Shown: positions 1 to 64,000 of the stretch, in pieces
How the letters are laid out: every line of letters starts with the position of its first letter
Position numbering within the stretch: the first letter of the stretch is position 1
From: a virus
DNA length: 64,000 bases
Strand: one strand, 5' to 3'
Virus record (IMG/VR): IMGVR_UViG_3300009177_000028
Coordinates: 62,001-126,000 of that record
The notes under the pieces: model-generated
The model's input: the letters and a program-made list of their open reading frames with translations, nothing else
What the model was told of the DNA's origin: nothing
Databases searched by the model: none
Made by a program: the position numbers and the translations under genes

Positions 1-3000
1 GTATAATTTTGCCGTCACAAGACTGTCTGACTCGGCAGCCCTTTGGAGCGGCAGCTTATCCAATGTGGTTACTGGCGATCAAGTTAAGCTACTATTGACT
101 ACTGGATCTCCATCAGTCGGAGACCAGGTTGTTATTGACTATACACTTACAATTAATAACTTCTCACAAATTGTCATCGACTACAATAAGGGTGATTACT
201 TTATTGATTATACTTACTTGGCCGATGAAATCATTGTTAGTTATGAGTACGGCGATAACGTATTAGATTTCAGACACAATAGAAATCTACCAGCCAATTC
301 AGAATACTATGTTTCATATAAGGCCGGGGCTTTAAGAGACGCTTTGTTAAAGAATTTTGGTACCTTGGTAAACGTTCCAGAGCTAGCAACATTTGATGTT
401 GACTTTAACCGTGAACGTTATCGCGATGCATTAACGGCCGCCCTTACATCATTCATTCAGGGGCCAACCGTTACGGCTATCAAAAATATCGGTAAAACCA
501 TTTCTCATATTGAGCCAGAAGTAATTGAATCGGCCTTCTTGAATTGGTCTTTGGGAAGTAGCTTGCTTTACCCAGAATCAGTTACTACTACAGGCGCCTA
601 TCAGCTACTACCGGGCAAGTTTGGTAACGGCGCACTTGTTAACTCTTCAGATCAAAGTATTAAGTTTCCAGTTAACTCTAACCTAAGACTAGAAGAAGGA
701 ACTTTTGAAACATGGATTGTTCCACAATGGGATGGTTTAGATAACGATACTAGATTGACCTTCACAGTTCTTAAAGACGGATATGCTATTGCCCCAAACA
801 ATATCTTTATTGGAGCCGCTGAGTATCACCCAGATAGTAATGTTTTCTCTATAGACAAAAGAGGTAACGTAGGTGGCACCCCAAATACCAATAAAGATGG
901 TGTCTTTATTTATTACGATAAGGATATCTCTGGAAGCTTCTTCCGTTGGTATGTTGAAGTCATAGACGGATACGTTAGCCCAGGTAGTTCAACCTATCAA
1001 TTCACAATCTCATCAACTGGTAGCTTCTACGACAGTAAGAGTATGGTTCTACCAAAGCCATCTAACCTAAGCATCTTTACGGGCGCTAGTAGCCTTAGAT
1101 TCACTATTACTGGAGGTTCTGGCGGTATTGATGAGGGAGTTACCTTCGTTTCAGATACCGAACATTATCTATTGGATTTTGGAGAGACTCCATCTAAAAA
1201 TAGATTATCCATTTACAAAGATGTAAGTGGATACATGAACTTCCGTGTATTTGACCGTGAAAAGGCCGCCTCTGTTGTTAGCGCCGATGTCTCTGCCTGG
1301 CATGCTGGAGAGGCTCACCACGTAGCCGCTTCTTGGAAACTAAATACTATTAACGGACGAGATGAAATGCATCTCTTCATCGATGGATTTGAAGTTCCAA
1401 ATATTATTAAGTATGGGCAAAAGCTTCAACCATATCTTCATGAGAAATTTAGAACTGTCAACCCAGAAGAAATTGTAGGTTTGGTTGATCGTGACATTGT
1501 AGCTTCTGTCGATCTTCAGACAATTGCGGGCAACAATACAGTTACCTCTAGCCTTAATTTCAATACATATCAAATTTTCCCAGGAGATACAATCTTTATT
1601 GATGAGGTTGGTTTCTCTTTAACTGGCTATACAATTACTGGAGTTAGCGGGCAAACGTTAACTCTAAGCGCAAGTATGCCGGTTACTATGTCAAGCGGTC
1701 ACTTCTCAATTAATAGAACATCATTTACTGTTACTTCAGATATCGATGTCGCTCCAAATATTGCCGTTACTACCATCCATGCTTTGGTAGATGGATATTT
1801 GAATGGCACTGATATGTCAGGAAGTCTTGGCGGTAATACCGTTACCTCAGCCGGCTCCAATTTCGTAGCTGCTGGCGTTCTACCAGGTTACTTAGTTAGA
1901 ATTGATAATAACTCTTTGGACACTGCATATACCATTTTGTCGGTTGCAGCAAATACATTGACTATTAACACTACACTACCTATCAATTTCACGGGACAGA
2001 GTTTCCAGATTTACTCTAATGAAGAAGAGGAGATCCCAGGCGTCCGAGCCATTCGCCCAGCTTACTCAATCTTTAAGGATGGTTACTTTAATAACATTTT
2101 AACTATTTCAAATGATGTATATGCTAAGGATTTAATCCTAGTAAGAACATTAGGGTTAAACCATAGAAAAGTTAAGAGACAATATTATGTTTGGAGTACC
2201 GGTCAGGAAAACATTCTAATGACCAAGCTGCCACCTCCAATTTCTTTGGATGAAGCAACCATTAGAAAAGTAATCTTACCTTCCAGCCTAGTCGGCCCGT
2301 CTAACTCTACTCTTTCATTAGGAGTATTTACCTCCCCTAATTTCCCAGGAGTATGGTGCTCTAATTCTCAGTATGGAAGAACTCTAAGTGTTAATGTTGC
2401 AGGAAACAATGTAGATTTCTCTACGCCAGTTCAAGTAACTATTAATGGGCAAGTAGGCATCAATACTATTAATGAAACCATTTCTTTCACTGACTATGGT
2501 ATTAAAGATACGGTTAACCAATTTATCAAAGTAAATTATGTTAACGTAGTAGTTAAGCCAATTGTCAGCACTAAAAATGCACTTACCGTTGATGTAAAAG
2601 AAAAGTACACTATTACTTACAGTGAGTCTAGCGGAGAGGTACCAGTAGTTCGTTTCAGCTATCATATTGGTGGCGGCTATGGTCTTTATCAGGTCGGCAC
2701 TAATGCTGTTAGAGATGATAGCTTCTTGTTTAGCAATTTAGATAATACCAACTACCTAATAATTCACACCCCTGCTTCTGTAGCTGGATACTATCAGATT
2801 ACTGGTTTGTCTGAGGATAGACATACCATTTATGTTAACCCAACAACCGCAGCTACCACTTTACCCCTTCCAAGCTTTAGCAATGGAACATATCAAGTAC
2901 TTAACGTAAACTCTTACAGAAGCGGTTTGCAGAACGGGTACTTTACTTTCGAGGCCGCCAAGCTACCTTCTCAAGCCTATTTCCTTAGCCAAGGATTCTA

Positions 3001-4678
3001 TGAGCTAGAATACTTTACTTATACTAGTATCAAGTTTGATCCGGTTAATAGTAAAGCCTACTTGGGTACTGATTTTCATGGCCATCACCAGCTTAATGGT
3101 ATCATTGATCAAGTTAAGATCTATTCAAATATGTTGACGGACACTCGTATTGGTGAAACTATTCCAGCCAATCAACGATCTATTACAAAAGATTTTAACT
3201 CATTGAAGCCATTGGTAGTTGACAGTAATACTTTGGTCTTAATTGACTTTGATAGTTATCCATTTACTAATAGCGCCAATTACTATATTAATACTAATAA
3301 GAGTAAGGAACATTTCCAGTCTTCAGTAGTTATTAATGAAACTTTTGGAAATAGTTTGGTTATTCTAGATAAGCCAGTTCATTTAGAGAACAATGGTATT
3401 TTAGATACGCAGAAAGAAGGCACCATTGAATTCTGGGTCAACCCATTATTTGACACGGCCAATGACCCAACCGAGAAGTTCTACTTTGATGCTTTTGGAG
3501 CTGTGGTGACAGAAGCCGTAAGCGTCAATAGCACAGCAGTTAAAATTTCTGCCCCCGTCAGTCGAATTTTAAGCGTCAAGCTAAAGAGCGGTGACCCTCG
3601 CATCGATTACTTCGCAGGTGGAAAGATAGAAATTGATACCCAACACGCCACCCAAGAAGAAGTGACTAGTATCGGTACAGGAAGCGCTATTGTTACCAAA
3701 CCAATCTTACAGGTAGTAACAGTCAAGGTAGTAGGTGATTTTGTTGGCACTGATTATTTTGATGGTGGCTCTATTGGTAGTGATTTGAAAACTATCTATT
3801 TAGGCAGACCATTACCAGCCAGCAATTTACCATTAGTTGTTACCTATCAGACAACAGAAAACAAGAACGTTACCTTAAATACTCAAGTAATTAGGTTAAA
3901 TAAGAAACTACCATATCAGAACTCCCATGTTGTAGTTAACTACATTCCTAAGGGTCTTCAGGGAGATAGAATCTCTATCTTCAAAGATAGGGTGGGCTAC
4001 ATCAATTTTGCCATCTTTGCCTCAGGCACCAACTATGTGGTTAGGGCTCCAACTCGCTGGGCCAGAAACACTTGGCACAGAGTTAAGGCCAGCTACAAGA
4101 TCAATGGTGGAATTGGCGCCGATGAAATGAGATTGTTCTTAGACGGCTATGAGTATACGGATGTAACCTTTGGTTCTGGTACCGTATTCGGGCAGTATCC
4201 ATTTGTCTGGGGCTCAGCCATGCCGGGCGATGTTCCAGGAACTGACGGATATGGTTTGATGGAAACCATTAAATTCAAAGACTCAATCAATGATTTGTAC
4301 ATTGGGTCCGAGTTTTCTGGTCAATCCCCAATTTTTAGCTTAATAGATAATTTTAGAATCAGCAATGTTTCTAGACCTATCTATGCTCCATATGGAGAGC
4401 CAATAGACATCAACTTTAGTACCAATTTGAGCACCGTCATCCCAGTTACTCAGGACTTGTTCACTACATATCTAAGTGATTTCGATGAAATAATCTCTCT
4501 AAACGATGATTTTGCTATCTTAAAGAACAGGAAAACAGGACTATTTGATTTTTCAGTTAATATTTTAGATTCTTTTGGTATAGTAAAAGATAACATTAAG
4601 AGTCAAGAAGCATTAGAGAAGCTAATAAAGGTACTCAAGCCTGCTAACTCTAGGGTATTTATCCAGTATATTAGGTGA
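1..4678 (+). CDS. Large virion appendage protein with two LamG-like domains (5' partial)
   Basis: The reading frame is open to the left window edge, so the GTG at 65 is probably internal and the true start lies outside. Numbered from that GTG, residues about 200-460 and 1070-1465 each look like a concanavalin/LamG jelly-roll: FGNGALV or FGNSLVI lead-ins, a GT(F/I)E(T/F)W strand, W(H)(R/H)VAASWK-like strands, and DEMHLFIDG or DEMRLFLDG. The second ends in an LIDNFRISNVSRP strand. Between them sit two related beta segments of about 70 residues (about 1510-1725 and 1815-2025), both with a GNTVTS core. The C-terminus (VFIQYIR) ends 8 bp before the next gene. LamG folds in phage proteins often bind sugars or stabilise fibres, so a baseplate or fibre role is inferred. 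No enzymatic motif is seen. Confidence 0.88.
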   Translation, partial: YNFAVTRLSDSAALWSGSLSNVVTGDQVKLLLTTGSPSVGDQVVIDYTLTINNFSQIVIDYNKGDYFIDYTYLADEIIVSYEYGDNVLDFRHNRNLPANSEYYVSYKAGALRDALLKNFGTLVNVPELATFDVDFNRERYRDALTAALTSFIQGPTVTAIKNIGKTISHIEPEVIESAFLNWSLGSSLLYPESVTTTGAYQLLPGKFGNGALVNSSDQSIKFPVNSNLRLEEGTFETWIVPQWDGLDNDTRLTFTVLKDGYAIAPNNIFIGAAEYHPDSNVFSIDKRGNVGGTPNTNKDGVFIYYDKDISGSFFRWYVEVIDGYVSPGSSTYQFTISSTGSFYDSKSMVLPKPSNLSIFTGASSLRFTITGGSGGIDEGVTFVSDTEHYLLDFGETPSKNRLSIYKDVSGYMNFRVFDREKAASVVSADVSAWHAGEAHHVAASWKLNTINGRDEMHLFIDGFEVPNIIKYGQKLQPYLHEKFRTVNPEEIVGLVDRDIVASVDLQTIAGNNTVTSSLNFNTYQIFPGDTIFIDEVGFSLTGYTITGVSGQTLTLSASMPVTMSSGHFSINRTSFTVTSDIDVAPNIAVTTIHALVDGYLNGTDMSGSLGGNTVTSAGSNFVAAGVLPGYLVRIDNNSLDTAYTILSVAANTLTINTTLPINFTGQSFQIYSNEEEEIPGVRAIRPAYSIFKDGYFNNILTISNDVYAKDLILVRTLGLNHRKVKRQYYVWSTGQENILMTKLPPPISLDEATIRKVILPSSLVGPSNSTLSLGVFTSPNFPGVWCSNSQYGRTLSVNVAGNNVDFSTPVQVTINGQVGINTINETISFTDYGIKDTVNQFIKVNYVNVVVKPIVSTKNALTVDVKEKYTITYSESSGEVPVVRFSYHIGGGYGLYQVGTNAVRDDSFLFSNLDNTNYLIIHTPASVAGYYQITGLSEDRHTIYVNPTTAATTLPLPSFSNGTYQVLNVNSYRSGLQNGYFTFEAAKLPSQAYFLSQGFYELEYFTYTSIKFDPVNSKAYLGTDFHGHHQLNGIIDQVKIYSNMLTDTRIGETIPANQRSITKDFNSLKPLVVDSNTLVLIDFDSYPFTNSANYYINTNKSKEHFQSSVVINETFGNSLVILDKPVHLENNGILDTQKEGTIEFWVNPLFDTANDPTEKFYFDAFGAVVTEAVSVNSTAVKISAPVSRILSVKLKSGDPRIDYFAGGKIEIDTQHATQEEVTSIGTGSAIVTKPILQVVTVKVVGDFVGTDYFDGGSIGSDLKTIYLGRPLPASNLPLVVTYQTTENKNVTLNTQVIRLNKKLPYQNSHVVVNYIPKGLQGDRISIFKDRVGYINFAIFASGTNYVVRAPTRWARNTWHRVKASYKINGGIGADEMRLFLDGYEYTDVTFGSGTVFGQYPFVWGSAMPGDVPGTDGYGLMETIKFKDSINDLYIGSEFSGQSPIFSLIDNFRISNVSRPIYAPYGEPIDINFSTNLSTVIPVTQDLFTTYLSDFDEIISLNDDFAILKNRKTGLFDFSVNILDSFGIVKDNIKSQEALEKLIKVLKPANSRVFIQYIR

Positions 4679-4686
4679 GATAGAAT

Positions 4687-7600
4687 ATGACCAAACGCAC
4701 CCCCGTATCTGCCCAAAAGAATATTTGGTTCGATGCCCAACAGGTAGACGACTCAGACTTAACTTTAGAGCAAGATTTTAACGATACAGTTGAATCTGCC
4801 ACCATCAATAACCATGTTGGTACTGGTGTACTTCCAGAAGTTTTGGTTCAAAATGTGTTGTTTGACTCGGAGGATGTACAGGGTTTCTTGGACGGATTGG
4901 CCATTTCCCCTCAAAGTCAGCCAGCCGACAATAATCTAGGAAATCAACTAGAAATCACCCTAACTGGCTCACTAGCCGCTAGCCGCAAGGCAGTCAAGGT
5001 GGCCGTTATTGGTTTAGATTTCCAAAGCAATTTACAATACGAGACCTTTACTTTTAGGACTAATGAAGTTCAAGTTGGTCGTAAACACTTTGCCAAGCTT
5101 TTAGTTCTTCTATTTAACGATTTTATTGGCGACCCAGACTTATCCCTTAATTTGGGCGGTCATTTGGTTATCAGAGAAGCTCGCCCAATGTCTCTTTCCC
5201 GTGCCCCTATCATGGCTGCCCAGGACCAAGAGCCTAATCTATTTTTCAGAGACTTTTTTATTGATGGGTTTAGTACTTTAACCTCTCTACTTCAAAACGC
5301 ATTACCACTTTACAATATTGATGCGCTTGATCTTAGAACGGGTGATGTTGATAAGAAAATTTTACTTAATGGCGATGTAACTACCCAGATTGGTGAAAAG
5401 TTTTTAGCCACCACCAATAATATTCAGAAAATCACTTTACTTCTTTCTGTAAGAAACACTGAAGTTGGTTCGGAAACTGACCTTACTTGGAACGGCGACA
5501 TTATTCTAAGCATCTACCCACTTCAATCTAGCGTAGATTGTCCCGGTGATATTGCGCCAACTCTTCCAATTGACTTCTCTCCATCTAATATCCCTGTAGC
5601 TCAGGTAAGCACCAACTATGCTACCCTACTAGCTTCTGGTATTGTATTGGATTCTGTGCCACAACCTATTGACTTTGTCTTCAGTAATAGTCCAGTAGCG
5701 GGCGGCAACGTTCTTGAAACCGGAACCTACTATGCCTTAGCTCTTAAGAGAAGCGGTTCAGCCAATAAGTGCGATATTCTAATCGATGTTGGTAGCGCGC
5801 TAACAGAAGAATCAAGACTTACCACCTTTACCGGATCACTTTGGATTGATATCCTAGATGAGCAACTTTGGTTCCAGATTTGGACCGATGCAGCTAAGGT
5901 CTCAGATGGGCAGGCTTATGAGTCAGGTCATGGAATTATTGTTCCTAAGACCATTCAAGATTCATCTACTTTAACTACGACTGATTATTGTAAAGATGGA
6001 ATTCAGTTCGTAGGCAATAGCGTTTATCGTGCCGTTGTATCTGCCGTTACCGAAGAGAGCGTTCCTGTTCCAGATCAAAGAACTGGCAATCCAGTCTTGA
6101 CTCGTCAGCAATTCGTTCCTGATATCCAATTACTTAACAATATTGATATTGCCAATCTAGAGGTTGCCTCCGAACCGCTAATGTTAGGGGCAATTGCAGA
6201 TAAAAACAGAAAATTCTTTGATGCATTCTCCTCATTAATAAGTGCCAAGCTTTACAGCGCAACATTTGTTCAGGATGAATTGATTATTAAAATTATTGAT
6301 GATCCAACGGATACTACTCGTTACGATACATCTGTTGTAAGCTTGCAGAGCAATCTATTAAATGGTGATTTTATTGGTGCCAAGATTACACCTAATGCTA
6401 ATAACTCTACTATTGTTTACAGGATCGCTGACGCAAAGCTATGCACCTATATTTTAGGCGATGTTGACGGAGACGGCCTTATCACATTAGAGGATTTAGA
6501 TCTTCTAAACTCTTATTTGAATGTCGACTTAACTACAGGATTAGCGCTTAACAGTGTTGTTGTAACTGATGGTATTACTACTACTTATTCTAATGGTTAT
6601 CTAAATAAGATTCAACCATTCACCAATTTATTTAGCGTAGAATTCCAGCTTATTGACTCTGATGGTTATGTGGTTGCTTCCGGTACTGACGGAGTAATGA
6701 TTGCTAATCCAAATGATGAGCGTTTGGCCCAGTTTACCAGCGCTACAGTTTCCTTTAGTACTATCGTAGGTCTCAGTTCTTATACATTTATTATTAATGC
6801 ACCTGGCAACGATGCTAATCATGGTGGATTTGAAATCGTTAGCGTAGATTCTACTAGTGACGTTATTACTATTAGAAAAGTAATATTGAGTGGAGATTCC
6901 ATTAGTCAAATGCTTAGAGCAGATATTGACGGAGATTTCCATATCACTAATATCGATGGTTATTTACTACAAGAATATATTGATCGTGCAGTTTTAACTA
7001 CATCTCCAACAACCGTTTATCCGGCCCCATCTACCAACCCTTATACTAAGATTGGTAATACCTTCAATGTAATTAGATTCAAACTAGAACAATTCGTTGA
7101 TAGAACGGACGACTATACTTCTGTAGGCAGCGGAAGATCGGATGCAGTCCATCCGCGCCCAGATATGTTCATTGGAGATGGCTACTTCTCTAATCACGAC
7201 TTCGTAGCATCTCCAGTTCCTATTTTAATTCAAAAGCAATTGACTTGGGACGAATCGTTAATCGTAACGAATAACCATCCAAAATTGGTTCCAAGTATTT
7301 TCACCACCTTAACTGGCTTCGAAAAGAATGAATGTGAGTTAGATGGCATTAGCTGTAGCGTATATGGAATACCACCTGATTTTGATCCAGGTCGAGTAGA
7401 CTTCTTTGTACCAAATAATTTGATTATTGGTGAGGGCGGTGAAATTCAGAGACCAGACGGATATTTCTATAAGGTAGACTTCGAAGTAGGAACTATCGTA
7501 CTAGAAATTCCAGATGGATTGTTTGGGTCCGAAAGAACCATTAACATCCTTGATGATTTTATTTCTGACTACACTGGTCATGGCGTTACTCGTCTTGGCT

Positions 7601-8703
7601 TCCCAGCTATGAGATTTGCAGATTGCAGTTTCGTTCAAGCTGATGCATTAGCCAAAGACCAACTAAGATTCTCAGTATCTGTACAGTCATTTTCTCCAAA
7701 TACCAATGGATTAGATATTGACGGTTACGCTGGAGTTATCGTAGATGGTAAGATGGGTGTTTCTGTCGACTATGCTACCGGTTTATTGACTTTGAACTTT
7801 ACTAACCTATACCAAGATGCTGTTCTAGAAACTTTGAGTACCAAGGTTCAGGTCCATGTCTTCTTAAAGAAGGGTGGATTTAACAACAGACCACTATTCA
7901 TCGACTCAACTAAAGTTCAGAACATGTTGAAGCTGATCAGTGTCTTTAGCGGCGCCAATGTTGGAGGCCCATCCGCTCTAGTTCAACTAGAGGCAGATGT
8001 AAGTGGCATCTTACCTATCATCCACGGTGGTACTGGTCTAGATGCAGTTGGCCCATTCGGTACAGTCCTTACCAGCAATGGTAGCGGACTTAGTTACCAA
8101 TTCGTTAACAGTCTTCTAAACGTTATCTCATTCTCAACTGGAATTGCCTCTGCTGATAGAGTACCAAAAACAGATGGTTATGGATTCTTAGACCCAAGTT
8201 TCTACTACAAGAACCCAGTTTATATTTCCGCTGTGGCTGGAACATATTCCCATGACGGATACACGCCATCTACTATTGGTGCCTTCATGTTTAGGTTTGA
8301 TAATTATATTCTAGAAGGACTTGAGAGTATTAAATTAGAGTGCATTCTAGAGAGCACGAATGCTGCCAATACGGCGGGCATTCAGTTGTTCAACGTAAAT
8401 ACACATACCTACTTGAACTTAACCGGACCAAGTGCAGCTTTGACTACAACCAACGTCTCCGCAACCTTCTTGACATCCCAAGATATTAAGACTCAACTTT
8501 CTGCTGGTGCCACTAACTTCATTTATGAAATTCATTTGAACCTAAGTCCATCAGCTCCTGGTACTGATACCGCTATTTGCAAAATGGCTAGATTAGTAAT
8601 GACTTACAATAATCTAACCTTGAACGGATCCAGTGCAATTGCACCTCCAACGTCTCATAGCTACAACTTTGTACCGTTCTTGCCATCCCCAACCCCATCC
8701 TAA
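4687..8703 (+). CDS. Large virion appendage protein with two dockerin/EF-hand-like loops
   Basis: This 1338-residue protein starts at an ATG 8 bp after the preceding stop and is likely co-transcribed with it. The N-terminal 200 residues resemble no family I can name. Two calcium-loop motifs are visible. Loop 1 has Asp592, Asp594, Asp596, Thr600 and Asp603. Loop 2 has Asp746, Asp748, Asp750, Thr754 and Asp757. Both are followed by a dockerin-like helix (LNSYL, LLQEYI). About 125 residues of beta-rich sequence separate them, unlike the close pair of classical dockerins. The last 200 residues contain a beta domain whose end (AICKMARLVMTY) matches the repeated domain of the fibre gene at 60163-61407 (VICRNARIEITY). 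A structural tail role is inferred. Confidence 0.88.
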   Translation: MTKRTPVSAQKNIWFDAQQVDDSDLTLEQDFNDTVESATINNHVGTGVLPEVLVQNVLFDSEDVQGFLDGLAISPQSQPADNNLGNQLEITLTGSLAASRKAVKVAVIGLDFQSNLQYETFTFRTNEVQVGRKHFAKLLVLLFNDFIGDPDLSLNLGGHLVIREARPMSLSRAPIMAAQDQEPNLFFRDFFIDGFSTLTSLLQNALPLYNIDALDLRTGDVDKKILLNGDVTTQIGEKFLATTNNIQKITLLLSVRNTEVGSETDLTWNGDIILSIYPLQSSVDCPGDIAPTLPIDFSPSNIPVAQVSTNYATLLASGIVLDSVPQPIDFVFSNSPVAGGNVLETGTYYALALKRSGSANKCDILIDVGSALTEESRLTTFTGSLWIDILDEQLWFQIWTDAAKVSDGQAYESGHGIIVPKTIQDSSTLTTTDYCKDGIQFVGNSVYRAVVSAVTEESVPVPDQRTGNPVLTRQQFVPDIQLLNNIDIANLEVASEPLMLGAIADKNRKFFDAFSSLISAKLYSATFVQDELIIKIIDDPTDTTRYDTSVVSLQSNLLNGDFIGAKITPNANNSTIVYRIADAKLCTYILGDVDGDGLITLEDLDLLNSYLNVDLTTGLALNSVVVTDGITTTYSNGYLNKIQPFTNLFSVEFQLIDSDGYVVASGTDGVMIANPNDERLAQFTSATVSFSTIVGLSSYTFIINAPGNDANHGGFEIVSVDSTSDVITIRKVILSGDSISQMLRADIDGDFHITNIDGYLLQEYIDRAVLTTSPTTVYPAPSTNPYTKIGNTFNVIRFKLEQFVDRTDDYTSVGSGRSDAVHPRPDMFIGDGYFSNHDFVASPVPILIQKQLTWDESLIVTNNHPKLVPSIFTTLTGFEKNECELDGISCSVYGIPPDFDPGRVDFFVPNNLIIGEGGEIQRPDGYFYKVDFEVGTIVLEIPDGLFGSERTINILDDFISDYTGHGVTRLGFPAMRFADCSFVQADALAKDQLRFSVSVQSFSPNTNGLDIDGYAGVIVDGKMGVSVDYATGLLTLNFTNLYQDAVLETLSTKVQVHVFLKKGGFNNRPLFIDSTKVQNMLKLISVFSGANVGGPSALVQLEADVSGILPIIHGGTGLDAVGPFGTVLTSNGSGLSYQFVNSLLNVISFSTGIASADRVPKTDGYGFLDPSFYYKNPVYISAVAGTYSHDGYTPSTIGAFMFRFDNYILEGLESIKLECILESTNAANTAGIQLFNVNTHTYLNLTGPSAALTTTNVSATFLTSQDIKTQLSAGATNFIYEIHLNLSPSAPGTDTAICKMARLVMTYNNLTLNGSSAIAPPTSHSYNFVPFLPSPTPS

Positions 8704-8715
8704 TGAAATAGGGGC

Positions 8716-8743
8716 TTGACAAGTATTTTTGGCAATTTACATT
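8716..8743 (+). promoter_or_regulatory. Putative sigma70-like promoter
   Basis: A perfect TTGACA lies at 8716-8721. Sixteen bases later TACATT (8738-8743) matches four of six positions of a -10 box. A transcript would start close to the ATG at 8750, so the mRNA could be nearly leaderless. It lies in the only gap between the large virion genes and the sugar locus, a sensible operon boundary. Confidence 0.45.
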
Positions 8744-8749
8744 GCGAGC

Positions 8750-9439
8750 ATGCTTTATTTACGTAAACTTTTAAAGTTACCGAGTCCCGCTGACCTTGGG
8801 TGGTCAGAATACAATGCCTTACCTTCTAGAGAGTGGACGCCCGATTGTGAGGGGCCAACCTGGGAAGACTGGCACGTAGAGGTGAAGAAGCTTCACCCAA
8901 TCAAATACTTCATCGCTGAAACTATGGGCGATTTTCTTCGCTATAAAATTTGGCTGCGATTTACTCGTCCCTTTACTAAGGCGCATTACTGGTTTGTCTC
9001 GCATTTTATCCCGAGCCGCCGCTATCATATGCTCGACCTCAGGCAAGAAGGCGGCTATCGTTATGGCTGGAATGATGTGCCTGAGAAGATGCTTTATGCC
9101 ATGTTCAATTTGCTGGGAGAATATCTCAATAAAGAGGAGCCCCACGATTTAACCCAGTGGCACACACGTGAGGAGATCAATGCTGATGCTGGGCTGAAGG
9201 CTCAGCAGGATGCTATTGATGAAGCCCGTGCTATCTATGAATGGTGGATTGTGGGCAGGAAAACTGAGCAGCATAATCATGACCAAATGCAACATCTGTG
9301 GTGGTCGGCTAAGAAGGATAACCATCCTTTACAGGAAGAATACTGGAAAAAGCTCCGTCAGATGGATGATGACATGGAAACTAAGACTGATGAAATGATT
9401 GCTAGGCTAATGAAAATTAGACGAACTTTATGGACCTGA
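8750..9439 (+). CDS. Unknown Trp/Tyr-rich cytosolic protein
   Basis: I place the start at ATG 8750. A TTG at 8729 is in frame but lies inside the putative promoter. The protein has about 229 residues, is rich in Trp, Tyr, Arg and charged residues, and has no signal peptide or clear membrane helix. The C-terminal third is helical and charged (many Glu, Lys, Met) and could form a coiled coil. It is the first gene of a run leading into glycosyltransferases. No family is recognised and no function is assigned. Confidence 0.8.
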   Translation: MLYLRKLLKLPSPADLGWSEYNALPSREWTPDCEGPTWEDWHVEVKKLHPIKYFIAETMGDFLRYKIWLRFTRPFTKAHYWFVSHFIPSRRYHMLDLRQEGGYRYGWNDVPEKMLYAMFNLLGEYLNKEEPHDLTQWHTREEINADAGLKAQQDAIDEARAIYEWWIVGRKTEQHNHDQMQHLWWSAKKDNHPLQEEYWKKLRQMDDDMETKTDEMIARLMKIRRTLWT

Positions 9440-9452
9440 TATAGAAAGGTTC

Positions 9453-10577
9453 ATGAAGATATGTTGGTTTGGATTCCTAGGAAAAAATCATAGTTGGTCA
9501 ATTGTCGCTCAGAACATCTCTAGAGAATTAGTTAAATTAGGACATAAGGTTGATTTATTCTCTACTAATGGAGATTTACATTTCCCCGATGATCTAAGAC
9601 CTTATTTAAAGGGATTTGTTAAAGAGGGCGAACCTATTAGTATAGATATGTTAAACTCTAAACTAGAGGAAACATATGATATGCAATTATCATATACTGC
9701 ATTACGTAATTTCTGTAATTACTTTTTGCGTGGTGATAAGAATAGATTTGGTATTTGGAATTATGAAACTACAGTTCTTCCTAAAGCATTTGCTAAATAT
9801 GCTTTATGTGTAGATAAAGTTTGCCCTTCTTCCAATTTTTCAAAGAAGATTTTCACTGACAATGGAATGCCAGAAGATCGTCAAGCAATGATAGGGCACG
9901 GAATCCACCTTGATCGATTCCAAAATCTAGGTAAGTATCCATTAAAGACTACTAAAAAGTATAAAATACTTTGCAATATCGCGCAACCGCACCTTAGAAA
10001 GAATATTCCAGGTTTACTTAAGACTTGGGGTAAAGCCTTTACTAAGGCAGATGATGTCTGTTTGGTTCTTAAAATTTCTCGAAAGAGCCCTAATCCATTG
10101 TTTGATGTTCCCTTCAATGAGATTTTTAAAGCTTTCAAGGCCGAGTATAAAAATTGCGCTGAGATTGAAATAATCGATACTTTCATTACCGATATTGAAA
10201 CTCTATATAATTCTTGCGATGTAGTTTGGACTATGTCCCATGCAGAGTGTTTCTGGATGCCGGGCTTAGAAGGGTTTGCCGCTAATAAAGTAGTTGTTTC
10301 TCCCCGCTATGGTGGGCAACTTGATTTCATGAATGACGATAATTCAATTCTAATTGATGGTAAATTAATTAGGGCTGATAACCGAATGCAATATTGGGAG
10401 CCCTCTCCTTATGCTGCGGTGTTTGATCCCGACGTTAATCAAGCAGCGGCCAAATTGAAAGATTTGGTTAAGAACTATGACGATTATCTAAAAAAGTTTT
10501 CCCCTAAAATGCAAGAGATTTTGCCGGATTATTCCTGGACAAAAGTAGCTGAAAGGTTCGTGGCCCTATGTCAATGA
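9453..10577 (+). CDS. GT4-like glycosyltransferase (GT-B fold)
   Basis: The 374-residue protein begins with a Rossmann-like strand (MKICWFGF) and a glycine/serine-rich turn. The C-terminal half carries the retaining GT4 signature: Glu265 and Glu273 form an EX7E motif inside the segment SHAECFWMPGLEGF, which normally contacts the nucleotide-sugar donor. The stretch AQPHLRKNIPGLL matches the usual R/K-containing donor-phosphate region. An AGAAAGG-type ribosome site precedes the ATG. The end overlaps the next glycosyltransferase by 10 bp, so the two are translationally linked. It probably transfers a sugar to a phage or host acceptor. The acceptor (DNA, virion protein or surface polysaccharide) cannot be told. 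Confidence 0.85.
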   Translation: MKICWFGFLGKNHSWSIVAQNISRELVKLGHKVDLFSTNGDLHFPDDLRPYLKGFVKEGEPISIDMLNSKLEETYDMQLSYTALRNFCNYFLRGDKNRFGIWNYETTVLPKAFAKYALCVDKVCPSSNFSKKIFTDNGMPEDRQAMIGHGIHLDRFQNLGKYPLKTTKKYKILCNIAQPHLRKNIPGLLKTWGKAFTKADDVCLVLKISRKSPNPLFDVPFNEIFKAFKAEYKNCAEIEIIDTFITDIETLYNSCDVVWTMSHAECFWMPGLEGFAANKVVVSPRYGGQLDFMNDDNSILIDGKLIRADNRMQYWEPSPYAAVFDPDVNQAAAKLKDLVKNYDDYLKKFSPKMQEILPDYSWTKVAERFVALCQ

Positions 10578-11308
10578 ACAAAGTATTAAGTATAGTTATT
10601 CCTGTGTGGAATAAGTTTAACTTCACCAGGTCATGTCTTAAAGACTTGACTCAGCTACCATCTGATCATGAAATTATTATCGTAGATAATGCTAGCACCG
10701 ACGAAACGCAATCCGTTTTGCAAGATGCTAAAGAAATTGTTTATCATCGAAATGAAGCCAATCTTGGATTCGCCAAAGCCTGTAACATCGGATATGGATT
10801 AGCCAGCGCTCCTAATATTTTGTTCCTCAATAATGACATCCGAGTTAGTTCCAATCATACTAACTGGACGGCTCCACTAATTGAAAAGTGCCCAGAAGGA
10901 CTGGTTGGTCCAACCATGGGGCAATTGGATAAGAATCTAAATTTCGTGCAAGAAGCTAATCGCATATTGCCAGGAAATTCCTACATGGGTGGTTGGTGTC
11001 TAGCCTCTAGTAGAGAGATCTGGTCTAAACTTTGGATTCCTCGTAGTGAAACCCGAGCCCAAACGGCTAGCCAGATTCAGCCCGGAGAAACAACCAAGGT
11101 CCCGCCTCAAATCTTCTCTGAAGAATTTGGCCTTGCCTATTTTGAAGATACTGATCTTTCTTTTAGGGCTAGGAAGCTTGGCATTCAAATGATTGTAGTA
11201 CCTATTCCAGTAGTTCATTTTGGTAAACAAACCAGTAAACAAATTAATACACACAAACTGTATACAGAAGCTAGACAAATCTTCGTTAAGAAGTGGAGCA
11301 AAGGATAA
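10568..11308 (+). CDS. GT2-family glycosyltransferase
   Basis: A 246-residue GT-A enzyme. The N-terminal LSIVIPVWN strand, the VDNASTDET nucleotide-binding turn and the FLNNDI metal-site motif (NND in place of DXD) are typical of GT2 rhamnosyl- or glucosyl-transferases. A later FEDTDLSFRARK segment supplies the usual catalytic-base region (ED). An alternative ATG lies two codons in (10574). It overlaps the upstream GT4 gene by 10 bp, and its stop shares a base with the next start (TAATG at 11306-11310). Membership of a sugar-decoration pathway with its neighbours is inferred. Confidence 0.87.
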   Translation: MSMNKVLSIVIPVWNKFNFTRSCLKDLTQLPSDHEIIIVDNASTDETQSVLQDAKEIVYHRNEANLGFAKACNIGYGLASAPNILFLNNDIRVSSNHTNWTAPLIEKCPEGLVGPTMGQLDKNLNFVQEANRILPGNSYMGGWCLASSREIWSKLWIPRSETRAQTASQIQPGETTKVPPQIFSEEFGLAYFEDTDLSFRARKLGIQMIVVPIPVVHFGKQTSKQINTHKLYTEARQIFVKKWSKG

Positions 11309-12132
11309 TGCCTGAGGGAGTTGAAGTTAAGATTAGTGCAGATTTAATTGGTCCTTTAGTTATTGGTAAACAAGTTTCTATTTCATTACCCCACGGATCT
11401 GGTAGGTATAAATCATCTCCTCCAGAGGGGTATGTAGCATTTGATAAAACACTAGTTACACAATATGTAAAAGTGGTTGATGTTAAAACAAAAGGTAAAT
11501 TCATGTATTGGACATTTGATAATGGCTGGTACATGTTTTGTACTTTTGGGATGACGGGGCAGTGGTCTCCAGTTATGGGGAAACATCCTTGTTTTTCTTT
11601 TATATTTATTGATAATACACAAATGTTCTTCAATGATCCGCGCCATTTTGGTACGATCAAGTTTACCGCCAACCCAACTGAGGTGTCCAAAAAACTTGAG
11701 GAACTTGGATGGGATCCATTGAACCATGGTATGGAAGAACAATGGGTTAATTACGTGATCAATACGTTGGCACGTTCCACCAAACCAATTGGACAAGTGT
11801 TAATGGATCAGGGCGTTTTCGCAGGTGTAGGTAACTACATTCGTGCGGAGGCGTTATATCTAGCCAGGATGTCTCCGTGGCGCCAATCTAATACTTTGAA
11901 AAGGGATGAAATTCTTTCTTTGTGTCAGGCAATTGTAGATGTTATGAATGAGTCATACGCCCACCAAGGTGCCACCATTCTTACTTATAAAGATGCTTAT
12001 GGGGCTGAAGGTAAATATTCAAGTTGTTTTAAGGTATACGGCCAGAAAACAGATCCCCTCGGAAACAAAATCGTAAAAGAAAACACGCCGGAAGGTCGCG
12101 CCATTCACTGGTGCCCATCTGTACAAGTATAA
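11308..12132 (+). CDS. mutM: Formamidopyrimidine-DNA glycosylase-like protein (Fpg/Nei family)
   Basis: The ATG at 11308 gives the N-terminus MPEGVEVK. After Met removal this exposes Pro (the Schiff-base nucleophile) followed by Glu, the family catalytic pair. A basic hairpin (TKGKFMYW) matches the conserved catalytic Lys region. The H2TH DNA-binding element is clear (GQVLMDQGVFAGVGNYIRAE). About 274 residues is normal length. The C-terminal zinc finger is odd: the usual four cysteines are lost except one in HWCPSVQV, and the first CXXC is replaced by a DPLGNK turn, so it is probably a zinc-less finger. The family excises oxidised purines. Its place between glycosyltransferases is unusual and may mean recognition of modified bases. 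It starts on a TAATG overlap. Confidence 0.88.
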   Translation: MPEGVEVKISADLIGPLVIGKQVSISLPHGSGRYKSSPPEGYVAFDKTLVTQYVKVVDVKTKGKFMYWTFDNGWYMFCTFGMTGQWSPVMGKHPCFSFIFIDNTQMFFNDPRHFGTIKFTANPTEVSKKLEELGWDPLNHGMEEQWVNYVINTLARSTKPIGQVLMDQGVFAGVGNYIRAEALYLARMSPWRQSNTLKRDEILSLCQAIVDVMNESYAHQGATILTYKDAYGAEGKYSSCFKVYGQKTDPLGNKIVKENTPEGRAIHWCPSVQV

Positions 12133-12142
12133 AGGTATCACC

Positions 12143-13120
12143 ATGTCTCCACTCGCTAAAAAAATTCTCATCGCATTAGGAGTTATTGTTACTCTTGGTG
12201 CACTAGGTTTCATAATTTATCGCCAAGAACAAATCTCCCAAAGACAATTAGCCATTGAAACGGGGATGGTTTCTCAGAAGCAGCTTTTGGACGGCATTGT
12301 TCGTAGCCAGGCCACTTGGACAACCAAAGAAGATCTAGAAAAGCTGGCCAAAGCTAATGACATCAACCTGCAAACGATCAAAGATGATTTGGCCAAATTG
12401 CATGCAGATGTAACTTCAATCAATATCGCGGTTACTACCAGCAATGGACAGCATGGAACCAACATTCCAACTAAGCCGGGCCCGGTAGTGAATCCAAACC
12501 CAATCGATCCTTCCAATCCGGATCCATATGGTTACATGAAGCAACAGCAGACATTGGCGCTTAATGAAGATTTTGGAACTGTTAAGGTTCCAATCGGATC
12601 AGTTGGATTTAGTGCGTGGCAAAAAGAACCTTGGAATTATGATATCAAGGCCAGAGAATATAAGTCCTCTACAGTAGTTGGAGTTGACGAGAATCAAAGG
12701 CAATACTATTATAATAAGTTTACTGTTAAAGTAGATGATAAAGAATATACATTACCAATTAAGAGCGCTACTACAGAGCAGATCTATCCAGAGGCTAAGT
12801 TTAGTTGGTGGAATCCTAGATTGTATCTAGGAGTAGATGGTGAAGTGGGTCTCAGCCCTGTCAAGGGGGAGGTAGCGCCCTCAGTGGGTCTCCAGGTGAT
12901 GTCCTATGGTAGATACAAGAATCAACCAGATTTCTCTATTTTACAGGTAGGTGTAGGATATGGTATCAATAGCCAAAGGCCGCAAGTTTCTGTAATGCCA
13001 TTTTCATATAATGTTGGTAAACCAGTACCTTTAATTAATAACACTTATGTTGGACCGGTTATATCTGTCGGTACCGATGCAAATGTTTATGTCGGTGGTG
13101 GTATTAGAGTAGGATTGTAA
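12143..13120 (+). CDS. Membrane-anchored protein with coiled coil and beta-rich C-terminus
   Basis: The 325-residue protein has one N-terminal membrane helix (residues about 8-26, flanked by KK and R, so a signal anchor). A charged helical or coiled-coil section follows (about 30-95), then a Pro/Asn-rich linker (about 105-128) and a beta-rich C-terminal region with repeating Val-Gly/Tyr-Gly strands ending GGGIRVGL. The topology suggests a periplasmic or external C-terminal domain. No lysin, spanin or holin signature is clear. It sits 10 bp after the glycosylase gene and 2 bp before a GT2 gene, so it belongs to the same operon. Function unknown. Confidence 0.8.
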   Translation: MSPLAKKILIALGVIVTLGALGFIIYRQEQISQRQLAIETGMVSQKQLLDGIVRSQATWTTKEDLEKLAKANDINLQTIKDDLAKLHADVTSINIAVTTSNGQHGTNIPTKPGPVVNPNPIDPSNPDPYGYMKQQQTLALNEDFGTVKVPIGSVGFSAWQKEPWNYDIKAREYKSSTVVGVDENQRQYYYNKFTVKVDDKEYTLPIKSATTEQIYPEAKFSWWNPRLYLGVDGEVGLSPVKGEVAPSVGLQVMSYGRYKNQPDFSILQVGVGYGINSQRPQVSVMPFSYNVGKPVPLINNTYVGPVISVGTDANVYVGGGIRVGL

Positions 13121-13122
13121 GA

Positions 13123-13953
13123 ATGCTTTATCTTTTCACGCTAACTTGGAATGCATGCGACAAATTAACTAAATTAAAAGATTCTCTTTTGCCAGCTTTA
13201 GATGGAATTGATTACACTTGGCTGATTAAGGATAATGCCTCTAAAGATGATACGGTAGCCATATCATCTGCCTGGGGAGATAAGGTCAAGGTTATTCCAT
13301 ATAAGAATAATTTGCAGAATTTTTCTGCCGGTATGAATTATCTTTTTAGTGAAGCTTCTCCAGCAGACAATGATTTAGTGATGCTTCTTAATAATGACGT
13401 TATTATTAATGATAAGCGCTCAATCAAAAACATGGTTGAAGTTATCAAGAAAGATGATGAAGTTGGGGCTGTTGGATGCAGGTTATTGTATACTGATACG
13501 GAGAATCTACAGCATGCGGGAGTTGTTTTTGATAACCGCTACAGAATGCCAACTCATTTCAGAGCTGGCGAAAAGACAGACGCTAATGCTGAGAAGAACC
13601 GTCTCTTCCAAGTTGTTACAGGCGCTGTGCTTGTGACTAAAGCTGAGTACTTTAAAAATGCCTGTGAAAATAATAAGTCGGGCCATAGGGGAATGGACGA
13701 AAGTTATCATTGGGCCTTTGATGATGTAGACTTGTGTTTATCTATCAATTACAATATGCAAAAGAAAATTGTCTATTGTGGAGATACTAATATCTTTCAT
13801 GAAGAGAGCGCCTCTCTTAAAAAGAATCCGGCCAACAGACTGTTCATGGCCCATAACACCAATTACTTGAAAACCAAGTGGGCATCTCGTTTTGTGCTAG
13901 ATGCTAATGAATATAAACAGAGTCCATCTTATAACCTTTATAAGGGCAAATAA
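13123..13953 (+). CDS. GT2-family glycosyltransferase
   Basis: This 276-residue protein has a GT-A core: an N-terminal LFTLTWN strand, the KDNASKDDT donor-binding turn and the MLLNNDVI metal motif. The sequence NLQHAGVVFD is typical of rhamnosyltransferase-type GT2 enzymes, and a WAFDDVDLCL acidic motif fits the catalytic base. It is only distantly similar to the GT2 at 10568. Its stop overlaps the next start by one base (TAATG at 13951-13955), which couples it to the RmlB-like gene. It probably acts on a nucleotide sugar made partly by that neighbour. Confidence 0.86.
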   Translation: MLYLFTLTWNACDKLTKLKDSLLPALDGIDYTWLIKDNASKDDTVAISSAWGDKVKVIPYKNNLQNFSAGMNYLFSEASPADNDLVMLLNNDVIINDKRSIKNMVEVIKKDDEVGAVGCRLLYTDTENLQHAGVVFDNRYRMPTHFRAGEKTDANAEKNRLFQVVTGAVLVTKAEYFKNACENNKSGHRGMDESYHWAFDDVDLCLSINYNMQKKIVYCGDTNIFHEESASLKKNPANRLFMAHNTNYLKTKWASRFVLDANEYKQSPSYNLYKGK

Positions 13954-14903
13954 TGACAAAAGTTTTGTTAACCGGAACATGTGGATTTATCTTTAGCAAC
14001 TTGATTCGTAAAGCCATTTACGAGAAGCAGCCATACTCTTTTGTTAGTGTTGATAAAGTAAATGGTAACGCCAACGTTCTTTACTCACATAAGAACCACG
14101 TGTTCCATTTGGCCGATATTCGAGATCAACATATTATGGACAAAATTTTTCAATTTGAACGTCCTGATATCGTTATTCATGGAGCGGCCGAAAGCTTTGT
14201 TGACTATTCGCTAACTGATCCTAATGCCTTTGTCACCTCCAATGTATTAGGCACCCAAGTACTGATTAATGCCTCAGTCAAACATGGGGTAAAGAAATTC
14301 ATTTACATCTCTACGGATGAAGTCTATGGCCAGCTAACCAATGAATCTGATGCGGCCTGGACCGAAGAATCGCCTCTCAATCCCAGGAACCCCTATTCGG
14401 CTTCTAAAGCGGCCGGCGAGCTAATGGTCCAGGCGGCCTACCACTCTCACGGGCTAATTTATAACATTACTAGAAGCTCTAATAACTATGGTCCCCGCCA
14501 GACTCCAGAGAAGCTGATTCCAAAGGCCATTAAGTGCGTTATGCAGGGTCAGAAAATCCCTATTTACGGTCAGGGGCTACAGGTCAGAGATTGGACCCAT
14601 GTATTTGATAACTGTGGGGCCCTTTTGACAGTTTTGAACCAGGGCAAGCCAAATGAAATATACAATATTTCAGCCAACCAAGAGCTACCTAATATAGAGG
14701 TAATTCAAAAAATTTGCAATGAAATGGGAAAGGGTCACGACCTGATTTCTTTTATTGATGACCCTCGTAAAGGACATGATTTTAGATATTCAATTGATTC
14801 TTCTAAAATTAGAGAATTGGGATGGAAACCAGCATATAGATTCAAAGAGGGAATAGCGGATACTGTTGAATGGTATCAAATGAATCAATGGTTTTTGAAG
14901 TGA
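13953..14903 (+). CDS. NAD-dependent nucleotide-sugar 4,6-dehydratase/epimerase (RmlB-like)
   Basis: An extended short-chain dehydrogenase of 316 residues. The N-terminal TGTCGFIF is the NAD-binding glycine motif. The active site shows STDEVYG (the Asp-Glu pair used by dTDP-glucose 4,6-dehydratases) and Tyr148-X3-Lys152. The segment NNYGPRQTPEKLIPKAI and a later RDWTHV motif also match RmlB closely. It probably converts a dTDP- or similar hexose to a 4-keto-6-deoxy sugar for the neighbouring glycosyltransferases. No other sugar-biosynthesis gene is visible nearby, so the pathway may rely on host enzymes. Confidence 0.88.
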   Translation: MTKVLLTGTCGFIFSNLIRKAIYEKQPYSFVSVDKVNGNANVLYSHKNHVFHLADIRDQHIMDKIFQFERPDIVIHGAAESFVDYSLTDPNAFVTSNVLGTQVLINASVKHGVKKFIYISTDEVYGQLTNESDAAWTEESPLNPRNPYSASKAAGELMVQAAYHSHGLIYNITRSSNNYGPRQTPEKLIPKAIKCVMQGQKIPIYGQGLQVRDWTHVFDNCGALLTVLNQGKPNEIYNISANQELPNIEVIQKICNEMGKGHDLISFIDDPRKGHDFRYSIDSSKIRELGWKPAYRFKEGIADTVEWYQMNQWFLK

Positions 14904-14926
14904 TATAGTAGTCTTAAGGAGATAGA

Positions 14927-16288
14927 ATGTCCGCAACATCCAAAACAGAAGAAACGACACCCGAGAACGTGGTGGATGATGTTTCAAAATTAGAAGTTAA
15001 AAAAGAAGACGTAGTTGATCCAAGTGTATTAGCTGCCCTAAAAGCGAAAAGTCAAGCCAAACAACAGGAGAGTAAGATGGCCGCCAAAATTGTATCGAGA
15101 AGAGAAAGAAGTTTAGCCCTTGGAATTGTGGGTTCAGGCCAAGCCGGATCCAGACTAGCCGAGGCGTTTTACAAGTTGGCCTATGATGCCGTCGTTATCA
15201 ACACTGCTATGCAGGACTTGAAGTTTATTGATATCCCAGATTCCAACAAGCTACTTCTAGAGTACGGCTTAGGTGGAGCTGCTAAAGAAGTTGAAATTGG
15301 TAAGGCTGCCGCTGAAACGCATCGTGGCGAAATCCTCCAACTCATTAACGACAAACTAGCTGGTAGCCAAGTTAATCTATTGTGTCTCAGCTTAGGCGGT
15401 GGTTCTGGAGCAGGCTCCTGTGAAACCCTAGTAGACCTTATGTCTAATCTAGGAAAACCATTGGTTGTCATGACCGTTCTTCCAATGGATACTGAGGACG
15501 CCCAGACCAAGGCTAATGCGCTTGAGACGCTTTCTAAGCTTGCTAAGCTAACCCAGACTAAGAAGGTTAATAACCTAATCGTAGTTGATAATGCTAAGAT
15601 TGAAGCAATTTATTCAAGTGTAAGTCAAGTAGACTTCTACGGAGTAGCTAACAAAGCAATCGTAGAAACTATTGACGTATTTAATACACTTTCCTCCATG
15701 CCATCTTCTGTCAAAGGTCTTGACCCGATGGAGTGGGGAAAGTTGTTCACCGATGGTGAAGGTCTCACGGTTTATGGTGAGCTAACTATCGATAATTTTT
15801 CTGAGGAAACAGCTATTGCAGAAGCCGTGGTGAATAACCTAAATGGCAACTTGTTAGCTGGTGGATTTGACCTCAAGCAATCCAGATACGTTGGTGTTAT
15901 CATCGCTGCAAACAAAGAAGTTTGGAGCAAGATCCCAAGCTCTAGTATTACTTATGCTATGGCAATGGTTAATGATCAGTGTGGAACTCCAAGAGGAGTA
16001 TTTAAGGGTATCTACACCATAGATACTCCAGATCCAGTTGTCAAGGTCTACTCTATGTTTGCTGGTTTGGGACTACCGGACTCTCGTGTTGCTCAGCTTC
16101 GTAAGGATGCGCAAGAACACATGCAAACAGTCAAGGGTAAAGATGAGGGCCGTAATTTGAGCTTGAATCTAGATACTGGCACTAATGAAACTATTTCTGC
16201 GGCCCAGAAGGTTAAGGACAAGATTGCTGCCAAATCTTCCGCCTTCGGTAAGTTGGTTGGTGGTGTTGTTGATAGGAGAAAGCCATGA
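14927..16288 (+). CDS. Tubulin/FtsZ-superfamily GTPase
   Basis: The 453-residue protein has a charged, probably disordered N-terminal tail of about 60 residues, then a GTPase core. The core begins GIVGSGQAGSR (T1 loop) followed by VINTAMQDL (T3-like). The tubulin signature loop is GGGSGAG at residues 157-163, with Ser where FtsZ usually has Thr. A candidate T7 catalytic loop is KGLDPMEW, with Asp266 and Glu269 matching the tubulin-type D-X-X-E. A short basic C-terminal tail (VVDRRKP) follows. A strong AAGGAG ribosome site at about 14918 supports this start. In other large phages such proteins form filaments that position DNA or a phage nucleus. That role here is inference. Subfamily placement (PhuZ, TubZ or FtsZ-like) needs an alignment. 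Confidence 0.87.
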   Translation: MSATSKTEETTPENVVDDVSKLEVKKEDVVDPSVLAALKAKSQAKQQESKMAAKIVSRRERSLALGIVGSGQAGSRLAEAFYKLAYDAVVINTAMQDLKFIDIPDSNKLLLEYGLGGAAKEVEIGKAAAETHRGEILQLINDKLAGSQVNLLCLSLGGGSGAGSCETLVDLMSNLGKPLVVMTVLPMDTEDAQTKANALETLSKLAKLTQTKKVNNLIVVDNAKIEAIYSSVSQVDFYGVANKAIVETIDVFNTLSSMPSSVKGLDPMEWGKLFTDGEGLTVYGELTIDNFSEETAIAEAVVNNLNGNLLAGGFDLKQSRYVGVIIAANKEVWSKIPSSSITYAMAMVNDQCGTPRGVFKGIYTIDTPDPVVKVYSMFAGLGLPDSRVAQLRKDAQEHMQTVKGKDEGRNLSLNLDTGTNETISAAQKVKDKIAAKSSAFGKLVGGVVDRRKP

Positions 16289-16500
16289 GCTATAAAGAAA
16301 GATTAGCTAAAAGAACAGCCTTGTTTAGTTTGAAGACTTATCTCTTGAAAAAGGCACAAAAGAGAGCTGATTTGCTTCAATATCGAGCTGCCAAGAAAAA
16401 TGGCACGCTTGATTCCCATGCGGGTCATACCCATGAGGAAGACCATCTTCACGTTCACGAAGATGAGTTATCAGAAGCTCCAGCCGATCAGAATCCATAA
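16285..16500 (+). CDS. Small basic/His-rich protein coupled to the tubulin-like gene
   Basis: A 71-residue protein whose ATG overlaps the stop of the tubulin-like gene by 4 bp (ATGA), which implies translational coupling. The first 45 residues are basic and helical. The C-terminus is rich in His, Glu and Asp (HAGHTHEEDHLHVHEDE) and could bind metal. A filament-associated adaptor role is a guess based only on the coupling. Confidence 0.7.
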   Translation: MSYKERLAKRTALFSLKTYLLKKAQKRADLLQYRAAKKNGTLDSHAGHTHEEDHLHVHEDELSEAPADQNP

Positions 16501-16520
16501 TATAAATTGTCGAGAAAAAG

Positions 16521-16545
16521 GTACTAGATATATATGATTTAGTAC
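16521..16545 (+). promoter_or_regulatory. Inverted repeat in the gap before the helicase gene
   Basis: GTACTA at 16521-16526 and TAGTAC at 16540-16545 form a 6-bp inverted repeat around an AT-rich loop containing TATGAT (a possible -10). It sits in the 64-bp gap between the tubulin and replication operons. It could be an operator, a promoter or a weak terminator. Confidence 0.3.
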
Positions 16546-16564
16546 ACTTTAACTCGGCAGTTCT

Positions 16565-18085
16565 ATGACCAAAATTCTGGTAAAAGGTAACACATCACAA
16601 ATCACTGAAGAGACAGATGCTAACCACGTTCTTGCGTTGGATAAGCACCTGTCTTTTTACGTTCAGGGAGCAGAGCACACTGCGGCCTTCAGAGGATTTT
16701 TCAATCGAGATGGAGACTTTGTCAAGTGGGACGGATTTAAAAAACTTCTAACCCCAACATTACAGTTTCCTACTGGACTATTAGAAAGAGTAAAAGATTT
16801 CTATAAAGATGCTAACAAGCCTATTGAGGTTGTTGATAAAAGACCAGCCAAATCTCTCGGCCAAGAGAGGTTTATTTTAGATAATTTAAAGAAATTAGAT
16901 AAAAATCCGTACCCCTATCAATTGGAAATTCTCGATGTCATTGACAAAAATGATCGAGGAATTATAAAGGTAGCGACAGGTGGAGGTAAGAGTCTTATCG
17001 CAGCGCTAATTGCTGCAAAATTGGGTAAGAAAACTATTATCTATGTAATTGGAAAAGATTTGCTCTACCAATTTCATGATTTTTTCTCAGCCGTCTTTGA
17101 TGAAAAAATTGGAATCATTGGTGACGGTAAATGTGACATTCAAGATATCAACATCGCCAGCATCTGGACCATTGGCCAAGCTATTGGCATGGATAAGAAG
17201 AGCATCCTGCTTGATGGAGATGATGACGAAGAGGCAGTAAGCAAGAATAAATACGTAGACATTCTTAAGATGTTGAAAGACGCTAGAGTTCACATCATTG
17301 ATGAATGCCACATGTCTGCTTGCGAAACCATTCAACAGGTTTTCAAAACTGCTAAGGCCGAACATCTATATGGGTTAAGCGGCTCTCCTTGGAGAGATGA
17401 TGGTGCCGACCTTCTTATTGAGTCTGTCCTTGGTAAATACATTGTTAACATTTCTGCTTCCTATTTGATTGAGCGAGACTTTTTAGCACAAGCCTTAATT
17501 AGATTTAGAGTTGTCCCACCCTACCCTTATGAGATAGATAGAGTTTATCCATCTGTTTACAAAAAGTATGTGGTTGAAAATGATGCTCGTAACGGTCTAG
17601 TACTAGAAGGTGCCAGGACACTAGTTGAAAAGGGATATCAAACATTAGTATTATTCAGCAGCTTAAAGCACGGTAAGATTTTATATGATCTATTTAAGCA
17701 ACACATGAAATGTGCTATCTTAGATGGGTCTAATTCTAAAGAAGAGCGTGAGCAAGTTAAAAAAGATTTATTAGAACACAAAATTGATTGTGTTTTAGCC
17801 TCTAAAATCTTTGATATAGGCGTTGACATTCCCAGTTTGTCTGGCCTTGTCATCGCATGCGGTGGAAAGTCAACGGTCAAAGCGTTGCAGAGAGTCGGCA
17901 GAGTTATCCGCAAGTATCCAGGTAAGAAGTTTGCGGTTGTTATTGACTTTATCGATCAAGCACCATTTTTAGATAACCACTCTAAAGTAAGATACAAGAT
18001 CTATAAGTCGGAAGAAGGGTTTGACGTATCATGGCCAATGCCAAAAAAGCAAAAGAAAAAATCGAAGAAACAGGAGGAGAACTAA
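16565..18085 (+). CDS. Superfamily 2 DNA helicase (UvsW-like)
   Basis: A 506-residue helicase. Motif I (VATGGGKS) is near residue 137, motif II is Asp246-Glu-Cys-His249 (DECH box), motif III is GLSGSPWR, and motif VI is LQRVGRVIRKYPGKK. The N-terminal 110 residues form a small domain before the ATPase core, and a very basic C-terminal tail ends KKQKKKSKKQEEN. This resembles phage UvsW/RecG-type enzymes that unwind branched DNA during replication and recombination. It opens the replication gene run, and its end overlaps the next gene by 55 bp. Confidence 0.9.
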   Translation: MTKILVKGNTSQITEETDANHVLALDKHLSFYVQGAEHTAAFRGFFNRDGDFVKWDGFKKLLTPTLQFPTGLLERVKDFYKDANKPIEVVDKRPAKSLGQERFILDNLKKLDKNPYPYQLEILDVIDKNDRGIIKVATGGGKSLIAALIAAKLGKKTIIYVIGKDLLYQFHDFFSAVFDEKIGIIGDGKCDIQDINIASIWTIGQAIGMDKKSILLDGDDDEEAVSKNKYVDILKMLKDARVHIIDECHMSACETIQQVFKTAKAEHLYGLSGSPWRDDGADLLIESVLGKYIVNISASYLIERDFLAQALIRFRVVPPYPYEIDRVYPSVYKKYVVENDARNGLVLEGARTLVEKGYQTLVLFSSLKHGKILYDLFKQHMKCAILDGSNSKEEREQVKKDLLEHKIDCVLASKIFDIGVDIPSLSGLVIACGGKSTVKALQRVGRVIRKYPGKKFAVVIDFIDQAPFLDNHSKVRYKIYKSEEGFDVSWPMPKKQKKKSKKQEEN

Positions 18086-18648
18086 CTAATATTCCTAATG
18101 AGAAATATAAGAAGTTCTTCGATAAGTTTGCTGAGGTTGAAACATTGGAGGTAGAACAGTGGAAGACTGCTCACCTCCTTGGTTATTTCTGTAAGAAGTA
18201 CCAAGAGGTTTACAATGAACCCTATCCATGGAAGTTCAATAACCCAAGCCCTGCCAAATGCTTTGAGGTGTGGCAAATTAATACATTGGTTGCCCGTCTC
18301 TCGGCCAACCCCAAGATCCTCAAAGACTACATCGACTGGGCTTATACTAATTTGGTGCCCAAGGCAAAGCGTAGGCTAACCTCCATCTCCTTCATGACCA
18401 AAGATGAAATTGTTATTGGTTACAAAATGAATGTTCTTTTGGCGGGTAAGAAGAATCTAAATGTGGATCGCTCTACACCGCTTCCTAATCAGTTTCAAAC
18501 CGTTTTTCAAGAGATTGGTATCTTCGCTACCAACTATGGCGATTTGGCCTTCCTAGCTCAAATGGAGCAGACTCCCGAGATGGAGCTAGCTTTCCAGAAG
18601 CTGGGCGAATTAGGTTTTGATAAAGATATCCTTGGGAGGATAGTATGA
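18031..18648 (+). CDS. Unknown protein in replication operon
   Basis: This 205-residue, mostly helical protein starts at ATG 18031, inside the helicase gene (55 bp overlap). A purine-rich GAAGAAGGG lies about 10 bases upstream. The end overlaps the next start by 4 bp. Sequence features are aromatic-rich helices and a basic stretch (VPKAKRRLTS). No domain is recognised. Its position between an SF2 helicase and the helicase-loader genes suggests a replication accessory role, by context only. Confidence 0.83.
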   Translation: MANAKKAKEKIEETGGELTNIPNEKYKKFFDKFAEVETLEVEQWKTAHLLGYFCKKYQEVYNEPYPWKFNNPSPAKCFEVWQINTLVARLSANPKILKDYIDWAYTNLVPKAKRRLTSISFMTKDEIVIGYKMNVLLAGKKNLNVDRSTPLPNQFQTVFQEIGIFATNYGDLAFLAQMEQTPEMELAFQKLGELGFDKDILGRIV

Positions 18649-19046
18649 AGTTTGTAACATTTGAAGATCTACGTAATCATCAGAATTTTGAATATGTAGA
18701 GACCAACTGTCTAGCTGAAGGATTCAGGCAAGCAAGACCCTGCCAGATGAATATGATTTGGTCAAACATGGCCAATCTGGAGAAAGACGCCACTCAATTC
18801 GCTTTAGAACATGGTTGGGATCCAGAATCAATATTGGTTCTGTATGATCCCCCTAAAACCGAAGAAGAGAGAGAAGCAATAGCTAAAGAAACCGCTCGCC
18901 AAATTGCTGAAGATCCAGACTGGGATGATATCCAAATTGGATATGTTCCTGATGATCAAGTAATTGCCTCTTTGTATAAAGATATGACTATTGTTGATTT
19001 AATCAATGCTATAATGGCCCCATCACGATCAAAGGCGTCCCCATGA
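18645..19046 (+). CDS. Unknown acidic protein in replication operon
   Basis: A 133-residue acidic protein linked at both ends by 4-bp ATGA overlaps. It contains an EEEREAIAKETARQIAEDPDWDD helical stretch and ends in a Lys/Ser tail. No domain is recognised and no membrane segment is seen. The tight coupling argues for a real gene working with the neighbouring replication proteins. Confidence 0.8.
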   Translation: MKFVTFEDLRNHQNFEYVETNCLAEGFRQARPCQMNMIWSNMANLEKDATQFALEHGWDPESILVLYDPPKTEEEREAIAKETARQIAEDPDWDDIQIGYVPDDQVIASLYKDMTIVDLINAIMAPSRSKASP

Positions 19047-19480
19047 CTCCGCAAGTTGGCCAGCATGTAAAATGTATTCTCCGTAATGGAGCTATTGCTG
19101 AAGGTATCGTTGAAGAATGGTACAATAATATTGTGCAATTGAAATCTTTAGATGGTGAAAGTGCTTTAATTATCACTCATCCGTCCGAAGATATAATGCT
19201 GATCAAAGTTTTTCTGGAAAAGGCGGTTGAGCCTGAGTCCGAAGGGGAAGATCTTCCTAGTGAAGAAGATGTAAAAAACTTCGCAAGTAGTTTTGATAAT
19301 CCTCCAGTAGATTATGAGAAACCAGATGAGCTTAAAAGTCTGGCTCAGCTCCGAATTGAGTATGCCAAGCAAGAGCGAAAAATAATCGCTGAAAAACTAA
19401 AAGAACATCGCCCTAGCATTCCAGGGCCAGGAAAGGTTCAATATGGATACCCAGGACTTGGTAAGAAGCCGCGCACTTAA
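19043..19480 (+). CDS. Protein with an N-terminal Sm/LSm-like beta domain
   Basis: In this 145-residue protein, residues about 4-56 read like an Sm1-type fold: GQHVKCILRNGAIAEG, a turn, EEWYNNIVQLKSLDG, then an ALIITHPSEDIMLIKVF closing strand. This pattern (short strand, N-G turn, second strand, hydrophobic closing strand) is like LSm or Hfq-type domains. An acidic linker (about 63-80) and a basic, Pro/Gly-rich tail follow. If correct it could bind RNA or single-stranded DNA. The assignment is by eye. It overlaps the DnaC-like gene by 38 bp. Confidence 0.75.
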   Translation: MTPQVGQHVKCILRNGAIAEGIVEEWYNNIVQLKSLDGESALIITHPSEDIMLIKVFLEKAVEPESEGEDLPSEEDVKNFASSFDNPPVDYEKPDELKSLAQLRIEYAKQERKIIAEKLKEHRPSIPGPGKVQYGYPGLGKKPRT

Positions 19481-20150
19481 TAACATCCCTCCTCGTAAGC
19501 TGAAGGAAGCTCTCTCTTCTATTGAGCAGAGTGAAGAGCCCTTGGAAAACAAACATGTTAAATTGATTGCTATCAATCGATATGCAGAGAGCAATATTCC
19601 AATTGAGTACTGGACTCTCAAAATGGAAAGGGATTTTAAGGGCGACTCTAGGTTACTAGCTAAGTACAGCGAGTATACTCAGGACATTAAAAACTCCTAC
19701 ATTACTGGATCTTCCATTTGTTTCGCTGGTGGCCATGGCCTTGGAAAAACCATGACAATAACCTGCATTTTAAAGAAAGCAAGTCAAAAGGGCTTTACCT
19801 GTCTATATACGACATTGAGCGATATAGTTAGTGTCCTGACGCAAGGTGGCGGGGAAGATAAGTTCTTGGCCCGTCGTGAGTTGGCGTTGGTTGATTTTCT
19901 AGCTATTGATGAATTCGATCCACGCTTCATGCCATCTGAGAATGCGGCTGACTTGTATGCTCGTAGCTTAGAGAGTGTCTTTAGAACTAGAAGTCAAAAC
20001 AAACTTCCCACCTTAATGGGAACGAACAGTCCCAACCCAATTGAAAGTTTCAGCGGCCCACTCAAGGCTAGTATTGATTCCTTAATGAAGGGTTACTTGA
20101 AAGTATTTTCGGTAGCGCCAGGTAAAGACTTTAGAAAGGAAAGGGCTTAA
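19443..20150 (+). CDS. DnaC-like AAA+ helicase loader
   Basis: The 235-residue ATPase has a Walker A GGHGLGKT at residues 96-103 and a Walker B LAIDEFD. A sensor-like TLMGTNSPNP follows. The compact AAA+ core after about 95 N-terminal helical residues is like DnaC/DnaI loaders and IstB-type ATPases. Its stop overlaps the DnaB-like helicase start by one base (TAATG at 20148-20152). This pairing strongly supports a role in loading that helicase at the phage origin or at forks. Confidence 0.86.
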   Translation: MDTQDLVRSRALNNIPPRKLKEALSSIEQSEEPLENKHVKLIAINRYAESNIPIEYWTLKMERDFKGDSRLLAKYSEYTQDIKNSYITGSSICFAGGHGLGKTMTITCILKKASQKGFTCLYTTLSDIVSVLTQGGGEDKFLARRELALVDFLAIDEFDPRFMPSENAADLYARSLESVFRTRSQNKLPTLMGTNSPNPIESFSGPLKASIDSLMKGYLKVFSVAPGKDFRKERA

Positions 20151-21556
20151 TGAGCAACGATCTAGATTTAGTTATCCTAAAGACCCTGGTTACCAATAAG
20201 AAGCACGCGCTTGATTTTGCCAATGAGTGTGACACTAAACTTTTCTCCACTGAAACCTGGAACTTCGCTAATTTAGCCGTAGGTTACATCAGGACTTATA
20301 AAGAACTACCTACTCAAAGAGTAATGGTAGAGAAGCTATCTAAAGGTGGCAATGACAAACTAATTGATTACGTCAAAAAGGTTTGGGGTCAGCTTGATAC
20401 CGTCAACTATAATGATCGAGAATATAAGCACGACCTAGAGTTAATCAAGAAGCGCTTCGCTGAAAAGCAAATCTCTTCCATTAGAGACACCCTAACGAAG
20501 TTTGAACCCGGTTCGATGGATGTAACCAAAGCCATCGGAGAAATGCAGAAGACGGTTCAGTCTATTAAGTCTCTCAATCAAGTTAAGGCTTATGAGAGAA
20601 AGACGCTAAAAGAAGCCATTCCCATTTTTAGGGATGAATATAATGCTAAGATGGAAGACCCTCATTTCGATCAGGGTATCCGCACTGGCTACTCCTATTT
20701 TGATAACGTCACTGATGGTTGTCGACCAGGAGAATTGATTCTTATTGGCGGTGAGTCTGGAGCTGGTAAGTCCATGTTGCTTATGAACATGGCCGTTCAG
20801 ATGTGGTTACAAAACAACACTCTTGATATGACCGATAATTTTGGTCCCGGTCAAAGTGTCTTGTATTTCTCTTTGGAAATGCCATTCAAACCATGTTTGA
20901 ATCGCGTATTATCTAGACTGTCTGGTAATCCTTCCAAGAAGATTAGAAATGCCTCTTTGAATGTTGATGAGGCAGAGAAGCTAAAGAAGTCGCTTAGGTT
21001 TATCAAAAACTATCCTCACCAGTTTGAGATTGTAGATATTCCTCGTGGAGCTACCATGGAAAGCATGGAGCTTATTTTTGAGGAAGCTAAGGCTCATTAT
21101 GATCCTAAGATTATCGTTATCGACTATCTTGGTCTTATGAGTTACGAAGGTCCGGAAATGGACGACTGGTTGAAGCTGGGTAAGATTGCGGAGAAGATCC
21201 ACGAGTTCGCTCGTGTTCATGGTCTTATCGTTCTGAGCGCTATTCAGTTGAATCGTGGTAAGGGTGGCAAAGATGCTGAGGATAAGATTGGTCTTCACCG
21301 TATTGGTCGTTCCGCTCTAATTATGCAGAATGCTAACATTGGTATTCAGATTGAAACCCGTCCCAATGAGAAGTCCTACCCTGATATGTTTTACCACCTT
21401 ATCAAAAACCGTGACGGTGAATTGGGTAAGGGTAAGCTCATCAAAAATCTGGCTGCTGGTACCCTAATTGACGAAAAAGTTGAAGAAGACCCTACTACTT
21501 TTGAAATGAGAGATCCTGACGATATTTCGGCAAAGATTGAATTATTAGACATATAA
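20150..21556 (+). CDS. Replicative DnaB-like helicase
   Basis: A 468-residue RecA-fold helicase. Walker A is GGESGAGKS at residues 200-208. The catalytic Glu lies in LYFSLEMP, and Walker B is IIVIDYLGLM. An LSAIQLNRG segment and a GRSALIMQNANI segment match DnaB motifs H3 and H4. The N-terminal 170 residues are helical, like the DnaB collar. No primase domain is fused, and no separate primase is seen in the window. The upstream gene encodes its likely loader. Confidence 0.9.
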   Translation: MSNDLDLVILKTLVTNKKHALDFANECDTKLFSTETWNFANLAVGYIRTYKELPTQRVMVEKLSKGGNDKLIDYVKKVWGQLDTVNYNDREYKHDLELIKKRFAEKQISSIRDTLTKFEPGSMDVTKAIGEMQKTVQSIKSLNQVKAYERKTLKEAIPIFRDEYNAKMEDPHFDQGIRTGYSYFDNVTDGCRPGELILIGGESGAGKSMLLMNMAVQMWLQNNTLDMTDNFGPGQSVLYFSLEMPFKPCLNRVLSRLSGNPSKKIRNASLNVDEAEKLKKSLRFIKNYPHQFEIVDIPRGATMESMELIFEEAKAHYDPKIIVIDYLGLMSYEGPEMDDWLKLGKIAEKIHEFARVHGLIVLSAIQLNRGKGGKDAEDKIGLHRIGRSALIMQNANIGIQIETRPNEKSYPDMFYHLIKNRDGELGKGKLIKNLAAGTLIDEKVEEDPTTFEMRDPDDISAKIELLDI

Positions 21557-21567
21557 TAGGGGCCAAA

Positions 21568-21744
21568 ATGCAGGACAAAGTAGTTGCCGAAGCTGTTAGA
21601 ATTGAATACGAGGAAAAGACGGGAAAACTGTATATTGTCTTCGAAGTAACAGATGAAAAATATAAACAAGATCTCAAAAAGAATTGGACTAAAGATATAG
21701 AATATCGACTAATTGATAAATCTTTAGTAGAGGCCAGTAAATGA
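21568..21744 (+). CDS. Small unknown protein, 58 aa
   Basis: The ATG at 21568 is preceded by AGGGGCC, a good ribosome site, 11 bp after the DnaB-like stop. The product is a 58-residue charged protein (MQDKVVAEAVRIEYEE start) with two predicted beta strands and a helix. Its stop overlaps the next ATG (ATGA at 21741). The codon pattern matches its neighbours. Function unknown. Confidence 0.65.
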   Translation: MQDKVVAEAVRIEYEEKTGKLYIVFEVTDEKYKQDLKKNWTKDIEYRLIDKSLVEASK

Positions 21745-21992
21745 ACCACGATTTTATTATAATTACATCTAGTGGTCAGATCTGCCAACGTCAAGATATA
21801 CTAACAGTCCAGGCTCAGGGAGCTACCGGGAACGCAAGTTGTGGCGGAGCTTTATCCTTGTATTCTGGAACTGGTAATTCTAAAAATTCACTTTGCAAGG
21901 TTTCTAGAATAAGGAAAAGGAAATGCCAACTTACGAACATCGTTGTGACACCTGTAAGCATGAATGGGAAGATAGCTACTCCATCAAAGTAG
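21741..21992 (+). CDS. Possible small protein, doubtful 3' half
   Basis: The 83-residue frame starts on an ATGA overlap with the preceding small gene, which favours translation. Its last 70 bases overlap the much better supported FmdB-type gene in another frame. The composition is low complexity in the middle (Ser, Gly, Asn) and basic at the end. It may be a real leader-like gene, or merely spacer before 21923. Confidence 0.4.
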   Translation: MNHDFIIITSSGQICQRQDILTVQAQGATGNASCGGALSLYSGTGNSKNSLCKVSRIRKRKCQLTNIVVTPVSMNGKIATPSK

Positions 21993-22234
21993 ATCCTCCT
22001 AAGGCTTGCCCAGAATGTCAGGCTGAGACTGTTACCAGATTAATTTCTTTAGGCGGTAAAGGCGTCGTAGAACTAACTGGTCAAGACCTGATTGATAAGG
22101 TCAAGTCTGACGCTAATAAGCTAAAGAAAGATGCTGCTGCCAAAGAAAAAGTCTATGCCAATTTGTTGGGAGAGCAGAAGTATCAAGACTTGCAAACTAG
22201 AATGGATAAGCAGAAGCGCGAGAAACGTAGATGA
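21923..22234 (+). CDS. FmdB-like zinc ribbon protein
   Basis: A 103-residue protein. Residues 1-40 hold an FmdB-type zinc ribbon: MPTYEHRCDTCKHEW, then CPEC, giving two CXXC knuckles, followed by VTRLIS. The rest is a Lys-rich helix likely to be a coiled coil. It is a paralogue of the protein at 22458, sharing the MPTY start and the VTRLIS tail of the ribbon. Zinc binding is expected. A nucleic-acid or regulatory role is only suggested. Confidence 0.82.
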   Translation: MPTYEHRCDTCKHEWEDSYSIKVDPPKACPECQAETVTRLISLGGKGVVELTGQDLIDKVKSDANKLKKDAAAKEKVYANLLGEQKYQDLQTRMDKQKREKRR

Positions 22235-22449
22235 GTGAAGCTACTTTAAACGCAAGGCTACTAATAGCTAACCACACCCTAAAGGTTCTTCTTTCTCAAA
22301 TTAGTCAAATTGAGGCTGACCAAAAAATGTCATCAAATGAAAAACTTTCTCAAATTAAAAAGATTAGAGAAGAAATTACAAAAGTTGGCACAGAAATTGA
22401 CAGCATAAAAAGAGAATTTACATTACTTAATTCCTATAGCATTAATTAA
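22231..22449 (+). CDS. Small coiled-coil protein
   Basis: This 72-residue protein starts on a 4-bp overlap with the zinc-ribbon gene. Nearly the whole sequence is amphipathic helix (ISQIEADQK through IDSIKREF) with heptad-like Ile/Leu spacing, so a short coiled coil is likely. No other feature is seen. It is probably a small structural or adaptor protein. Confidence 0.7.
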   Translation: MSEATLNARLLIANHTLKVLLSQISQIEADQKMSSNEKLSQIKKIREEITKVGTEIDSIKREFTLLNSYSIN

Positions 22450-22457
22450 GGATAATT

Positions 22458-22649
22458 ATGCCAACCTACACCTATCGATGTGAAGTGCACGGAGAATTTG
22501 AGGAAGTGCACTCCATAAAAGAGCAATTAGAAGAATGCCCTAAGTGCCAAGAAGAAGGCAAAGAACCACAAAAAGTGACTAGACTCATTTCAGGTGGCGG
22601 CGGCTTTATTCTTCAGGGGTCTGGTTGGGCCCGCGACAATTACAGTTGA
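22458..22649 (+). CDS. Second FmdB-like zinc ribbon protein
   Basis: A 63-residue protein starting MPTYTYRCEVHGEFEE, with a CPKC knuckle and VTRLISGGGGF. The first knuckle is changed to C-X2-H (CEVH), so the zinc site would be Cys-His-Cys-Cys. The tail GSGWARDNYS resembles FmdB proteins. It is clearly paralogous to 21923-22234 and has lost its long helix. A GGATAA ribosome site precedes the ATG. Confidence 0.8.
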   Translation: MPTYTYRCEVHGEFEEVHSIKEQLEECPKCQEEGKEPQKVTRLISGGGGFILQGSGWARDNYS

Positions 22650-22653
22650 TGCC

Positions 22654-22809
22654 ATGCCGAAAAAAACTAAAAGTAACGATGGTCGAAAACAGAAACTCAT
22701 CCAAGTGGTTGAGTTGTTGAAATTCGTTCTCACTTTAGATGACGAAGAGATTATGAAGTCCACAATCGAGTCTGTAATCGAACTTTTAGAAGAAGAAAAC
22801 GGTAAATGA
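22654..22809 (+). CDS. Small helical protein, 51 aa
   Basis: I choose ATG 22654 (MPKKTK start), 4 bp after the previous stop, over an upstream in-frame start that would overlap the zinc-ribbon gene. The protein has a basic N-terminus and two amphipathic helices rich in Leu, Val and Glu. No family is recognised. It is the last gene before the 93-bp gap upstream of the sigma-like gene. Confidence 0.6.
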   Translation: MPKKTKSNDGRKQKLIQVVELLKFVLTLDDEEIMKSTIESVIELLEEENGK

Positions 22810-22859
22810 ATTCACTGCTTTGCATTGTTATGAATCTATATTTGTGTCATCGTATCAAT

Positions 22860-22878
22860 AATACAGTATTGTAAATAC
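22860..22878 (+). promoter_or_regulatory. Overlapping inverted repeats upstream of the sigma-like gene
   Basis: AATAC, GTATT and AATAC occur at 22860-22864, 22866-22870 and 22874-22878, forming two overlapping inverted repeats in an AT-rich gap. The arrangement resembles a repressor or autoregulatory operator. No clear -35/-10 pair can be assigned. Confidence 0.3.
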
Positions 22879-22902
22879 TTTCGACTTTAAGTGAGAAAAA
22901 GC

Positions 22903-23532
22903 ATGTTGACAGAACAAGAAGCGCAAGACCTTATGACCAAATTGATCGACCTCAGAGGACAAGTAAAAGAGTCTGGGGATCCAAAGATCACCACCGAGTT
23001 GAAGAAGCACGAAAAGATTTGCATGGAGAAATTCCGTTATTTGGTAACCATGAAGACTGGTCGTTACAAGGCTTTCAGCAATTACGATGATTTGAATCAA
23101 GAGGGATTCGAAGCCTTAGTGAAGGCAATGAATAACTACAACCCAAAGAAGGGATCTTTCTTTTGGTGGGCACACAAGTATATTGACACTCGCATTTCTC
23201 GAAGTGCCAATCTACACACCACCATTAGATATCCATTGAAGGTTGCTAAGAATAACACTCCACACAAGGAGTCTGTTATGCCTTTGCTAATTGAAGAGAG
23301 ATACTGCCCAGATAAGGAGCTTGAGGAAGTTCAATCTACCCAAGCAATCTATGATGCAGTGTCACTTCTTTCTAAGGAACAAAAAGAAGTAATCAATCTA
23401 GCATTTGGATTTGACGGCGACAAGCCAATGTCCATCAACAAGATATGTAAGAAACTCAGCATATCGCGATTAAGCTGTATTAAGACTATCAACAGCGCTC
23501 TTTCCACTATGAAAGAGAACATCAAAATATAA
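22903..23532 (+). CDS. Sigma70-like factor (regions 2 and 4)
   Basis: Start taken at ATG 22903. A GTG at 22891 is in frame and would add four residues. Region 2 is visible as YDDLNQEGFEALVKAMNNY followed by FFWWAHKYIDTRISR, the aromatic-rich -10 recognition helix. Region 4 is LLSKEQKEVINLAF and a helix-turn-helix (SINKICKKLSISRLSC). About 209 residues with a short spacer resembles phage late-type or sporulation-type sigma factors. It probably redirects host RNA polymerase to phage promoters. A terminator-like hairpin follows it directly. Confidence 0.87.
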   Translation: MLTEQEAQDLMTKLIDLRGQVKESGDPKITTELKKHEKICMEKFRYLVTMKTGRYKAFSNYDDLNQEGFEALVKAMNNYNPKKGSFFWWAHKYIDTRISRSANLHTTIRYPLKVAKNNTPHKESVMPLLIEERYCPDKELEEVQSTQAIYDAVSLLSKEQKEVINLAFGFDGDKPMSINKICKKLSISRLSCIKTINSALSTMKENIKI

Positions 23533-23553
23533 CCACTATCGTATGTAGTGGTT
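23531..23553 (+). terminator. Terminator-like hairpin after the sigma-like gene
   Basis: AACCACTA (23531-23538) pairs perfectly with TAGTGGTT (23546-23553) around a 7-base loop, directly after the stop codon. Only a short T run follows, so termination may be partial. It would let the sigma-like gene be regulated apart from the ribonucleotide reductase gene. Confidence 0.5.
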
Positions 23554-23594
23554 TCTAACGGATTTATTAACTTAATTCTCGTAAAGGACGAATT

Positions 23595-26114
23595 ATGCAG
23601 GGATACACTTATTCTCAGGTTTTAGAAGCATCAACAGAGTATTTTCAAGGTGACGAATTTGCAGCAAAAGTTTTTGTTGACAAATATGCTTTGCAGGACT
23701 CGAAGGGTGTATTCTTGGAGTTAACTCCGACAGATATGCATCATCGTTTGGCAAAGGAATTTGCCCGCATTGAGGCAAAGTATCCCAATCCACTAAGTGA
23801 GGAAACGATCTTTTCCCTGATTGATCGTTTTCGGTTTATTGTTCCGCAAGGCAGCCCTATGTCTGCTATTGGGAATAAATACCAACTTCAAAGTCTCTCC
23901 AATTGCTTTGTCATTCAAGGCGTTCATACAGATAAGCTAGACTCCTACGGTGGAATCATGCTTGCTGATCAAGAACTTGCCCAAATCATGAAGCGTCGTG
24001 GAGGCTGCGGCCTTGATATCTCTGGTATCCGACCTAAAGACGTACTTACTAATAATGCCGCCAGGACTACTGACGGCATTGCTGTTTTCATGGAACGATT
24101 TAGTAATACTTGTCGTGAAGTAGCTCAGAATGGTCGTAGAGGTGCAGAAATGCAAACCATTGATGCGAATCATCCCGAAGTAGAAACCTTCATCAATATT
24201 AAACGTGACCTAAAGAAAGTTACTGGAGCAAACATATCCCTCAAGCTTAGCGATGAGTTTATGAAGGCAGTTAAAAAGGGCGCAGACTATGATCTACGCT
24301 GGCCAGTTGATAAGCCTCCCGCTGAGGCGAAGGTCACGAAAAGAGTTAATGCAAAAGCTATTTGGGATCAAATCATTGAATCTGCTTGGGCATCTGCTGA
24401 ACCAGGACTTCTCTTTTGGGATACTGTGCGCAGCCAAACCCCTTCTGATATCTATGCTGCATTTGGTCACAAATCAATTTCTACAAATCCATGTGGGGAG
24501 ATTGTTCTTCCAGCCTACGATGCTTGCCGCCTATTGGTTTTGAATCTCTCATCTTATGTCAAAGAACCATTTACCAAGAAGGCTTCATTTGATTTTAAGA
24601 AATTCTCCGAGCATACCATCATAGCTCAGAGGCTAATGGATGACATCATCGATTTAGAGCTAGAGTGCATTGATAGAATTATGGCCAAGATTGAGGCCGA
24701 CCCCGAGCCAATCGAAGCTAAGCGGGTAGAGATTAATCTATGGACTAAGATTCGTGAAATGAATATCAGTGGTCGTAGAACCGGCCTTGGTATTACTGCC
24801 TTAGGCGACACTCTTGCTATGCTTGGAATTAAGTATGGTTCTAAAGAGTCTATTGGAATGACCTATAAGATCTATCGTGCGTTGGCCGTTGGCTCTCACA
24901 CGTCTTCTTGCATTATGGCCAAAGAACGCGGTGCCTTTCCCATCTTCGATTACAAGCTAGAAAAAGATCATGAATACCTCAATAGTATTTTTGAAGATTG
25001 TGGTAATGAAGTCAAGCGGATGTGGAAGAAGCATGGCAGAAGAAACATTGCCAATACTACCACTGCTCCAGCAGGATCAGTTTCTGCATTGACTCAAACT
25101 ACTTCCGGCATTGAGCCAGTCTTCATGCTTTCGTATGTTCGTCGTAAGAAGCACAATCCATCTGACAAGAATGCTCGCGTTGACTTTGTTGATGCAATGG
25201 GAGATTCCTGGCAAGAGTTTACTGTTTACCATCATGGCGTCAAGAGATGGATGGATGCAACTGGTGAAACTGATTTAAAGCTTTCTCCATATTGGGGAGC
25301 TACATCTGGTGAAATTGATTGGGTAGCCTCAGTTGATATTCAGGCTGCTGCACAAAAGTCTATTGATCATAGTATTAGCAAGACGTGTAATTTGCCAGAA
25401 GATGCAACCAAAGACATGGTCTCTCAGGTTTACATGAGAGCATGGGAATCAGGCTGCAAGGGCTTTACCGTTTATCGTGATAAATGTCGTGACGGTGTAT
25501 TGATTAGTTCAAGCGAATCAAAAAAGAAGAGCACTGAAGACGGCCGCCCTGCTGAGATTGAAATTGTCATGGCGCCCAAACGTCCCACTGAACTTCCTTG
25601 CGAAATTAAAAAGGTCAAAATTAATGGTGAAGCTTGGACTATCTTTGTGGGTATGTTCAATGGCAAACCATATGAAGTCTTCGGTGGACTATCCAAGTAC
25701 GTAGATATTCCAAATAAATTCAAGATGGGTAAAATTGCTAAGAATGGAAAAGTAGACGGCCTTACCACTTATAATTTAAAAATTGGTGAAGGTGAAGATG
25801 AAATGACCATCAAAGATATTGCTAATGTTTTCGAGAACGCAAACTTTGGCGCATTCACCCGTACTATTTCTTTGGCCTTGCGTCATGGGACTCCGGTTCA
25901 ATATGTAGCCGAACAATTACTTAAAGACAAACATTCTGATGTTACTTCTTTTTCTAAAGTAGTCGCCAGGGTTTTAAAGCAATATATTCAAGATGGAACT
26001 AAAACAACTATGGAAAGGAAATGCCCTAATCCAGAATGTCCTAATCCAATAAATTCTTTTATTTACGAGGAAAAGTGCATTAAATGCGTAAGTTGTGGTT
26101 GGAGCAAATGCTAA
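23595..26114 (+). CDS. nrdJ: Class II (adenosylcobalamin-dependent) ribonucleotide reductase
   Basis: Full-length (839 residues) single-subunit reductase. The substrate-site cysteine Cys104 lies in SNCF. The radical-site motif NPCGEI has Asn298, Cys300 and Glu302. TTAPAGSVS and GFTVYRD match class II enzymes. The C-terminus ends in a CX4C...CXXC tail (CPNPEC, CIKCVSC), the redox-active or zinc-binding end typical of NrdJ. No class I small subunit or class III activase is present nearby. It makes dNTPs for phage DNA synthesis and needs B12 from the host or environment. A GTAAAGGACG site precedes the ATG. Confidence 0.93.
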   Translation: MQGYTYSQVLEASTEYFQGDEFAAKVFVDKYALQDSKGVFLELTPTDMHHRLAKEFARIEAKYPNPLSEETIFSLIDRFRFIVPQGSPMSAIGNKYQLQSLSNCFVIQGVHTDKLDSYGGIMLADQELAQIMKRRGGCGLDISGIRPKDVLTNNAARTTDGIAVFMERFSNTCREVAQNGRRGAEMQTIDANHPEVETFINIKRDLKKVTGANISLKLSDEFMKAVKKGADYDLRWPVDKPPAEAKVTKRVNAKAIWDQIIESAWASAEPGLLFWDTVRSQTPSDIYAAFGHKSISTNPCGEIVLPAYDACRLLVLNLSSYVKEPFTKKASFDFKKFSEHTIIAQRLMDDIIDLELECIDRIMAKIEADPEPIEAKRVEINLWTKIREMNISGRRTGLGITALGDTLAMLGIKYGSKESIGMTYKIYRALAVGSHTSSCIMAKERGAFPIFDYKLEKDHEYLNSIFEDCGNEVKRMWKKHGRRNIANTTTAPAGSVSALTQTTSGIEPVFMLSYVRRKKHNPSDKNARVDFVDAMGDSWQEFTVYHHGVKRWMDATGETDLKLSPYWGATSGEIDWVASVDIQAAAQKSIDHSISKTCNLPEDATKDMVSQVYMRAWESGCKGFTVYRDKCRDGVLISSSESKKKSTEDGRPAEIEIVMAPKRPTELPCEIKKVKINGEAWTIFVGMFNGKPYEVFGGLSKYVDIPNKFKMGKIAKNGKVDGLTTYNLKIGEGEDEMTIKDIANVFENANFGAFTRTISLALRHGTPVQYVAEQLLKDKHSDVTSFSKVVARVLKQYIQDGTKTTMERKCPNPECPNPINSFIYEEKCIKCVSCGWSKC

Positions 26115-26142
26115 TTACTAATTAAGTAGCATTAATTTGGAA

Positions 26143-26520
26143 ATGAAAGCCACAATACTTCTCAATCACAGTGAGAACACCAGGCGAGTGGAGGATGAGG
26201 AAAAAACTCGTTTTCTACGTAATATTCTTGAGCTAATGGGTGTGCCCATTCAAGAATTTTGGCCTTCGGATGAGCCCTTATCTGTTGAACAAAGAATAAA
26301 ATTGAGAAACATCCTAGCTACTTACAGTGTCCAGGTTATAGATGACTTGGACGGCCATATGCAAGTGTATGTGGAAAACGAAAAAGTGGCCGAGTGGTTT
26401 AAGTGTACCTATAAACTCAAAAGGGATCTACGTGAATTAGATCCAAGGAAACAATTGTACCTTGAAATGGAAGTTAATTGTTGGTCCCTTTTCGAAGAAG
26501 CAGAACAAGAGACAGAATGA
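26143..26520 (+). CDS. Unknown protein coupled to phoH
   Basis: I take ATG 26143 over a TTG two codons upstream. The 125-residue protein is charged and probably alpha/beta, with an RNILATYSVQVIDDLDGHMQVYVE central segment. No family is recognised. Its stop overlaps the PIN-PhoH start by 4 bp (ATGA at 26517), which implies coupling. Confidence 0.78.
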   Translation: MKATILLNHSENTRRVEDEEKTRFLRNILELMGVPIQEFWPSDEPLSVEQRIKLRNILATYSVQVIDDLDGHMQVYVENEKVAEWFKCTYKLKRDLRELDPRKQLYLEMEVNCWSLFEEAEQETE

Positions 26521-27827
26521 GAAAAACCTACGTATTCGACACATCTACTTTAATTTATGACCCATGTGCCTGGAAACAGTTTCCAAATAGTGATGTAGTT
26601 ATTCCAATTGCCGTTCTTAATGAATTAGATAAATTAAAGAAGCAATCTGGTGAAGCCGGCCGAAATGCTAGAGTATGTGTTAGATTGTTAGACGAGCTTA
26701 GCGATAAACTAGATATTACTACAGGCGTAGTTGTAGATAATGATACACTAGTAAAGATTGACGCTACCTATCGTGATATGAGCGAACCAGCTTATGCAGG
26801 GTTTGGTGATCCAGAATATGGTGATACTCAAATTCTAGGCTGTGCCCTTGCTAACTGGCAAGAACACCCAGATCATGACGTTACGCTAGTTAGCAATGAC
26901 ATCAATCTGCGTGTTAAAGCCAAGTCTAGGGGTATGGATGCCGCTCCACATGATGGTCAGCGCTATTCCCTTAGCGACCTATATGCTGGTCTTCAAGTTA
27001 TTGAACATGAAGAGGCTGGTCTTGATTTACTACAACTTGGCTACATAGACCCAAGAGGCTACGGATTCAAGCTTAACCCAAATGAATGTGTTTTGTTTGA
27101 AGACTCTGGTGGTAATGGTGTAGCTATGGGACGTTTGGTCGCCCCTGATAAATTGAAGCTGCTTAGAAAAGTTTACCCTTGGGGTATCTCAAGCCGTAAC
27201 AAGGAACAGGCTTTTGCTATGGACCTTATCATGGATAAGAATGTTGACTTGGTTACTTTAATTGGTCGAGCTGGAACCGGTAAGAGTTTAATTGTATTAG
27301 CTGCTGCTCTTGAACTAGTTATCAGTAAAAGAGAATATGAGAAATTCATTATCTATAGACCAATTCAACCAGTAGGAAATGATATTGGATATCTTCCAGG
27401 AACAATGGAAGAGAAGCTAGCCCCATGGTTCCAAGCTATTATGGATAATTTTGAACTCCTATTTGGTAACAAAGTAGGTGGAGACTGGAAACGTGATTTA
27501 GAAATGTTCCAAAAGAAGGGACGAATTGAAATGGAAGCTATTACCTATATTAGAGGTAGAAGTATTCCAAATGCAATTATTCTAATTGACGAATGCCAGA
27601 ACCTATCAAAAGAAGAGGTTAAAACCATCCTAACTCGTGCTGGTGAAAACACTAAAATTATCTTGACTGGTGATATAGAGCAAATCGACAATTCTTTATT
27701 GGATGCAACCAGTAACGGATTAACGCATGTAATTGAAAAATTTAAAGACTCAGAACTGGCAGGTCATATTACCTTTACCCAGGGCGAGCGCAGTAAGCTA
27801 GCCTCTAAAGCAGCCGAAATTTTGTAA
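26517..27827 (+). CDS. phoH: PIN-PhoH protein (PhoH2/YlaK-like)
   Basis: The ATG at 26517 gives 437 residues. The N-terminal 140 residues are a PIN domain: Asp8 in YVFDTST, a conserved Glu in LNELDKL, and LVSNDINLR for the later acidic residues, the metal-binding RNase site. The C-terminal PhoH ATPase has Walker A GRAGTGKS (residues 250-257) and Walker B LIDECQNLS (Asp358). Such fusions act as RNA helicase/RNases in bacteria. Phage PhoH proteins are common and their role is debated. Phosphate control is not shown by anything here. Confidence 0.92.
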   Translation: MRKTYVFDTSTLIYDPCAWKQFPNSDVVIPIAVLNELDKLKKQSGEAGRNARVCVRLLDELSDKLDITTGVVVDNDTLVKIDATYRDMSEPAYAGFGDPEYGDTQILGCALANWQEHPDHDVTLVSNDINLRVKAKSRGMDAAPHDGQRYSLSDLYAGLQVIEHEEAGLDLLQLGYIDPRGYGFKLNPNECVLFEDSGGNGVAMGRLVAPDKLKLLRKVYPWGISSRNKEQAFAMDLIMDKNVDLVTLIGRAGTGKSLIVLAAALELVISKREYEKFIIYRPIQPVGNDIGYLPGTMEEKLAPWFQAIMDNFELLFGNKVGGDWKRDLEMFQKKGRIEMEAITYIRGRSIPNAIILIDECQNLSKEEVKTILTRAGENTKIILTGDIEQIDNSLLDATSNGLTHVIEKFKDSELAGHITFTQGERSKLASKAAEIL

Positions 27828-27836
27828 GGAGTTTCT

Positions 27837-28151
27837 ATGAGCAAAGTTAAAGAACTTAAGGAAGTTAAAGAAGTTAGTGCACCAGTAGCTGTCGAAGTCC
27901 CAGCGCCTCCAGCTCCATCAGCTAAGCTATTAGATGTAGATAGAATGGCTTTGGAGTTAGCTAAGTCCAAGAGACAAACCGCTTTGGCAGAAGCTAAGAC
28001 CGCCTTGGCCAATAACGAAAATGCTGAACTTGCCTATAAGTATGTTGTTCTTCAGCTATACATGAAGTACGGCCTAACTGAGCGTGATGCAATTAGCGAG
28101 GCTGGAGACATCATCAAGGATGGTGCCGTTCAACAGCCACCGAGCCAATAA
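27837..28151 (+). CDS. Unknown small protein with Pro/Ala-rich linker
   Basis: A 104-residue protein with a Lys/Glu-rich start, a VPAPPAPSA linker (residues about 21-29) and an alpha-helical C-terminal half. A GGAG ribosome site precedes it. Its stop overlaps the next ATG by one base. Function unknown. Confidence 0.75.
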   Translation: MSKVKELKEVKEVSAPVAVEVPAPPAPSAKLLDVDRMALELAKSKRQTALAEAKTALANNENAELAYKYVVLQLYMKYGLTERDAISEAGDIIKDGAVQQPPSQ

Positions 28152-28402
28152 TGGATTTAAAAGAATTAGTTGATCTCATTACTATCAGGCAGTATGTAGT
28201 TAATTCAACTGCTAATCCTGCTATTGATAGAGCAACCGTTAATTATATGAACGGGGCACTTCTAATGATCGATAGAAAGATTGTTGGTTTGTTGCAAAGC
28301 GATGAGTTCAAAGATTACATTGAATATCAGGATGTAAAAAAGGCTATACAAGATGTAGCCCGTTTAACTGATATTAAATCCGGAATTCGACACAAACTAT
28401 AA
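28151..28402 (+). CDS. Unknown small helical protein
   Basis: An 83-residue, mainly helical protein beginning MDLKELVDLITIRQYVV. It starts on a TAATG overlap with the preceding gene. No motif or membrane segment is seen. The coupling suggests that it and 27837-28151 work together. Confidence 0.75.
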   Translation: MDLKELVDLITIRQYVVNSTANPAIDRATVNYMNGALLMIDRKIVGLLQSDEFKDYIEYQDVKKAIQDVARLTDIKSGIRHKL

Positions 28403-28424
28403 TTCCTCATTAAGGGTAAGTAAA

Positions 28425-29225
28425 ATGAGAATGACAGATAAGAATCCATTTGCCTCTAACAATTTGGTTAAGCTCAAGGATCAAGATTGGTTAGAAAAGC
28501 AAAGGGTGGCTGGTAAGATTGCTGCTCAAACTCTTTTGTTACTTCAAAGATTAGTCGAGGGAAATACATTTCATTCTACTAACACTCTCAGTCAGGTAGC
28601 AGAACAATACATTCTAGAGGCCGGTGGGACGCCAACCTTCAAAGGTTATAAAGGCTTTCCAGCGGCCGTTTGTATTTCTGTGAACAAACAATTGGTTCAT
28701 GGTATCCCAGATGATACCGTACTTGATCATGGAGACTTAGTCTCATTTGACTTAGGGGTCACTTATGAGGGTGCTATTGCCGACACTGCCATCACTTGTA
28801 TTTTCGGTCAGCCCAAATCTGAGCGACATGTAGAATTGGTTAAAGCAACCGAAGAAGCTTTAATGAAAGGTATTGAGGCAGTAGCTGTAGGAAAGAAAAT
28901 TGGTGCCATTGGTAACGCCATCTATAGATACTCTAAAGGTAAAAACTTTGGGGTCATCAATAATTATGGTGGCCACGGGTTAGATTGGAATATTCCGCAC
29001 GCATCACCCTTCATAGCTAATAAGGCTGACCCAGAGGAAGGTATTAGAATCCAACCCGGACTAGCAATTGCAATTGAGCCCATGTTAGTTATTGGTTCTA
29101 CCAACACCAAGGTTTTAAGTGATGGGTGGACTGTGGTAACGGATGATCTTGGGGCCCATTTTGAGCATTCAATTTACGTTCATGAGGATCGTGTAGAAAT
29201 CATTACTGATAGGAGTGGTTTGTAA
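28425..29225 (+). CDS. map: Type I methionine aminopeptidase
   Basis: A 266-residue metallopeptidase with all five metal ligands in order: Asp109, Asp120, His184, Glu218 and Glu247. The second catalytic His region (IPHASP) follows the GGHG motif. It removes initiator Met from new proteins. A phage copy may ensure processing of abundant virion proteins, or of the glycosylase whose catalytic Pro lies at position 2. A second ATG lies two codons in. It is coupled to the next gene by TAATG. Confidence 0.92.
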   Translation: MRMTDKNPFASNNLVKLKDQDWLEKQRVAGKIAAQTLLLLQRLVEGNTFHSTNTLSQVAEQYILEAGGTPTFKGYKGFPAAVCISVNKQLVHGIPDDTVLDHGDLVSFDLGVTYEGAIADTAITCIFGQPKSERHVELVKATEEALMKGIEAVAVGKKIGAIGNAIYRYSKGKNFGVINNYGGHGLDWNIPHASPFIANKADPEEGIRIQPGLAIAIEPMLVIGSTNTKVLSDGWTVVTDDLGAHFEHSIYVHEDRVEIITDRSGL

Positions 29226-29440
29226 TGTTTATCGGATTACTTAAGACAAAAGACAATCAGGTTGCTAGAGAGCATGACACCTTCGAAGATGCTTTAAGCT
29301 CTCTTAATCGTAGAATAGATGAGCACCCTCCAGGATCTATTAAAGAAGCTTTAATTCTTGAAGAGACTGAGTACTTAGATGATCAGTTCCCAGATTTTGA
29401 TTCGTGTAGGCTTGTTGCCAGTTTAAGGACTTGTCGATGA
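29225..29440 (+). CDS. Small unknown protein, 71 aa
   Basis: A 71-residue acidic protein that starts on the stop of the methionine aminopeptidase gene (TAATG). The first strand (FIGLLKTKDNQV) and following helices suggest a small alpha/beta fold. Its stop overlaps the next small gene by 4 bp. Function unknown. Confidence 0.72.
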   Translation: MFIGLLKTKDNQVAREHDTFEDALSSLNRRIDEHPPGSIKEALILEETEYLDDQFPDFDSCRLVASLRTCR

Positions 29441-29610
29441 AAGTGGAATTTGAAGATAAAAGCTACATTGAGTGTCGTCGTTCTGATAATCCAGGAAAGA
29501 TAATTATTTCTATCTCGGCCAAGGATTACCAAAATCCCCTCAAACGCATTATTAACACGGTTGAGATTACTACTGAGCAATTTAAGCAATTGATGTCTGA
29601 GGTGTTGTGA
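29437..29610 (+). CDS. Small unknown protein, 57 aa
   Basis: The ATG at 29437 overlaps the preceding stop (ATGA), and its own TGA at 29608-29610 overlaps the next ATG (TGATG). The product is a 57-residue protein, MKVEFEDKSYIECRR start, with beta strands and a C-terminal helix. Double coupling is the main support. Confidence 0.68.
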   Translation: MKVEFEDKSYIECRRSDNPGKIIISISAKDYQNPLKRIINTVEITTEQFKQLMSEVL

Positions 29611-29918
29611 TGGAAGTCTCCCAGCGAATTGAGAAGATGCTGGCTCCTTACGGGTTTGAGATTGCTCGGAAATTCTTTGATTCATTTAACATTTATCATT
29701 TTGTCGACAAATTCGCTAACGTTCAAAAGGGATCTTGTATTAGGTTGAGAGTTGATGGTCGTGAATACGGTTTTGACGATCCCAATACCTATGCTTTTCA
29801 AATTGAAAAGGGTAACCCCTATCATGGCCCTAAGTGTTATGTGGTAACGTTCCGCAATACTGAAGATGAACTAATTAATAAATTTGAAAGATTCATTAAA
29901 ATGAAGGCATTCCTATGA
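29610..29918 (+). CDS. Unknown 102-aa protein
   Basis: The start is ATG 29610, with a GTG one codon earlier. The alpha/beta protein has a VDGREYGFDDPNTYAF central section. It ends on an ATGA overlap with the kinase gene. No family is recognised. The chain of overlaps from 28425 to 30466 suggests one operon. Confidence 0.75.
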   Translation: MEVSQRIEKMLAPYGFEIARKFFDSFNIYHFVDKFANVQKGSCIRLRVDGREYGFDDPNTYAFQIEKGNPYHGPKCYVVTFRNTEDELINKFERFIKMKAFL

Positions 29919-30466
29919 AAGTGTATTTTGTTGGAGCGCATAGTACTGGTAAGACTACCTGCGCCCGCTATGTTTCCGAAAAATATAAATTACCCATGAT
30001 TACTGAAGTGGCCAGAGCTGTTTTATCAGAAAAGGAATTGCACCTGGATTCCCTACGATACGACATGAATTTGGTTGATGACTATCAGACTGCTATTTTC
30101 CAACGTCAGCTAGACGAAGAGTCAAAATACAGGGATTTTGTCTCAGATAGAAGTTTTGATTGTTTGGCCTATGCCGCCCAACATGCTCGCATTCTTTCTG
30201 CCCTAATGAAGTCCGGGGAGCTACCCGACTATATTACCAAATTGCAGTCTCCAGATTCATTTATATTCTTCGTTCGACCGTCCAAGGCCACCCTCAAGGC
30301 AGACGGGGTCCGAGAATCTATAAATTGGGACGGTGTCATTTCCATTGATTCTATGGTCAAGTTTATGTTAGAAATGTGGAACCTGAGGTATTTTCAGATT
30401 AATATAGATAATATGCAGGAAAGAATTAGGTTAATTGACGCCGTCTTAACCCTGCATAAAAGCTAG
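29915..30466 (+). CDS. NadR-like P-loop nucleotide/nucleoside kinase
   Basis: A 183-residue P-loop protein with GAHSTGKTT at residues 7-15. A KLPMITEVAR segment, a DFVSDRSFDCLAYA motif (Walker B-like DR-S/T-X-D) and IFFVRPSKATLKADGVRES (a lid-like arginine region) fit AAA_28/NadR-type kinases. Members phosphorylate nucleosides or ribosylnicotinamide, and phage versions are often linked to nucleotide supply. The nearby ribonucleotide reductase makes a dNTP-related role the best guess. Confidence 0.82.
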   Translation: MKVYFVGAHSTGKTTCARYVSEKYKLPMITEVARAVLSEKELHLDSLRYDMNLVDDYQTAIFQRQLDEESKYRDFVSDRSFDCLAYAAQHARILSALMKSGELPDYITKLQSPDSFIFFVRPSKATLKADGVRESINWDGVISIDSMVKFMLEMWNLRYFQINIDNMQERIRLIDAVLTLHKS

Positions 30467-30469
30467 AAT

Positions 30470-30487
30470 ATACTAAAATTTTGGTAT
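30470..30487 (+). promoter_or_regulatory. Putative late promoter motif before a fibre gene
   Basis: TATACTAAAATTTGGTAT lies 29 bp upstream of the ATG at 30516. TATACT is a good -10 match. An almost identical motif occurs on the minus strand at 61451-61469, upstream of the 16.5 kb minus-strand run. No convincing -35 is seen, which would fit a specialised sigma factor. Confidence 0.5.
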
Positions 30488-30515
30488 TCCTTTGAGTTTT
30501 ACTTCAAGGGGATAT

Positions 30516-33500
30516 ATGTCTAGCATTTTAACACCAGGATATTTGAGATGGGATGGGACTAAGTACATCCTAGACCATGATGTAGAAATTGTGGGCGCTA
30601 CTGGTTCAGCCGGACCCCAAGGTCCAACCGGACTTCAGGGATCGCCTGGTATTGGCGTAGGCGCGTCTGCAACCGGCGACATTTCAGGTATTTATCCTGG
30701 CCCGATGTCAGTTATTGGTTTAACTGGCGTTTCCAATGTTGTTAATTTTGCTACTGGAGCTACCAACCCAACCATTGGGCAAGCCTCTACGGCTAATGCC
30801 TCAGGCCAACCCCTGACCCTAAAATCACAAGGAGCTGTTGGCGTTGGAGGAAATCTTATCCTACAAAGCGGTACGGGTTCGGTTGGAGGTTCGGTTCAAT
30901 TTCTAAATGGCAATACCACGGCCGGGTCTTTTGATCCTAACGGAATATTAAAAATTGGAGTTAACTCTACTTCTAGTGCTACCATTTATGGTACCCTAGT
31001 ACACCCTTCGTTTAACCAAGCCGGTAGTGTAAATGATTCTTTATATTCATTTAGCTCTTCATCTTTTGGAAACGCTATTCGAGTATTCTCTAGTGCTTCG
31101 GCCAATAGAGCCATGTTTGAAGCTGCTAATACAGCAAGCGGTGCAAGCGCTACCATTTCATTAAGAATGATCGCCGGTGGACCAACTGAAGCGGTTACCC
31201 AATTTCAGGGAAATGGCGTCCTAGAGCAAGCAGGCGCCGCCACCTCTGCTTTGGTCTTTTCTAAACTTGTAGGAGACGGCACTGGTAGGGGTACAACTGG
31301 CAGAATTTACCAGTCAGGTGCTTGGGCCATTGGAGACAATGCCATCAATGATACTTCTGCCGAAGCTCAAGCTGGTTTGACTGGTGCAGTCATCAATCTT
31401 AGCCCCGCTACTGGTTCATTCACCAGCGTAGCTACTCAAGCGCTTAATTTTAACATTGCCGGCTCTCATCATATTCAAGGCGGTACAGATGTTAGATTTG
31501 ATGTTGGCACTAATCTTGCTGGTTACTTCGACTCTAATAGAGTATTAAGGGCCGGACTAAGTGCTTCAACTAATATTTCTACTTTTGGCGGATCTTTAAA
31601 CGAACCTGGCAATGGAATTTATGCTTACAATGCTTCAGGATTTAACACTATTATTAGTGCTTCTGGTGCAGCAGCATCTGAAGGGCAAGTTCTAATTCTA
31701 AATACCTCTGCTGGAGCTTCTCTTACTACTGGATTGAGATTGATTGGAGCCGGCGCCTCTAACGGTAATACTGAATGGATTAGTAACGGAGTGGTTGAGC
31801 ATGTAGGTTCAGCTACATCTGCTCTTGTTATTTCCAGTTTGTTAGGAGATGGAACTGGCCGTTCAACCCCTGCTAAATTTTATAGATCGGGTGCAGTAAA
31901 CATTGGTAGTGCTGCAAACAATAATACATCTACGTTAGCTCAGGCCGGGTTAACTGGGCCAGTGCTTAATATCAGTCCAACCACTGGCGGCACTATGACA
32001 AGTGCGGCTAATCAAGCACTGAATTTCAACGTTGCCGGCTCTCACCATATTCAGGGAAATACAGACGTTAGATTTGATGTTGGATCCACCTTAGCTGGTT
32101 ACTTCGATAATAACAGGGCATTTAGAACAGGTCCAAATGCTTCTACTAGCGTCACCGTTACAACTTCACAGGTTGTACCAGATGCAAATACAGGATTGTA
32201 TATTAACAATACATCCAACTTTGCGCAGGCTGGCGTTTATTCTGGTTTGTCAACGGGCGCAGCTTACTTAGATTTATTTAATACATCTGGTGGAGCAGCC
32301 GGTACAACAGGCATAAGAATTTTAGGGTATGGTCCTTCTGCTTCTCCTGCCACATTAGCTGGAAACTCATTATTTAGTCAGGTTGGATCTGCAACCTCTT
32401 GTATGATTTTTGGATCTACATTACCTGATGGTACCAGCTTTTTCAATCTAGGAAGAATGTATAGAGTTGGGCCATGGACTATTGGAGAGGCCACTAATAA
32501 CGACACCTCCGCTGAAGCTCAAGCAGGATTGACTGGTCCATTATTAAACATCAGTACCACTACTGGCGGCGTTATGACCAGTACTGCTAACCAAGCGTTA
32601 CTATTTAACGTCAACGGAGCCGCTCACCTTCAGGGTCATACAGATGTTAGATTTGATATTGCTGCTAACTTAGCCGGTTATTTCGATAGCAGCAGTAGAT
32701 TTAGAGTTGGTCCTAGCGCTACCTCTACTGCAACATTGTACGGAGCTAGCCGTCCAACCGCACAAGATTATGTTTATGGATTTTCCAATGCTACCAGCAT
32801 GGGTGGTGTTTTCATCACTAATGCTGCTGCCGAAACTGGATATCTAAAAGTAGCCAACACCTCTGCCGGTGGAAGTGCGACCGTAGGTCTAACACTATTT
32901 GGAGCAGGTGCCACATTCCCAGTTACACAATACCAAGGAAATTCAGCTATTGAGCACACTGGCGCAGCAGGCTCTTCTATTGTGTTCTCACAATCAGCAG
33001 GAGATGGAACTGGATTTGGAGTTATGGAAAGACTCTACAGATCTGGCGCTTTGGCTCTTGGTGATACCGCAACTAACAATACATCTACATTAGCCCAAGC
33101 AGGATTGACTGGCCCACTACTAAACATCAGCACTACTACTGGTGGTTCTATGACGAGCGCCGCCAATCAGATGTTGTTGTTCAACGTCAACGGTTCAGCG
33201 CACCTTCAAGGTAATGCCGATGTTAGATTTGACGTTGGAGCCACTATTGCTGGCTATTTCGATGGCAACAGAACTTTCAGAGATGGTCCATTGGCTACCA
33301 CTGCCGCAACTGTTGAAGGAACTTCTTATCCTATTGCCACTGTCAGCAACTACGCTAACAGCAGCGCTAATAACCTAAATATCTTTAATACAACTGGTAC
33401 GGCCGCCAATGCAACCGTCCACGTTTCTAACAACAACGCTGGAACTACTGCTAACTCTGGACTAAAGATTGTGGCTGGTGGACCAACTACTGCCATTACT

Positions 33501-34151
33501 GCATGGCAAAACAACGGAGTTGTGGAACAAACTGGTAGTGCAACTTCCGGATTAATCCTATCTAGCGTATTGGGCGATGGAACTAACAGAGTTACCACTG
33601 GCCGTATTTGGCAGTCGGGTGCTTGGGCTATCGGCGATAACGCAACTAACAACACCTCTTCTGCTGCACAAGCTGGTTTGACCGGAGCGCTTATCAATCT
33701 AACTACTGTTTCTGCTGGCTCCGTAACTAGCGCTGCTAACCAGGCTGTTATTTTTAATAATGCCGGCACGCTTAATCTACAGGGTAACACGGGCCTTAAC
33801 TTTGTAGTTGGAACTGCTACTCTTAGCAATCTAACTTCTTCTAAGTTTGTTACGAGTGTGGGTAGAAGAATTAAAGTAACTACCACTACTTCTTCGCCAT
33901 ATACTGTGCTTACTACAGACGAAGTTGTTTCTATTGGAACATTTGCTGCTCCATTTACGGTAAATCTACCAGCCAGCCCAACCACTGGAGATATATATAC
34001 AATTAAAGATGCCAATGGTGGCGCCACAGCTAACAATATTACAGTTTCAGGAAATGGAAATAATATTGATGCCGCCGCAACAGCTACAATCAGTACAAAC
34101 TACGGAACACTTACTGTTGTCTACAACGGAACCAAATGGATCAGTATATAA
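30516..34151 (+). CDS. Long repetitive tail-fibre protein with short collagen-like segment
   Basis: ATG 30516 has a strong AAGGGG ribosome site. An in-frame TTG at 30492 is rejected. The protein has about 1211 residues. Residues about 31-51 are a short collagen-like Gly-X-Y run, followed by GDISGIYPGP, a common phage fibre phrase. The body has a repeat of about 192 residues, with the VRFDV...AGYFD core recurring near 31480, 32053, 32632 and 33209 and a diverged end copy near 33785. Each repeat also has QAGLTG and TSAANQ segments. The C-terminal 110 residues end in a beta segment (GNNIDAAATATIS). A trimeric fibre or receptor-binding role is inferred. Confidence 0.87.
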   Translation: MSSILTPGYLRWDGTKYILDHDVEIVGATGSAGPQGPTGLQGSPGIGVGASATGDISGIYPGPMSVIGLTGVSNVVNFATGATNPTIGQASTANASGQPLTLKSQGAVGVGGNLILQSGTGSVGGSVQFLNGNTTAGSFDPNGILKIGVNSTSSATIYGTLVHPSFNQAGSVNDSLYSFSSSSFGNAIRVFSSASANRAMFEAANTASGASATISLRMIAGGPTEAVTQFQGNGVLEQAGAATSALVFSKLVGDGTGRGTTGRIYQSGAWAIGDNAINDTSAEAQAGLTGAVINLSPATGSFTSVATQALNFNIAGSHHIQGGTDVRFDVGTNLAGYFDSNRVLRAGLSASTNISTFGGSLNEPGNGIYAYNASGFNTIISASGAAASEGQVLILNTSAGASLTTGLRLIGAGASNGNTEWISNGVVEHVGSATSALVISSLLGDGTGRSTPAKFYRSGAVNIGSAANNNTSTLAQAGLTGPVLNISPTTGGTMTSAANQALNFNVAGSHHIQGNTDVRFDVGSTLAGYFDNNRAFRTGPNASTSVTVTTSQVVPDANTGLYINNTSNFAQAGVYSGLSTGAAYLDLFNTSGGAAGTTGIRILGYGPSASPATLAGNSLFSQVGSATSCMIFGSTLPDGTSFFNLGRMYRVGPWTIGEATNNDTSAEAQAGLTGPLLNISTTTGGVMTSTANQALLFNVNGAAHLQGHTDVRFDIAANLAGYFDSSSRFRVGPSATSTATLYGASRPTAQDYVYGFSNATSMGGVFITNAAAETGYLKVANTSAGGSATVGLTLFGAGATFPVTQYQGNSAIEHTGAAGSSIVFSQSAGDGTGFGVMERLYRSGALALGDTATNNTSTLAQAGLTGPLLNISTTTGGSMTSAANQMLLFNVNGSAHLQGNADVRFDVGATIAGYFDGNRTFRDGPLATTAATVEGTSYPIATVSNYANSSANNLNIFNTTGTAANATVHVSNNNAGTTANSGLKIVAGGPTTAITAWQNNGVVEQTGSATSGLILSSVLGDGTNRVTTGRIWQSGAWAIGDNATNNTSSAAQAGLTGALINLTTVSAGSVTSAANQAVIFNNAGTLNLQGNTGLNFVVGTATLSNLTSSKFVTSVGRRIKVTTTTSSPYTVLTTDEVVSIGTFAAPFTVNLPASPTTGDIYTIKDANGGATANNITVSGNGNNIDAAATATISTNYGTLTVVYNGTKWISI
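30880..33830 (+). repeat. Five tandem repeats of about 576 bp within the fibre gene
   Basis: The HIQG/HLQG...DVRFD...AGYFD core recurs at near 573-579 bp spacing (31480, 32053, 32632, 33209), with a degenerate fifth near 33785 and a partial lead-in near 30885. Copies are diverged in DNA but collinear in protein, so these are old duplications of a fibre segment. Confidence 0.75.
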
Positions 34152-34160
34152 AGGCTTTGA

Positions 34161-37100
34161 ATGACAACCAAATATCCTTCCCAGATAGACACTAATTCTA
34201 CTTTACCTCGTGCGGTTGATTTAGTAACACCAGTTAAAGCAGCAATTGTTAATGATCTAATTGAAGCAATTATAACAATTGAAAATGAATTAGGTGTAAA
34301 GCCAAGTGCTACCTATGCCACTGTTAGGGCGCGCTTAGATACCCTAGAAGGTATTCTTGGTAATTTACAAGTAATTGAATTAGATAAAGATCTAGGTGGC
34401 ACTTTAGAAGAGCCTTTAGTTGTCGGAATTCAGGGTAGACCAGTTTCTTCTGCGGCCCCTATTCCGGGAGAAGTTCTTGTTTGGAACGGTATTGCGTGGG
34501 CACCTGCACCAGGACCATCAGCCGTAATTACTTTTGGCGGAGATCTTTCCGGTAGCCCAGCCATTCAAACTGTTATCGGAATTCAGGGAAGGCCAGTTGC
34601 TTCTACAGCTCCAACTACAGGCCAAGCGCTTGTCTGGGGAGGCTCTTCTTGGGCCCCTGGAACAGTAAGCGGAGGTGGTGGTGGGCCAACTGGACCAGCA
34701 GGCGGAGACTTGGACGGATATTATCCAAATCCAGTAGTCAAACAATCTACTTATCCATCTTTCACAGTTTTTGGAACTGAATTGGCCTTTACTGGCGGTC
34801 AAGCCACAGAAGGTTTTGATCTTCCAGCTACTGATGCCCAACGTATTGGAACGACTACTACCGACAACGTTGCTAAAGTAATGAATTCAGTAACTCCAGA
34901 AGATACTCAATTGATTAGGGTTATGTCTGAAATTGGCGCCACTGATGGCGCGGGTGGCGCTGCCTGGTTCTTACTTAAAGGTGTTTGGGTTCGTAGCGGC
35001 AATCAATTAATTGCTATCAAAGAACCAACGGTAGTTGATCAGTCAGCTACCCTAGATGCTCTTACCTGGACTGCTCAATTAGTTGCCAATGGTTCTGCTA
35101 TTGAAACTCAAGTTAGTGGAGAAAATGGCAAGACTATTCAATGGTCTCTTTTGAGAGAGTGGTTAGAAGTTGCAGGAATTGGTGGAGGCGGCGGTGGCGG
35201 AAATTCATGTCCAGCAACTCCGTTCTCCCAACCTAACAGCATAGCATTTGATGGAACCTATCTATGGGTTACGGACAAAGATAGCCCTATTTTAACAAAA
35301 ATTGATCCCTTTGCTGAGGCGCCAATTGTTGTTAAAACTTTTGATTTATCTCAATATGGTAGAGTTTCTTTACAAGTAAGAGATGCAACTTTTGAGTCAC
35401 CAATTAAAATTACTGTTGCCGGGGCGCACGGACTTACTACTGGTGACCAAGTCAATGTTTCTGCTGTTAGCGGAAATACTGCGGCTAACGGAACTTGGTC
35501 CATTACTGTTGTTGATACCACTTCGTTTACATTGGACTCTTCAACAGGAAATGGATTTTATACAAGTGGTGGAAAGGTTTTAGCCGGACCAATTACCAAT
35601 GCTCGTCATGTTACCATGAGTCCAAATAATGGAATTATTGTTTCCTGTATGGATAGTGGCTTGGTTGCATTTATCGATCCATTAACTGATACTGTTTATC
35701 AAGTCTCTAGCGTTAATAATCCTGGTGAAACTGGAAAGGTTCAATGGGCTTATGGACATACAACTGGAGAAGTGTTTGCCATTAAAACTGGTGCTAATGG
35801 TGGATTTTCTAGCTCTATTAAACCTCTGTTTAGCGGGCAACCAGAATATCCTGCACCTGCCAATGGGTTTATATCTCAGTGCCATTTAGAAACATTAACA
35901 TATGGCGCAGGCTATTTGTGGGCCAGTGGTGGCGCTCAAAACGGAATACCAGCGTCACCTATTTTTAGATTAGACATAGATGTGTTTAGTCCAAATGTTG
36001 GAACATGGACAACGCATGTTAACAATCAAAATGCTAATATTTGGGGAGTACATTTTGCATTTGGTAGCGTTTGGGCAAGCACTTATGGTAGGAAAGTATT
36101 TAGATATGATCCTGCTACTTTTCCATCAGACCCAATAGTAATAGATCTTGGAAATCCAGCTAATGGTACGGCAGAAATGTGGGATGACGGAACCTATCTA
36201 TGGGTGACAGATATTAATTTTCATGGCCAATCATTCTTATATAAGATTGATCCTAATACAAACACATCTACTGGCCCATTCTTTACCGTTTCTTCTGGTG
36301 GTACTGGCGGTATTACTTATGATGGAACTAACATCTGGGCCTGCGCCCGTAATGGAGCCTATCCAAGTGTGTTTAAGGTGGATACAACAGTTGGTTCTGA
36401 AGAAGTTCTAACCTATTATCCTCCTCCATTTAATGAACCAGTTTCATTAACATACGATGGTACCCATCTATGGGCAAGTGATGCTGGAATTGGAAGCATC
36501 TTCAAAATTGTTACTGACGAAAATGTTCAACCATGTCCAGGATGTTCACGAGTCATTAATCTTTCTTCTTATGGATTAAGTAAAATTCGTGAAATTAGAA
36601 ATCATAATGGAATTATTTATGCCTGTGGTCATGATAGCAATAAAATTGTTCTAGTAGATGCTACTACAGAACAAGTTGTTGGTGTTTGTACATTAGGACA
36701 AAGAGTTAGATCAGTTACATTTGATAATTCAGGTAATTATTGGGTAGCAACTTTCAGTAGTGGTACTCTAAATTTCTCAAATATCTACAAAATATCCATT
36801 GCCGCCACTTTGTCTGCCTTCCCTGGGGAACCAACTCCACTATTAAATGTTCCACTAAGTCACCACGTAGAAAATATAACTTTTGGCGGGGGTTTCTTGT
36901 GGTTGGGTAGCGGTGGTTTCCAAAACTTCTGGTCTGTCGAAGAACAAGATCTTGGTACTACTGCCTCATTGACTACAATCGATGGAAACACCGCCACACT
37001 TAGTGGAATCACCGGGGCCGACCCAGGATGGGTAGGTGGACGTGTACGTGTCTTGTTAACTAATTGTGCAGTTGCAAACAATAATGCCGAATTTACTGTT

Positions 37101-38015
37101 TCACAATATGTTAACTCTAGTACTGTTGTTTTGTTTAACACAAATACTATTAGTCCAGTTACTGATGGAAACAATGGTAGCATTGTCGCTAGACTTTCAA
37201 GATTTAATGCTGAGCCATTAATGAGACTTGATCCAAATAATATTAGGAAAGGAACGGGCGCTTCAATTGTTGTTAGCGGACTAAATAATCAAGTGGTTAC
37301 AATTAGCGGCCTAAGTGGAATGACAAATGCAGATGTTGGTTTAACTATCAGCATTCGTAATGCTACTGGAACCTTTTTTGGTGGATTTAATAACAATACC
37401 TTTTTTAAGATTAGAAGCGTTACTAATGCTACCACCGTAGTTACCAGTTTAGGTAGCCACAATAGCGGTAAGTATCCAACATACAATGGTGGTGGATGGC
37501 AGCCTGTAACCGATGCCAATAATGGGAATTTAGACTGGACTATTATTACTAGTCACAATGCCTACGATCCGGATAATGGATATGTTTTTGAAGCTTACTA
37601 TGATGATTTGACTGGCAGTGTCTGGGCAGGTAACGGATTCCATGGAGTTCAGAGATGGGATCCTAATAATTTCCACCCACTACCAAACACTTTCCCATTA
37701 CCAACTAACCCAATAACCATCTTAAGCCCAACTAATATAAATGCTTTCCAGGGACAGGTAACTAACGATGGTCAGTATGTTTGGACCACAGGCGGATATA
37801 GCGGAGGCCATTCGGTCGTACGTGTTGATCCGGCCACCAATCAAATTGTAGCTGAATTGTTAACACCAGTTCCAGCTTGGTCAGATGGCGTAGCCTATGA
37901 CGGTAAATATATATGGTTTACCACTCGTGATGGCTCGGAAAATGGTGCGCTCAACCGCGTAAGTATTACGCCGGGTAGCGAAACAATTAATTTTAGATTA
38001 AAGGCAAAAGACTAA
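34161..38015 (+). CDS. Fibre protein with shared N-terminal anchor and beta-propeller-like body
   Basis: A 1284-residue protein preceded by an AAAGGCTTTGA leader. Residues 1-70 (KYPSQIDTN, ENELGVKPSATY, VRARLD) are paralogous to the starts of the genes at 60163-61407 and 61540, and are a likely virion-attachment module. The next section has GDLSGSP and GDLDGYYPNP phrases. From about residue 350, repeated (Y/T)DGT(Y/H)LW(V/A)(T/S)D and KIDP units look like an NHL/YVTN beta-propeller. A module of about 63 residues ending in a GNG...GG turn (35391-35582) interrupts the propeller and matches modules in the minus-strand run. A sugar- or receptor-binding role is inferred. Confidence 0.87.
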   Translation: MTTKYPSQIDTNSTLPRAVDLVTPVKAAIVNDLIEAIITIENELGVKPSATYATVRARLDTLEGILGNLQVIELDKDLGGTLEEPLVVGIQGRPVSSAAPIPGEVLVWNGIAWAPAPGPSAVITFGGDLSGSPAIQTVIGIQGRPVASTAPTTGQALVWGGSSWAPGTVSGGGGGPTGPAGGDLDGYYPNPVVKQSTYPSFTVFGTELAFTGGQATEGFDLPATDAQRIGTTTTDNVAKVMNSVTPEDTQLIRVMSEIGATDGAGGAAWFLLKGVWVRSGNQLIAIKEPTVVDQSATLDALTWTAQLVANGSAIETQVSGENGKTIQWSLLREWLEVAGIGGGGGGGNSCPATPFSQPNSIAFDGTYLWVTDKDSPILTKIDPFAEAPIVVKTFDLSQYGRVSLQVRDATFESPIKITVAGAHGLTTGDQVNVSAVSGNTAANGTWSITVVDTTSFTLDSSTGNGFYTSGGKVLAGPITNARHVTMSPNNGIIVSCMDSGLVAFIDPLTDTVYQVSSVNNPGETGKVQWAYGHTTGEVFAIKTGANGGFSSSIKPLFSGQPEYPAPANGFISQCHLETLTYGAGYLWASGGAQNGIPASPIFRLDIDVFSPNVGTWTTHVNNQNANIWGVHFAFGSVWASTYGRKVFRYDPATFPSDPIVIDLGNPANGTAEMWDDGTYLWVTDINFHGQSFLYKIDPNTNTSTGPFFTVSSGGTGGITYDGTNIWACARNGAYPSVFKVDTTVGSEEVLTYYPPPFNEPVSLTYDGTHLWASDAGIGSIFKIVTDENVQPCPGCSRVINLSSYGLSKIREIRNHNGIIYACGHDSNKIVLVDATTEQVVGVCTLGQRVRSVTFDNSGNYWVATFSSGTLNFSNIYKISIAATLSAFPGEPTPLLNVPLSHHVENITFGGGFLWLGSGGFQNFWSVEEQDLGTTASLTTIDGNTATLSGITGADPGWVGGRVRVLLTNCAVANNNAEFTVSQYVNSSTVVLFNTNTISPVTDGNNGSIVARLSRFNAEPLMRLDPNNIRKGTGASIVVSGLNNQVVTISGLSGMTNADVGLTISIRNATGTFFGGFNNNTFFKIRSVTNATTVVTSLGSHNSGKYPTYNGGGWQPVTDANNGNLDWTIITSHNAYDPDNGYVFEAYYDDLTGSVWAGNGFHGVQRWDPNNFHPLPNTFPLPTNPITILSPTNINAFQGQVTNDGQYVWTTGGYSGGHSVVRVDPATNQIVAELLTPVPAWSDGVAYDGKYIWFTTRDGSENGALNRVSITPGSETINFRLKAKD
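35391..35582 (+). repeat. Module M1 (FCCH-like) inserted in the propeller
   Basis: Encodes SPIKITVAGAHGL...GNTAANGTW...FTLDSSTGNG, the same module seen five times in the minus-strand genes (M1). It sits between propeller blades and seems to be a surface insertion. Confidence 0.75.
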
Positions 38016-38036
38016 TATACTATTTTCCTAGTATAT
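38015..38036 (+). terminator. AT-rich hairpin after the propeller fibre gene
   Basis: ATATACTA (38015-38022) pairs with TAGTATAT (38029-38036) around TTTTCC, directly at the stop codon. The stem is perfect but AT-only at its base and no T run follows. It may be a weak terminator, or an operator carrying a TATACTA box. Confidence 0.4.
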
Positions 38037-38059
38037 AAGACACAACTCAGGGGTAACAT

Positions 38060-38539
38060 ATGAAATCGTTGAAGAAAATAGCTGAACTTGCTAGTAAATT
38101 TGAAAATAAGCTATCTAAAGTGGGTCAGGCGCCACCTCCAGATACAAATCAGGCTAAAGAAGCCCCAGACTTTTTCTTCGGAACTGGATATGCCCTAACA
38201 AATTTTCAAGGTTCTTTAGGTAAAATAGAACAGGATGGTAATAAAGTTTTCGGAGACAAATCTGTAGCTAAAATTCTAGCAGATTTCTTCAATAAAACCA
38301 GCACCAATGCTTCTGTAACTTTGGGTGTAGAAGTTGTTCCTGGTAAAGGTGCTCAGTGGGTACTTAACATTACTCCGGCCGCCATTAAGGGAGCTATCGC
38401 AAAAGAACTTGACGCCCAATTTACCAGGTTAGTTGGTAAGTCAATGGTTGATGCTGCTAAGGAAGCTGATGCTGCCGCTAAGAAAGGCGCAAAAGTTGAG
38501 GGTGTAACCAAGAAGACCATCGTAGACAAAGGCGTTTAA
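38060..38539 (+). CDS. Unknown protein, 159 aa
   Basis: The start is helical and Lys-rich (MKSLKKIAELASKFENKL), followed by a short Pro-rich linker, a beta-containing middle (NASVTLGVEVV, AQWVLNITPAA) and an Ala/Lys-rich helical end. No signal peptide is clear. It is the first gene after the fibre genes, preceded by CAGGGGTAAC. Function unknown. Confidence 0.75.
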   Translation: MKSLKKIAELASKFENKLSKVGQAPPPDTNQAKEAPDFFFGTGYALTNFQGSLGKIEQDGNKVFGDKSVAKILADFFNKTSTNASVTLGVEVVPGKGAQWVLNITPAAIKGAIAKELDAQFTRLVGKSMVDAAKEADAAAKKGAKVEGVTKKTIVDKGV

Positions 38540-38558
38540 AAATATGTAGGGAGGTACA

Positions 38559-39212
38559 ATGTCATTTCAAGATTTAGTAACAGCAGCTCAAAAATACTTC
38601 CCGGACTTACAAATTAAATATAAAGACCAATCATGGTTTATGAAATTAGTTGGAACTTTATTGTTCTTTAACAAAGCTTTCATGACCAACTATACAACTA
38701 CTATTGGGTCTCAAGTATATTTCCCAACTGAATCATTTGTTAAAACAAGACCCGTTTCGGCTGCTGTGATTCTACTTCATGAATTAGTTCATATTAAAGA
38801 TGCCCACAAGATTAGTAAACCACTCTTTGGTGCTCTTTATTTATCTCCACAAATATTCGCTCTTTTGTGCTTGCCCCTCTTTCTAGTTAGTTGGAAGATT
38901 GCTTTGCCATTGGTTCTGCTTTTTGCTTCTCCCATTCCATCTTATTTTAGAATGTATTTTGAGAAAAGAGCATATCTTACTTCCCTATATTCCATTTATA
39001 GATTAAGTAAAAAATTAAACTTCAAACCATTACTAGCCTCTCAAGAGAAAGATTTCCTAAGTCAATTTAAGGGTTCTTTCTACTATTTCATGTGGCCCTT
39101 CGGCAACCTTCAAAAAGAATTTGATGATGCTGTAGCCAAGATTCAAGCTGATCAGAGACCTTTTGAGGACCCAGTCTTCGATATTATTGATGATTTGATT
39201 ACTCAGGTATAA
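38559..39212 (+). CDS. Putative membrane metalloprotease (HELVH)
   Basis: A 217-residue protein with a zincin motif His74-Glu75-Leu-Val-His78 and a possible third ligand Glu135 in YFEKRAY, as in M48-type peptidases. Hydrophobic segments lie between (residues about 88-130), predicted as two membrane helices. A GGGAGG ribosome site precedes the ATG. It may cleave host or phage membrane proteins. It is shorter than HtpX and has no recognisable regulatory domain. The function rests on the motif alone. Confidence 0.78.
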   Translation: MSFQDLVTAAQKYFPDLQIKYKDQSWFMKLVGTLLFFNKAFMTNYTTTIGSQVYFPTESFVKTRPVSAAVILLHELVHIKDAHKISKPLFGALYLSPQIFALLCLPLFLVSWKIALPLVLLFASPIPSYFRMYFEKRAYLTSLYSIYRLSKKLNFKPLLASQEKDFLSQFKGSFYYFMWPFGNLQKEFDDAVAKIQADQRPFEDPVFDIIDDLITQV

Positions 39213-39228
39213 AGTATTATTTTCAGGC

Positions 39229-39255
39229 TGATATAATATCCGTTACAGTTAACTG
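39229..39255 (+). promoter_or_regulatory. Extended -10 promoter with a palindromic operator-like site
   Basis: TGATATAAT (39229-39237) is an extended -10 with a perfect TATAAT. Transcription would start near 39244, where a perfect 10-bp palindrome CAGTTAACTG (39246-39255) overlaps the start region. A repressor could act there. The ATG of the FAD protein lies 13 bases further on. Confidence 0.5.
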
Positions 39256-39268
39256 GCTAGGATATTGC

Positions 39269-40480
39269 ATGAGTAATTTTGACGTTGGTATTATTGGAGC
39301 AGGTGTGGCTGGCGCGTTCGCCACCATGAAGATGGCAAAAGATCATAAGAATGTTAAAACTATTCTTTTTGATTTAGGCCGTCCACCTATGAAACGTAGA
39401 AGGCAACTAGAAGGCTGGTTAGGTTGTTTACCTAATAGTGACGGCAAGTTGTATCTTAGTGATATGGATAAAGTTTCTGATCTTGTGGGCACTCGTAAAG
39501 CGAAGGCGGCCCACAATTGGTTTAATAAAGCTTTATCTAATGTCGGTACCTTTAAGACCACCAAGGATCGTTCGCCATCTGTTGCGGCTGAAAAGCGTCT
39601 AAAAAAGATAGGCTATGATGTATCTTTAAATGATTATGTCCAAATCTACCCTAAGGATATCCATGCCCTCTCTAAATACATGTCCGAGTTTATTGAGGAA
39701 TATAAGAACATAACCTACAGTTTTGACAACGAAGTTAAAAAGATCTACAAACAAAAGAATTTGTTTGTTATTGTCACCGAAGGTCAAGAATACCGTTGCA
39801 AAAAACTTATCATTGCCGTTGGCCGTAGTGGCTGGCGATGGGCCAAAGAGCTTTATAGTAGCTTTGGAATCGTAGACAATAACGATATTGCTAAGTTTGG
39901 TATTAGAATTGAAATAAACGCTTCAGTAATGAAGGACTTTAACAAATCTAATTGCACATTGATAAAGGGCGAAGAAGTTGAGGCGGGCCCGTTCTCTTGG
40001 TATGGTACAGTTATTCCAGAAGATCATCTGGATTTAGCTATTTCTGCTTTCCGTTCTAATGAAAATAGATGGAAGAGTGATAAGGTATCTTTCTCGCTTA
40101 TTGGTAGTAGACCATTTGCTGAAAATGGTTTTGAACAAACAGATAGAATTGGTAAATTAACTTTTGTTCTATCTAATGATAGAATCATTAAGGAAAGAGT
40201 CTCTCATATTTTGACGGGTAAGAGTAAGATATCTATTATCCCTGAGTATGATTGGTTGAAGGGAACCATTTCTGAATTAGCTACAGCTATTCCCGAGATC
40301 CTTACTAAGGGGTACTACCATGTTCCTACCATCACTCCAATGGCACCTAAGATAAACATCGGCTCTAATTTAGAAACTGAAATCGAAGGAATGTTTGTAG
40401 TTGGTGAAAGTGCAGGAATTCACGGTATATTATCAGCAGCTACAATGGGAATCATCGCAGCCGATAATGTATGTAAATGA
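39269..40480 (+). CDS. FAD-dependent dehydrogenase (Rossmann fold)
   Basis: A 403-residue flavoprotein-like protein. The N-terminal VGIIGAGVAGA holds the GXGXXG dinucleotide-binding motif (residues 10-15), with an acidic residue ending the second strand (FDLG). A LIIAVGRSGWRW segment and a C-terminal GMFVVGESAGIHGILSAATMG are typical of the second FAD-binding strand in COG2509-like dehydrogenases. Substrate unknown. Such enzymes are uncommon in phages. It is driven by a clear promoter. A small gene follows 7 bp later. Confidence 0.87.
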   Translation: MSNFDVGIIGAGVAGAFATMKMAKDHKNVKTILFDLGRPPMKRRRQLEGWLGCLPNSDGKLYLSDMDKVSDLVGTRKAKAAHNWFNKALSNVGTFKTTKDRSPSVAAEKRLKKIGYDVSLNDYVQIYPKDIHALSKYMSEFIEEYKNITYSFDNEVKKIYKQKNLFVIVTEGQEYRCKKLIIAVGRSGWRWAKELYSSFGIVDNNDIAKFGIRIEINASVMKDFNKSNCTLIKGEEVEAGPFSWYGTVIPEDHLDLAISAFRSNENRWKSDKVSFSLIGSRPFAENGFEQTDRIGKLTFVLSNDRIIKERVSHILTGKSKISIIPEYDWLKGTISELATAIPEILTKGYYHVPTITPMAPKINIGSNLETEIEGMFVVGESAGIHGILSAATMGIIAADNVCK

Positions 40481-40487
40481 GAATAAC

Positions 40488-40901
40488 ATGTCCAATCCAA
40501 AACCACCCACAGAGACTAGTACAGTTACCCCAGTAACAGAAGAATTCAAGGATCAGAATCAAAAATACAATCTTAGTAAATTTGAATTTGATTTATATCA
40601 TGAAGAGTATGATGTTGCTGAGAAAGTAATTAGAGTTAAAAGAGTTTCGATGCCTAACAAAGGTGAAAAGTGGAAAGTGATGACTGATAATAAAGTTATT
40701 TTTGTTATCGAGGGTACCAAGGTCTCCAAGAAAGAAAGAGAATTTCTTGAAACTGTGGAAGGCTTTAATTTTATTTTAGCTCAGGCCAAAGTTGGGATAA
40801 AATCATTAAATAGCTTTCGAGTAGAACTTAAAAAATTTATCGACAAAAAAGCAGCAGATAGCAAGCCGCCAACCAAGAAGCCCAAAAGATCTAAAAAATA
40901 A
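40488..40901 (+). CDS. Unknown protein with basic tail
   Basis: ATG 40488 is chosen over frame-sharing upstream starts that lie inside the FAD gene. The 137-residue protein has a Thr/Pro/Glu-rich start, an alpha/beta core (KWKVMTDNKVIFVIEGTKV) and a strongly basic tail (PTKKPKRSKK). DNA or RNA contact is possible. Unrecognised. Confidence 0.77.
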   Translation: MSNPKPPTETSTVTPVTEEFKDQNQKYNLSKFEFDLYHEEYDVAEKVIRVKRVSMPNKGEKWKVMTDNKVIFVIEGTKVSKKEREFLETVEGFNFILAQAKVGIKSLNSFRVELKKFIDKKAADSKPPTKKPKRSKK

Positions 40902-40907
40902 CCCGAC

Positions 40908-40935
40908 TTGACATTACTCTTTGAGTGACTATCTT
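40908..40935 (+). promoter_or_regulatory. Putative sigma70-like promoter
   Basis: TTGACA at 40908-40913 and TATCTT at 40930-40935 are separated by 16 bases, the same spacing as the TTGACA promoter at 8716. It lies in the gap before the exonuclease gene. Both may be early, host-polymerase promoters. Confidence 0.45.
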
Positions 40936-40964
40936 GAGCGAACGACAACCACTCAGAGGTATTT

Positions 40965-41564
40965 ATGGATTACGTAATTTATGTAGCGGACGTTGAAACG
41001 ACTGGTTTGGATAACCGAATCAATGACGTGATTGAATTGTCTTTGCATCGCATGACAGATGATGTGCAAAAGACCTGGTGTATCAAACCATTCAACCCTG
41101 ATGCTATCGATCCTGATTCCTTGCGTATCAATGGCCATAAACGAGAAGACCTCTTACACCAGACCAAAGAAGGTCGTGAAAGATACCTCGATCCAGTAAA
41201 GCTCATTGTAGAGATTGAAAATTGGACCATGGAAGATGGGGCTCCAACAGCTAATAGAATTTTGGCTGGCCAGAACGTTGGGTTCGATGTTGGCTTCCTA
41301 GAACAAATGTGGATCAAAGCTAAGGCGAGAGACTCTTTTCCTTTTAGCGTCAAGCGTCAGCTAGATACCATGCAGATTGAGTTCTTTATGGATTTGTGCC
41401 GAGGGAAGTTTGCAGAAGGCTACAGTCTGAATAACTTAAGCAAAAAGTATGGCCTTAAGAACGAAAAAGCCCATACAGCAGCGGCTGACGTGAAGGTTAC
41501 CAAAGACGTTCTTTTGAAGCAAATTGATGTATTTAAGAAAGCGCTTGATTTAATTAAAGAATGA
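40965..41564 (+). CDS. DnaQ-like DEDDh 3'-5' exonuclease
   Basis: A 199-residue exonuclease of the proofreading or RNase T type. The catalytic residues are Asp9 and Glu11 (VADVETTGL), Asp108 (NVGFDVGF), and His170 and Asp175 (AHTAAADV). It is a free-standing domain with no polymerase fused, and no DNA polymerase gene is seen in this window. It likely trims or proofreads DNA. Its stop overlaps the next start by 4 bp. Confidence 0.9.
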   Translation: MDYVIYVADVETTGLDNRINDVIELSLHRMTDDVQKTWCIKPFNPDAIDPDSLRINGHKREDLLHQTKEGRERYLDPVKLIVEIENWTMEDGAPTANRILAGQNVGFDVGFLEQMWIKAKARDSFPFSVKRQLDTMQIEFFMDLCRGKFAEGYSLNNLSKKYGLKNEKAHTAAADVKVTKDVLLKQIDVFKKALDLIKE

Positions 41565-42541
41565 AGATCCTGTATGCAGCATCTGAGAATGAGAATGCTA
41601 AAATACAGCTTTCTCGATTCATGAAAGCAATAGAGGGGAAGCCCTATGTTGTTAAGGTGGCTGCTTACCAAAAATCTAGTCCACTAATTAATATTGATTG
41701 GACTTTGGATTGTCTTAAAAACATTTTCAAACCAGATTTACTATCATTAGATAATGATAATTTTGTCACCTATTTTGAGCAGGTTAAATACTTTAATCCT
41801 GATCTTATAATTAGTGATATGGAGTATTATACTTCACACATTGCTAATGTATTAGGTACGACTCTTTGGCAATGTAGTTCTTCAATTATCAATTTTGCAT
41901 TAACCTATCAGTATAAATATGACCTAGGTATTTTTAAGAGATATGCGTACCTTTTTAACAAAAATTCGCAACATATCCAGAGACTCATTAATGTCATGGA
42001 TAATTCAAATTGCAATCTATTGTATAGTCATTTCGGAGATTGTCAGAATCCTCCAGAAATTAAGCCCGAGTTTGAGTGGGTGCGCCCCTATCATCAGGTA
42101 GGTAAGACATCGATCCCTTGCCAGCATAATGTAGTCGCTGGAATGCTCAAGGGAAATAAAAACATTCTAACGCTATTAAAACAATATCCGGACTCGGTCA
42201 GTTTCATGGAATTCTTGGGTGAAACATATCCTAATCCTATAGTGAAGGATATAAGGAACGAGGCAGAGTACTTCTGTAATCTTAGAAATTCTAATCTATT
42301 CGTTTGTGAGGGACAGACTAGTTTCCTGGCAGACGCTTTTTATAATAACAAGCACACCGCAGTGTTCATCAACCATGACGATCCGGAGTGTGTGTTAAAT
42401 AGTGTTATTTCAGAAAAGCTTAATTTGAGTACATCTATATTTCAATCTTTTGAGGATCTTAATCCGCTAATGAAATTAAATGTACCCACTGTTATAAACG
42501 AGAAGGTTAAATTTTTACATGAGAGAATTGAGGATCTATGA
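41561..42541 (+). CDS. GT-B-like glycosyltransferase (UGT/MurG-like)
   Basis: A 326-residue protein beginning MKILYAAS. The C-terminal part (residues about 244-290) reads LFVCEGQTSFLADAFYNNKHTAVFINHD followed by CVLNSVISEKL. This matches the donor-binding end of UGT/MurG-type enzymes, in which a glycine-rich motif is followed by a P-V-(L/F) strand and an N...L helix. The N-terminal half would bind the acceptor. Confidence is moderate because the classic His-Gly-Gly is replaced by Cys-Glu-Gly. Coupled at both ends to the exonuclease and HAD genes by ATGA overlaps. Confidence 0.72.
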   Translation: MKILYAASENENAKIQLSRFMKAIEGKPYVVKVAAYQKSSPLINIDWTLDCLKNIFKPDLLSLDNDNFVTYFEQVKYFNPDLIISDMEYYTSHIANVLGTTLWQCSSSIINFALTYQYKYDLGIFKRYAYLFNKNSQHIQRLINVMDNSNCNLLYSHFGDCQNPPEIKPEFEWVRPYHQVGKTSIPCQHNVVAGMLKGNKNILTLLKQYPDSVSFMEFLGETYPNPIVKDIRNEAEYFCNLRNSNLFVCEGQTSFLADAFYNNKHTAVFINHDDPECVLNSVISEKLNLSTSIFQSFEDLNPLMKLNVPTVINEKVKFLHERIEDL

Positions 42542-43158
42542 ATCAGAAATATATATGTTTAGACATTGGTAACGTGTTGTGTAATGTTGCCACTGCCCCA
42601 TTTTTAGAGACTCTCTCCGAGACCTTCAACGTTACCATTCCCGAAGCTCACCGTTTTTTGAAGAGATTCCAACAAATTCACGACCTTGGCTACACCACCA
42701 TGGAAGATGAATTAAAAGACAAGTTTGGGGCCAAATCGCCGGGCATCATTAAAAAACTAGTCGAAGCATGGAACGCTTCGGTTACGCCATGCATGCCAAT
42801 GATTGATAGACTCAACCATCTTAGAGAAAAACAAGGGTTGCAGGTAGCTCTCCTGTCTAATATAGGCGTGGAACACGCTGCTATGATGGAAGATAAGTTA
42901 AAACATGGTGGGTTCTTCCCAGGGGCCGTCAAGCACTTTAGCTGCTTCGTAGGGGCCCGCAAGCCATCTATGGTCTATTACCAAAGCTTCTTGTTTCAGT
43001 ATCCTGAATTTAAGGGCTGTCTATATGTGGATGATCTTCAAGAGAACCTAAATGCCTCAAAACAATTTGGATTTAAAACCTTTTGGTTATCCCTAGAGGA
43101 GCCTGATATCGAGCAGAAAATCCAAGAGTTAGAGGTAGAAATTGTCATGAGATCCTAA
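42538..43158 (+). CDS. HAD-superfamily hydrolase
   Basis: A 206-residue phosphatase-type protein. Motif I is LDIGNVL (nucleophile Asp9, with Gly in place of the second Asp, as in YihX-like members), motif II is LLSNIG, the motif III Lys is in ARKPS, and motif IV is YVDDLQEN. The helical insertion after motif I fits a C1-type cap. It probably removes phosphate from a nucleotide or sugar phosphate. Linkage to the GT-B gene suggests sugar metabolism. Confidence 0.86.
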   Translation: MNQKYICLDIGNVLCNVATAPFLETLSETFNVTIPEAHRFLKRFQQIHDLGYTTMEDELKDKFGAKSPGIIKKLVEAWNASVTPCMPMIDRLNHLREKQGLQVALLSNIGVEHAAMMEDKLKHGGFFPGAVKHFSCFVGARKPSMVYYQSFLFQYPEFKGCLYVDDLQENLNASKQFGFKTFWLSLEEPDIEQKIQELEVEIVMRS

Positions 43159-43213
43159 ACCTAGGATACAGTTGATATATTGATTACGTAGAGCCAGATA
43201 TAAAGGATATAAT

Positions 43214-43687
43214 ATGACTAACAGATTTCAACCTCAAGGCAAAACCAAGCTCATCAAGGGAAGTATTCTAGCTCCAGAAAATGCTGGACTTCGCTTTGTT
43301 CTTAGCGTGAACAATCTAGCTGGCAAGCCTGACAACAACCCACTTTATCCAGTTTTTGAGAAGAAGTGGAAGAAGGTTAGAGAAGAGGCAAGAGGCTGGT
43401 ATGCAACCAAGACTGGCGCCTATAAGCTTGGAGCAATTAATGAAACGGCCGTTCAGAGCGACACTTGGGTCATTCATATGCTTTGCCAAGATGAGTCTCA
43501 ACAGACTGATGTTGCCGGACTAGAAAAGTGCCTTAAAGAAGTCTGTAAGAAGGCTAAGTACGAGCACGCTACTGTCCATGTATCTACTTTGTTAACTAAT
43601 GCGGTTCCAGAGATTACTGACCTGTTGAAGACCCAGCTAGTTGAAGAGGGTGTGAGCGTTTACTTTTACGACGAACCTGGCACTTAA
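43214..43687 (+). CDS. Macro-domain-like protein with altered ligand loops
   Basis: The 157-residue protein aligns by eye with small ADP-ribose macro domains of the TARG1/OARD1 type: a VFEKKWKKV helix, a WVIHMLCQDES strand, AGLEKCLKEVCKKAK helix, HATVHVSTL strand, and VSVYFYDEP as the final strand. The catalytic glycine loop (usually PRIGCGL) is replaced by LLTNAVP, so it may bind a different ligand or be inactive. Macro domains remove or read ADP-ribose, and in phages could counter host ADP-ribosylation or NAD-based defence. This is an eye-based assignment. Confidence 0.72.
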   Translation: MTNRFQPQGKTKLIKGSILAPENAGLRFVLSVNNLAGKPDNNPLYPVFEKKWKKVREEARGWYATKTGAYKLGAINETAVQSDTWVIHMLCQDESQQTDVAGLEKCLKEVCKKAKYEHATVHVSTLLTNAVPEITDLLKTQLVEEGVSVYFYDEPGT

Positions 43688-43724
43688 TTTTCAATAATTG
43701 CTAACAATAATTTAGCATTCTTGA

Positions 43725-44111
43725 ATGACGCAACTCAAACCGGGCGATCGTGTGAATTGTCGCGTAAAGCAGAATACTATTGTAAGCCCGTATAAAGAGT
43801 GTGACAGTATTACTACTTTTGAGATTGTGTCTACTGATAAATACGGCTATTATTTATATGTACCTCCATATATTATGTTGAAGGGAACTGTTAAAGCTGA
43901 TAGATATCAATGTAAACGGCTGGAAATTAATAAGAAGTTTCTAGACTGTGATATTATTTTTATTCAATCTAGTATGATCTGTAAGGTTCACTCTATTTTA
44001 GATGGAATGAGCTGTCCTAAATGCCATGAGTTTTATGAGATGGCGTCCCCTAATCAAGATGACGGGACTTTTATTTGCTGGTCCTGCCGTAATTATCCGC
44101 CATATCGTTAA
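43725..44111 (+). CDS. Small protein with a C-terminal zinc ribbon
   Basis: A 128-residue protein. The first half is beta-rich (KPGDRVNCRVKQNTIVS, an SH3-like start). The C-terminus has CPKC and CWSC pairs 22 residues apart, a zinc ribbon. It probably binds nucleic acid or protein. It follows the macro-like gene after a 37-bp AT-rich gap. Confidence 0.77.
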   Translation: MTQLKPGDRVNCRVKQNTIVSPYKECDSITTFEIVSTDKYGYYLYVPPYIMLKGTVKADRYQCKRLEINKKFLDCDIIFIQSSMICKVHSILDGMSCPKCHEFYEMASPNQDDGTFICWSCRNYPPYR

Positions 44112-44125
44112 TTAGGTATAGTACT

Positions 44126-44890
44126 ATGGCAATCTACGGTGAAGATACAGATATTGAGAAGCTTCTTAGCGGAGTTAAAAGCCTTTTCCAGCAGAAAAGT
44201 CCTGCTACCCAATCGGCTAAACCAAGCTCGCCCGCAGCCAATCCTGCACCTAGCGGGCCTGTCACCCCTGGTGCTTTTCAATGCCCAATTAAGGGTACCT
44301 GGCACAACTTAGGCGGGTTTGATCCTGGTATGGTTAGATATGATGGTCGTGTAGGCCATAAGGGCGTAGACATGAGCGCGCCCGCTGGAACCCCTATCTA
44401 TTCTTTTGGCCCTGGGGTTGTTACTACTGTTGGTACTGACGGTAGAGGTGGTAATATTGCTGTTATCAACCATGGAAACAACGTTACCACTTACTATGCT
44501 CATATGGCATCAGTCAAAGTTTTCAAGGGCGATAAAGTGGATACAGATACCATGATTGGTACTGTTGGAAATACTGGAAATGCCGGCAATCCAAATGACC
44601 CACTTAAGACGCAAGAGGGTGGAAGAACCTGGCCCCATCTTCATTTCGAAGTAAAAGAGCACGGCACTCAGGTGGATCCGGCCCGCTTCTTTAGCGTTCC
44701 TAAATATGATCCAGCTTTCGCAAAAAATCCAGGCAAGTATCAAAAATTCTGGTTATCAGATGACGCCAAACAAGAAGCTCAGTCTTTTAGTATGAAAGAT
44801 CATGTTCAACAAAAGTGTGTAGCTTTCAGTGCAAAGGTTGATGCTCTTTTGAAATACACTTATCAATTTACTAAATTAGTATCTAAATAA
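44126..44890 (+). CDS. M23-family zinc metallopeptidase (virion-type cell wall hydrolase)
   Basis: A 254-residue protein with a Pro/Ala/Ser-rich linker (residues about 30-52) and an M23 domain: His78 and Asp82 (GHKGVDMSAP), the HLHFE motif with His171 and His173, plus YYAHMASV for the structural His region. No signal peptide is seen, so it may be a virion-associated or holin-dependent lysin. It probably cleaves peptidoglycan cross-links during entry or lysis. Its TAA at 44888-44890 abuts the stop of the convergent minus-strand gene with no spacer. Confidence 0.9.
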   Translation: MAIYGEDTDIEKLLSGVKSLFQQKSPATQSAKPSSPAANPAPSGPVTPGAFQCPIKGTWHNLGGFDPGMVRYDGRVGHKGVDMSAPAGTPIYSFGPGVVTTVGTDGRGGNIAVINHGNNVTTYYAHMASVKVFKGDKVDTDTMIGTVGNTGNAGNPNDPLKTQEGGRTWPHLHFEVKEHGTQVDPARFFSVPKYDPAFAKNPGKYQKFWLSDDAKQEAQSFSMKDHVQQKCVAFSAKVDALLKYTYQFTKLVSK

Positions 44891-45214
44891 TTATCGATCT
44901 ATCCAGCTTGCAACTAGTGTAATATTCTCTAAGCTATGTCCACTGGGAGGATCAAACAATGGTGCACCCATCGAGTGCCAGACCTCATATCGTTGAGTGC
45001 TTGTATTATAGCCTTGCATTTTATAATAATAATTAAACCCAGTTGTAATATGTATAGTTGTATTTAGGTCTGCTACTGAAGTAAACGGTATGCTGTCATT
45101 GGCTACAAGAAAATCAGTTACATCTTGCTCGCCCCATGAACTGCTGGCCTGGCCAGTATAACCTGCAAAGTGTATTGAGTTAAGTATTGTAGTTTGATCG
45201 GTTATTGTAGACAT
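44891..45214 (-). CDS. Family C small appendage protein, copy 2
   Basis: A 107-residue protein, the last gene of the minus-strand run. It begins MSTITDQTTILNSIHFAGYTGQ and ends with YYYKMQGYNTSTQRYEVW followed by SLENITLVASWI. The second half matches the gene at 48948-49517 and the YYKLRAYD segment of the two longer LamG proteins (56457, 57976). An AAGG site lies just upstream. Probably a short adaptor or tip protein. The stop is directly against the M23 gene stop. Confidence 0.8.
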   Translation of the reverse strand: MSTITDQTTILNSIHFAGYTGQASSSWGEQDVTDFLVANDSIPFTSVADLNTTIHITTGFNYYYKMQGYNTSTQRYEVWHSMGAPLFDPPSGHSLENITLVASWIDR

Positions 45215-45221
45215 TATAGCC

Positions 45222-47651
45222 TTATGGTGTTAGACCGCTAGCGCCGTTCCACTGCAAATATATTCCGTTTTGTAAATGGATAAAACGTGGACAACCATTA
45301 TCTATTCCAGTAGTAACGGCACCACCGGTTGACATAACGCCGGTACCGCTTGTACATCCTGTAAATTGGGTTGCATTAGTGCCAGTATAGTTTACTAAAG
45401 AAACTCCGGTACTGGTAGTTACATAAATAGAACCGCTAGTAGGAAAGCCCGTAGTAGAAACAACGTTGATCGTTGCTTGCGGAAGTGTTGCTCCGTTAGA
45501 ACCAGATGCAATTGTTGTTGCTCCAACAAAAACTCCATTGCCCGTAGAGCCATTTAAAGTGAAAGTGGTGCTATTAATGACAGTAATAACCCAGGTTCCA
45601 TTAGCGGCGGTATTACCTAGTACCCCAGAAATAGTTACTACCTGACCAGTAACTAAAGCATTAGCTACGCCGGTAGTTATTTGAATGGGAGAAGCATTGG
45701 TTGCAGCGGTAATGGTACGTGTAGTAACTTCTTCTGTGCTTAAAGTAAAGGTACCAAAATTAGTTCTACCATTTCTTGTAATAGGAGCGAGGCCCATGAA
45801 TCTTTGATTATATGCAAATGGTGGATTAGAACCGGCTGTTAATGCAATTTCTGTAGCGATCCCTCCCCATATTTCTACCGGTAATATTTCGGTTGTTCCA
45901 GTAAATGGAGAATCTCCAGCATTAGCAGATAATAATGGATTAGTCGCTGAAGTTCCATCTAAATTAGCCCAACTACTTAAAGCACAAAAATCTGGTATTC
46001 CATTTTTAAAGGTAAACCCTACATTATTTGTTACTCCAGTTCTTAATATAATTGCGCCGAAATCGGTGTTTGGGGCGCCTGCGTAGCAGAATAATCTCTC
46101 TACATTTAAAGTTGGTAGTGGTGTTGGTTCACTATCTGGAAGTCCAAACATAATAAATCCATTATTAGTGCCGCCTAATGTTCTGGTGTATACGACAACA
46201 TACTGTCCAGACGATTCTGCTGCCATCGTAATACGACTGGCAGTAGTAGGGTGACCTCCACCTGTAATTAGGTTGCCGTAAGCGGTAGTTACTAAAGGAT
46301 CAATATCAAAAAACAAAGCTACATGATTGTGCGACCCACCGACTATAAAATCTCCATAACCATCAGCATTAAATCCTGTTGTAATAGAAACTAGTGGTAA
46401 AGATGAAATTGTTGGTTCAACAGCTAATCTAACTTGCCAGCCAATTGAGTGTGGACTTTGAAGAGTAATCCTGCTAACCTGAGTGACGCTGTCACCTGGA
46501 TACCCAGAAATTCTAACGCTACCGCCACCACCATATGTACCATTTCCGGTAGACCCGTTTAGTGCAAACGTGCTAGCAGTAAGTGGAGTCACGGTCCAAA
46601 CACCATTAGCTGCTGTGTTGCCAGTAATTCCAGAAATGACAACTTTTTGACCAACAGAGTAAGATGGATTTGGAGTAATTACAATTGGGCTAGCATTAGT
46701 TGCACCAGTAATTGTAAAAGAGTTATTCACAAAAGTTGACATAAAATTGGAGGCGGTTGTTTCAATTTCATACAACCACCAATTAATTGAATTGATAGTT
46801 TCAACTGGAGGGTTTTCGGTTGATCGGTAATCAAGAACATATCTATTTAGATTGCTAACTGCTCCACCTGTGGACATAGTTCCAGACCCGCCAGAGCACC
46901 CTGTAAATTGAGTAGCGTTAGTATTAGTGTAAGTAACTGCAAATGAGCCGGTGCTAGTTGTTACGAAGATAGTTCCACTGGTTGGGAAACCAGTAGTAGA
47001 TACTACGTTGATGGTAGATTGTGGCAAAGATTGACCGTTAGATCCTGAAGCGATAGTAGTGTTATTACCAACGTTAATAGCTGTAATTTTAAAGCAACCA
47101 GAATTTTTTGTTGGAAATGAAGTACTTTTCATCACAAACATTTTGCCAACGTCACCTGCAACAACTTTTCTTTTCTGTATTGGAATAGAAACTTCTTTTT
47201 CTACACCCGCTCCAAAATTGATACCAGTACCATATCCATCTGTAGTTAATCCAGATGTATAGAACATTCCTGTGCTTACCGTACCGCCAGTAGTAAAAGC
47301 TCCATTGCCAGCAGATCCTGATAGTGTGAATGTGTTGGCGCCAGTTACGTCAATTACCCAAGTTCCGTTTGCGGCTGTATTTCCGCCTACGCTTGCAAGA
47401 AAAACTGACTGCCTATTAGCTAAACCATGGGCCGTAGAGGTTGTAATTTGAATTGGCGTAGTATTACTAGCGGCAGTAACGGTTAAAGAATTTGCTACTG
47501 TATCTAGATTCCATCCCATGCTACCTACGATGGAATACCCTAGGACCCTGTACAAAAAGATAGACAATTCATACAAGAGTGGCGTATGGAATTTGCTGGT
47601 AGCATATCCGGTATTCGCTGCATTGTAATCTCTTGAAACAAATATTGTCAT
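45222..47651 (-). CDS. Family B appendage protein, copy 3, with five inserted modules
   Basis: The 809-residue protein has the family B frame: N-terminal RDYNAANTGY, an LSIFLYRVLGYS segment, NSGCFKI, HSIGWQVRLA, a GGSHNHVALFFD segment, GRTNFG and a C-terminal LQNGIYLQWNG. It is the longest copy because it carries three M1 modules (45519-45720, 46508-46722, 47278-47490) and two M2 modules (45310-45518, 46857-47066) in loops that are short in copy 1 (53400). It starts directly on the stop of the family A copy 3. Receptor-binding or fibre-tip role inferred. Confidence 0.85.
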   Translation of the reverse strand: MTIFVSRDYNAANTGYATSKFHTPLLYELSIFLYRVLGYSIVGSMGWNLDTVANSLTVTAASNTTPIQITTSTAHGLANRQSVFLASVGGNTAANGTWVIDVTGANTFTLSGSAGNGAFTTGGTVSTGMFYTSGLTTDGYGTGINFGAGVEKEVSIPIQKRKVVAGDVGKMFVMKSTSFPTKNSGCFKITAINVGNNTTIASGSNGQSLPQSTINVVSTTGFPTSGTIFVTTSTGSFAVTYTNTNATQFTGCSGGSGTMSTGGAVSNLNRYVLDYRSTENPPVETINSINWWLYEIETTASNFMSTFVNNSFTITGATNASPIVITPNPSYSVGQKVVISGITGNTAANGVWTVTPLTASTFALNGSTGNGTYGGGGSVRISGYPGDSVTQVSRITLQSPHSIGWQVRLAVEPTISSLPLVSITTGFNADGYGDFIVGGSHNHVALFFDIDPLVTTAYGNLITGGGHPTTASRITMAAESSGQYVVVYTRTLGGTNNGFIMFGLPDSEPTPLPTLNVERLFCYAGAPNTDFGAIILRTGVTNNVGFTFKNGIPDFCALSSWANLDGTSATNPLLSANAGDSPFTGTTEILPVEIWGGIATEIALTAGSNPPFAYNQRFMGLAPITRNGRTNFGTFTLSTEEVTTRTITAATNASPIQITTGVANALVTGQVVTISGVLGNTAANGTWVITVINSTTFTLNGSTGNGVFVGATTIASGSNGATLPQATINVVSTTGFPTSGSIYVTTSTGVSLVNYTGTNATQFTGCTSGTGVMSTGGAVTTGIDNGCPRFIHLQNGIYLQWNGASGLTP
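45310..45518 (-). repeat. Module M2 in B copy 3 (C-terminal site)
   Basis: Encodes IASGSNG..LP..TINVVSTTGFPTSG, a TTSTG hairpin and FTGCTSGTG, closing with STGGAV. It follows an M1 copy at the GRTNFG insertion site. Confidence 0.8.
45519..45720 (-). repeat. Module M1 in B copy 3 (C-terminal site)
   Basis: Encodes NASPIQITTG...GNTAANGTW...FTLNGSTGNG. It occupies the same site as the single M1 of B copy 2. Confidence 0.8.
46508..46722 (-). repeat. Module M1 in B copy 3 (before HSIGWQV)
   Basis: Encodes NASPIVITPN...GNTAANGVW...FALNGSTGNG just before the QSPHSIGWQV strand, where copies 1 and 2 have only short loops. Confidence 0.8.
46857..47066 (-). repeat. Module M2 in B copy 3 (NSG-F site)
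   Basis: One M2 between NSGCFKI and YVLDYRS. Copy 1 has no module and copy 2 has several at this exact site. Confidence 0.82.
47278..47490 (-). repeat. Module M1 in B copy 3 (N-terminal site)
   Basis: Encodes NTTPIQITTS...GNTAANGTW...FTLSGSAGNG near the N-terminus, before the KEVSIPI strand. Confidence 0.8.
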
Positions 47652-48938
47652 TTAGGTGCCTAAAGGTAGAAGATTGTACGGCATTATAGATCCATCCCAG
47701 GGCCATAATACACCGTTACCTACGTGTATAAATTCTCCATTATCACCCACTAAATGAAAGTTGGGAACGTTGGTGCTCGTGAATGCTATTCTAGTTAATT
47801 TGGCTCTAGCTAAAGAGTATTGGCCAGCGGTAGAAATTGAAGATATTAATGCGTCTGAATAAATTATTTTACCGGTTCTAATTTGTGTTCCTAAAAGACC
47901 TGATAAATTTGGACCAACAGTGTACAGCGTCCCGGTAACACCATCTCCAACGAAATTTTTAGTCATTAATTGGCAAGTTCTAGTGGTCCCATCGAACCCG
48001 GCCATAGCAAAACTAGTGCTATGAGAGTCGGTACCTACAGCGGCTGTTAAATTATTACCGCCAACCATCATGGTTAGTGGGTTCGTATCTTGCGCTTGAG
48101 TATAGAACCTTTGAGGAACAAGCACATAGAAATATAGCCCTGCTGCTGCGTTAGAATTTGGAGATCTAATGTGTCCTAGAAGAAAATCAGTATCACCTAT
48201 TAGCGTGATATTGCCTATATTTCCCGCAGTGGTTCCAGTGAAATTGACTGTTGAGGCGGTAACTCTTTCAGTGATGGTGGTACCTGTAAAGGCGCTGCCA
48301 GTCCAAGTGCCCGGTGGAGATCCAACTACCCCAAACTGTCCGAATGGAGTGGAAGAGCCTCTTAGCAACATTTGAAATTGACTGCTGGCTTGGCCCGTGT
48401 TGACGCCAGAGGCGCCCGATAAAGTTCCTACCCAATAATTACCGCTAGCAATGCCTAACTGAGAAGCTGCGACGACATCTATTACTCTATAGTTGAGAGC
48501 TGAACGAGAAGTTAAATTATTTTTAAGTGTAGTAATATCTCTTGTCCCGCCACTAAATACGGATAGTTGTAATTGAGTTTGTGTTGGCACCCCGATAATT
48601 CTATAAATAGAATTATCTGTGCTATCTGGATCAGTGGTAGACCAAATAGTGATGTGCTTACCAATCATTGTTGAGTTAAAGTTGGCGGATGGAGAATTAA
48701 AATTAATTCCAAGATCCGAAGTTACCCCATCACTGCCTGTTGCCAATACCGAAGCACCTTCAAAAAAACCGGCTGGCGCGCTAGTTGGTGTGGCGGGCAT
48801 TCCACCTGGAGTGGTTAGAGAGGATGTTCCATTTATACAATATCCCCAGAACTCATAACAAATTCTTAGGAAGATAGGAATGTCCCTTCCATTAGTTCCT
48901 GTAATATACTGTAATGCTCTTAGATATTTTCTAGCCAT
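47652..48938 (-). CDS. Family A appendage protein, copy 3
   Basis: The 428-residue copy shares its frame with 51817-53385 and 54861-56411. The frame comprises an N-terminal ARKYLRAL, FWGYCINGTSSL, a GKHITIW...DNSIYRI segment, SRSALNYRVID, GQASSQFQ, LARAKLTRIAF and HVGNGVLWPWDG. It is the shortest copy, with neither M1 nor M2. An AAAGGAA ribosome site lies upstream. It is likely a jelly-roll or beta-rich receptor-binding protein. No catalytic residues are visible. Confidence 0.84.
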   Translation of the reverse strand: MARKYLRALQYITGTNGRDIPIFLRICYEFWGYCINGTSSLTTPGGMPATPTSAPAGFFEGASVLATGSDGVTSDLGINFNSPSANFNSTMIGKHITIWSTTDPDSTDNSIYRIIGVPTQTQLQLSVFSGGTRDITTLKNNLTSRSALNYRVIDVVAASQLGIASGNYWVGTLSGASGVNTGQASSQFQMLLRGSSTPFGQFGVVGSPPGTWTGSAFTGTTITERVTASTVNFTGTTAGNIGNITLIGDTDFLLGHIRSPNSNAAAGLYFYVLVPQRFYTQAQDTNPLTMMVGGNNLTAAVGTDSHSTSFAMAGFDGTTRTCQLMTKNFVGDGVTGTLYTVGPNLSGLLGTQIRTGKIIYSDALISSISTAGQYSLARAKLTRIAFTSTNVPNFHLVGDNGEFIHVGNGVLWPWDGSIMPYNLLPLGT

Positions 48939-48947
48939 ATTATTCCT

Positions 48948-49517
48948 TTATTGAATCCATCGCCCTACAATAGTTATATTGTCTAATGAATTGGTGCTTG
49001 GGGCGGTCTTATATACATCATTTTCCACATTTGGCGGATTACGATTAGGATCAAATAACTCTGGTCGACCAGTAATATTCTCAACAATAACCCAAGTTTC
49101 ATATTGTTGTGTTGATGTATTATATCCTCTAAGTTTGTAATAGATCCTTTGATCTTTTGGATGATCAATAACGGAATCAATGTCTACATCTTCTTCTGAA
49201 CGATTTTCAAGAAGTTGAATGCCTGCAAAATTAGTTGTGTATCCTGCATATGGTGAATTAACAAAGCTAGCAACAACAATGAAAGAGTTTTCAGTGGCGG
49301 CAAAATTAGTTGTGTATCCTGCATACGGAGAGTTATTAAAAAATGCAAGTGTACTTTGCATATCAAAACCTCCCCAATTAAGAAAATTTCCTTGGAAACG
49401 CCCATCTGTAAAATGTAAATTAACAACAGTAGTGTACCCATCCCACTTCGCTACAGATCCGAAATCGGGCGTATCCAACATTATTTGTGTTGCTGATAAA
49501 ATTTGACCTACTGCCAT
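48948..49517 (-). CDS. Family C appendage protein, copy 1, with internal duplication
   Basis: A 189-residue protein. A NSPYAGYTTNFA segment occurs twice, 25 residues apart. The matching DNA (49225-49250 and 49300-49325) is identical over 26 bp, so the duplication is recent. The C-terminal half has YYKLRGYNTSTQQYETW and a SLDNITIVGRWIQ end, as in 44891-45214. It has an AAGGATAA ribosome site and lies between a B and an A gene in the cassette array. Confidence 0.82.
   Translation of the reverse strand: MAVGQILSATQIMLDTPDFGSVAKWDGYTTVVNLHFTDGRFQGNFLNWGGFDMQSTLAFFNNSPYAGYTTNFAATENSFIVVASFVNSPYAGYTTNFAGIQLLENRSEEDVDIDSVIDHPKDQRIYYKLRGYNTSTQQYETWVIVENITGRPELFDPNRNPPNVENDVYKTAPSTNSLDNITIVGRWIQ
49225..49325 (-). 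repeat. 26-bp perfect direct repeat, 75-bp period
   Basis: Two identical 26-bp stretches start at 49225 and 49300. Each encodes YAGYTTNFA in the minus-strand family C gene, and the spacing keeps the frame. The perfect identity contrasts with the diverged paralogues nearby. Confidence 0.85.
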
Positions 49518-49526
49518 TGATTATCC

Positions 49527-51806
49527 TTATGGTACTACCGCTGGCCCATTCCAAGGTATGTAGATTCCTCTTCTCATATGTTGAAAAGATGATCCTCTTA
49601 ATACTGTTCCGCCAGCGGTAAAAGCTCCATTTCCAGTCGTTCCATTTAATGTAAACTGAGTATTGTTAATCACTGTAACTACGAAAGTTCCATTGGCTGC
49701 CGTATTTCCACCAACTCCACTAATTGCCACCGTTTGACCGGTTACCAGCGTATTAGTAGCGGTAGTTGTGATTTGAATTGGAGAAACTCCATTTCCACTA
49801 GTAGTTGAAACGCTCCAGCTTGCCGAGTCAGTTGTCAATGTATAATCACCAAAATTAGTTCTTCCATTCTTGATGAATGGAAGCGTGCCCATTGCCTTAG
49901 GATAAAACGGATAGCTAATTGAGTTTGTAATATCGTGCCAAGTATTTACTACGCCAGCCACCAAATCGACTGGTAAAAGTTCGGTTGATGAAGTAAATGG
50001 AGAGTCTCCGGCCGAGCCATCAAACATTGGGCTAGCTCCCTGTACAACACCACTTAAATAAGTTAGAGAGGATGGAGAGCAAGAAATAGGTACCCACTTA
50101 AATGCCGCTCCCTGAATAGAGACAGTAACATAATGTCCAACAAACAAACTTACATCGTTAGTTCTTCCATTTCCTAAGTTGTTACTAGCCCCATTACCTA
50201 ATGCATATAGTCTTTCAACATTATCCAATGGGAGTGGCGCTGGCTCATTATCCGGAATTCCAAAGGTCAAATAAAATGATGGGGGAGAACCTGCATTCAG
50301 TGGCCTTCTGGCAAAAATATGAAAACTTTGTCCAGTGTCATCTCCAATTAGCGTCATTCTAAATTGTGGGCCTGCACCAGCATTATCACCACATCCCGTA
50401 GAAGTATTGAAGAGGGCGCTAGAAGTATCGTAATACAATGCGCCATGCAAATGTCGACCACCTACTGGAAAATCTCCGGCAGAGTTTCCAGCAAACCCAG
50501 GGGCGAATGTTATTAAAGCTGTGTTAAAATTGCTGTTAGAATCTGTAGCAGTTTCATTGCAAATTCTTACTTGGTACCCCGTAGAATGTGGGCTTTGTAA
50601 TATGATTCTTGGAGTAGTTGATGTTCCGTAACCACGATAACCAGTTCCACCGTTATTGGCGCCCTGTGTTGGACAATTAATATCTTTATCATAAAGATAC
50701 CATGGAACTGTATCAGTATTTTCTACTAGTGCTAAATCGCCATTTCCTCTATAATCTACTACAAATTTGTTTTGATTATAGATTGGCTCACCAGTAGCTA
50801 ATGTGCCGGTGCCACTGGAACAACCTGTAAATGCGATCTGAGTAACCGCTCCACCAGTAGACATAGTTCCTGTTCCACCGGAACAACCAGTGAACTGCGT
50901 ACCACCAGACGTGCTGGTGTAAGTCACCGTTTGGGCACCTGCGCTCGTGGTAACTGTAATGGTTCCGCTGCCCAAGAATCCAGCAGTAGAGGCAACGTTA
51001 ATAGTGCCTTGTGGAAGAACTTGTCCGTTTGAACCGGCAGCAATAGTTGTGCTAGCATTCTGTGTTCCGGTATAGTTAATTGTTTGAATATTATTGCTTG
51101 AAAAAACCGTGCCACCAGTAAACATAGATCCGGCACCGCCTGTACACCCAGTGAATTGAGTACCAGCGTTTAATCCTGTATAAGTGATTGTTTGACTTCC
51201 TGTTGTTGACAATAAAATTATTGATCCTGAATTTGGGAACCCCGTGGTAGAGGCTACGTTAATGGTGCCAGTTGGTAGCGCTACGCCATTGGAGCCAGAT
51301 GCAACGGTGGTGTTAGGTCCAGCAAAAAAACTTCCGCTGGCTGGAAATCCAGAAACTGAAGCTGCATAAATGGTTGCCGTAGGTAAAGATACAGCATTCG
51401 AGCCCGCTGCTACGGTTGTAGTATTACCTTGCTGCAATGCGGTAATTAAAAACAATCCAGAGTTTCTATAAGGATAAAGGGGGCTTTTAAGAACTAAAAT
51501 TCTGCCGATATCAGCAGAGATAACCCCTCTAACAGAAACTGGTATTGAAACTTCAATTGCAGCGCCGTTGTTAGCAATACCGGCTTTATTACCTACTGGG
51601 AAAGTTGGAGTATTAGCCGTGGGTGTAGTGTCGCCTGTTGCAAATAATAATTGTCCAACAGCGTTTATGTTATAATTAGTATCTCCAACATATGTGAAAC
51701 TCAAAATTCTTCTTAAGAAAATAGATGACACATAGGAATTAATCCATGGCCTATTTCCTGTAGTTACGTTTTGTGTGAGATAATCTCGGCAAAGATGAAC
51801 AACCAT
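49527..51806 (-). CDS. Family B appendage protein, copy 2, with M1 and M2 modules
   Basis: The 759-residue copy begins MVVHLCRDYLTQNVTTGN and has SIFLRRILSFTYVGDTNYN, HSTGYQVRICNE and GRTNFGDY, ending RRGIYIPWNGP. Against copy 1 (483 residues) it gains about 220 residues at the NSGLFLI site: two full M2 modules, one partial and a remnant (about 50795-51422). It also gains one M1 module at the GRTNFG site (49603-49800). The rest aligns without gaps of note. A receptor-binding role is inferred. The start has a TAAAGG site. Confidence 0.85.
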   Translation of the reverse strand: MVVHLCRDYLTQNVTTGNRPWINSYVSSIFLRRILSFTYVGDTNYNINAVGQLLFATGDTTPTANTPTFPVGNKAGIANNGAAIEVSIPVSVRGVISADIGRILVLKSPLYPYRNSGLFLITALQQGNTTTVAAGSNAVSLPTATIYAASVSGFPASGSFFAGPNTTVASGSNGVALPTGTINVASTTGFPNSGSIILLSTTGSQTITYTGLNAGTQFTGCTGGAGSMFTGGTVFSSNNIQTINYTGTQNASTTIAAGSNGQVLPQGTINVASTAGFLGSGTITVTTSAGAQTVTYTSTSGGTQFTGCSGGTGTMSTGGAVTQIAFTGCSSGTGTLATGEPIYNQNKFVVDYRGNGDLALVENTDTVPWYLYDKDINCPTQGANNGGTGYRGYGTSTTPRIILQSPHSTGYQVRICNETATDSNSNFNTALITFAPGFAGNSAGDFPVGGRHLHGALYYDTSSALFNTSTGCGDNAGAGPQFRMTLIGDDTGQSFHIFARRPLNAGSPPSFYLTFGIPDNEPAPLPLDNVERLYALGNGASNNLGNGRTNDVSLFVGHYVTVSIQGAAFKWVPISCSPSSLTYLSGVVQGASPMFDGSAGDSPFTSSTELLPVDLVAGVVNTWHDITNSISYPFYPKAMGTLPFIKNGRTNFGDYTLTTDSASWSVSTTSGNGVSPIQITTTATNTLVTGQTVAISGVGGNTAANGTFVVTVINNTQFTLNGTTGNGAFTAGGTVLRGSSFQHMRRGIYIPWNGPAVVP
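49603..49800 (-). repeat. Module M1 in B copy 2
   Basis: Encodes VSPIQITTT...GNTAANGTF...FTLNGTTGNG at the GRTNFG site shared with B copy 3. Confidence 0.8.
50795..51422 (-). repeat. Tandem array of M2 modules in B copy 2
   Basis: Two full M2 units (about 50845-51055 and 51107-51319), one partial (about 51320-51422) and a remnant (FTGCSSGTG, about 50795-50840), all in the loop between NSGLFLI and FVVDYRG. The array looks like local duplication with decay. Confidence 0.78.
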
Positions 51807-51816
51807 ATTAAAACCT

Positions 51817-53385
51817 TTAGAATGGAAACAGTGTGTACGGTAAAACGGTTTTATCCCAAGGTAATGCAGCTCCCTGAGATATTAATATAAAGTCTCCGTT
51901 TGAACTAAACCTAGTAAATTGTGGCATAAACACGTTAGCAAATCTTGCATTTCTCAATCTCACTCTAGCTAGTGAATATTGGCCGACAACTCCTGGCAGG
52001 GTTAAGAATCCTGGTGAATTAAGTAGATTTCCAGTGAACGGATTGGCCCCAGCCCTAAAATCACTTAAAGAATTGCCTGGAGGATTAGCTATATTGGGAA
52101 CAGTAGAACTAGCATTTCCATCTCCAATTAATGCTTTCACTGACGTTCTATATCCTCTAGCAACACCATCCGCTGCCTTCATTACAAATCCACCACCGTA
52201 TCCGGTACTAGTACTTGTTGTAGTAAATTGGGGAGAGACGTTGCCTCCTTGTATTTCTATTGCAATTGGATTAAGATCTTGAGATTGAGCATATAACCTA
52301 TCAGGTATTTCCATGTGGATATGAAATCCGCTACCATTAGGATTTCCAGTATCTTTGCTGTGGCATATTATATAGCTTCTATCGCCCCACATATTAATGG
52401 ACATAGTTCCGCTCGACCCGCCTGCGTTTGTTAAAGCTGGTCCCGTTACAACTCCTGTGCCATCAGTGAATGCTGAGCCGTTCCAGGTCCCACCAGGAGA
52501 AATATTGTAATTCCATCTACCTGTTGGGATACCACCACCCTGATCATTCATAATAATTTGTATTTGAGAGGTGGCTTGACCAGCATTTATACCCGTTGGA
52601 TCAAACTGGAAAACAAGATAGTTACCATTATTTGTTGCTCCTGATGTTTTACCAGCATCTCCCATATCAACTACTCTATAGTTAATTGATGATCTAGAAG
52701 TAAATGATGGTTTATATCCATCTGGTGGGCTCGGGGTACCACCATTATTTACATTAATAACAATATTATTAGTTGACTTAAAAGCTATTATATTATAAAT
52801 CGAATCTTCTGTACTATTAGATCCAGGTTTCCAAGTTACTAGTTGTTTACCAACCATATTAGAGGTAAATGGAATAGTAGAAGCCGAAAAGAAATCACTA
52901 TAACCGTCAGTTCTAAATATTGTTGTTGGATTAGTATATCCATCAGAGCCCATTGCATTGATTCTGTTACTAGTTACGTTGTTTCCAGTAGACATGGTAC
53001 CCGTTCCACCAGTACATCCAGTAAATTGGGTGCCAGCATTTAAACCAGTATAAGCAACGGTCTGCGTTCCAGTGCTCGTATATACGAAAATGGTTCCGCT
53101 GGTTGGAAAGTTAGTAGTAGAGGCAACGTTAATAGTGCCTTGTGGTAAAGAGACTCCGTTTGAACCTGCCGCAATAGTAGTTGCTATTCCAGTAAAATTT
53201 GCCGGAAAATTAGATGGTGTAGTAGAGGCGAACCCACCTGGAGTGTTAAGTGATGAAGTTCCATTACAGCAGAATCCAAAAAACTCATACATAAATTTAA
53301 AAGCAAAGACCGGCCCGGCCCCGGAATTGCCTCCGCCAACAATGCCGCCCGTAAATATAAGACCTCTTACAAATTTATTTGCCAT
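51817..53385 (-). CDS. Family A appendage protein, copy 2, with one M2 module
   Basis: A 522-residue family A copy: FMYEFFGFCCNGTSSL, GKQLVTWKPGSNSTEDSIYNI, GQATSQIQI, LARVRLRNARF, ending SQGAALPWDKT. A single M2 module (about 52985-53185) follows the ANFTGI segment, where copies 1 and 3 have only a short link. DGY tripeptides occur three times (MGSDGYTN, FRTDGYSD, PPDGYKPS). The GGAGAAG ribosome site is good. It belongs to the A2-B2-C1 cassette. Confidence 0.84.
   Translation of the reverse strand: MANKFVRGLIFTGGIVGGGNSGAGPVFAFKFMYEFFGFCCNGTSSLNTPGGFASTTPSNFPANFTGIATTIAAGSNGVSLPQGTINVASTTNFPTSGTIFVYTSTGTQTVAYTGLNAGTQFTGCTGGTGTMSTGNNVTSNRINAMGSDGYTNPTTIFRTDGYSDFFSASTIPFTSNMVGKQLVTWKPGSNSTEDSIYNIIAFKSTNNIVINVNNGGTPSPPDGYKPSFTSRSSINYRVVDMGDAGKTSGATNNGNYLVFQFDPTGINAGQATSQIQIIMNDQGGGIPTGRWNYNISPGGTWNGSAFTDGTGVVTGPALTNAGGSSGTMSINMWGDRSYIICHSKDTGNPNGSGFHIHMEIPDRLYAQSQDLNPIAIEIQGGNVSPQFTTTSTSTGYGGGFVMKAADGVARGYRTSVKALIGDGNASSTVPNIANPPGNSLSDFRAGANPFTGNLLNSPGFLTLPGVVGQYSLARVRLRNARFANVFMPQFTRFSSNGDFILISQGAALPWDKTVLPYTLFPF
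52985..53185 (-). repeat. Module M2 in A copy 2
   Basis: A single M2 unit in a family A gene, close to those of family B. It shows the module crosses gene families. Confidence 0.8.
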
Positions 53386-53399
53386 TCACTTCTCCAAAA

Positions 53400-54851
53400 T
53401 TATGGTATGATATTAGGCCCAGCCCAAGGGATATACAAGCCTCTTCTTAAATGCTGATAAGCTCTTCCATTTTCTGTAGTCGGAGAAAAATCTCCAAAGT
53501 TAGTTCTCCCTGAGCGGAGATGTGGAATAGTTCCCATTGGTCTTGGTGAATAAGGATACACTTGAACAGTTTGGTTTCCATATGATGAAAGAGTTCCTTG
53601 TACCAAGTCTATTGGTAATAATTCTGTTGCATTGGTAAATGGGGAGTCCCCTCCGTTGCTGTCAAACATCGGACTTGCTCCTTGCGCAACTCCCGTTACA
53701 TAGGTCCAAAAAGAGGCTGCAAGTTGAACTGGGACACCGAAAGTTGTCGCACTCATTCCTTGGGCGGCGCCTCGTGATAAGAAGAAGCTATTAGCTGGGG
53801 AACCTAACATTTGAAATAAAGCCCCATCATTAACTGATCTACTACCGAAACCATCGTCTCCAGTAAAACCTGAACCTAACACAAATAATCTGGCTACAGT
53901 GTTAACTGGTAATGGCGCTGGCTCATTTTCAGCCAATCCAAAAGTTACAATATTAGAGTCTGGTTGGGTTGCATTACCGGGACGCCTACCATATACGGTA
54001 ACCCCTTGTCCAGTGTCATCTCCTACCATGGTTATTCTAAATTGAACTCCAGAAGTTCCTCCGTCCCCAAATCCAGGAGCACCTCCGAGATAAATTGTAC
54101 TACTACTATTAAACCACATTGGAGCATGGAAGTGTTGTCCGAATGCCGGAAAATCTCCTGCGGCTGTTCCACCAAATCCTGGAGCAACAGTCATACGAGG
54201 ACAATTTCTATTGCTAAGGTTACTGGCATAAGAGCCGCTTCCCTCATTACAAATTCTTACTTGCCATCCTGTAGAGTGTGGACTTTGAAGAACAATTCTT
54301 GGAGTATTAGAAGTAAGATCACTTAAATATTCAGCGCTTGTTTTAGTATTGCTACCACCGCTAGTTGGACAGTTTAGATCTTTTTCATATATGTACCAAG
54401 CAATACTATCGGCAGCTTCTACTGGAGGAGGATCTCCTAAAGTTCTATAATCAATAACATAAGAATTTGTACTAGTTTCAAATCCAAGAATCAAAAAAAT
54501 TCCTGAATTATAGCGTGGAAAAGCTGTACTTCTAAGTACCAATAATCTACCGATATCAGCAGAAGTTACTGTTCTTACAGATACAGGAATAGAAACATAA
54601 AATTCTTTTTGTGCTCCCAAGTTAATTCCAGCTTTGCTGCCCGTTGCAAAAGTAGGCGTTCCCGTGGGAGTAGAATCACCAGTCGCAATTAATAAAGTGC
54701 CTATAGAATTAATATTGTAGTTAGTATCACCAACATAAGAATATAACAACACTCTTCTTAGAAAGATACTTAACAAGTAAGTATAAATAAACTCTCTATT
54801 TGAGTTTGTAATATTTTGTGTTTGATAGTCTCTGAGTAAATGTATCGCCAT
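53400..54851 (-). CDS. Family B appendage protein, copy 1 (module-free reference)
   Basis: The 483-residue family B copy has no M1 or M2 insert and so shows the minimal fold. It begins MAIHLLRDYQTQNITNSNRE, followed by IFLRRVLLYSYVGDTNYN, RYNSGIFLI, YVIDYRTLG, HSTGWQVRICNE, GDFPAFGQHFHAPMWF, NEPAPLPVN, GRTNFGDF and RRGLYIPWAGP. The His-rich loop (HFHAP) is also conserved as HLHG and HNHV in the other copies and could bind metal. A GAGGAAAT ribosome site precedes the ATG. Confidence 0.85.
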   Translation of the reverse strand: MAIHLLRDYQTQNITNSNREFIYTYLLSIFLRRVLLYSYVGDTNYNINSIGTLLIATGDSTPTGTPTFATGSKAGINLGAQKEFYVSIPVSVRTVTSADIGRLLVLRSTAFPRYNSGIFLILGFETSTNSYVIDYRTLGDPPPVEAADSIAWYIYEKDLNCPTSGGSNTKTSAEYLSDLTSNTPRIVLQSPHSTGWQVRICNEGSGSYASNLSNRNCPRMTVAPGFGGTAAGDFPAFGQHFHAPMWFNSSSTIYLGGAPGFGDGGTSGVQFRITMVGDDTGQGVTVYGRRPGNATQPDSNIVTFGLAENEPAPLPVNTVARLFVLGSGFTGDDGFGSRSVNDGALFQMLGSPANSFFLSRGAAQGMSATTFGVPVQLAASFWTYVTGVAQGASPMFDSNGGDSPFTNATELLPIDLVQGTLSSYGNQTVQVYPYSPRPMGTIPHLRSGRTNFGDFSPTTENGRAYQHLRRGLYIPWAGPNIIP

Positions 54852-54860
54852 ATTTCCTCG

Positions 54861-56411
54861 TTAGGCTCCGTAGAATAGAATTTGGTTTACATAAATGGTA
54901 TTATCCCAAGGCCAGCAAATTCCATTTTGTAATTGGATAAATTCTCCATTTAATCCGATTCTATGATTCTTTGGTACGTGTGTTCCGGTAAATTTTACTG
55001 TTCTTAATTTAACTCTAGCCAACTGATATTGATTTGTAACTCCGGGAAGACACAATAGTCCATCTGAAATCGGAATTGTACCAGCAGTTGTATTATAACC
55101 AATTTTATAATCAGTTAAGTTTTGTCCGAAAACGTCAGGGGTACCATCACCTCTTAAAGCTTTAACTAAAGTTCTATAAGATCTTGCTGTCGTGGAGTCT
55201 CCAGAATGGGTGCGCATGACAAATCCACCACCATAGCTTGCAGTAGTGCTTGAAGTATATACGCTGCCAGTGTTAAATGTGTGACCCATAAAAGCTACGG
55301 GATGAAGATCTGCTCCTTGAGGATATAATCTTGTTGGAATTTCAAAGTGAAAACTGCTGTGTAAATTAGCTTGAAACAAATCTTGCTCTCTAATATGAGC
55401 AATTAGAAATGTTTTATCTCCAATCATAGTTACCGCAGTTTGTCCACTAGTATATGCTTGACTGGTATTTGGGTTATAACTAAACAGACATTGATAACCA
55501 TCATTCTGGAATCCGTTATAAACAGTTCCACTGTTTGCGGTATAAGTGCCGTTACCTGTAGAGCCAGTCAATGTAAATGTAGTAGATCCAGTTACAGTCA
55601 CGAGCCATTGGCCGTTAGCCGCAGTATTACCTAAAGCTCCAACAATATTAACGGTTTGAGCGGTTGTGAAGTTATGAGGTGAAGCTGTAGTGCATGCTAT
55701 CGGGGAGGCGTTGGTTGCAGCAGTAATTGTTAAAGGTACACCTGACCAAGAGCCGGTTCCTGAAATGCCGACTCCTAGGGTGGCGCTGGTGTTTGTGCCA
55801 AGATTAGCTATTTGAATCTGTGAATTTGCTTGTCCAGGGTTAATGCTTGGAGCATCAGTTTGCAGGATCATAAAATTTCCATTGCCAGCCGATGTTGCTA
55901 AGGCATCTGATCCCGTTTCCATATCTACAACCCTATAAACAACACCAGAACGTGCATTCATAGAAGGGTGTTTGGTAGTCGGGTTAGGAAACCCTCCAGT
56001 ATTGATATTAACAATAATTTGATTGCTAGAAACAACCCTACTAATTATATACATAGAGTCTTCAGAACTATTAGAATTTGGCACCCACATGACTAGCATT
56101 TTACCAGCCATAGTTGGGCTAAAAGGCGCTGATGAAGTAGTGGTAAATAAGCAATCTCCGCTAACTAAATCTCCGCTGACTGCAACATGTGATCCATCAG
56201 TGCCTGAAGCCATTAAACTGGTTCCACCAGTAAAATTGGTAGGAAGAACGGTGCCGTTATTAGATGCAAATCCGCCAGGAATTGTTGGGGAAGCGGTTCC
56301 GTTAATACAAAACCCCCAAAATTCATACGTCCATTTCATTCTCCAAGCAACACCTCTGCCTCCGGCGTTTGCGTTGGGATAGACCATTCCTCGAATAAAT
56401 TTCATACCCAT
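54861..56411 (-). CDS. Family A appendage protein, copy 1, with one M1 module
   Basis: A 516-residue family A copy: MKFIRGMVY start, WTYEFWGFCINGT, GKMLVMWVPNSNSSEDSMYII, GQANSQIQI, LARVKLRTVKF and LQNGICWPWDN end. One M1 module (about 55518-55732) sits after the GTGSWSG segment, at a site that is short in copies 2 and 3. A GGAG site precedes the ATG. It opens the A/B/C array and lies 45 bp after the LamG genes. Confidence 0.84.
   Translation of the reverse strand: MGMKFIRGMVYPNANAGGRGVAWRMKWTYEFWGFCINGTASPTIPGGFASNNGTVLPTNFTGGTSLMASGTDGSHVAVSGDLVSGDCLFTTTSSAPFSPTMAGKMLVMWVPNSNSSEDSMYIISRVVSSNQIIVNINTGGFPNPTTKHPSMNARSGVVYRVVDMETGSDALATSAGNGNFMILQTDAPSINPGQANSQIQIANLGTNTSATLGVGISGTGSWSGVPLTITAATNASPIACTTASPHNFTTAQTVNIVGALGNTAANGQWLVTVTGSTTFTLTGSTGNGTYTANSGTVYNGFQNDGYQCLFSYNPNTSQAYTSGQTAVTMIGDKTFLIAHIREQDLFQANLHSSFHFEIPTRLYPQGADLHPVAFMGHTFNTGSVYTSSTTASYGGGFVMRTHSGDSTTARSYRTLVKALRGDGTPDVFGQNLTDYKIGYNTTAGTIPISDGLLCLPGVTNQYQLARVKLRTVKFTGTHVPKNHRIGLNGEFIQLQNGICWPWDNTIYVNQILFYGA
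55518..55732 (-). repeat. Module M1 in A copy 1
   Basis: A single M1 unit (NASPIACTT...GNTAANGQW...FTLTGSTGNG) in a family A gene. Confidence 0.8.
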
Positions 56412-56456
56412 TTAGATCTCCAAACTATTGCTTAAATACCTAAATATTCGGTGATG

Positions 56457-57965
56457 TTACGAGTACCAAGTATCTAAAACTTCTGGAATAGAATATGGGC
56501 CGCCGCATGGGAAAGCTGGCGCATTTGCTAATGAAATTTGCGTATCTACCCAAACAACAGCCTGCGGAGGATCGCATGAAGTATCATACGCTCTTAATTT
56601 ATAATATTGGGTTAAAGTGGATAAGTTTAGTGGTAGAGTGCCGGTTCGATAAATTGTTTTAAAATAGTCCAAAGATCTAACAACATTGGCAATTCTCAAA
56701 TCTTGCACACTAAAATTAGCTTCTTCTTTAGTTGGTGAAGAGGTAACTAAATAAAGCGGGGTAGCTCCGATTACCAAAGCGCCCGGATTTGCACTAGTTG
56801 CGGTAAAAATTAATCTTGTATTAGCTGCCGGAATAACAGTTGAGTTGCTAAAAACTGTAGTTTTTCCGCCAGCAGCGCTTTGAATGCCGATTGAAACTGT
56901 GTTACTTGATGTTGATGTAGTATATAAGGTTTCAAATGTAGTTGACCCTTCAAAAAATTTAATTTCTGCATTAAGGGTGCCACCGGCCAATGAATTCATA
57001 CGCCATTCAATTACAAAAGTTCTGTTGGGGGAAGATCCCACTGTTGTGGTAAAAATTCCCAAACCAGTTCCGCTAGTGGTTGTGTCTCTTTCACAAACGT
57101 TAATGGTTGCCCCAAGTGAGGAGTTTGGTAAGCTAAAATTAAATGCATTTGTAGCTTGTCCGAATTCCACGAACCCATTTGATGAAGCATTAACAGAAGT
57201 ATATGTTATTCCCCATACGGTTACTGGAAATGGTAAAGCAACAGTAGTCATTACTTCATCGCCATGGTTTCCAATATCTGTTACACCAGAAACATAAGTT
57301 CCAGTAGAAGATGTAATGGCGTAACTAACGTCATTATAAAGTACATAAGGCCCCGGCATAGTCGTGCTTTGTAACTGGGCGGCACCGTTGTAAGTTAATA
57401 GTAAACATCCATTTAGATAAGATCTCATGGCGGTCCCATCATGCGTAAACCCTATGTGACACCATTGATGTAATGGAATCGGGAAATCGGTAACTGTTTT
57501 ACTTGTTTGTGCAGTTGGTGAGGTAGCACATCCAAAATAAACATCTTGCCCGCTGTTACCAGAACCATTAGAGACTTCCCAAGAAAAGAATGGGGCAGCC
57601 CATGTATTTGTTGTTGTGTGCTGTCTAAATAGTTTTTTAACGAATTGTTGAAAATTACTATTATTAAGATAGCTTCGTAAATTAACCCAAAATGAAATAG
57701 TAAATGGTGGTTGTGTATTTATATTTTCTGCACCAAAAATATAGTTTCTGGTGGCCGAAGCGCCAGAAGGATAGTTACCAGCTCCAGGGAAATATGGGCA
57801 GTTACCACCAAATACCCCCGTGCCTGTTCTGATTATTGTACCACTAACAGATAGATCCGTAGACGCACTTCCGGCTAATATACTTCCGGTGTTTTTGTAA
57901 ACTCCAGAGGTCTCATCTAGAAGCCATACGTAGCCATCATTTGTATCGGGTGGTATTCTTGCCAT
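56457..57965 (-). CDS. LamG-like appendage protein with a second beta domain inserted
   Basis: A 502-residue protein starting ARIPPDTNDGYVWLLDET. The LamG fold has PPFTISFWVNL, LHQWCHIGFTHDGT and MRSYLNGCLL strands, and resumes as FSVQDLRIANVVRS. Between them lies a domain of about 190 residues with LPFPVTVWGITYTSVNASSNGFVEFG and TFVIEWRM, a pattern seen in many secreted beta domains. After LamG comes YYKLRAYDTSC, shared with 57976 and family C, ending EVLDTWYS. The ribosome site is weak. A glycan-binding role is inferred. Confidence 0.84.
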   Translation of the reverse strand: MARIPPDTNDGYVWLLDETSGVYKNTGSILAGSASTDLSVSGTIIRTGTGVFGGNCPYFPGAGNYPSGASATRNYIFGAENINTQPPFTISFWVNLRSYLNNSNFQQFVKKLFRQHTTTNTWAAPFFSWEVSNGSGNSGQDVYFGCATSPTAQTSKTVTDFPIPLHQWCHIGFTHDGTAMRSYLNGCLLLTYNGAAQLQSTTMPGPYVLYNDVSYAITSSTGTYVSGVTDIGNHGDEVMTTVALPFPVTVWGITYTSVNASSNGFVEFGQATNAFNFSLPNSSLGATINVCERDTTTSGTGLGIFTTTVGSSPNRTFVIEWRMNSLAGGTLNAEIKFFEGSTTFETLYTTSTSSNTVSIGIQSAAGGKTTVFSNSTVIPAANTRLIFTATSANPGALVIGATPLYLVTSSPTKEEANFSVQDLRIANVVRSLDYFKTIYRTGTLPLNLSTLTQYYKLRAYDTSCDPPQAVVWVDTQISLANAPAFPCGGPYSIPEVLDTWYS

Positions 57966-57975
57966 ATATTTTTAG

Positions 57976-59439
57976 TTAGGTTACGCTAACTACTCCCATT
58001 TGAATAAATTGTCCATCGTATGGTTGAACAGGATTGGTTATTCCTGATATACTGTAAGGCGGATTAGCGCCAGAGTTTCTAATTTCTACGCTATCAATAG
58101 ATAAAGCGGTTAGCGTAATAGTTGCGCCCCCATTCATTTGAATAATTTTAGTATAATCTATCGGGTAAACTACAGTTTGTCCCGATGTTCCTCTATTAAG
58201 ATAAAAAGTTTGGGCCGGGCTGGACACGTCTAACTGATAAATATTCCAGTTATCAGCAGCCGGAGTGCCTCCTGTCTGGAAATATGCTCCATCATTAGTT
58301 CCACCAGTATAGGTTTTTTGTTCAATTACCCCTCTAAATCGTAACGTAACATTATATAGTGTCACGGTAGATCCTGGAAGAACAGTAGAAACGGTAGTAG
58401 AGGCGGTGGTAGAACAGGCCACACTATTAACATTTCCGGTGTTAGGTAATAACCAAGTTAATCCATTTAAAGCATCAGTAACAGTTGTTGGTGTACTATT
58501 TTGAAATCCTAGGACTCCCCATTTTTCTAATACTTCAATGGGGCCTAAAGTAGCAAGAGTGCCACAGGGTATAGTTGCTCCAGTATAATTAATGCCGGTA
58601 GAAACCCAATAAATTGGGGAGGGAGGCGAGCAAGCATTATCATAAGCTCTTAATTTATAATATGTGGTAAAAGGGATCCCAGATCCTGAAGTTGTCATTG
58701 CTTGTCTATAGATATTTTGAAAATATGACTGTGGACGAGCAACGTTGGCTATTCTGATATCACATATAGAGCTGGCGCACTCTTCAGGGTTACCTGATCC
58801 GGATGGAATTGCTCCAAAAAACCATGGACCATGAGTACCGTAGTTAATAGCTCCGGTTGCCGCTGTTTGCCCAACCAAATTACCATTTAAATATCCATAT
58901 TGAAATGATCCATCATATACTAATCCTATATGACACCATTGATTTAGTGGAATATTATTATTTGCGTCTAACACCATTCCACCACCCGTCGCAGTTGCCG
59001 CAAACAAGTCGAAGGCGGTAGGCTGACTGGTATACTGTCTTGTTTGCAAACCTATTTGTCCAAATACTGAGGACCAGTTTCCGGCTGTATGTTGTTTGGT
59101 AAATGGGTGTTGTGTAAAACCCGTAGTATTATAGTTTCTAAGATAATACCAAAAAGAGAAAGTAACAGGAGATTGCGGCTCAACGTTATTGGCGCCAGAA
59201 ATAAAATTGCGCGGAGAGCCGCTATTATTTGCTGTAAATGTGACGCAGGTGTTTGCACCCATAGATGAGAACGGGCTTGGTTGCTGAAAATTTGCTATTC
59301 CTGAGAATGTAGCTAAATCAGAAACTGCATGTGAAATAGCAGATGGAGATGTAGACGAATTAATAAATGGGGCTGCCGTCTCATCTAGTTTCCATACTAC
59401 AATATCATTATTATCAGGATCAACTCTAATACCTGTCAT
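57976..59439 (-). CDS. LamG-like appendage protein with C-terminal beta domain
   Basis: A 487-residue protein. Residues 1-225 are a LamG fold: VWKLDETAAPF start, PVTFSFWYYLRNY, LNQWCHIGLVYDG, YGYLNGNLVG and DIRIANVARP. Then YYKLRAYDNAC and a VLEKWG link lead to a C-terminal domain of about 190 residues (YNVTLRFRGVIEQKTYTGG, YQLDVS, YFQTGG, YPIDYTKIIQMNGGATITL) that looks like a self-contained beta sandwich. It resembles the neighbours at 59446 and 56457 in its N-terminal part. A GAGGACA site precedes the ATG. Confidence 0.84.
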   Translation of the reverse strand: MTGIRVDPDNNDIVVWKLDETAAPFINSSTSPSAISHAVSDLATFSGIANFQQPSPFSSMGANTCVTFTANNSGSPRNFISGANNVEPQSPVTFSFWYYLRNYNTTGFTQHPFTKQHTAGNWSSVFGQIGLQTRQYTSQPTAFDLFAATATGGGMVLDANNNIPLNQWCHIGLVYDGSFQYGYLNGNLVGQTAATGAINYGTHGPWFFGAIPSGSGNPEECASSICDIRIANVARPQSYFQNIYRQAMTTSGSGIPFTTYYKLRAYDNACSPPSPIYWVSTGINYTGATIPCGTLATLGPIEVLEKWGVLGFQNSTPTTVTDALNGLTWLLPNTGNVNSVACSTTASTTVSTVLPGSTVTLYNVTLRFRGVIEQKTYTGGTNDGAYFQTGGTPAADNWNIYQLDVSSPAQTFYLNRGTSGQTVVYPIDYTKIIQMNGGATITLTALSIDSVEIRNSGANPPYSISGITNPVQPYDGQFIQMGVVSVT

Positions 59440-59445
59440 TTGTCC

Positions 59446-60156
59446 TCAAGTCTGAAATCCATTATGGTAAATATTAGCAAAATATGATTGTGGTCTAACA
59501 ACATTGGCTACTCTAATATCTTGAACCATAACCGGGGAGCCTTGCACCGTGCTAGATCCGGGAACACAACCAACATACCATTGTCCCCTATTACCCAATG
59601 TGCCATAATCAATGGTTCCAGAAAAATTACTAGAAACAACTAACCCGCCATTTATATACATTCTAAGTGTAGTGCCATCCCAAGTTCCGCCAATATGACA
59701 CCACCTACCAACTGGCAGATAATTATTTGTAGATGGCGTTCTTACGAACTGTAAAGTTCCATTAAGGGTAATATACAAATCTAATTGTCCATCACTTGTG
59801 TTGAGTAATTGAAATCCAAATGTTAAAAAGGGGCTTGACAAACCATTCAAAAAATACTGTTTATTAAAAATTTCAGCAAAATAGTTAGTATATCTTCTTA
59901 AGAAAACCCATCCAGATAAGCTAATGTTGGGGGTAACTAATACATCATTATCTCCACCGGCCCCATCATGATTTGATGAAATATAAGATGATGGAATGTA
60001 AATACAGTCACCTAGCAACCCCTGTGCTCCAGAGATTGGGTTACCATAATCTGTCCAATCTGCTGAGGCTGCTGTTCCGGTATTGGTATGAGTACCAGGA
60101 CCATCATTCAGAAATAAGACAAGAACATCATTTGCATCTGGGTCTACTCTAGCCAT
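59446..60156 (-). CDS. Minimal LamG-like appendage protein
   Basis: A 236-residue protein that is a single LamG fold: MARVDPDANDVLVLFLNDG start, ISLSGWVFLRRY, VGRWCHIGGTWDGTTLRMYINGGLV, and VQDIRVANVVRPQSYF at the end. It is the simplest of the three LamG genes and the first of them in transcription order. Spacing to its neighbours is 6 bp on both sides, and it has a GAGGATAA ribosome site. Probably a trimer-forming or sugar-binding fibre segment. Confidence 0.85.
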   Translation of the reverse strand: MARVDPDANDVLVLFLNDGPGTHTNTGTAASADWTDYGNPISGAQGLLGDCIYIPSSYISSNHDGAGGDNDVLVTPNISLSGWVFLRRYTNYFAEIFNKQYFLNGLSSPFLTFGFQLLNTSDGQLDLYITLNGTLQFVRTPSTNNYLPVGRWCHIGGTWDGTTLRMYINGGLVVSSNFSGTIDYGTLGNRGQWYVGCVPGSSTVQGSPVMVQDIRVANVVRPQSYFANIYHNGFQT

Positions 60157-60162
60157 TTATCC

Positions 60163-61407
60163 TCACGCATATGTTACTTGTACTCTAGCATTGCTACAGA
60201 TAACTCTATCTGTTACCGAGCCACCCGTCTTCCAAAGTCTAACTTCATATCTACTAGTTACATCATTTCTTAAATGTCCATTGGATGAACCGATAGTCAT
60301 AACAGCAGAGTACTCCGTTGTAGTAGTATTGGTAAAATGAAATTGTGAATTTGTTACTACAACATTATGTGTAGTATCAAATAAGTGAACATATCCATCA
60401 AAAGATGGGGCCGAAATTTCAACGTCAGCCATAAATTTAACAGTTCTTACTCTACCATCTGATAAGGCAGTTGGATACTTAGTCATGTCAATGAATCTTC
60501 CGCCTATTCCTGCTGGCGTAGTAAATCCATTTAAAACAACTCCGGTAACAAATTGAATATCATTTGGTAAAGCTAACGGCTGCAAGGCGCTAACTACAAT
60601 TGGAAGACTGTAAGTAATTTCAATTCTAGCATTTCTACAAATTACTTGATCATTTGTTCCACCGCCTGTTAGATAAATCTGAACTTCGTACATGGTATCA
60701 TCACAGGCATCATCACGAATGTATCCATCAGTTGTTCCTGATTCGATAATGGCGCTCAATTCTACTGAGGCTAAACTGCTTGTTGATAATGTCGAATTTA
60801 AAATAATTACATTGTGAGTAATATCTTTAATTTGAACAAATCCGACAGTTGCAGAATTAGTTACTTCTAAATCTGCTTTGAATGTCATTGTTCTGTTTCT
60901 GCCATCTGGATAGCTGGCTGGATACAATTCGGTGTCAATCTGACGCGCTCCTACACGAGTAGGATTAGAAGTATTTGCGTAACCGTCACCAGATAAGAAG
61001 CCGATATCGTTCGGTAAAACAACAGAAGTTGGCAAAACGTTCAAAACGATATTGCTCAAAGTCTGAGGAATCCAGGCGATACCGCTCCAAGCAATAACCT
61101 GATTAACGGTTGGTGCGTTATCTGCTAGTGGTCTGCCTTGAAGGCCGACGACTCGACCATTAGAAAGAGTGCCACTTAGGTCTCCGCCCAAATTATTAAT
61201 TTGAATAGCGGTGATTCTGGCATCCATATCATCCAAACGGGCCCTGACGGTGGTGTAGGATCCGCTAGGCTTGACACCTAACTCAGCTTCAATAGCGATG
61301 ATAGCATTGCGTAATCTGTTAACCGTATCGCCCATGACGGGAGTGGAATCATCCGTCACAAGAGGTAAGGTAGCGTTTGTATCTATCTGAGCTGGGTATT
61401 TTGACAT
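60163..61407 (-). CDS. Fibre protein with shared N-terminal anchor and two repeated beta domains
   Basis: A 414-residue protein. Residues 1-70 (KYPAQIDTNATLP, EAELGVKPSGSYTTVRARLD) match the starts of the genes at 34161 and 61540. A GDLSGTLSNG phrase follows. Then two copies of a domain of about 135 residues occur (LPNDIGF/LPNDIQF, ITHNVIILNS/TTHNVVVTNS, VICRNARIEITY/VICSNARVQVTY). A similar domain ends the protein at 4687-8703. It is the first gene of the minus-strand run. The leader contains CTAAGGCTTTTC. It probably anchors the appendage to the virion. Confidence 0.87.
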   Translation of the reverse strand: MSKYPAQIDTNATLPLVTDDSTPVMGDTVNRLRNAIIAIEAELGVKPSGSYTTVRARLDDMDARITAIQINNLGGDLSGTLSNGRVVGLQGRPLADNAPTVNQVIAWSGIAWIPQTLSNIVLNVLPTSVVLPNDIGFLSGDGYANTSNPTRVGARQIDTELYPASYPDGRNRTMTFKADLEVTNSATVGFVQIKDITHNVIILNSTLSTSSLASVELSAIIESGTTDGYIRDDACDDTMYEVQIYLTGGGTNDQVICRNARIEITYSLPIVVSALQPLALPNDIQFVTGVVLNGFTTPAGIGGRFIDMTKYPTALSDGRVRTVKFMADVEISAPSFDGYVHLFDTTHNVVVTNSQFHFTNTTTTEYSAVMTIGSSNGHLRNDVTSRYEVRLWKTGGSVTDRVICSNARVQVTYA

Positions 61408-61539
61408 GAAAAGCCTTAGATCTCTTGATGGTTTAAATTTTGCTGAAGATATGCCAAAATTTTAGTATAGTTAAGAGGTAAGAACCGCCTCAAAATCCGC
61501 AAAGAACTAAATGTTGCCAATAGGTTAAGGCTTATAAAT
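61408..61539. promoter_or_regulatory. Divergent intergenic region between two fibre genes
   Basis: This 132-bp gap separates the divergent genes at 61407 (-) and 61540 (+). On the minus strand it holds the TATACTAAAATTTT motif (61451-61469). On the plus strand a TTAAGG ribosome site (61525-61530) precedes ATG 61540. It is the most probable promoter region for the 16.5 kb minus-strand run. A plus-strand promoter is not clear. Confidence 0.5.
61451..61469 (-). promoter_or_regulatory. Putative late promoter motif (minus strand)
   Basis: Reading the minus strand gives TATACTAAAATTTTGGCAT, differing by one inserted T and one C/T change from the motif at 30470-30487. It lies 43 bases upstream of the start codon at 61407. 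Both motifs precede long fibre operons, so they are probably phage promoters. Confidence 0.5.
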
Positions 61540-64000
61540 ATGTCCAATTATCCTTTCAGCCAAGACAATAACATCACCCTTCCTGGAGTTTCAGGAACTT
61601 CGGATGAAGATGTTGCTATTACCGCCCTTCGAGAGGCAGCATTTGCAATTGAAACAGAATTAGGCATCAAACCGAGCGGTATTTATACCGATGTTCGTGC
61701 CAGATTAGACATCCTAGAGTCCAGAATAAATGGATCAATTCCGTCTGGAGTCACCAACGATGGCTATATTCTTAGCCCATTACTTCTTTGGAATACTTCT
61801 TCAAACGTTACCCTATCCATCAGCGATGGTTATGGTGTTCCAACCGAAAATAGAATTAACGGCTCTCTATTTATGAGGGCTGACGGTTACGCCAATAATG
61901 AACTTTATGTTCGTAGAAGCGGAGCCTGGTATCCAATTCAAACAGATTTGTGGGTTGCAAGCGGAGATTTATCTGGAACTTATCTTTCCCAAACAGTTAT
62001 TGGCCTTCAGGGTAAATCACTTAATTCATCCTTAGCAACTATAAATACTTTTGGTTTATCTAGAGACGGCTACCATTTAACTTGGAATGCTTCAGGACAA
62101 TATTGGGAAGCTCAAACCGGATTTAAAGCTGCTGGTGACTTAGCAATTACCAATAGCCCACCTTGGGGAAGAACTAGCCAAGTAGTAGTTGGCCTTCAAA
62201 ACAAGGCCATTGCTCCGGCAGCTACAACGCCAAGTGACGGTGATGTATTAGTTTTTGAAACCACTGATAATCACTGGGAACCACAGCAACCAGCCGTAGT
62301 TTTTGGTGGGTCTGTGCTCGCTGGAGACGGCTACGTAACCAGAACCAATATTCGTTCTAACAAATTACTTCAATCACCTTCCGCCAATACTTCTAGCAAA
62401 GTTGGAATGGTTAACTTTGGCAGCCGCTCATCAGGTCTTACTGCCGGAACTACTGAAAACTATGCCGCCATTCTTAGCGGTGATAGACACGCAGCTAGCG
62501 GACTTTTCAGCCTAATTACCGGTGGTGATACCAACGTAGCTAGTGGTCAGTATGCCACGGTAATTAACGGAACCACCAATACAGCCAGCGCAAATTATTC
62601 TGTAGTTATGGATGGTTACAGTAATACGGCTTCTGGAATTCATTCCTACGTATTGAATGGTTCTGCTAACGCTCCAGCGGCTCTTTATTCTTCAGTTCTA
62701 AATGGTATTTCTAATACTATTTCTTCAACTTCTACTCATGCTGCCATTGGATTTGGTTCAAATAACCAAATTACTGGAGCAACCGCAACTTACACCCTAA
62801 TCATGGGTGGAAGCGGCAACCAAGCCTCAGCTCAGAACGTCTTCCTTGGAAATCCAACTGGAGCTACTGTTCAGTCTACTTATTCAACAGTCTTGACTGG
62901 TTTGAATAATTCCATAAACTCAACTTCTAATTTCTCTGCTATAATTAGCGGAAATACTAATACAGTATCTGGATCTTCTGGATTTGGTTTTATTGGAACT
63001 GGTAATAACATTACTGTTACTGGATTATATGCTACTGTTCTTAATGCAACGGTTGCTACTGCTAACGGTCTTCATAGCTTAGTTCTAAATGGTAATACTA
63101 ACTCTGTTACTGGAAGTTTCTCAACTATCGTCAACGGAAATAATAACACTATCAGCGGACCGATCGCTTATGGCACTATCTTGGACGGATACGGTAACTC
63201 AGTATCTGGTGCTGGCGGATTAGTTGACGGTTATAATAACACTGTCTCTGGTATTTGGTCAACCATTCTAAATGGAAACGGAAATAGTATTTCCTGTAGA
63301 AATAGCACCATTCTCAACGGATCTTCCAACTCAATGGATGCCGCCAGCTCAGAAAATACAATTCTGGTTGGTACCTCCAACGTTCTAACTGGAACCAACA
63401 ACACAGTAACTATCGGAAGTGGTAATACGTTAACAAACGTATCCAGTCACTTTGTTCTAGGTAGCTTCAATACCCATCAATCTAACTTCTCATTCACCAA
63501 TGGAAGTTTAAATACAAGTTTGTCCGGAGCAGCCTTCAATAGGATTTGGGGATCTTCTAATACCATTGGAACTAACGTTACGATCAACGGTATCTTTGGT
63601 AACTCTAATGCTCTTGGACCAACCAGCACCACTAGCAACAACTTCGTAGCAGGCTCTTCCAATATCGTTGACGGCTATGGTAACAGCACCGTTCTAGGCT
63701 CTACAAATATTGCCAACTCCAGCTTTGGATTAGTCCAAGGACAGTATGGTAAGTCAAGAATGTTTGGACAACAGGTCCACGCTAACTCCAGATTTACTGC
63801 CGGTAGAGTGGGTGAAGCTCAATGGTCTAGGATGGTATTGACCGGAAATGCAAACTCCGGTGCCTCTATTCCTCTTCTATTGCAGGACGCCGCCCCAACA
63901 CCAATTACCTTTGTAGATGGCTATTCTTATGATCTACAAATTCGTGTAATGGTAGTTAATACTTCACCAATTAGCCCTAACCCAGTGGTCCCAGCTAGAT
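61540..64000 (+). CDS. Fibre protein with N-terminal anchor and degenerate N-T-S/G repeats (3' partial)
   Basis: ATG 61540 opens a frame that stays open to the right edge (about 820 residues seen). The start MSNYPFSQDNNITLPG, ETELGIKPSGIYTDVRARLD is paralogous to the genes at 34161 and 60163. Two GDLxGxY/GDLAITN phrases follow. From about residue 290 there are many short repeats of the form (A/S)(T/S)(V/I)(L/I)NGxxNT(V/I)SG, like the head repeats of trimeric autotransporter adhesins and some phage fibres (left-handed beta-roll). Ten DGY tripeptides occur. It may be the receptor-binding fibre. The C-terminus lies beyond the window. Confidence 0.85.
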   Translation, partial: MSNYPFSQDNNITLPGVSGTSDEDVAITALREAAFAIETELGIKPSGIYTDVRARLDILESRINGSIPSGVTNDGYILSPLLLWNTSSNVTLSISDGYGVPTENRINGSLFMRADGYANNELYVRRSGAWYPIQTDLWVASGDLSGTYLSQTVIGLQGKSLNSSLATINTFGLSRDGYHLTWNASGQYWEAQTGFKAAGDLAITNSPPWGRTSQVVVGLQNKAIAPAATTPSDGDVLVFETTDNHWEPQQPAVVFGGSVLAGDGYVTRTNIRSNKLLQSPSANTSSKVGMVNFGSRSSGLTAGTTENYAAILSGDRHAASGLFSLITGGDTNVASGQYATVINGTTNTASANYSVVMDGYSNTASGIHSYVLNGSANAPAALYSSVLNGISNTISSTSTHAAIGFGSNNQITGATATYTLIMGGSGNQASAQNVFLGNPTGATVQSTYSTVLTGLNNSINSTSNFSAIISGNTNTVSGSSGFGFIGTGNNITVTGLYATVLNATVATANGLHSLVLNGNTNSVTGSFSTIVNGNNNTISGPIAYGTILDGYGNSVSGAGGLVDGYNNTVSGIWSTILNGNGNSISCRNSTILNGSSNSMDAASSENTILVGTSNVLTGTNNTVTIGSGNTLTNVSSHFVLGSFNTHQSNFSFTNGSLNTSLSGAAFNRIWGSSNTIGTNVTINGIFGNSNALGPTSTTSNNFVAGSSNIVDGYGNSTVLGSTNIANSSFGLVQGQYGKSRMFGQQVHANSRFTAGRVGEAQWSRMVLTGNANSGASIPLLLQDAAPTPITFVDGYSYDLQIRVMVVNTSPISPNPVVPAR

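Follow-up and report, generated by a model that had tools for sequence, protein, structure and literature searches.

Which proteins are encoded by a cluster of paralogous phage genes whose products carry the same small modules at the same points, and how have these modules come to differ in number from one paralogue to the next? The question is raised by a window of 64,000 nucleotides that covers bases 62001-126000 in a virus record 204,387 bases long (G000) and contains jumbo-phage genes: a DnaB-type helicase, a ribonucleotide reductase, PhoH and a PhuZ-like tubulin match. On its minus strand, at 45222-56411, the genes A1, B1, A2, B2, X, A3 and B3 follow one another in this order and are preceded by three ConA-like lectin genes; A and B genes alternate, forming the three pairs A1-B1, A2-B2 and A3-B3:

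54861..56411, minus strand: A1, family A fibre-like protein, 516 aa (ORF; family alignment; gene order kept in relatives)
53400..54851, minus strand: B1, family B fibre-like protein, 483 aa, without modules, used as the empty-site reference (alignment; AF2 pTM 0.87)
51817..53385, minus strand: A2, family A, 522 aa (ORF; family alignment)
49527..51806, minus strand: B2, family B, 759 aa (ORF; family alignment; AF2 model)
48948..49517, minus strand: X, 189 aa, kept within the cluster at a clade-dependent position (gene order in relatives)
47652..48938, minus strand: A3, family A, 428 aa, without modules (module HMMs)
45222..47651, minus strand: B3, family B, 809 aa (ORF; family alignment)

No match for A or B was found in PHROGs, no A or B homologue was found in a phage isolate collection searched with B1, B2 and A3, and a PDB sequence search with B3 and with A and B profiles yielded nothing significant. 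In the comparisons described below, W stands for the window genome, and its relatives are viral contigs labelled L009, L010 and so on.

Three features were observed in the accompanying genes. Within X, a stretch of about 75 nt (NSPYAGYTTNFA) is duplicated at 49215-49340, with 82% identity over 51 nt. L1 (gene 56457-57965) has a domain of about 175 aa after its lectin domain (aa 214-388, 56802-57326), which is found near residue 43 in L010 and is absent from L009 and L015, a further mobile domain within the same cluster. L2 (57976-59439) has about 175 additional C-terminal residues, which none of its relatives (306-318 aa) possess.

Modules M1 and M2 in the paralogues

Two modules of 67-70 aa, M1 and M2, are located at points common to the paralogous families A1-A3 and B1-B3. 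They were counted from MAFFT alignments of B1-B3 and of A1-A3 and with profile HMMs built from five copies of each module. The copies lying outside the nested region of B2 are the following:

55521..55724, minus strand: M1 in A1, aa 230-297 (HMM E=3e-24)
52975..53181, minus strand: M2 in A2, aa 69-137 (HMM E=8e-31)
49602..49802, minus strand: M1 at the GRTNFG site of B2, aa 669-735 (HMM E=7e-27)
47277..47477, minus strand: M1 near the N-terminus of B3, aa 59-125 (HMM E=2e-24)
46857..47060, minus strand: M2 at the NSG-F site of B3, aa 198-265 (HMM E=9e-30)
46515..46709, minus strand: M1 in the mid loop of B3, aa 315-379 (HMM E=4e-20)
45510..45710, minus strand: M1 at the GRTNFG site of B3, aa 648-714 (HMM E=1e-25)
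45315..45518, minus strand: M2 after M1 at the GRTNFG site of B3, aa 712-779 (HMM E=6e-30)

The matches are not due to chance, since the complete modules of the window gave HMM E-values of 1e-20 to 1e-31 and the M1 of B3 exceeded the Pfam cut-off. M1 was identified as PF16190, E1_FCCH: B3 scored 45.1 bits against a gathering cut-off of 29.5, B2 (23.7) and A1 (16.7) scored below this 29.5-bit cut-off, and A2, whose sole module is M2, gave no E1_FCCH match. The family takes its name from ubiquitin E1 enzymes, whereas the context of M1 shows no sign of ubiquitin chemistry. M2 had no Pfam match; DNA repeats of 59-69 nt with 60-84% identity coincide with its copies. Homology between M1 and M2, which seemed likely by eye, was discarded: hhalign gave no significant result and global alignment a z of 2.3.

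The initial annotation had placed both modules at matching points of the paralogues, and every count that it gave was reproduced by the alignments and HMMs. The GRTNFG site holds no module in B1, M1 in B2 and M1 plus M2 in B3; in family A, which both modules were said to enter, A1 carries M1, A2 carries M2 and A3 carries none. At the NSG-F site the M2 count is 0 in B1, 1 in B3 and several in B2, as reported, but the copies of B2 are nested and not, as had been proposed, in tandem. Two M1 copies of B3 (aa 59-125 and 315-379) are additional to those recorded earlier.

M1 is also present in two more ORFs of the same genome. One, at 34161-38015, encodes 1284 aa with one M1 (aa 408-473) and has weak beta-propeller matches. 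The other, 61540-63999 and running beyond the window, has ice-binding beta-roll repeats (LbR_Ice_bind), with its M1 past the window end, at G000 127071-127316.

Modules nested within modules

At the NSG-F site of B2 an outer M2 is broken up by two complete M2 copies, which are lodged in two of its loops:

51318..51419, minus strand: outer M2 of B2, first part, aa 130-163 (HMM positions 1-32)
51105..51311, minus strand: complete M2 in loop 2 of the outer M2, aa 166-234 (HMM E=2e-26)
51057..51095, minus strand: outer M2 of B2, middle strand, about aa 238-250, NNIQTINYTGTQN (alignment to L009 B2; model strand E241-245)
50844..51050, minus strand: complete M2 in loop 3 of the outer M2, aa 253-321 (HMM E=4e-27)
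50781..50834, minus strand: outer M2 of B2, last part, aa 325-342 (HMM positions 46-68)

When the three outer pieces were rejoined, they scored 66 bits over HMM positions 1-67. In the AF2 model of B2, with a pLDDT of 63-86 across the nested region and under 50 in a large part of the C-terminal half, the predicted strands switch exactly at the nest cuts. In the L009 orthologue of B2 the outer M2 is unbroken at the third loop, which is an empty site for the insert present in the window and in L011.

Across the relatives, M2 is cut after HMM positions of about 23, 34 or 48, and M1 near 41-46. The rejoined outer halves span the whole HMM, scoring 59-105 bits for M2 and 23-33 bits for M1; one half alone scored 52. 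For nine pairs of halves the cut positions had a total misfit of 21, a value reached by 96 of 362,880 permutations, so that the left/right agreement beats 99.97% of permutations, a figure that is descriptive rather than an unbiased test because the pairs were compiled by hand after the data had been seen. The interrupted halves of a host thus appear, from their alignments, to make up one complete domain.

The partial M2 copies could instead be decayed tandem duplicates that never belonged to one split domain. Some of them have indeed diverged, and the largest protein has two places where more than one pairing of halves is possible. However, tandem duplication would be expected to leave the order 1-68, 1-68, whereas the order found is 1-34, 1-68, 35-68; moreover, the halves are complementary, are cut at the same three recurring loops and rejoin to full length. 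We therefore regard tandem decay as very unlikely and the partial copies as pieces of interrupted hosts.

The deepest nest was found in A1 of L010, L015 and L019 (approximately 1255 aa), where an M1 holds an M2 which itself holds an M2, to about six levels by sequence, two of them tentative, with short pieces of ambiguous partner. A protein of L079 outside families A and B has its own independent M2 within M2. At L044 5494-7119, an M2 is cut near HMM position 23 by about 58 residues that lack an M2 HMM match.

Self-nesting is already known from cyanobacterial RNA polymerase, where the SI3 region of RpoC2 contains recursive insertions (PMC13114784); this is the nearest precedent for recursive self-insertion. 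As in A and B, small beta domains lie within each other, up to six levels deep and with branching hosts. RpoC2 SI3, however, belongs to an essential enzyme and has a lineage-wide layout, whereas in A and B, putative virion proteins, the layout varies at shared sites and host and insert come from the same module families. A search of the open-access literature for nested insertion in phage and for E1_FCCH in phage returned nothing on the subject, and no report of self-nesting in a phage fibre was found there.

Occupancy of the insertion sites among relatives

Modules were found in seven genomes: W, L009, L011/L012, L010, L015, L019 and L020. The A and B homologues found in the more distant contigs L014 and L021-L037, with L021-L023 and L032-L037 among them, are all without both modules, and three of these contigs (L021, L033 and L034) likewise hold three A-B pairs. 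Full-length A and B proteins range from 426 to 1260 aa, whereas the cores that remain after removal of the modules are uniform: 477-519 aa for B, except L020 B2 (577 aa, with an unrecognised stretch), and 426-478 aa for A, the L020 A1 fragment being left out. An A1 homologue at L032 4798-8067 is extended at its C-terminus by about 600 aa, which resemble an SGNH-type hydrolase by eye and have no Pfam match.

The inserts of family B enter near B1 residues 57-60, 125, 137, 163-173 and 463, those of family A near A3 residues 43-49, 60, 88, 100 and 222. In the AF2 model of B1 (28 sequences, pTM 0.87, mean pLDDT 78.5) all five B sites are placed between secondary-structure elements, in loops and not in the core fold. 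L021 B3 has an insert of about 140 aa, unrelated to the modules, near B1 residues 159-166, adjoining a site that takes M1; the loop at this position therefore accepts differing inserts. The relatives occupy the same exact loops variably, and together with the B1 model this supports the original reading of the modules as insertion cassettes of variable copy number at shared loops.

The cores of W, L009 and L011 are 55-80% identical, and their layouts differ at some sites and agree at many others. In A3, M1 and M2 are present in L009 only among these three; both are also found in A3 of L010, L015, L019 and L020. The C-terminal site of B3 holds M1 plus M2 in W and L009 and M1 in L011; the nest of B2 holds two inner M2 copies in W, two in L009 and three in L011; the NSG-F site of B3 holds M2 in W and L011 and a nested M2 in L009. 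Between clade I and clade II the layout differs in nearly every gene, and within clade II it is almost constant. Turnover is thus real but slow, gains and losses separating phages whose cores are 55-80% identical.

In module trees, which are weak in detail owing to few columns, gene labels changed 8 times for M1 against 20.3 with shuffled labels, and 15 times for M2 against 26.9; genome labels were almost unclustered (33 and 37 changes). Two links cross sites: a W_A2 module groups with L009_A3 (97/94), and the M1 of clade II B1 lies near that of clade I B2. Modules compared within one genome share at most about 71% of their nucleotides. L011 and L012, which are 99.88% identical over 20 kb, have the same layout; 17 of their 24 differences, mostly silent, fall in 143 bp of the A2 core (L011 11777-11919), which resembles a recombination or assembly tract.

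The initial annotation took the cassettes to be shuffled by recombination, possibly changing host range. Layouts that differ at the same sites and the cross-site links are in keeping with rapid shuffling of this kind, as are the conflicting core trees, in which W joins L011 for A3 (98/98) and B1 (94/96) but L009 for B2 (89/93), suggesting exchange of whole genes or segments within the cluster. Against fast switching, modules follow their site and not their genome, none of those compared within a genome are nearly identical, the near-identical pair shares one layout and clade II is nearly constant. This part of the original proposal is accordingly not upheld, and rapid shuffling is unlikely. 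The site-wise trees, the layout of the near-identical pair and the limited nucleotide sharing indicate instead that the majority of inserts have been passed down in place, gain, loss and copying across sites being occasional.

If the modules were ancestral, with different ones lost from different paralogues, little insertion need ever have occurred. Loss did take place, since the M1 of L009 A3 groups with that of clade II A3 (100/99), which indicates that W and L011 lost theirs; however, the distant homologues are all free of modules and full nests require repeated insertion, and we consider a purely ancestral origin quite unlikely. Nothing was found in favour of a diversity-generating retroelement or similar targeted mutagenesis, which is extremely improbable: it is whole domains that vary, and the absence of a reverse transcriptase noted for the window held for the whole 204-kb G000 record, possibly incomplete, in which RVT_1 (PF00078) had no match while the control matched in three genomes.

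Predicted fold and a candidate adhesin arm

A Foldseek search of the PDB with the B1 model gave 8rk3_G, from the baseplate of Pseudomonas phage JBD30, as the sole significant match (E=1.8e-4, prob 1.00); the match is partial, with TM 0.31/0.45 (TMt 0.45), rmsd 8.7 and about 10% identity. Chain G, with 305 residues, may be gp48, which has 307 aa, or else gp47, which has 318 aa and would then be resolved in part; both proteins are chains of entry 8rk3. Fold matches of B1 in the viral library include the consecutive accessions A7KUT3 and A7KUT2. A search with the whole B2 model gave weak matches, mostly EF-Tu barrels with E above 0.004, and was discarded as fold evidence. Between the A and B cores hhalign detected remote homology (93.7% over 145 columns, E=1.9e-7); compared with gp47 and gp48, these cores gave hhalign probabilities below 1%, that is, no sequence homology.

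JBD30 gp47 and gp48 have similar folds, form arms of three heterodimers and bind the type IV pilus (PMC11445458). As with A and B, they are encoded by two adjacent genes and have a similar fold. The JBD30 arm contains three copies of one gene pair, whereas here there are three different pairs, known from the genes; the A and B cores are larger (about 430-490 aa against 307-318 aa) and carry loop inserts, which the JBD30 proteins, judged by their length, do not. Because of the B1 fold match, the gp47/gp48 arm and the remote homology of A and B, we propose by analogy that A1-B1, A2-B2 and A3-B3 may be three successive heterodimers of one arm.

Taken together, the three A-B pairs probably encode fibre or arm subunits with loop-inserted, mutually nested modules that change by rare in-frame events. 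The fibre role is suggested by the fold match, and the pairs would be virion components akin to the three-heterodimer arms of JBD30. M1 and M2 would be small all-beta domains lodged in loops of the subunits and of one another, each subunit keeping a constant core and growing outward through its inserts; where one host M2 receives two of them, the result would be a branching tree of barrels. So exposed, they may contact the host surface. The set of inserts would change through rare in-frame insertion, deletion and inter-site exchange as lineages diverge, most inserts passing down at their own site. A role in host range is plausible, given the predicted tail-fibre-like core. More tentatively, it is possible that recursive self-insertion of one or two small barrels builds genetically encoded, branched domain trees at fixed loops of a three-pair adhesin arm, and that the branches, evolving in number and depth from one lineage to another, modulate how the arm meets the host surface.

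Domain mosaicism is known among phage proteins, receptor-contacting proteins of different lineages sharing domains (PMC10684548); the sharing seen here resembles it, and nesting is unmentioned in that paper. The fold match ties an unannotated cluster of uncultivated jumbo phages to the tail-fibre architecture of one solved phage. The same host loops occur empty, singly filled or nested, a natural series that opens the order of gain, the preferred loops and the depth tolerated to tests by sequence and structure. The same domains, found in the same loops in differing numbers among relatives, suggest that these fibres grow and change as inserts are slowly acquired and lost; fibre change by this route would need no reverse transcriptase.
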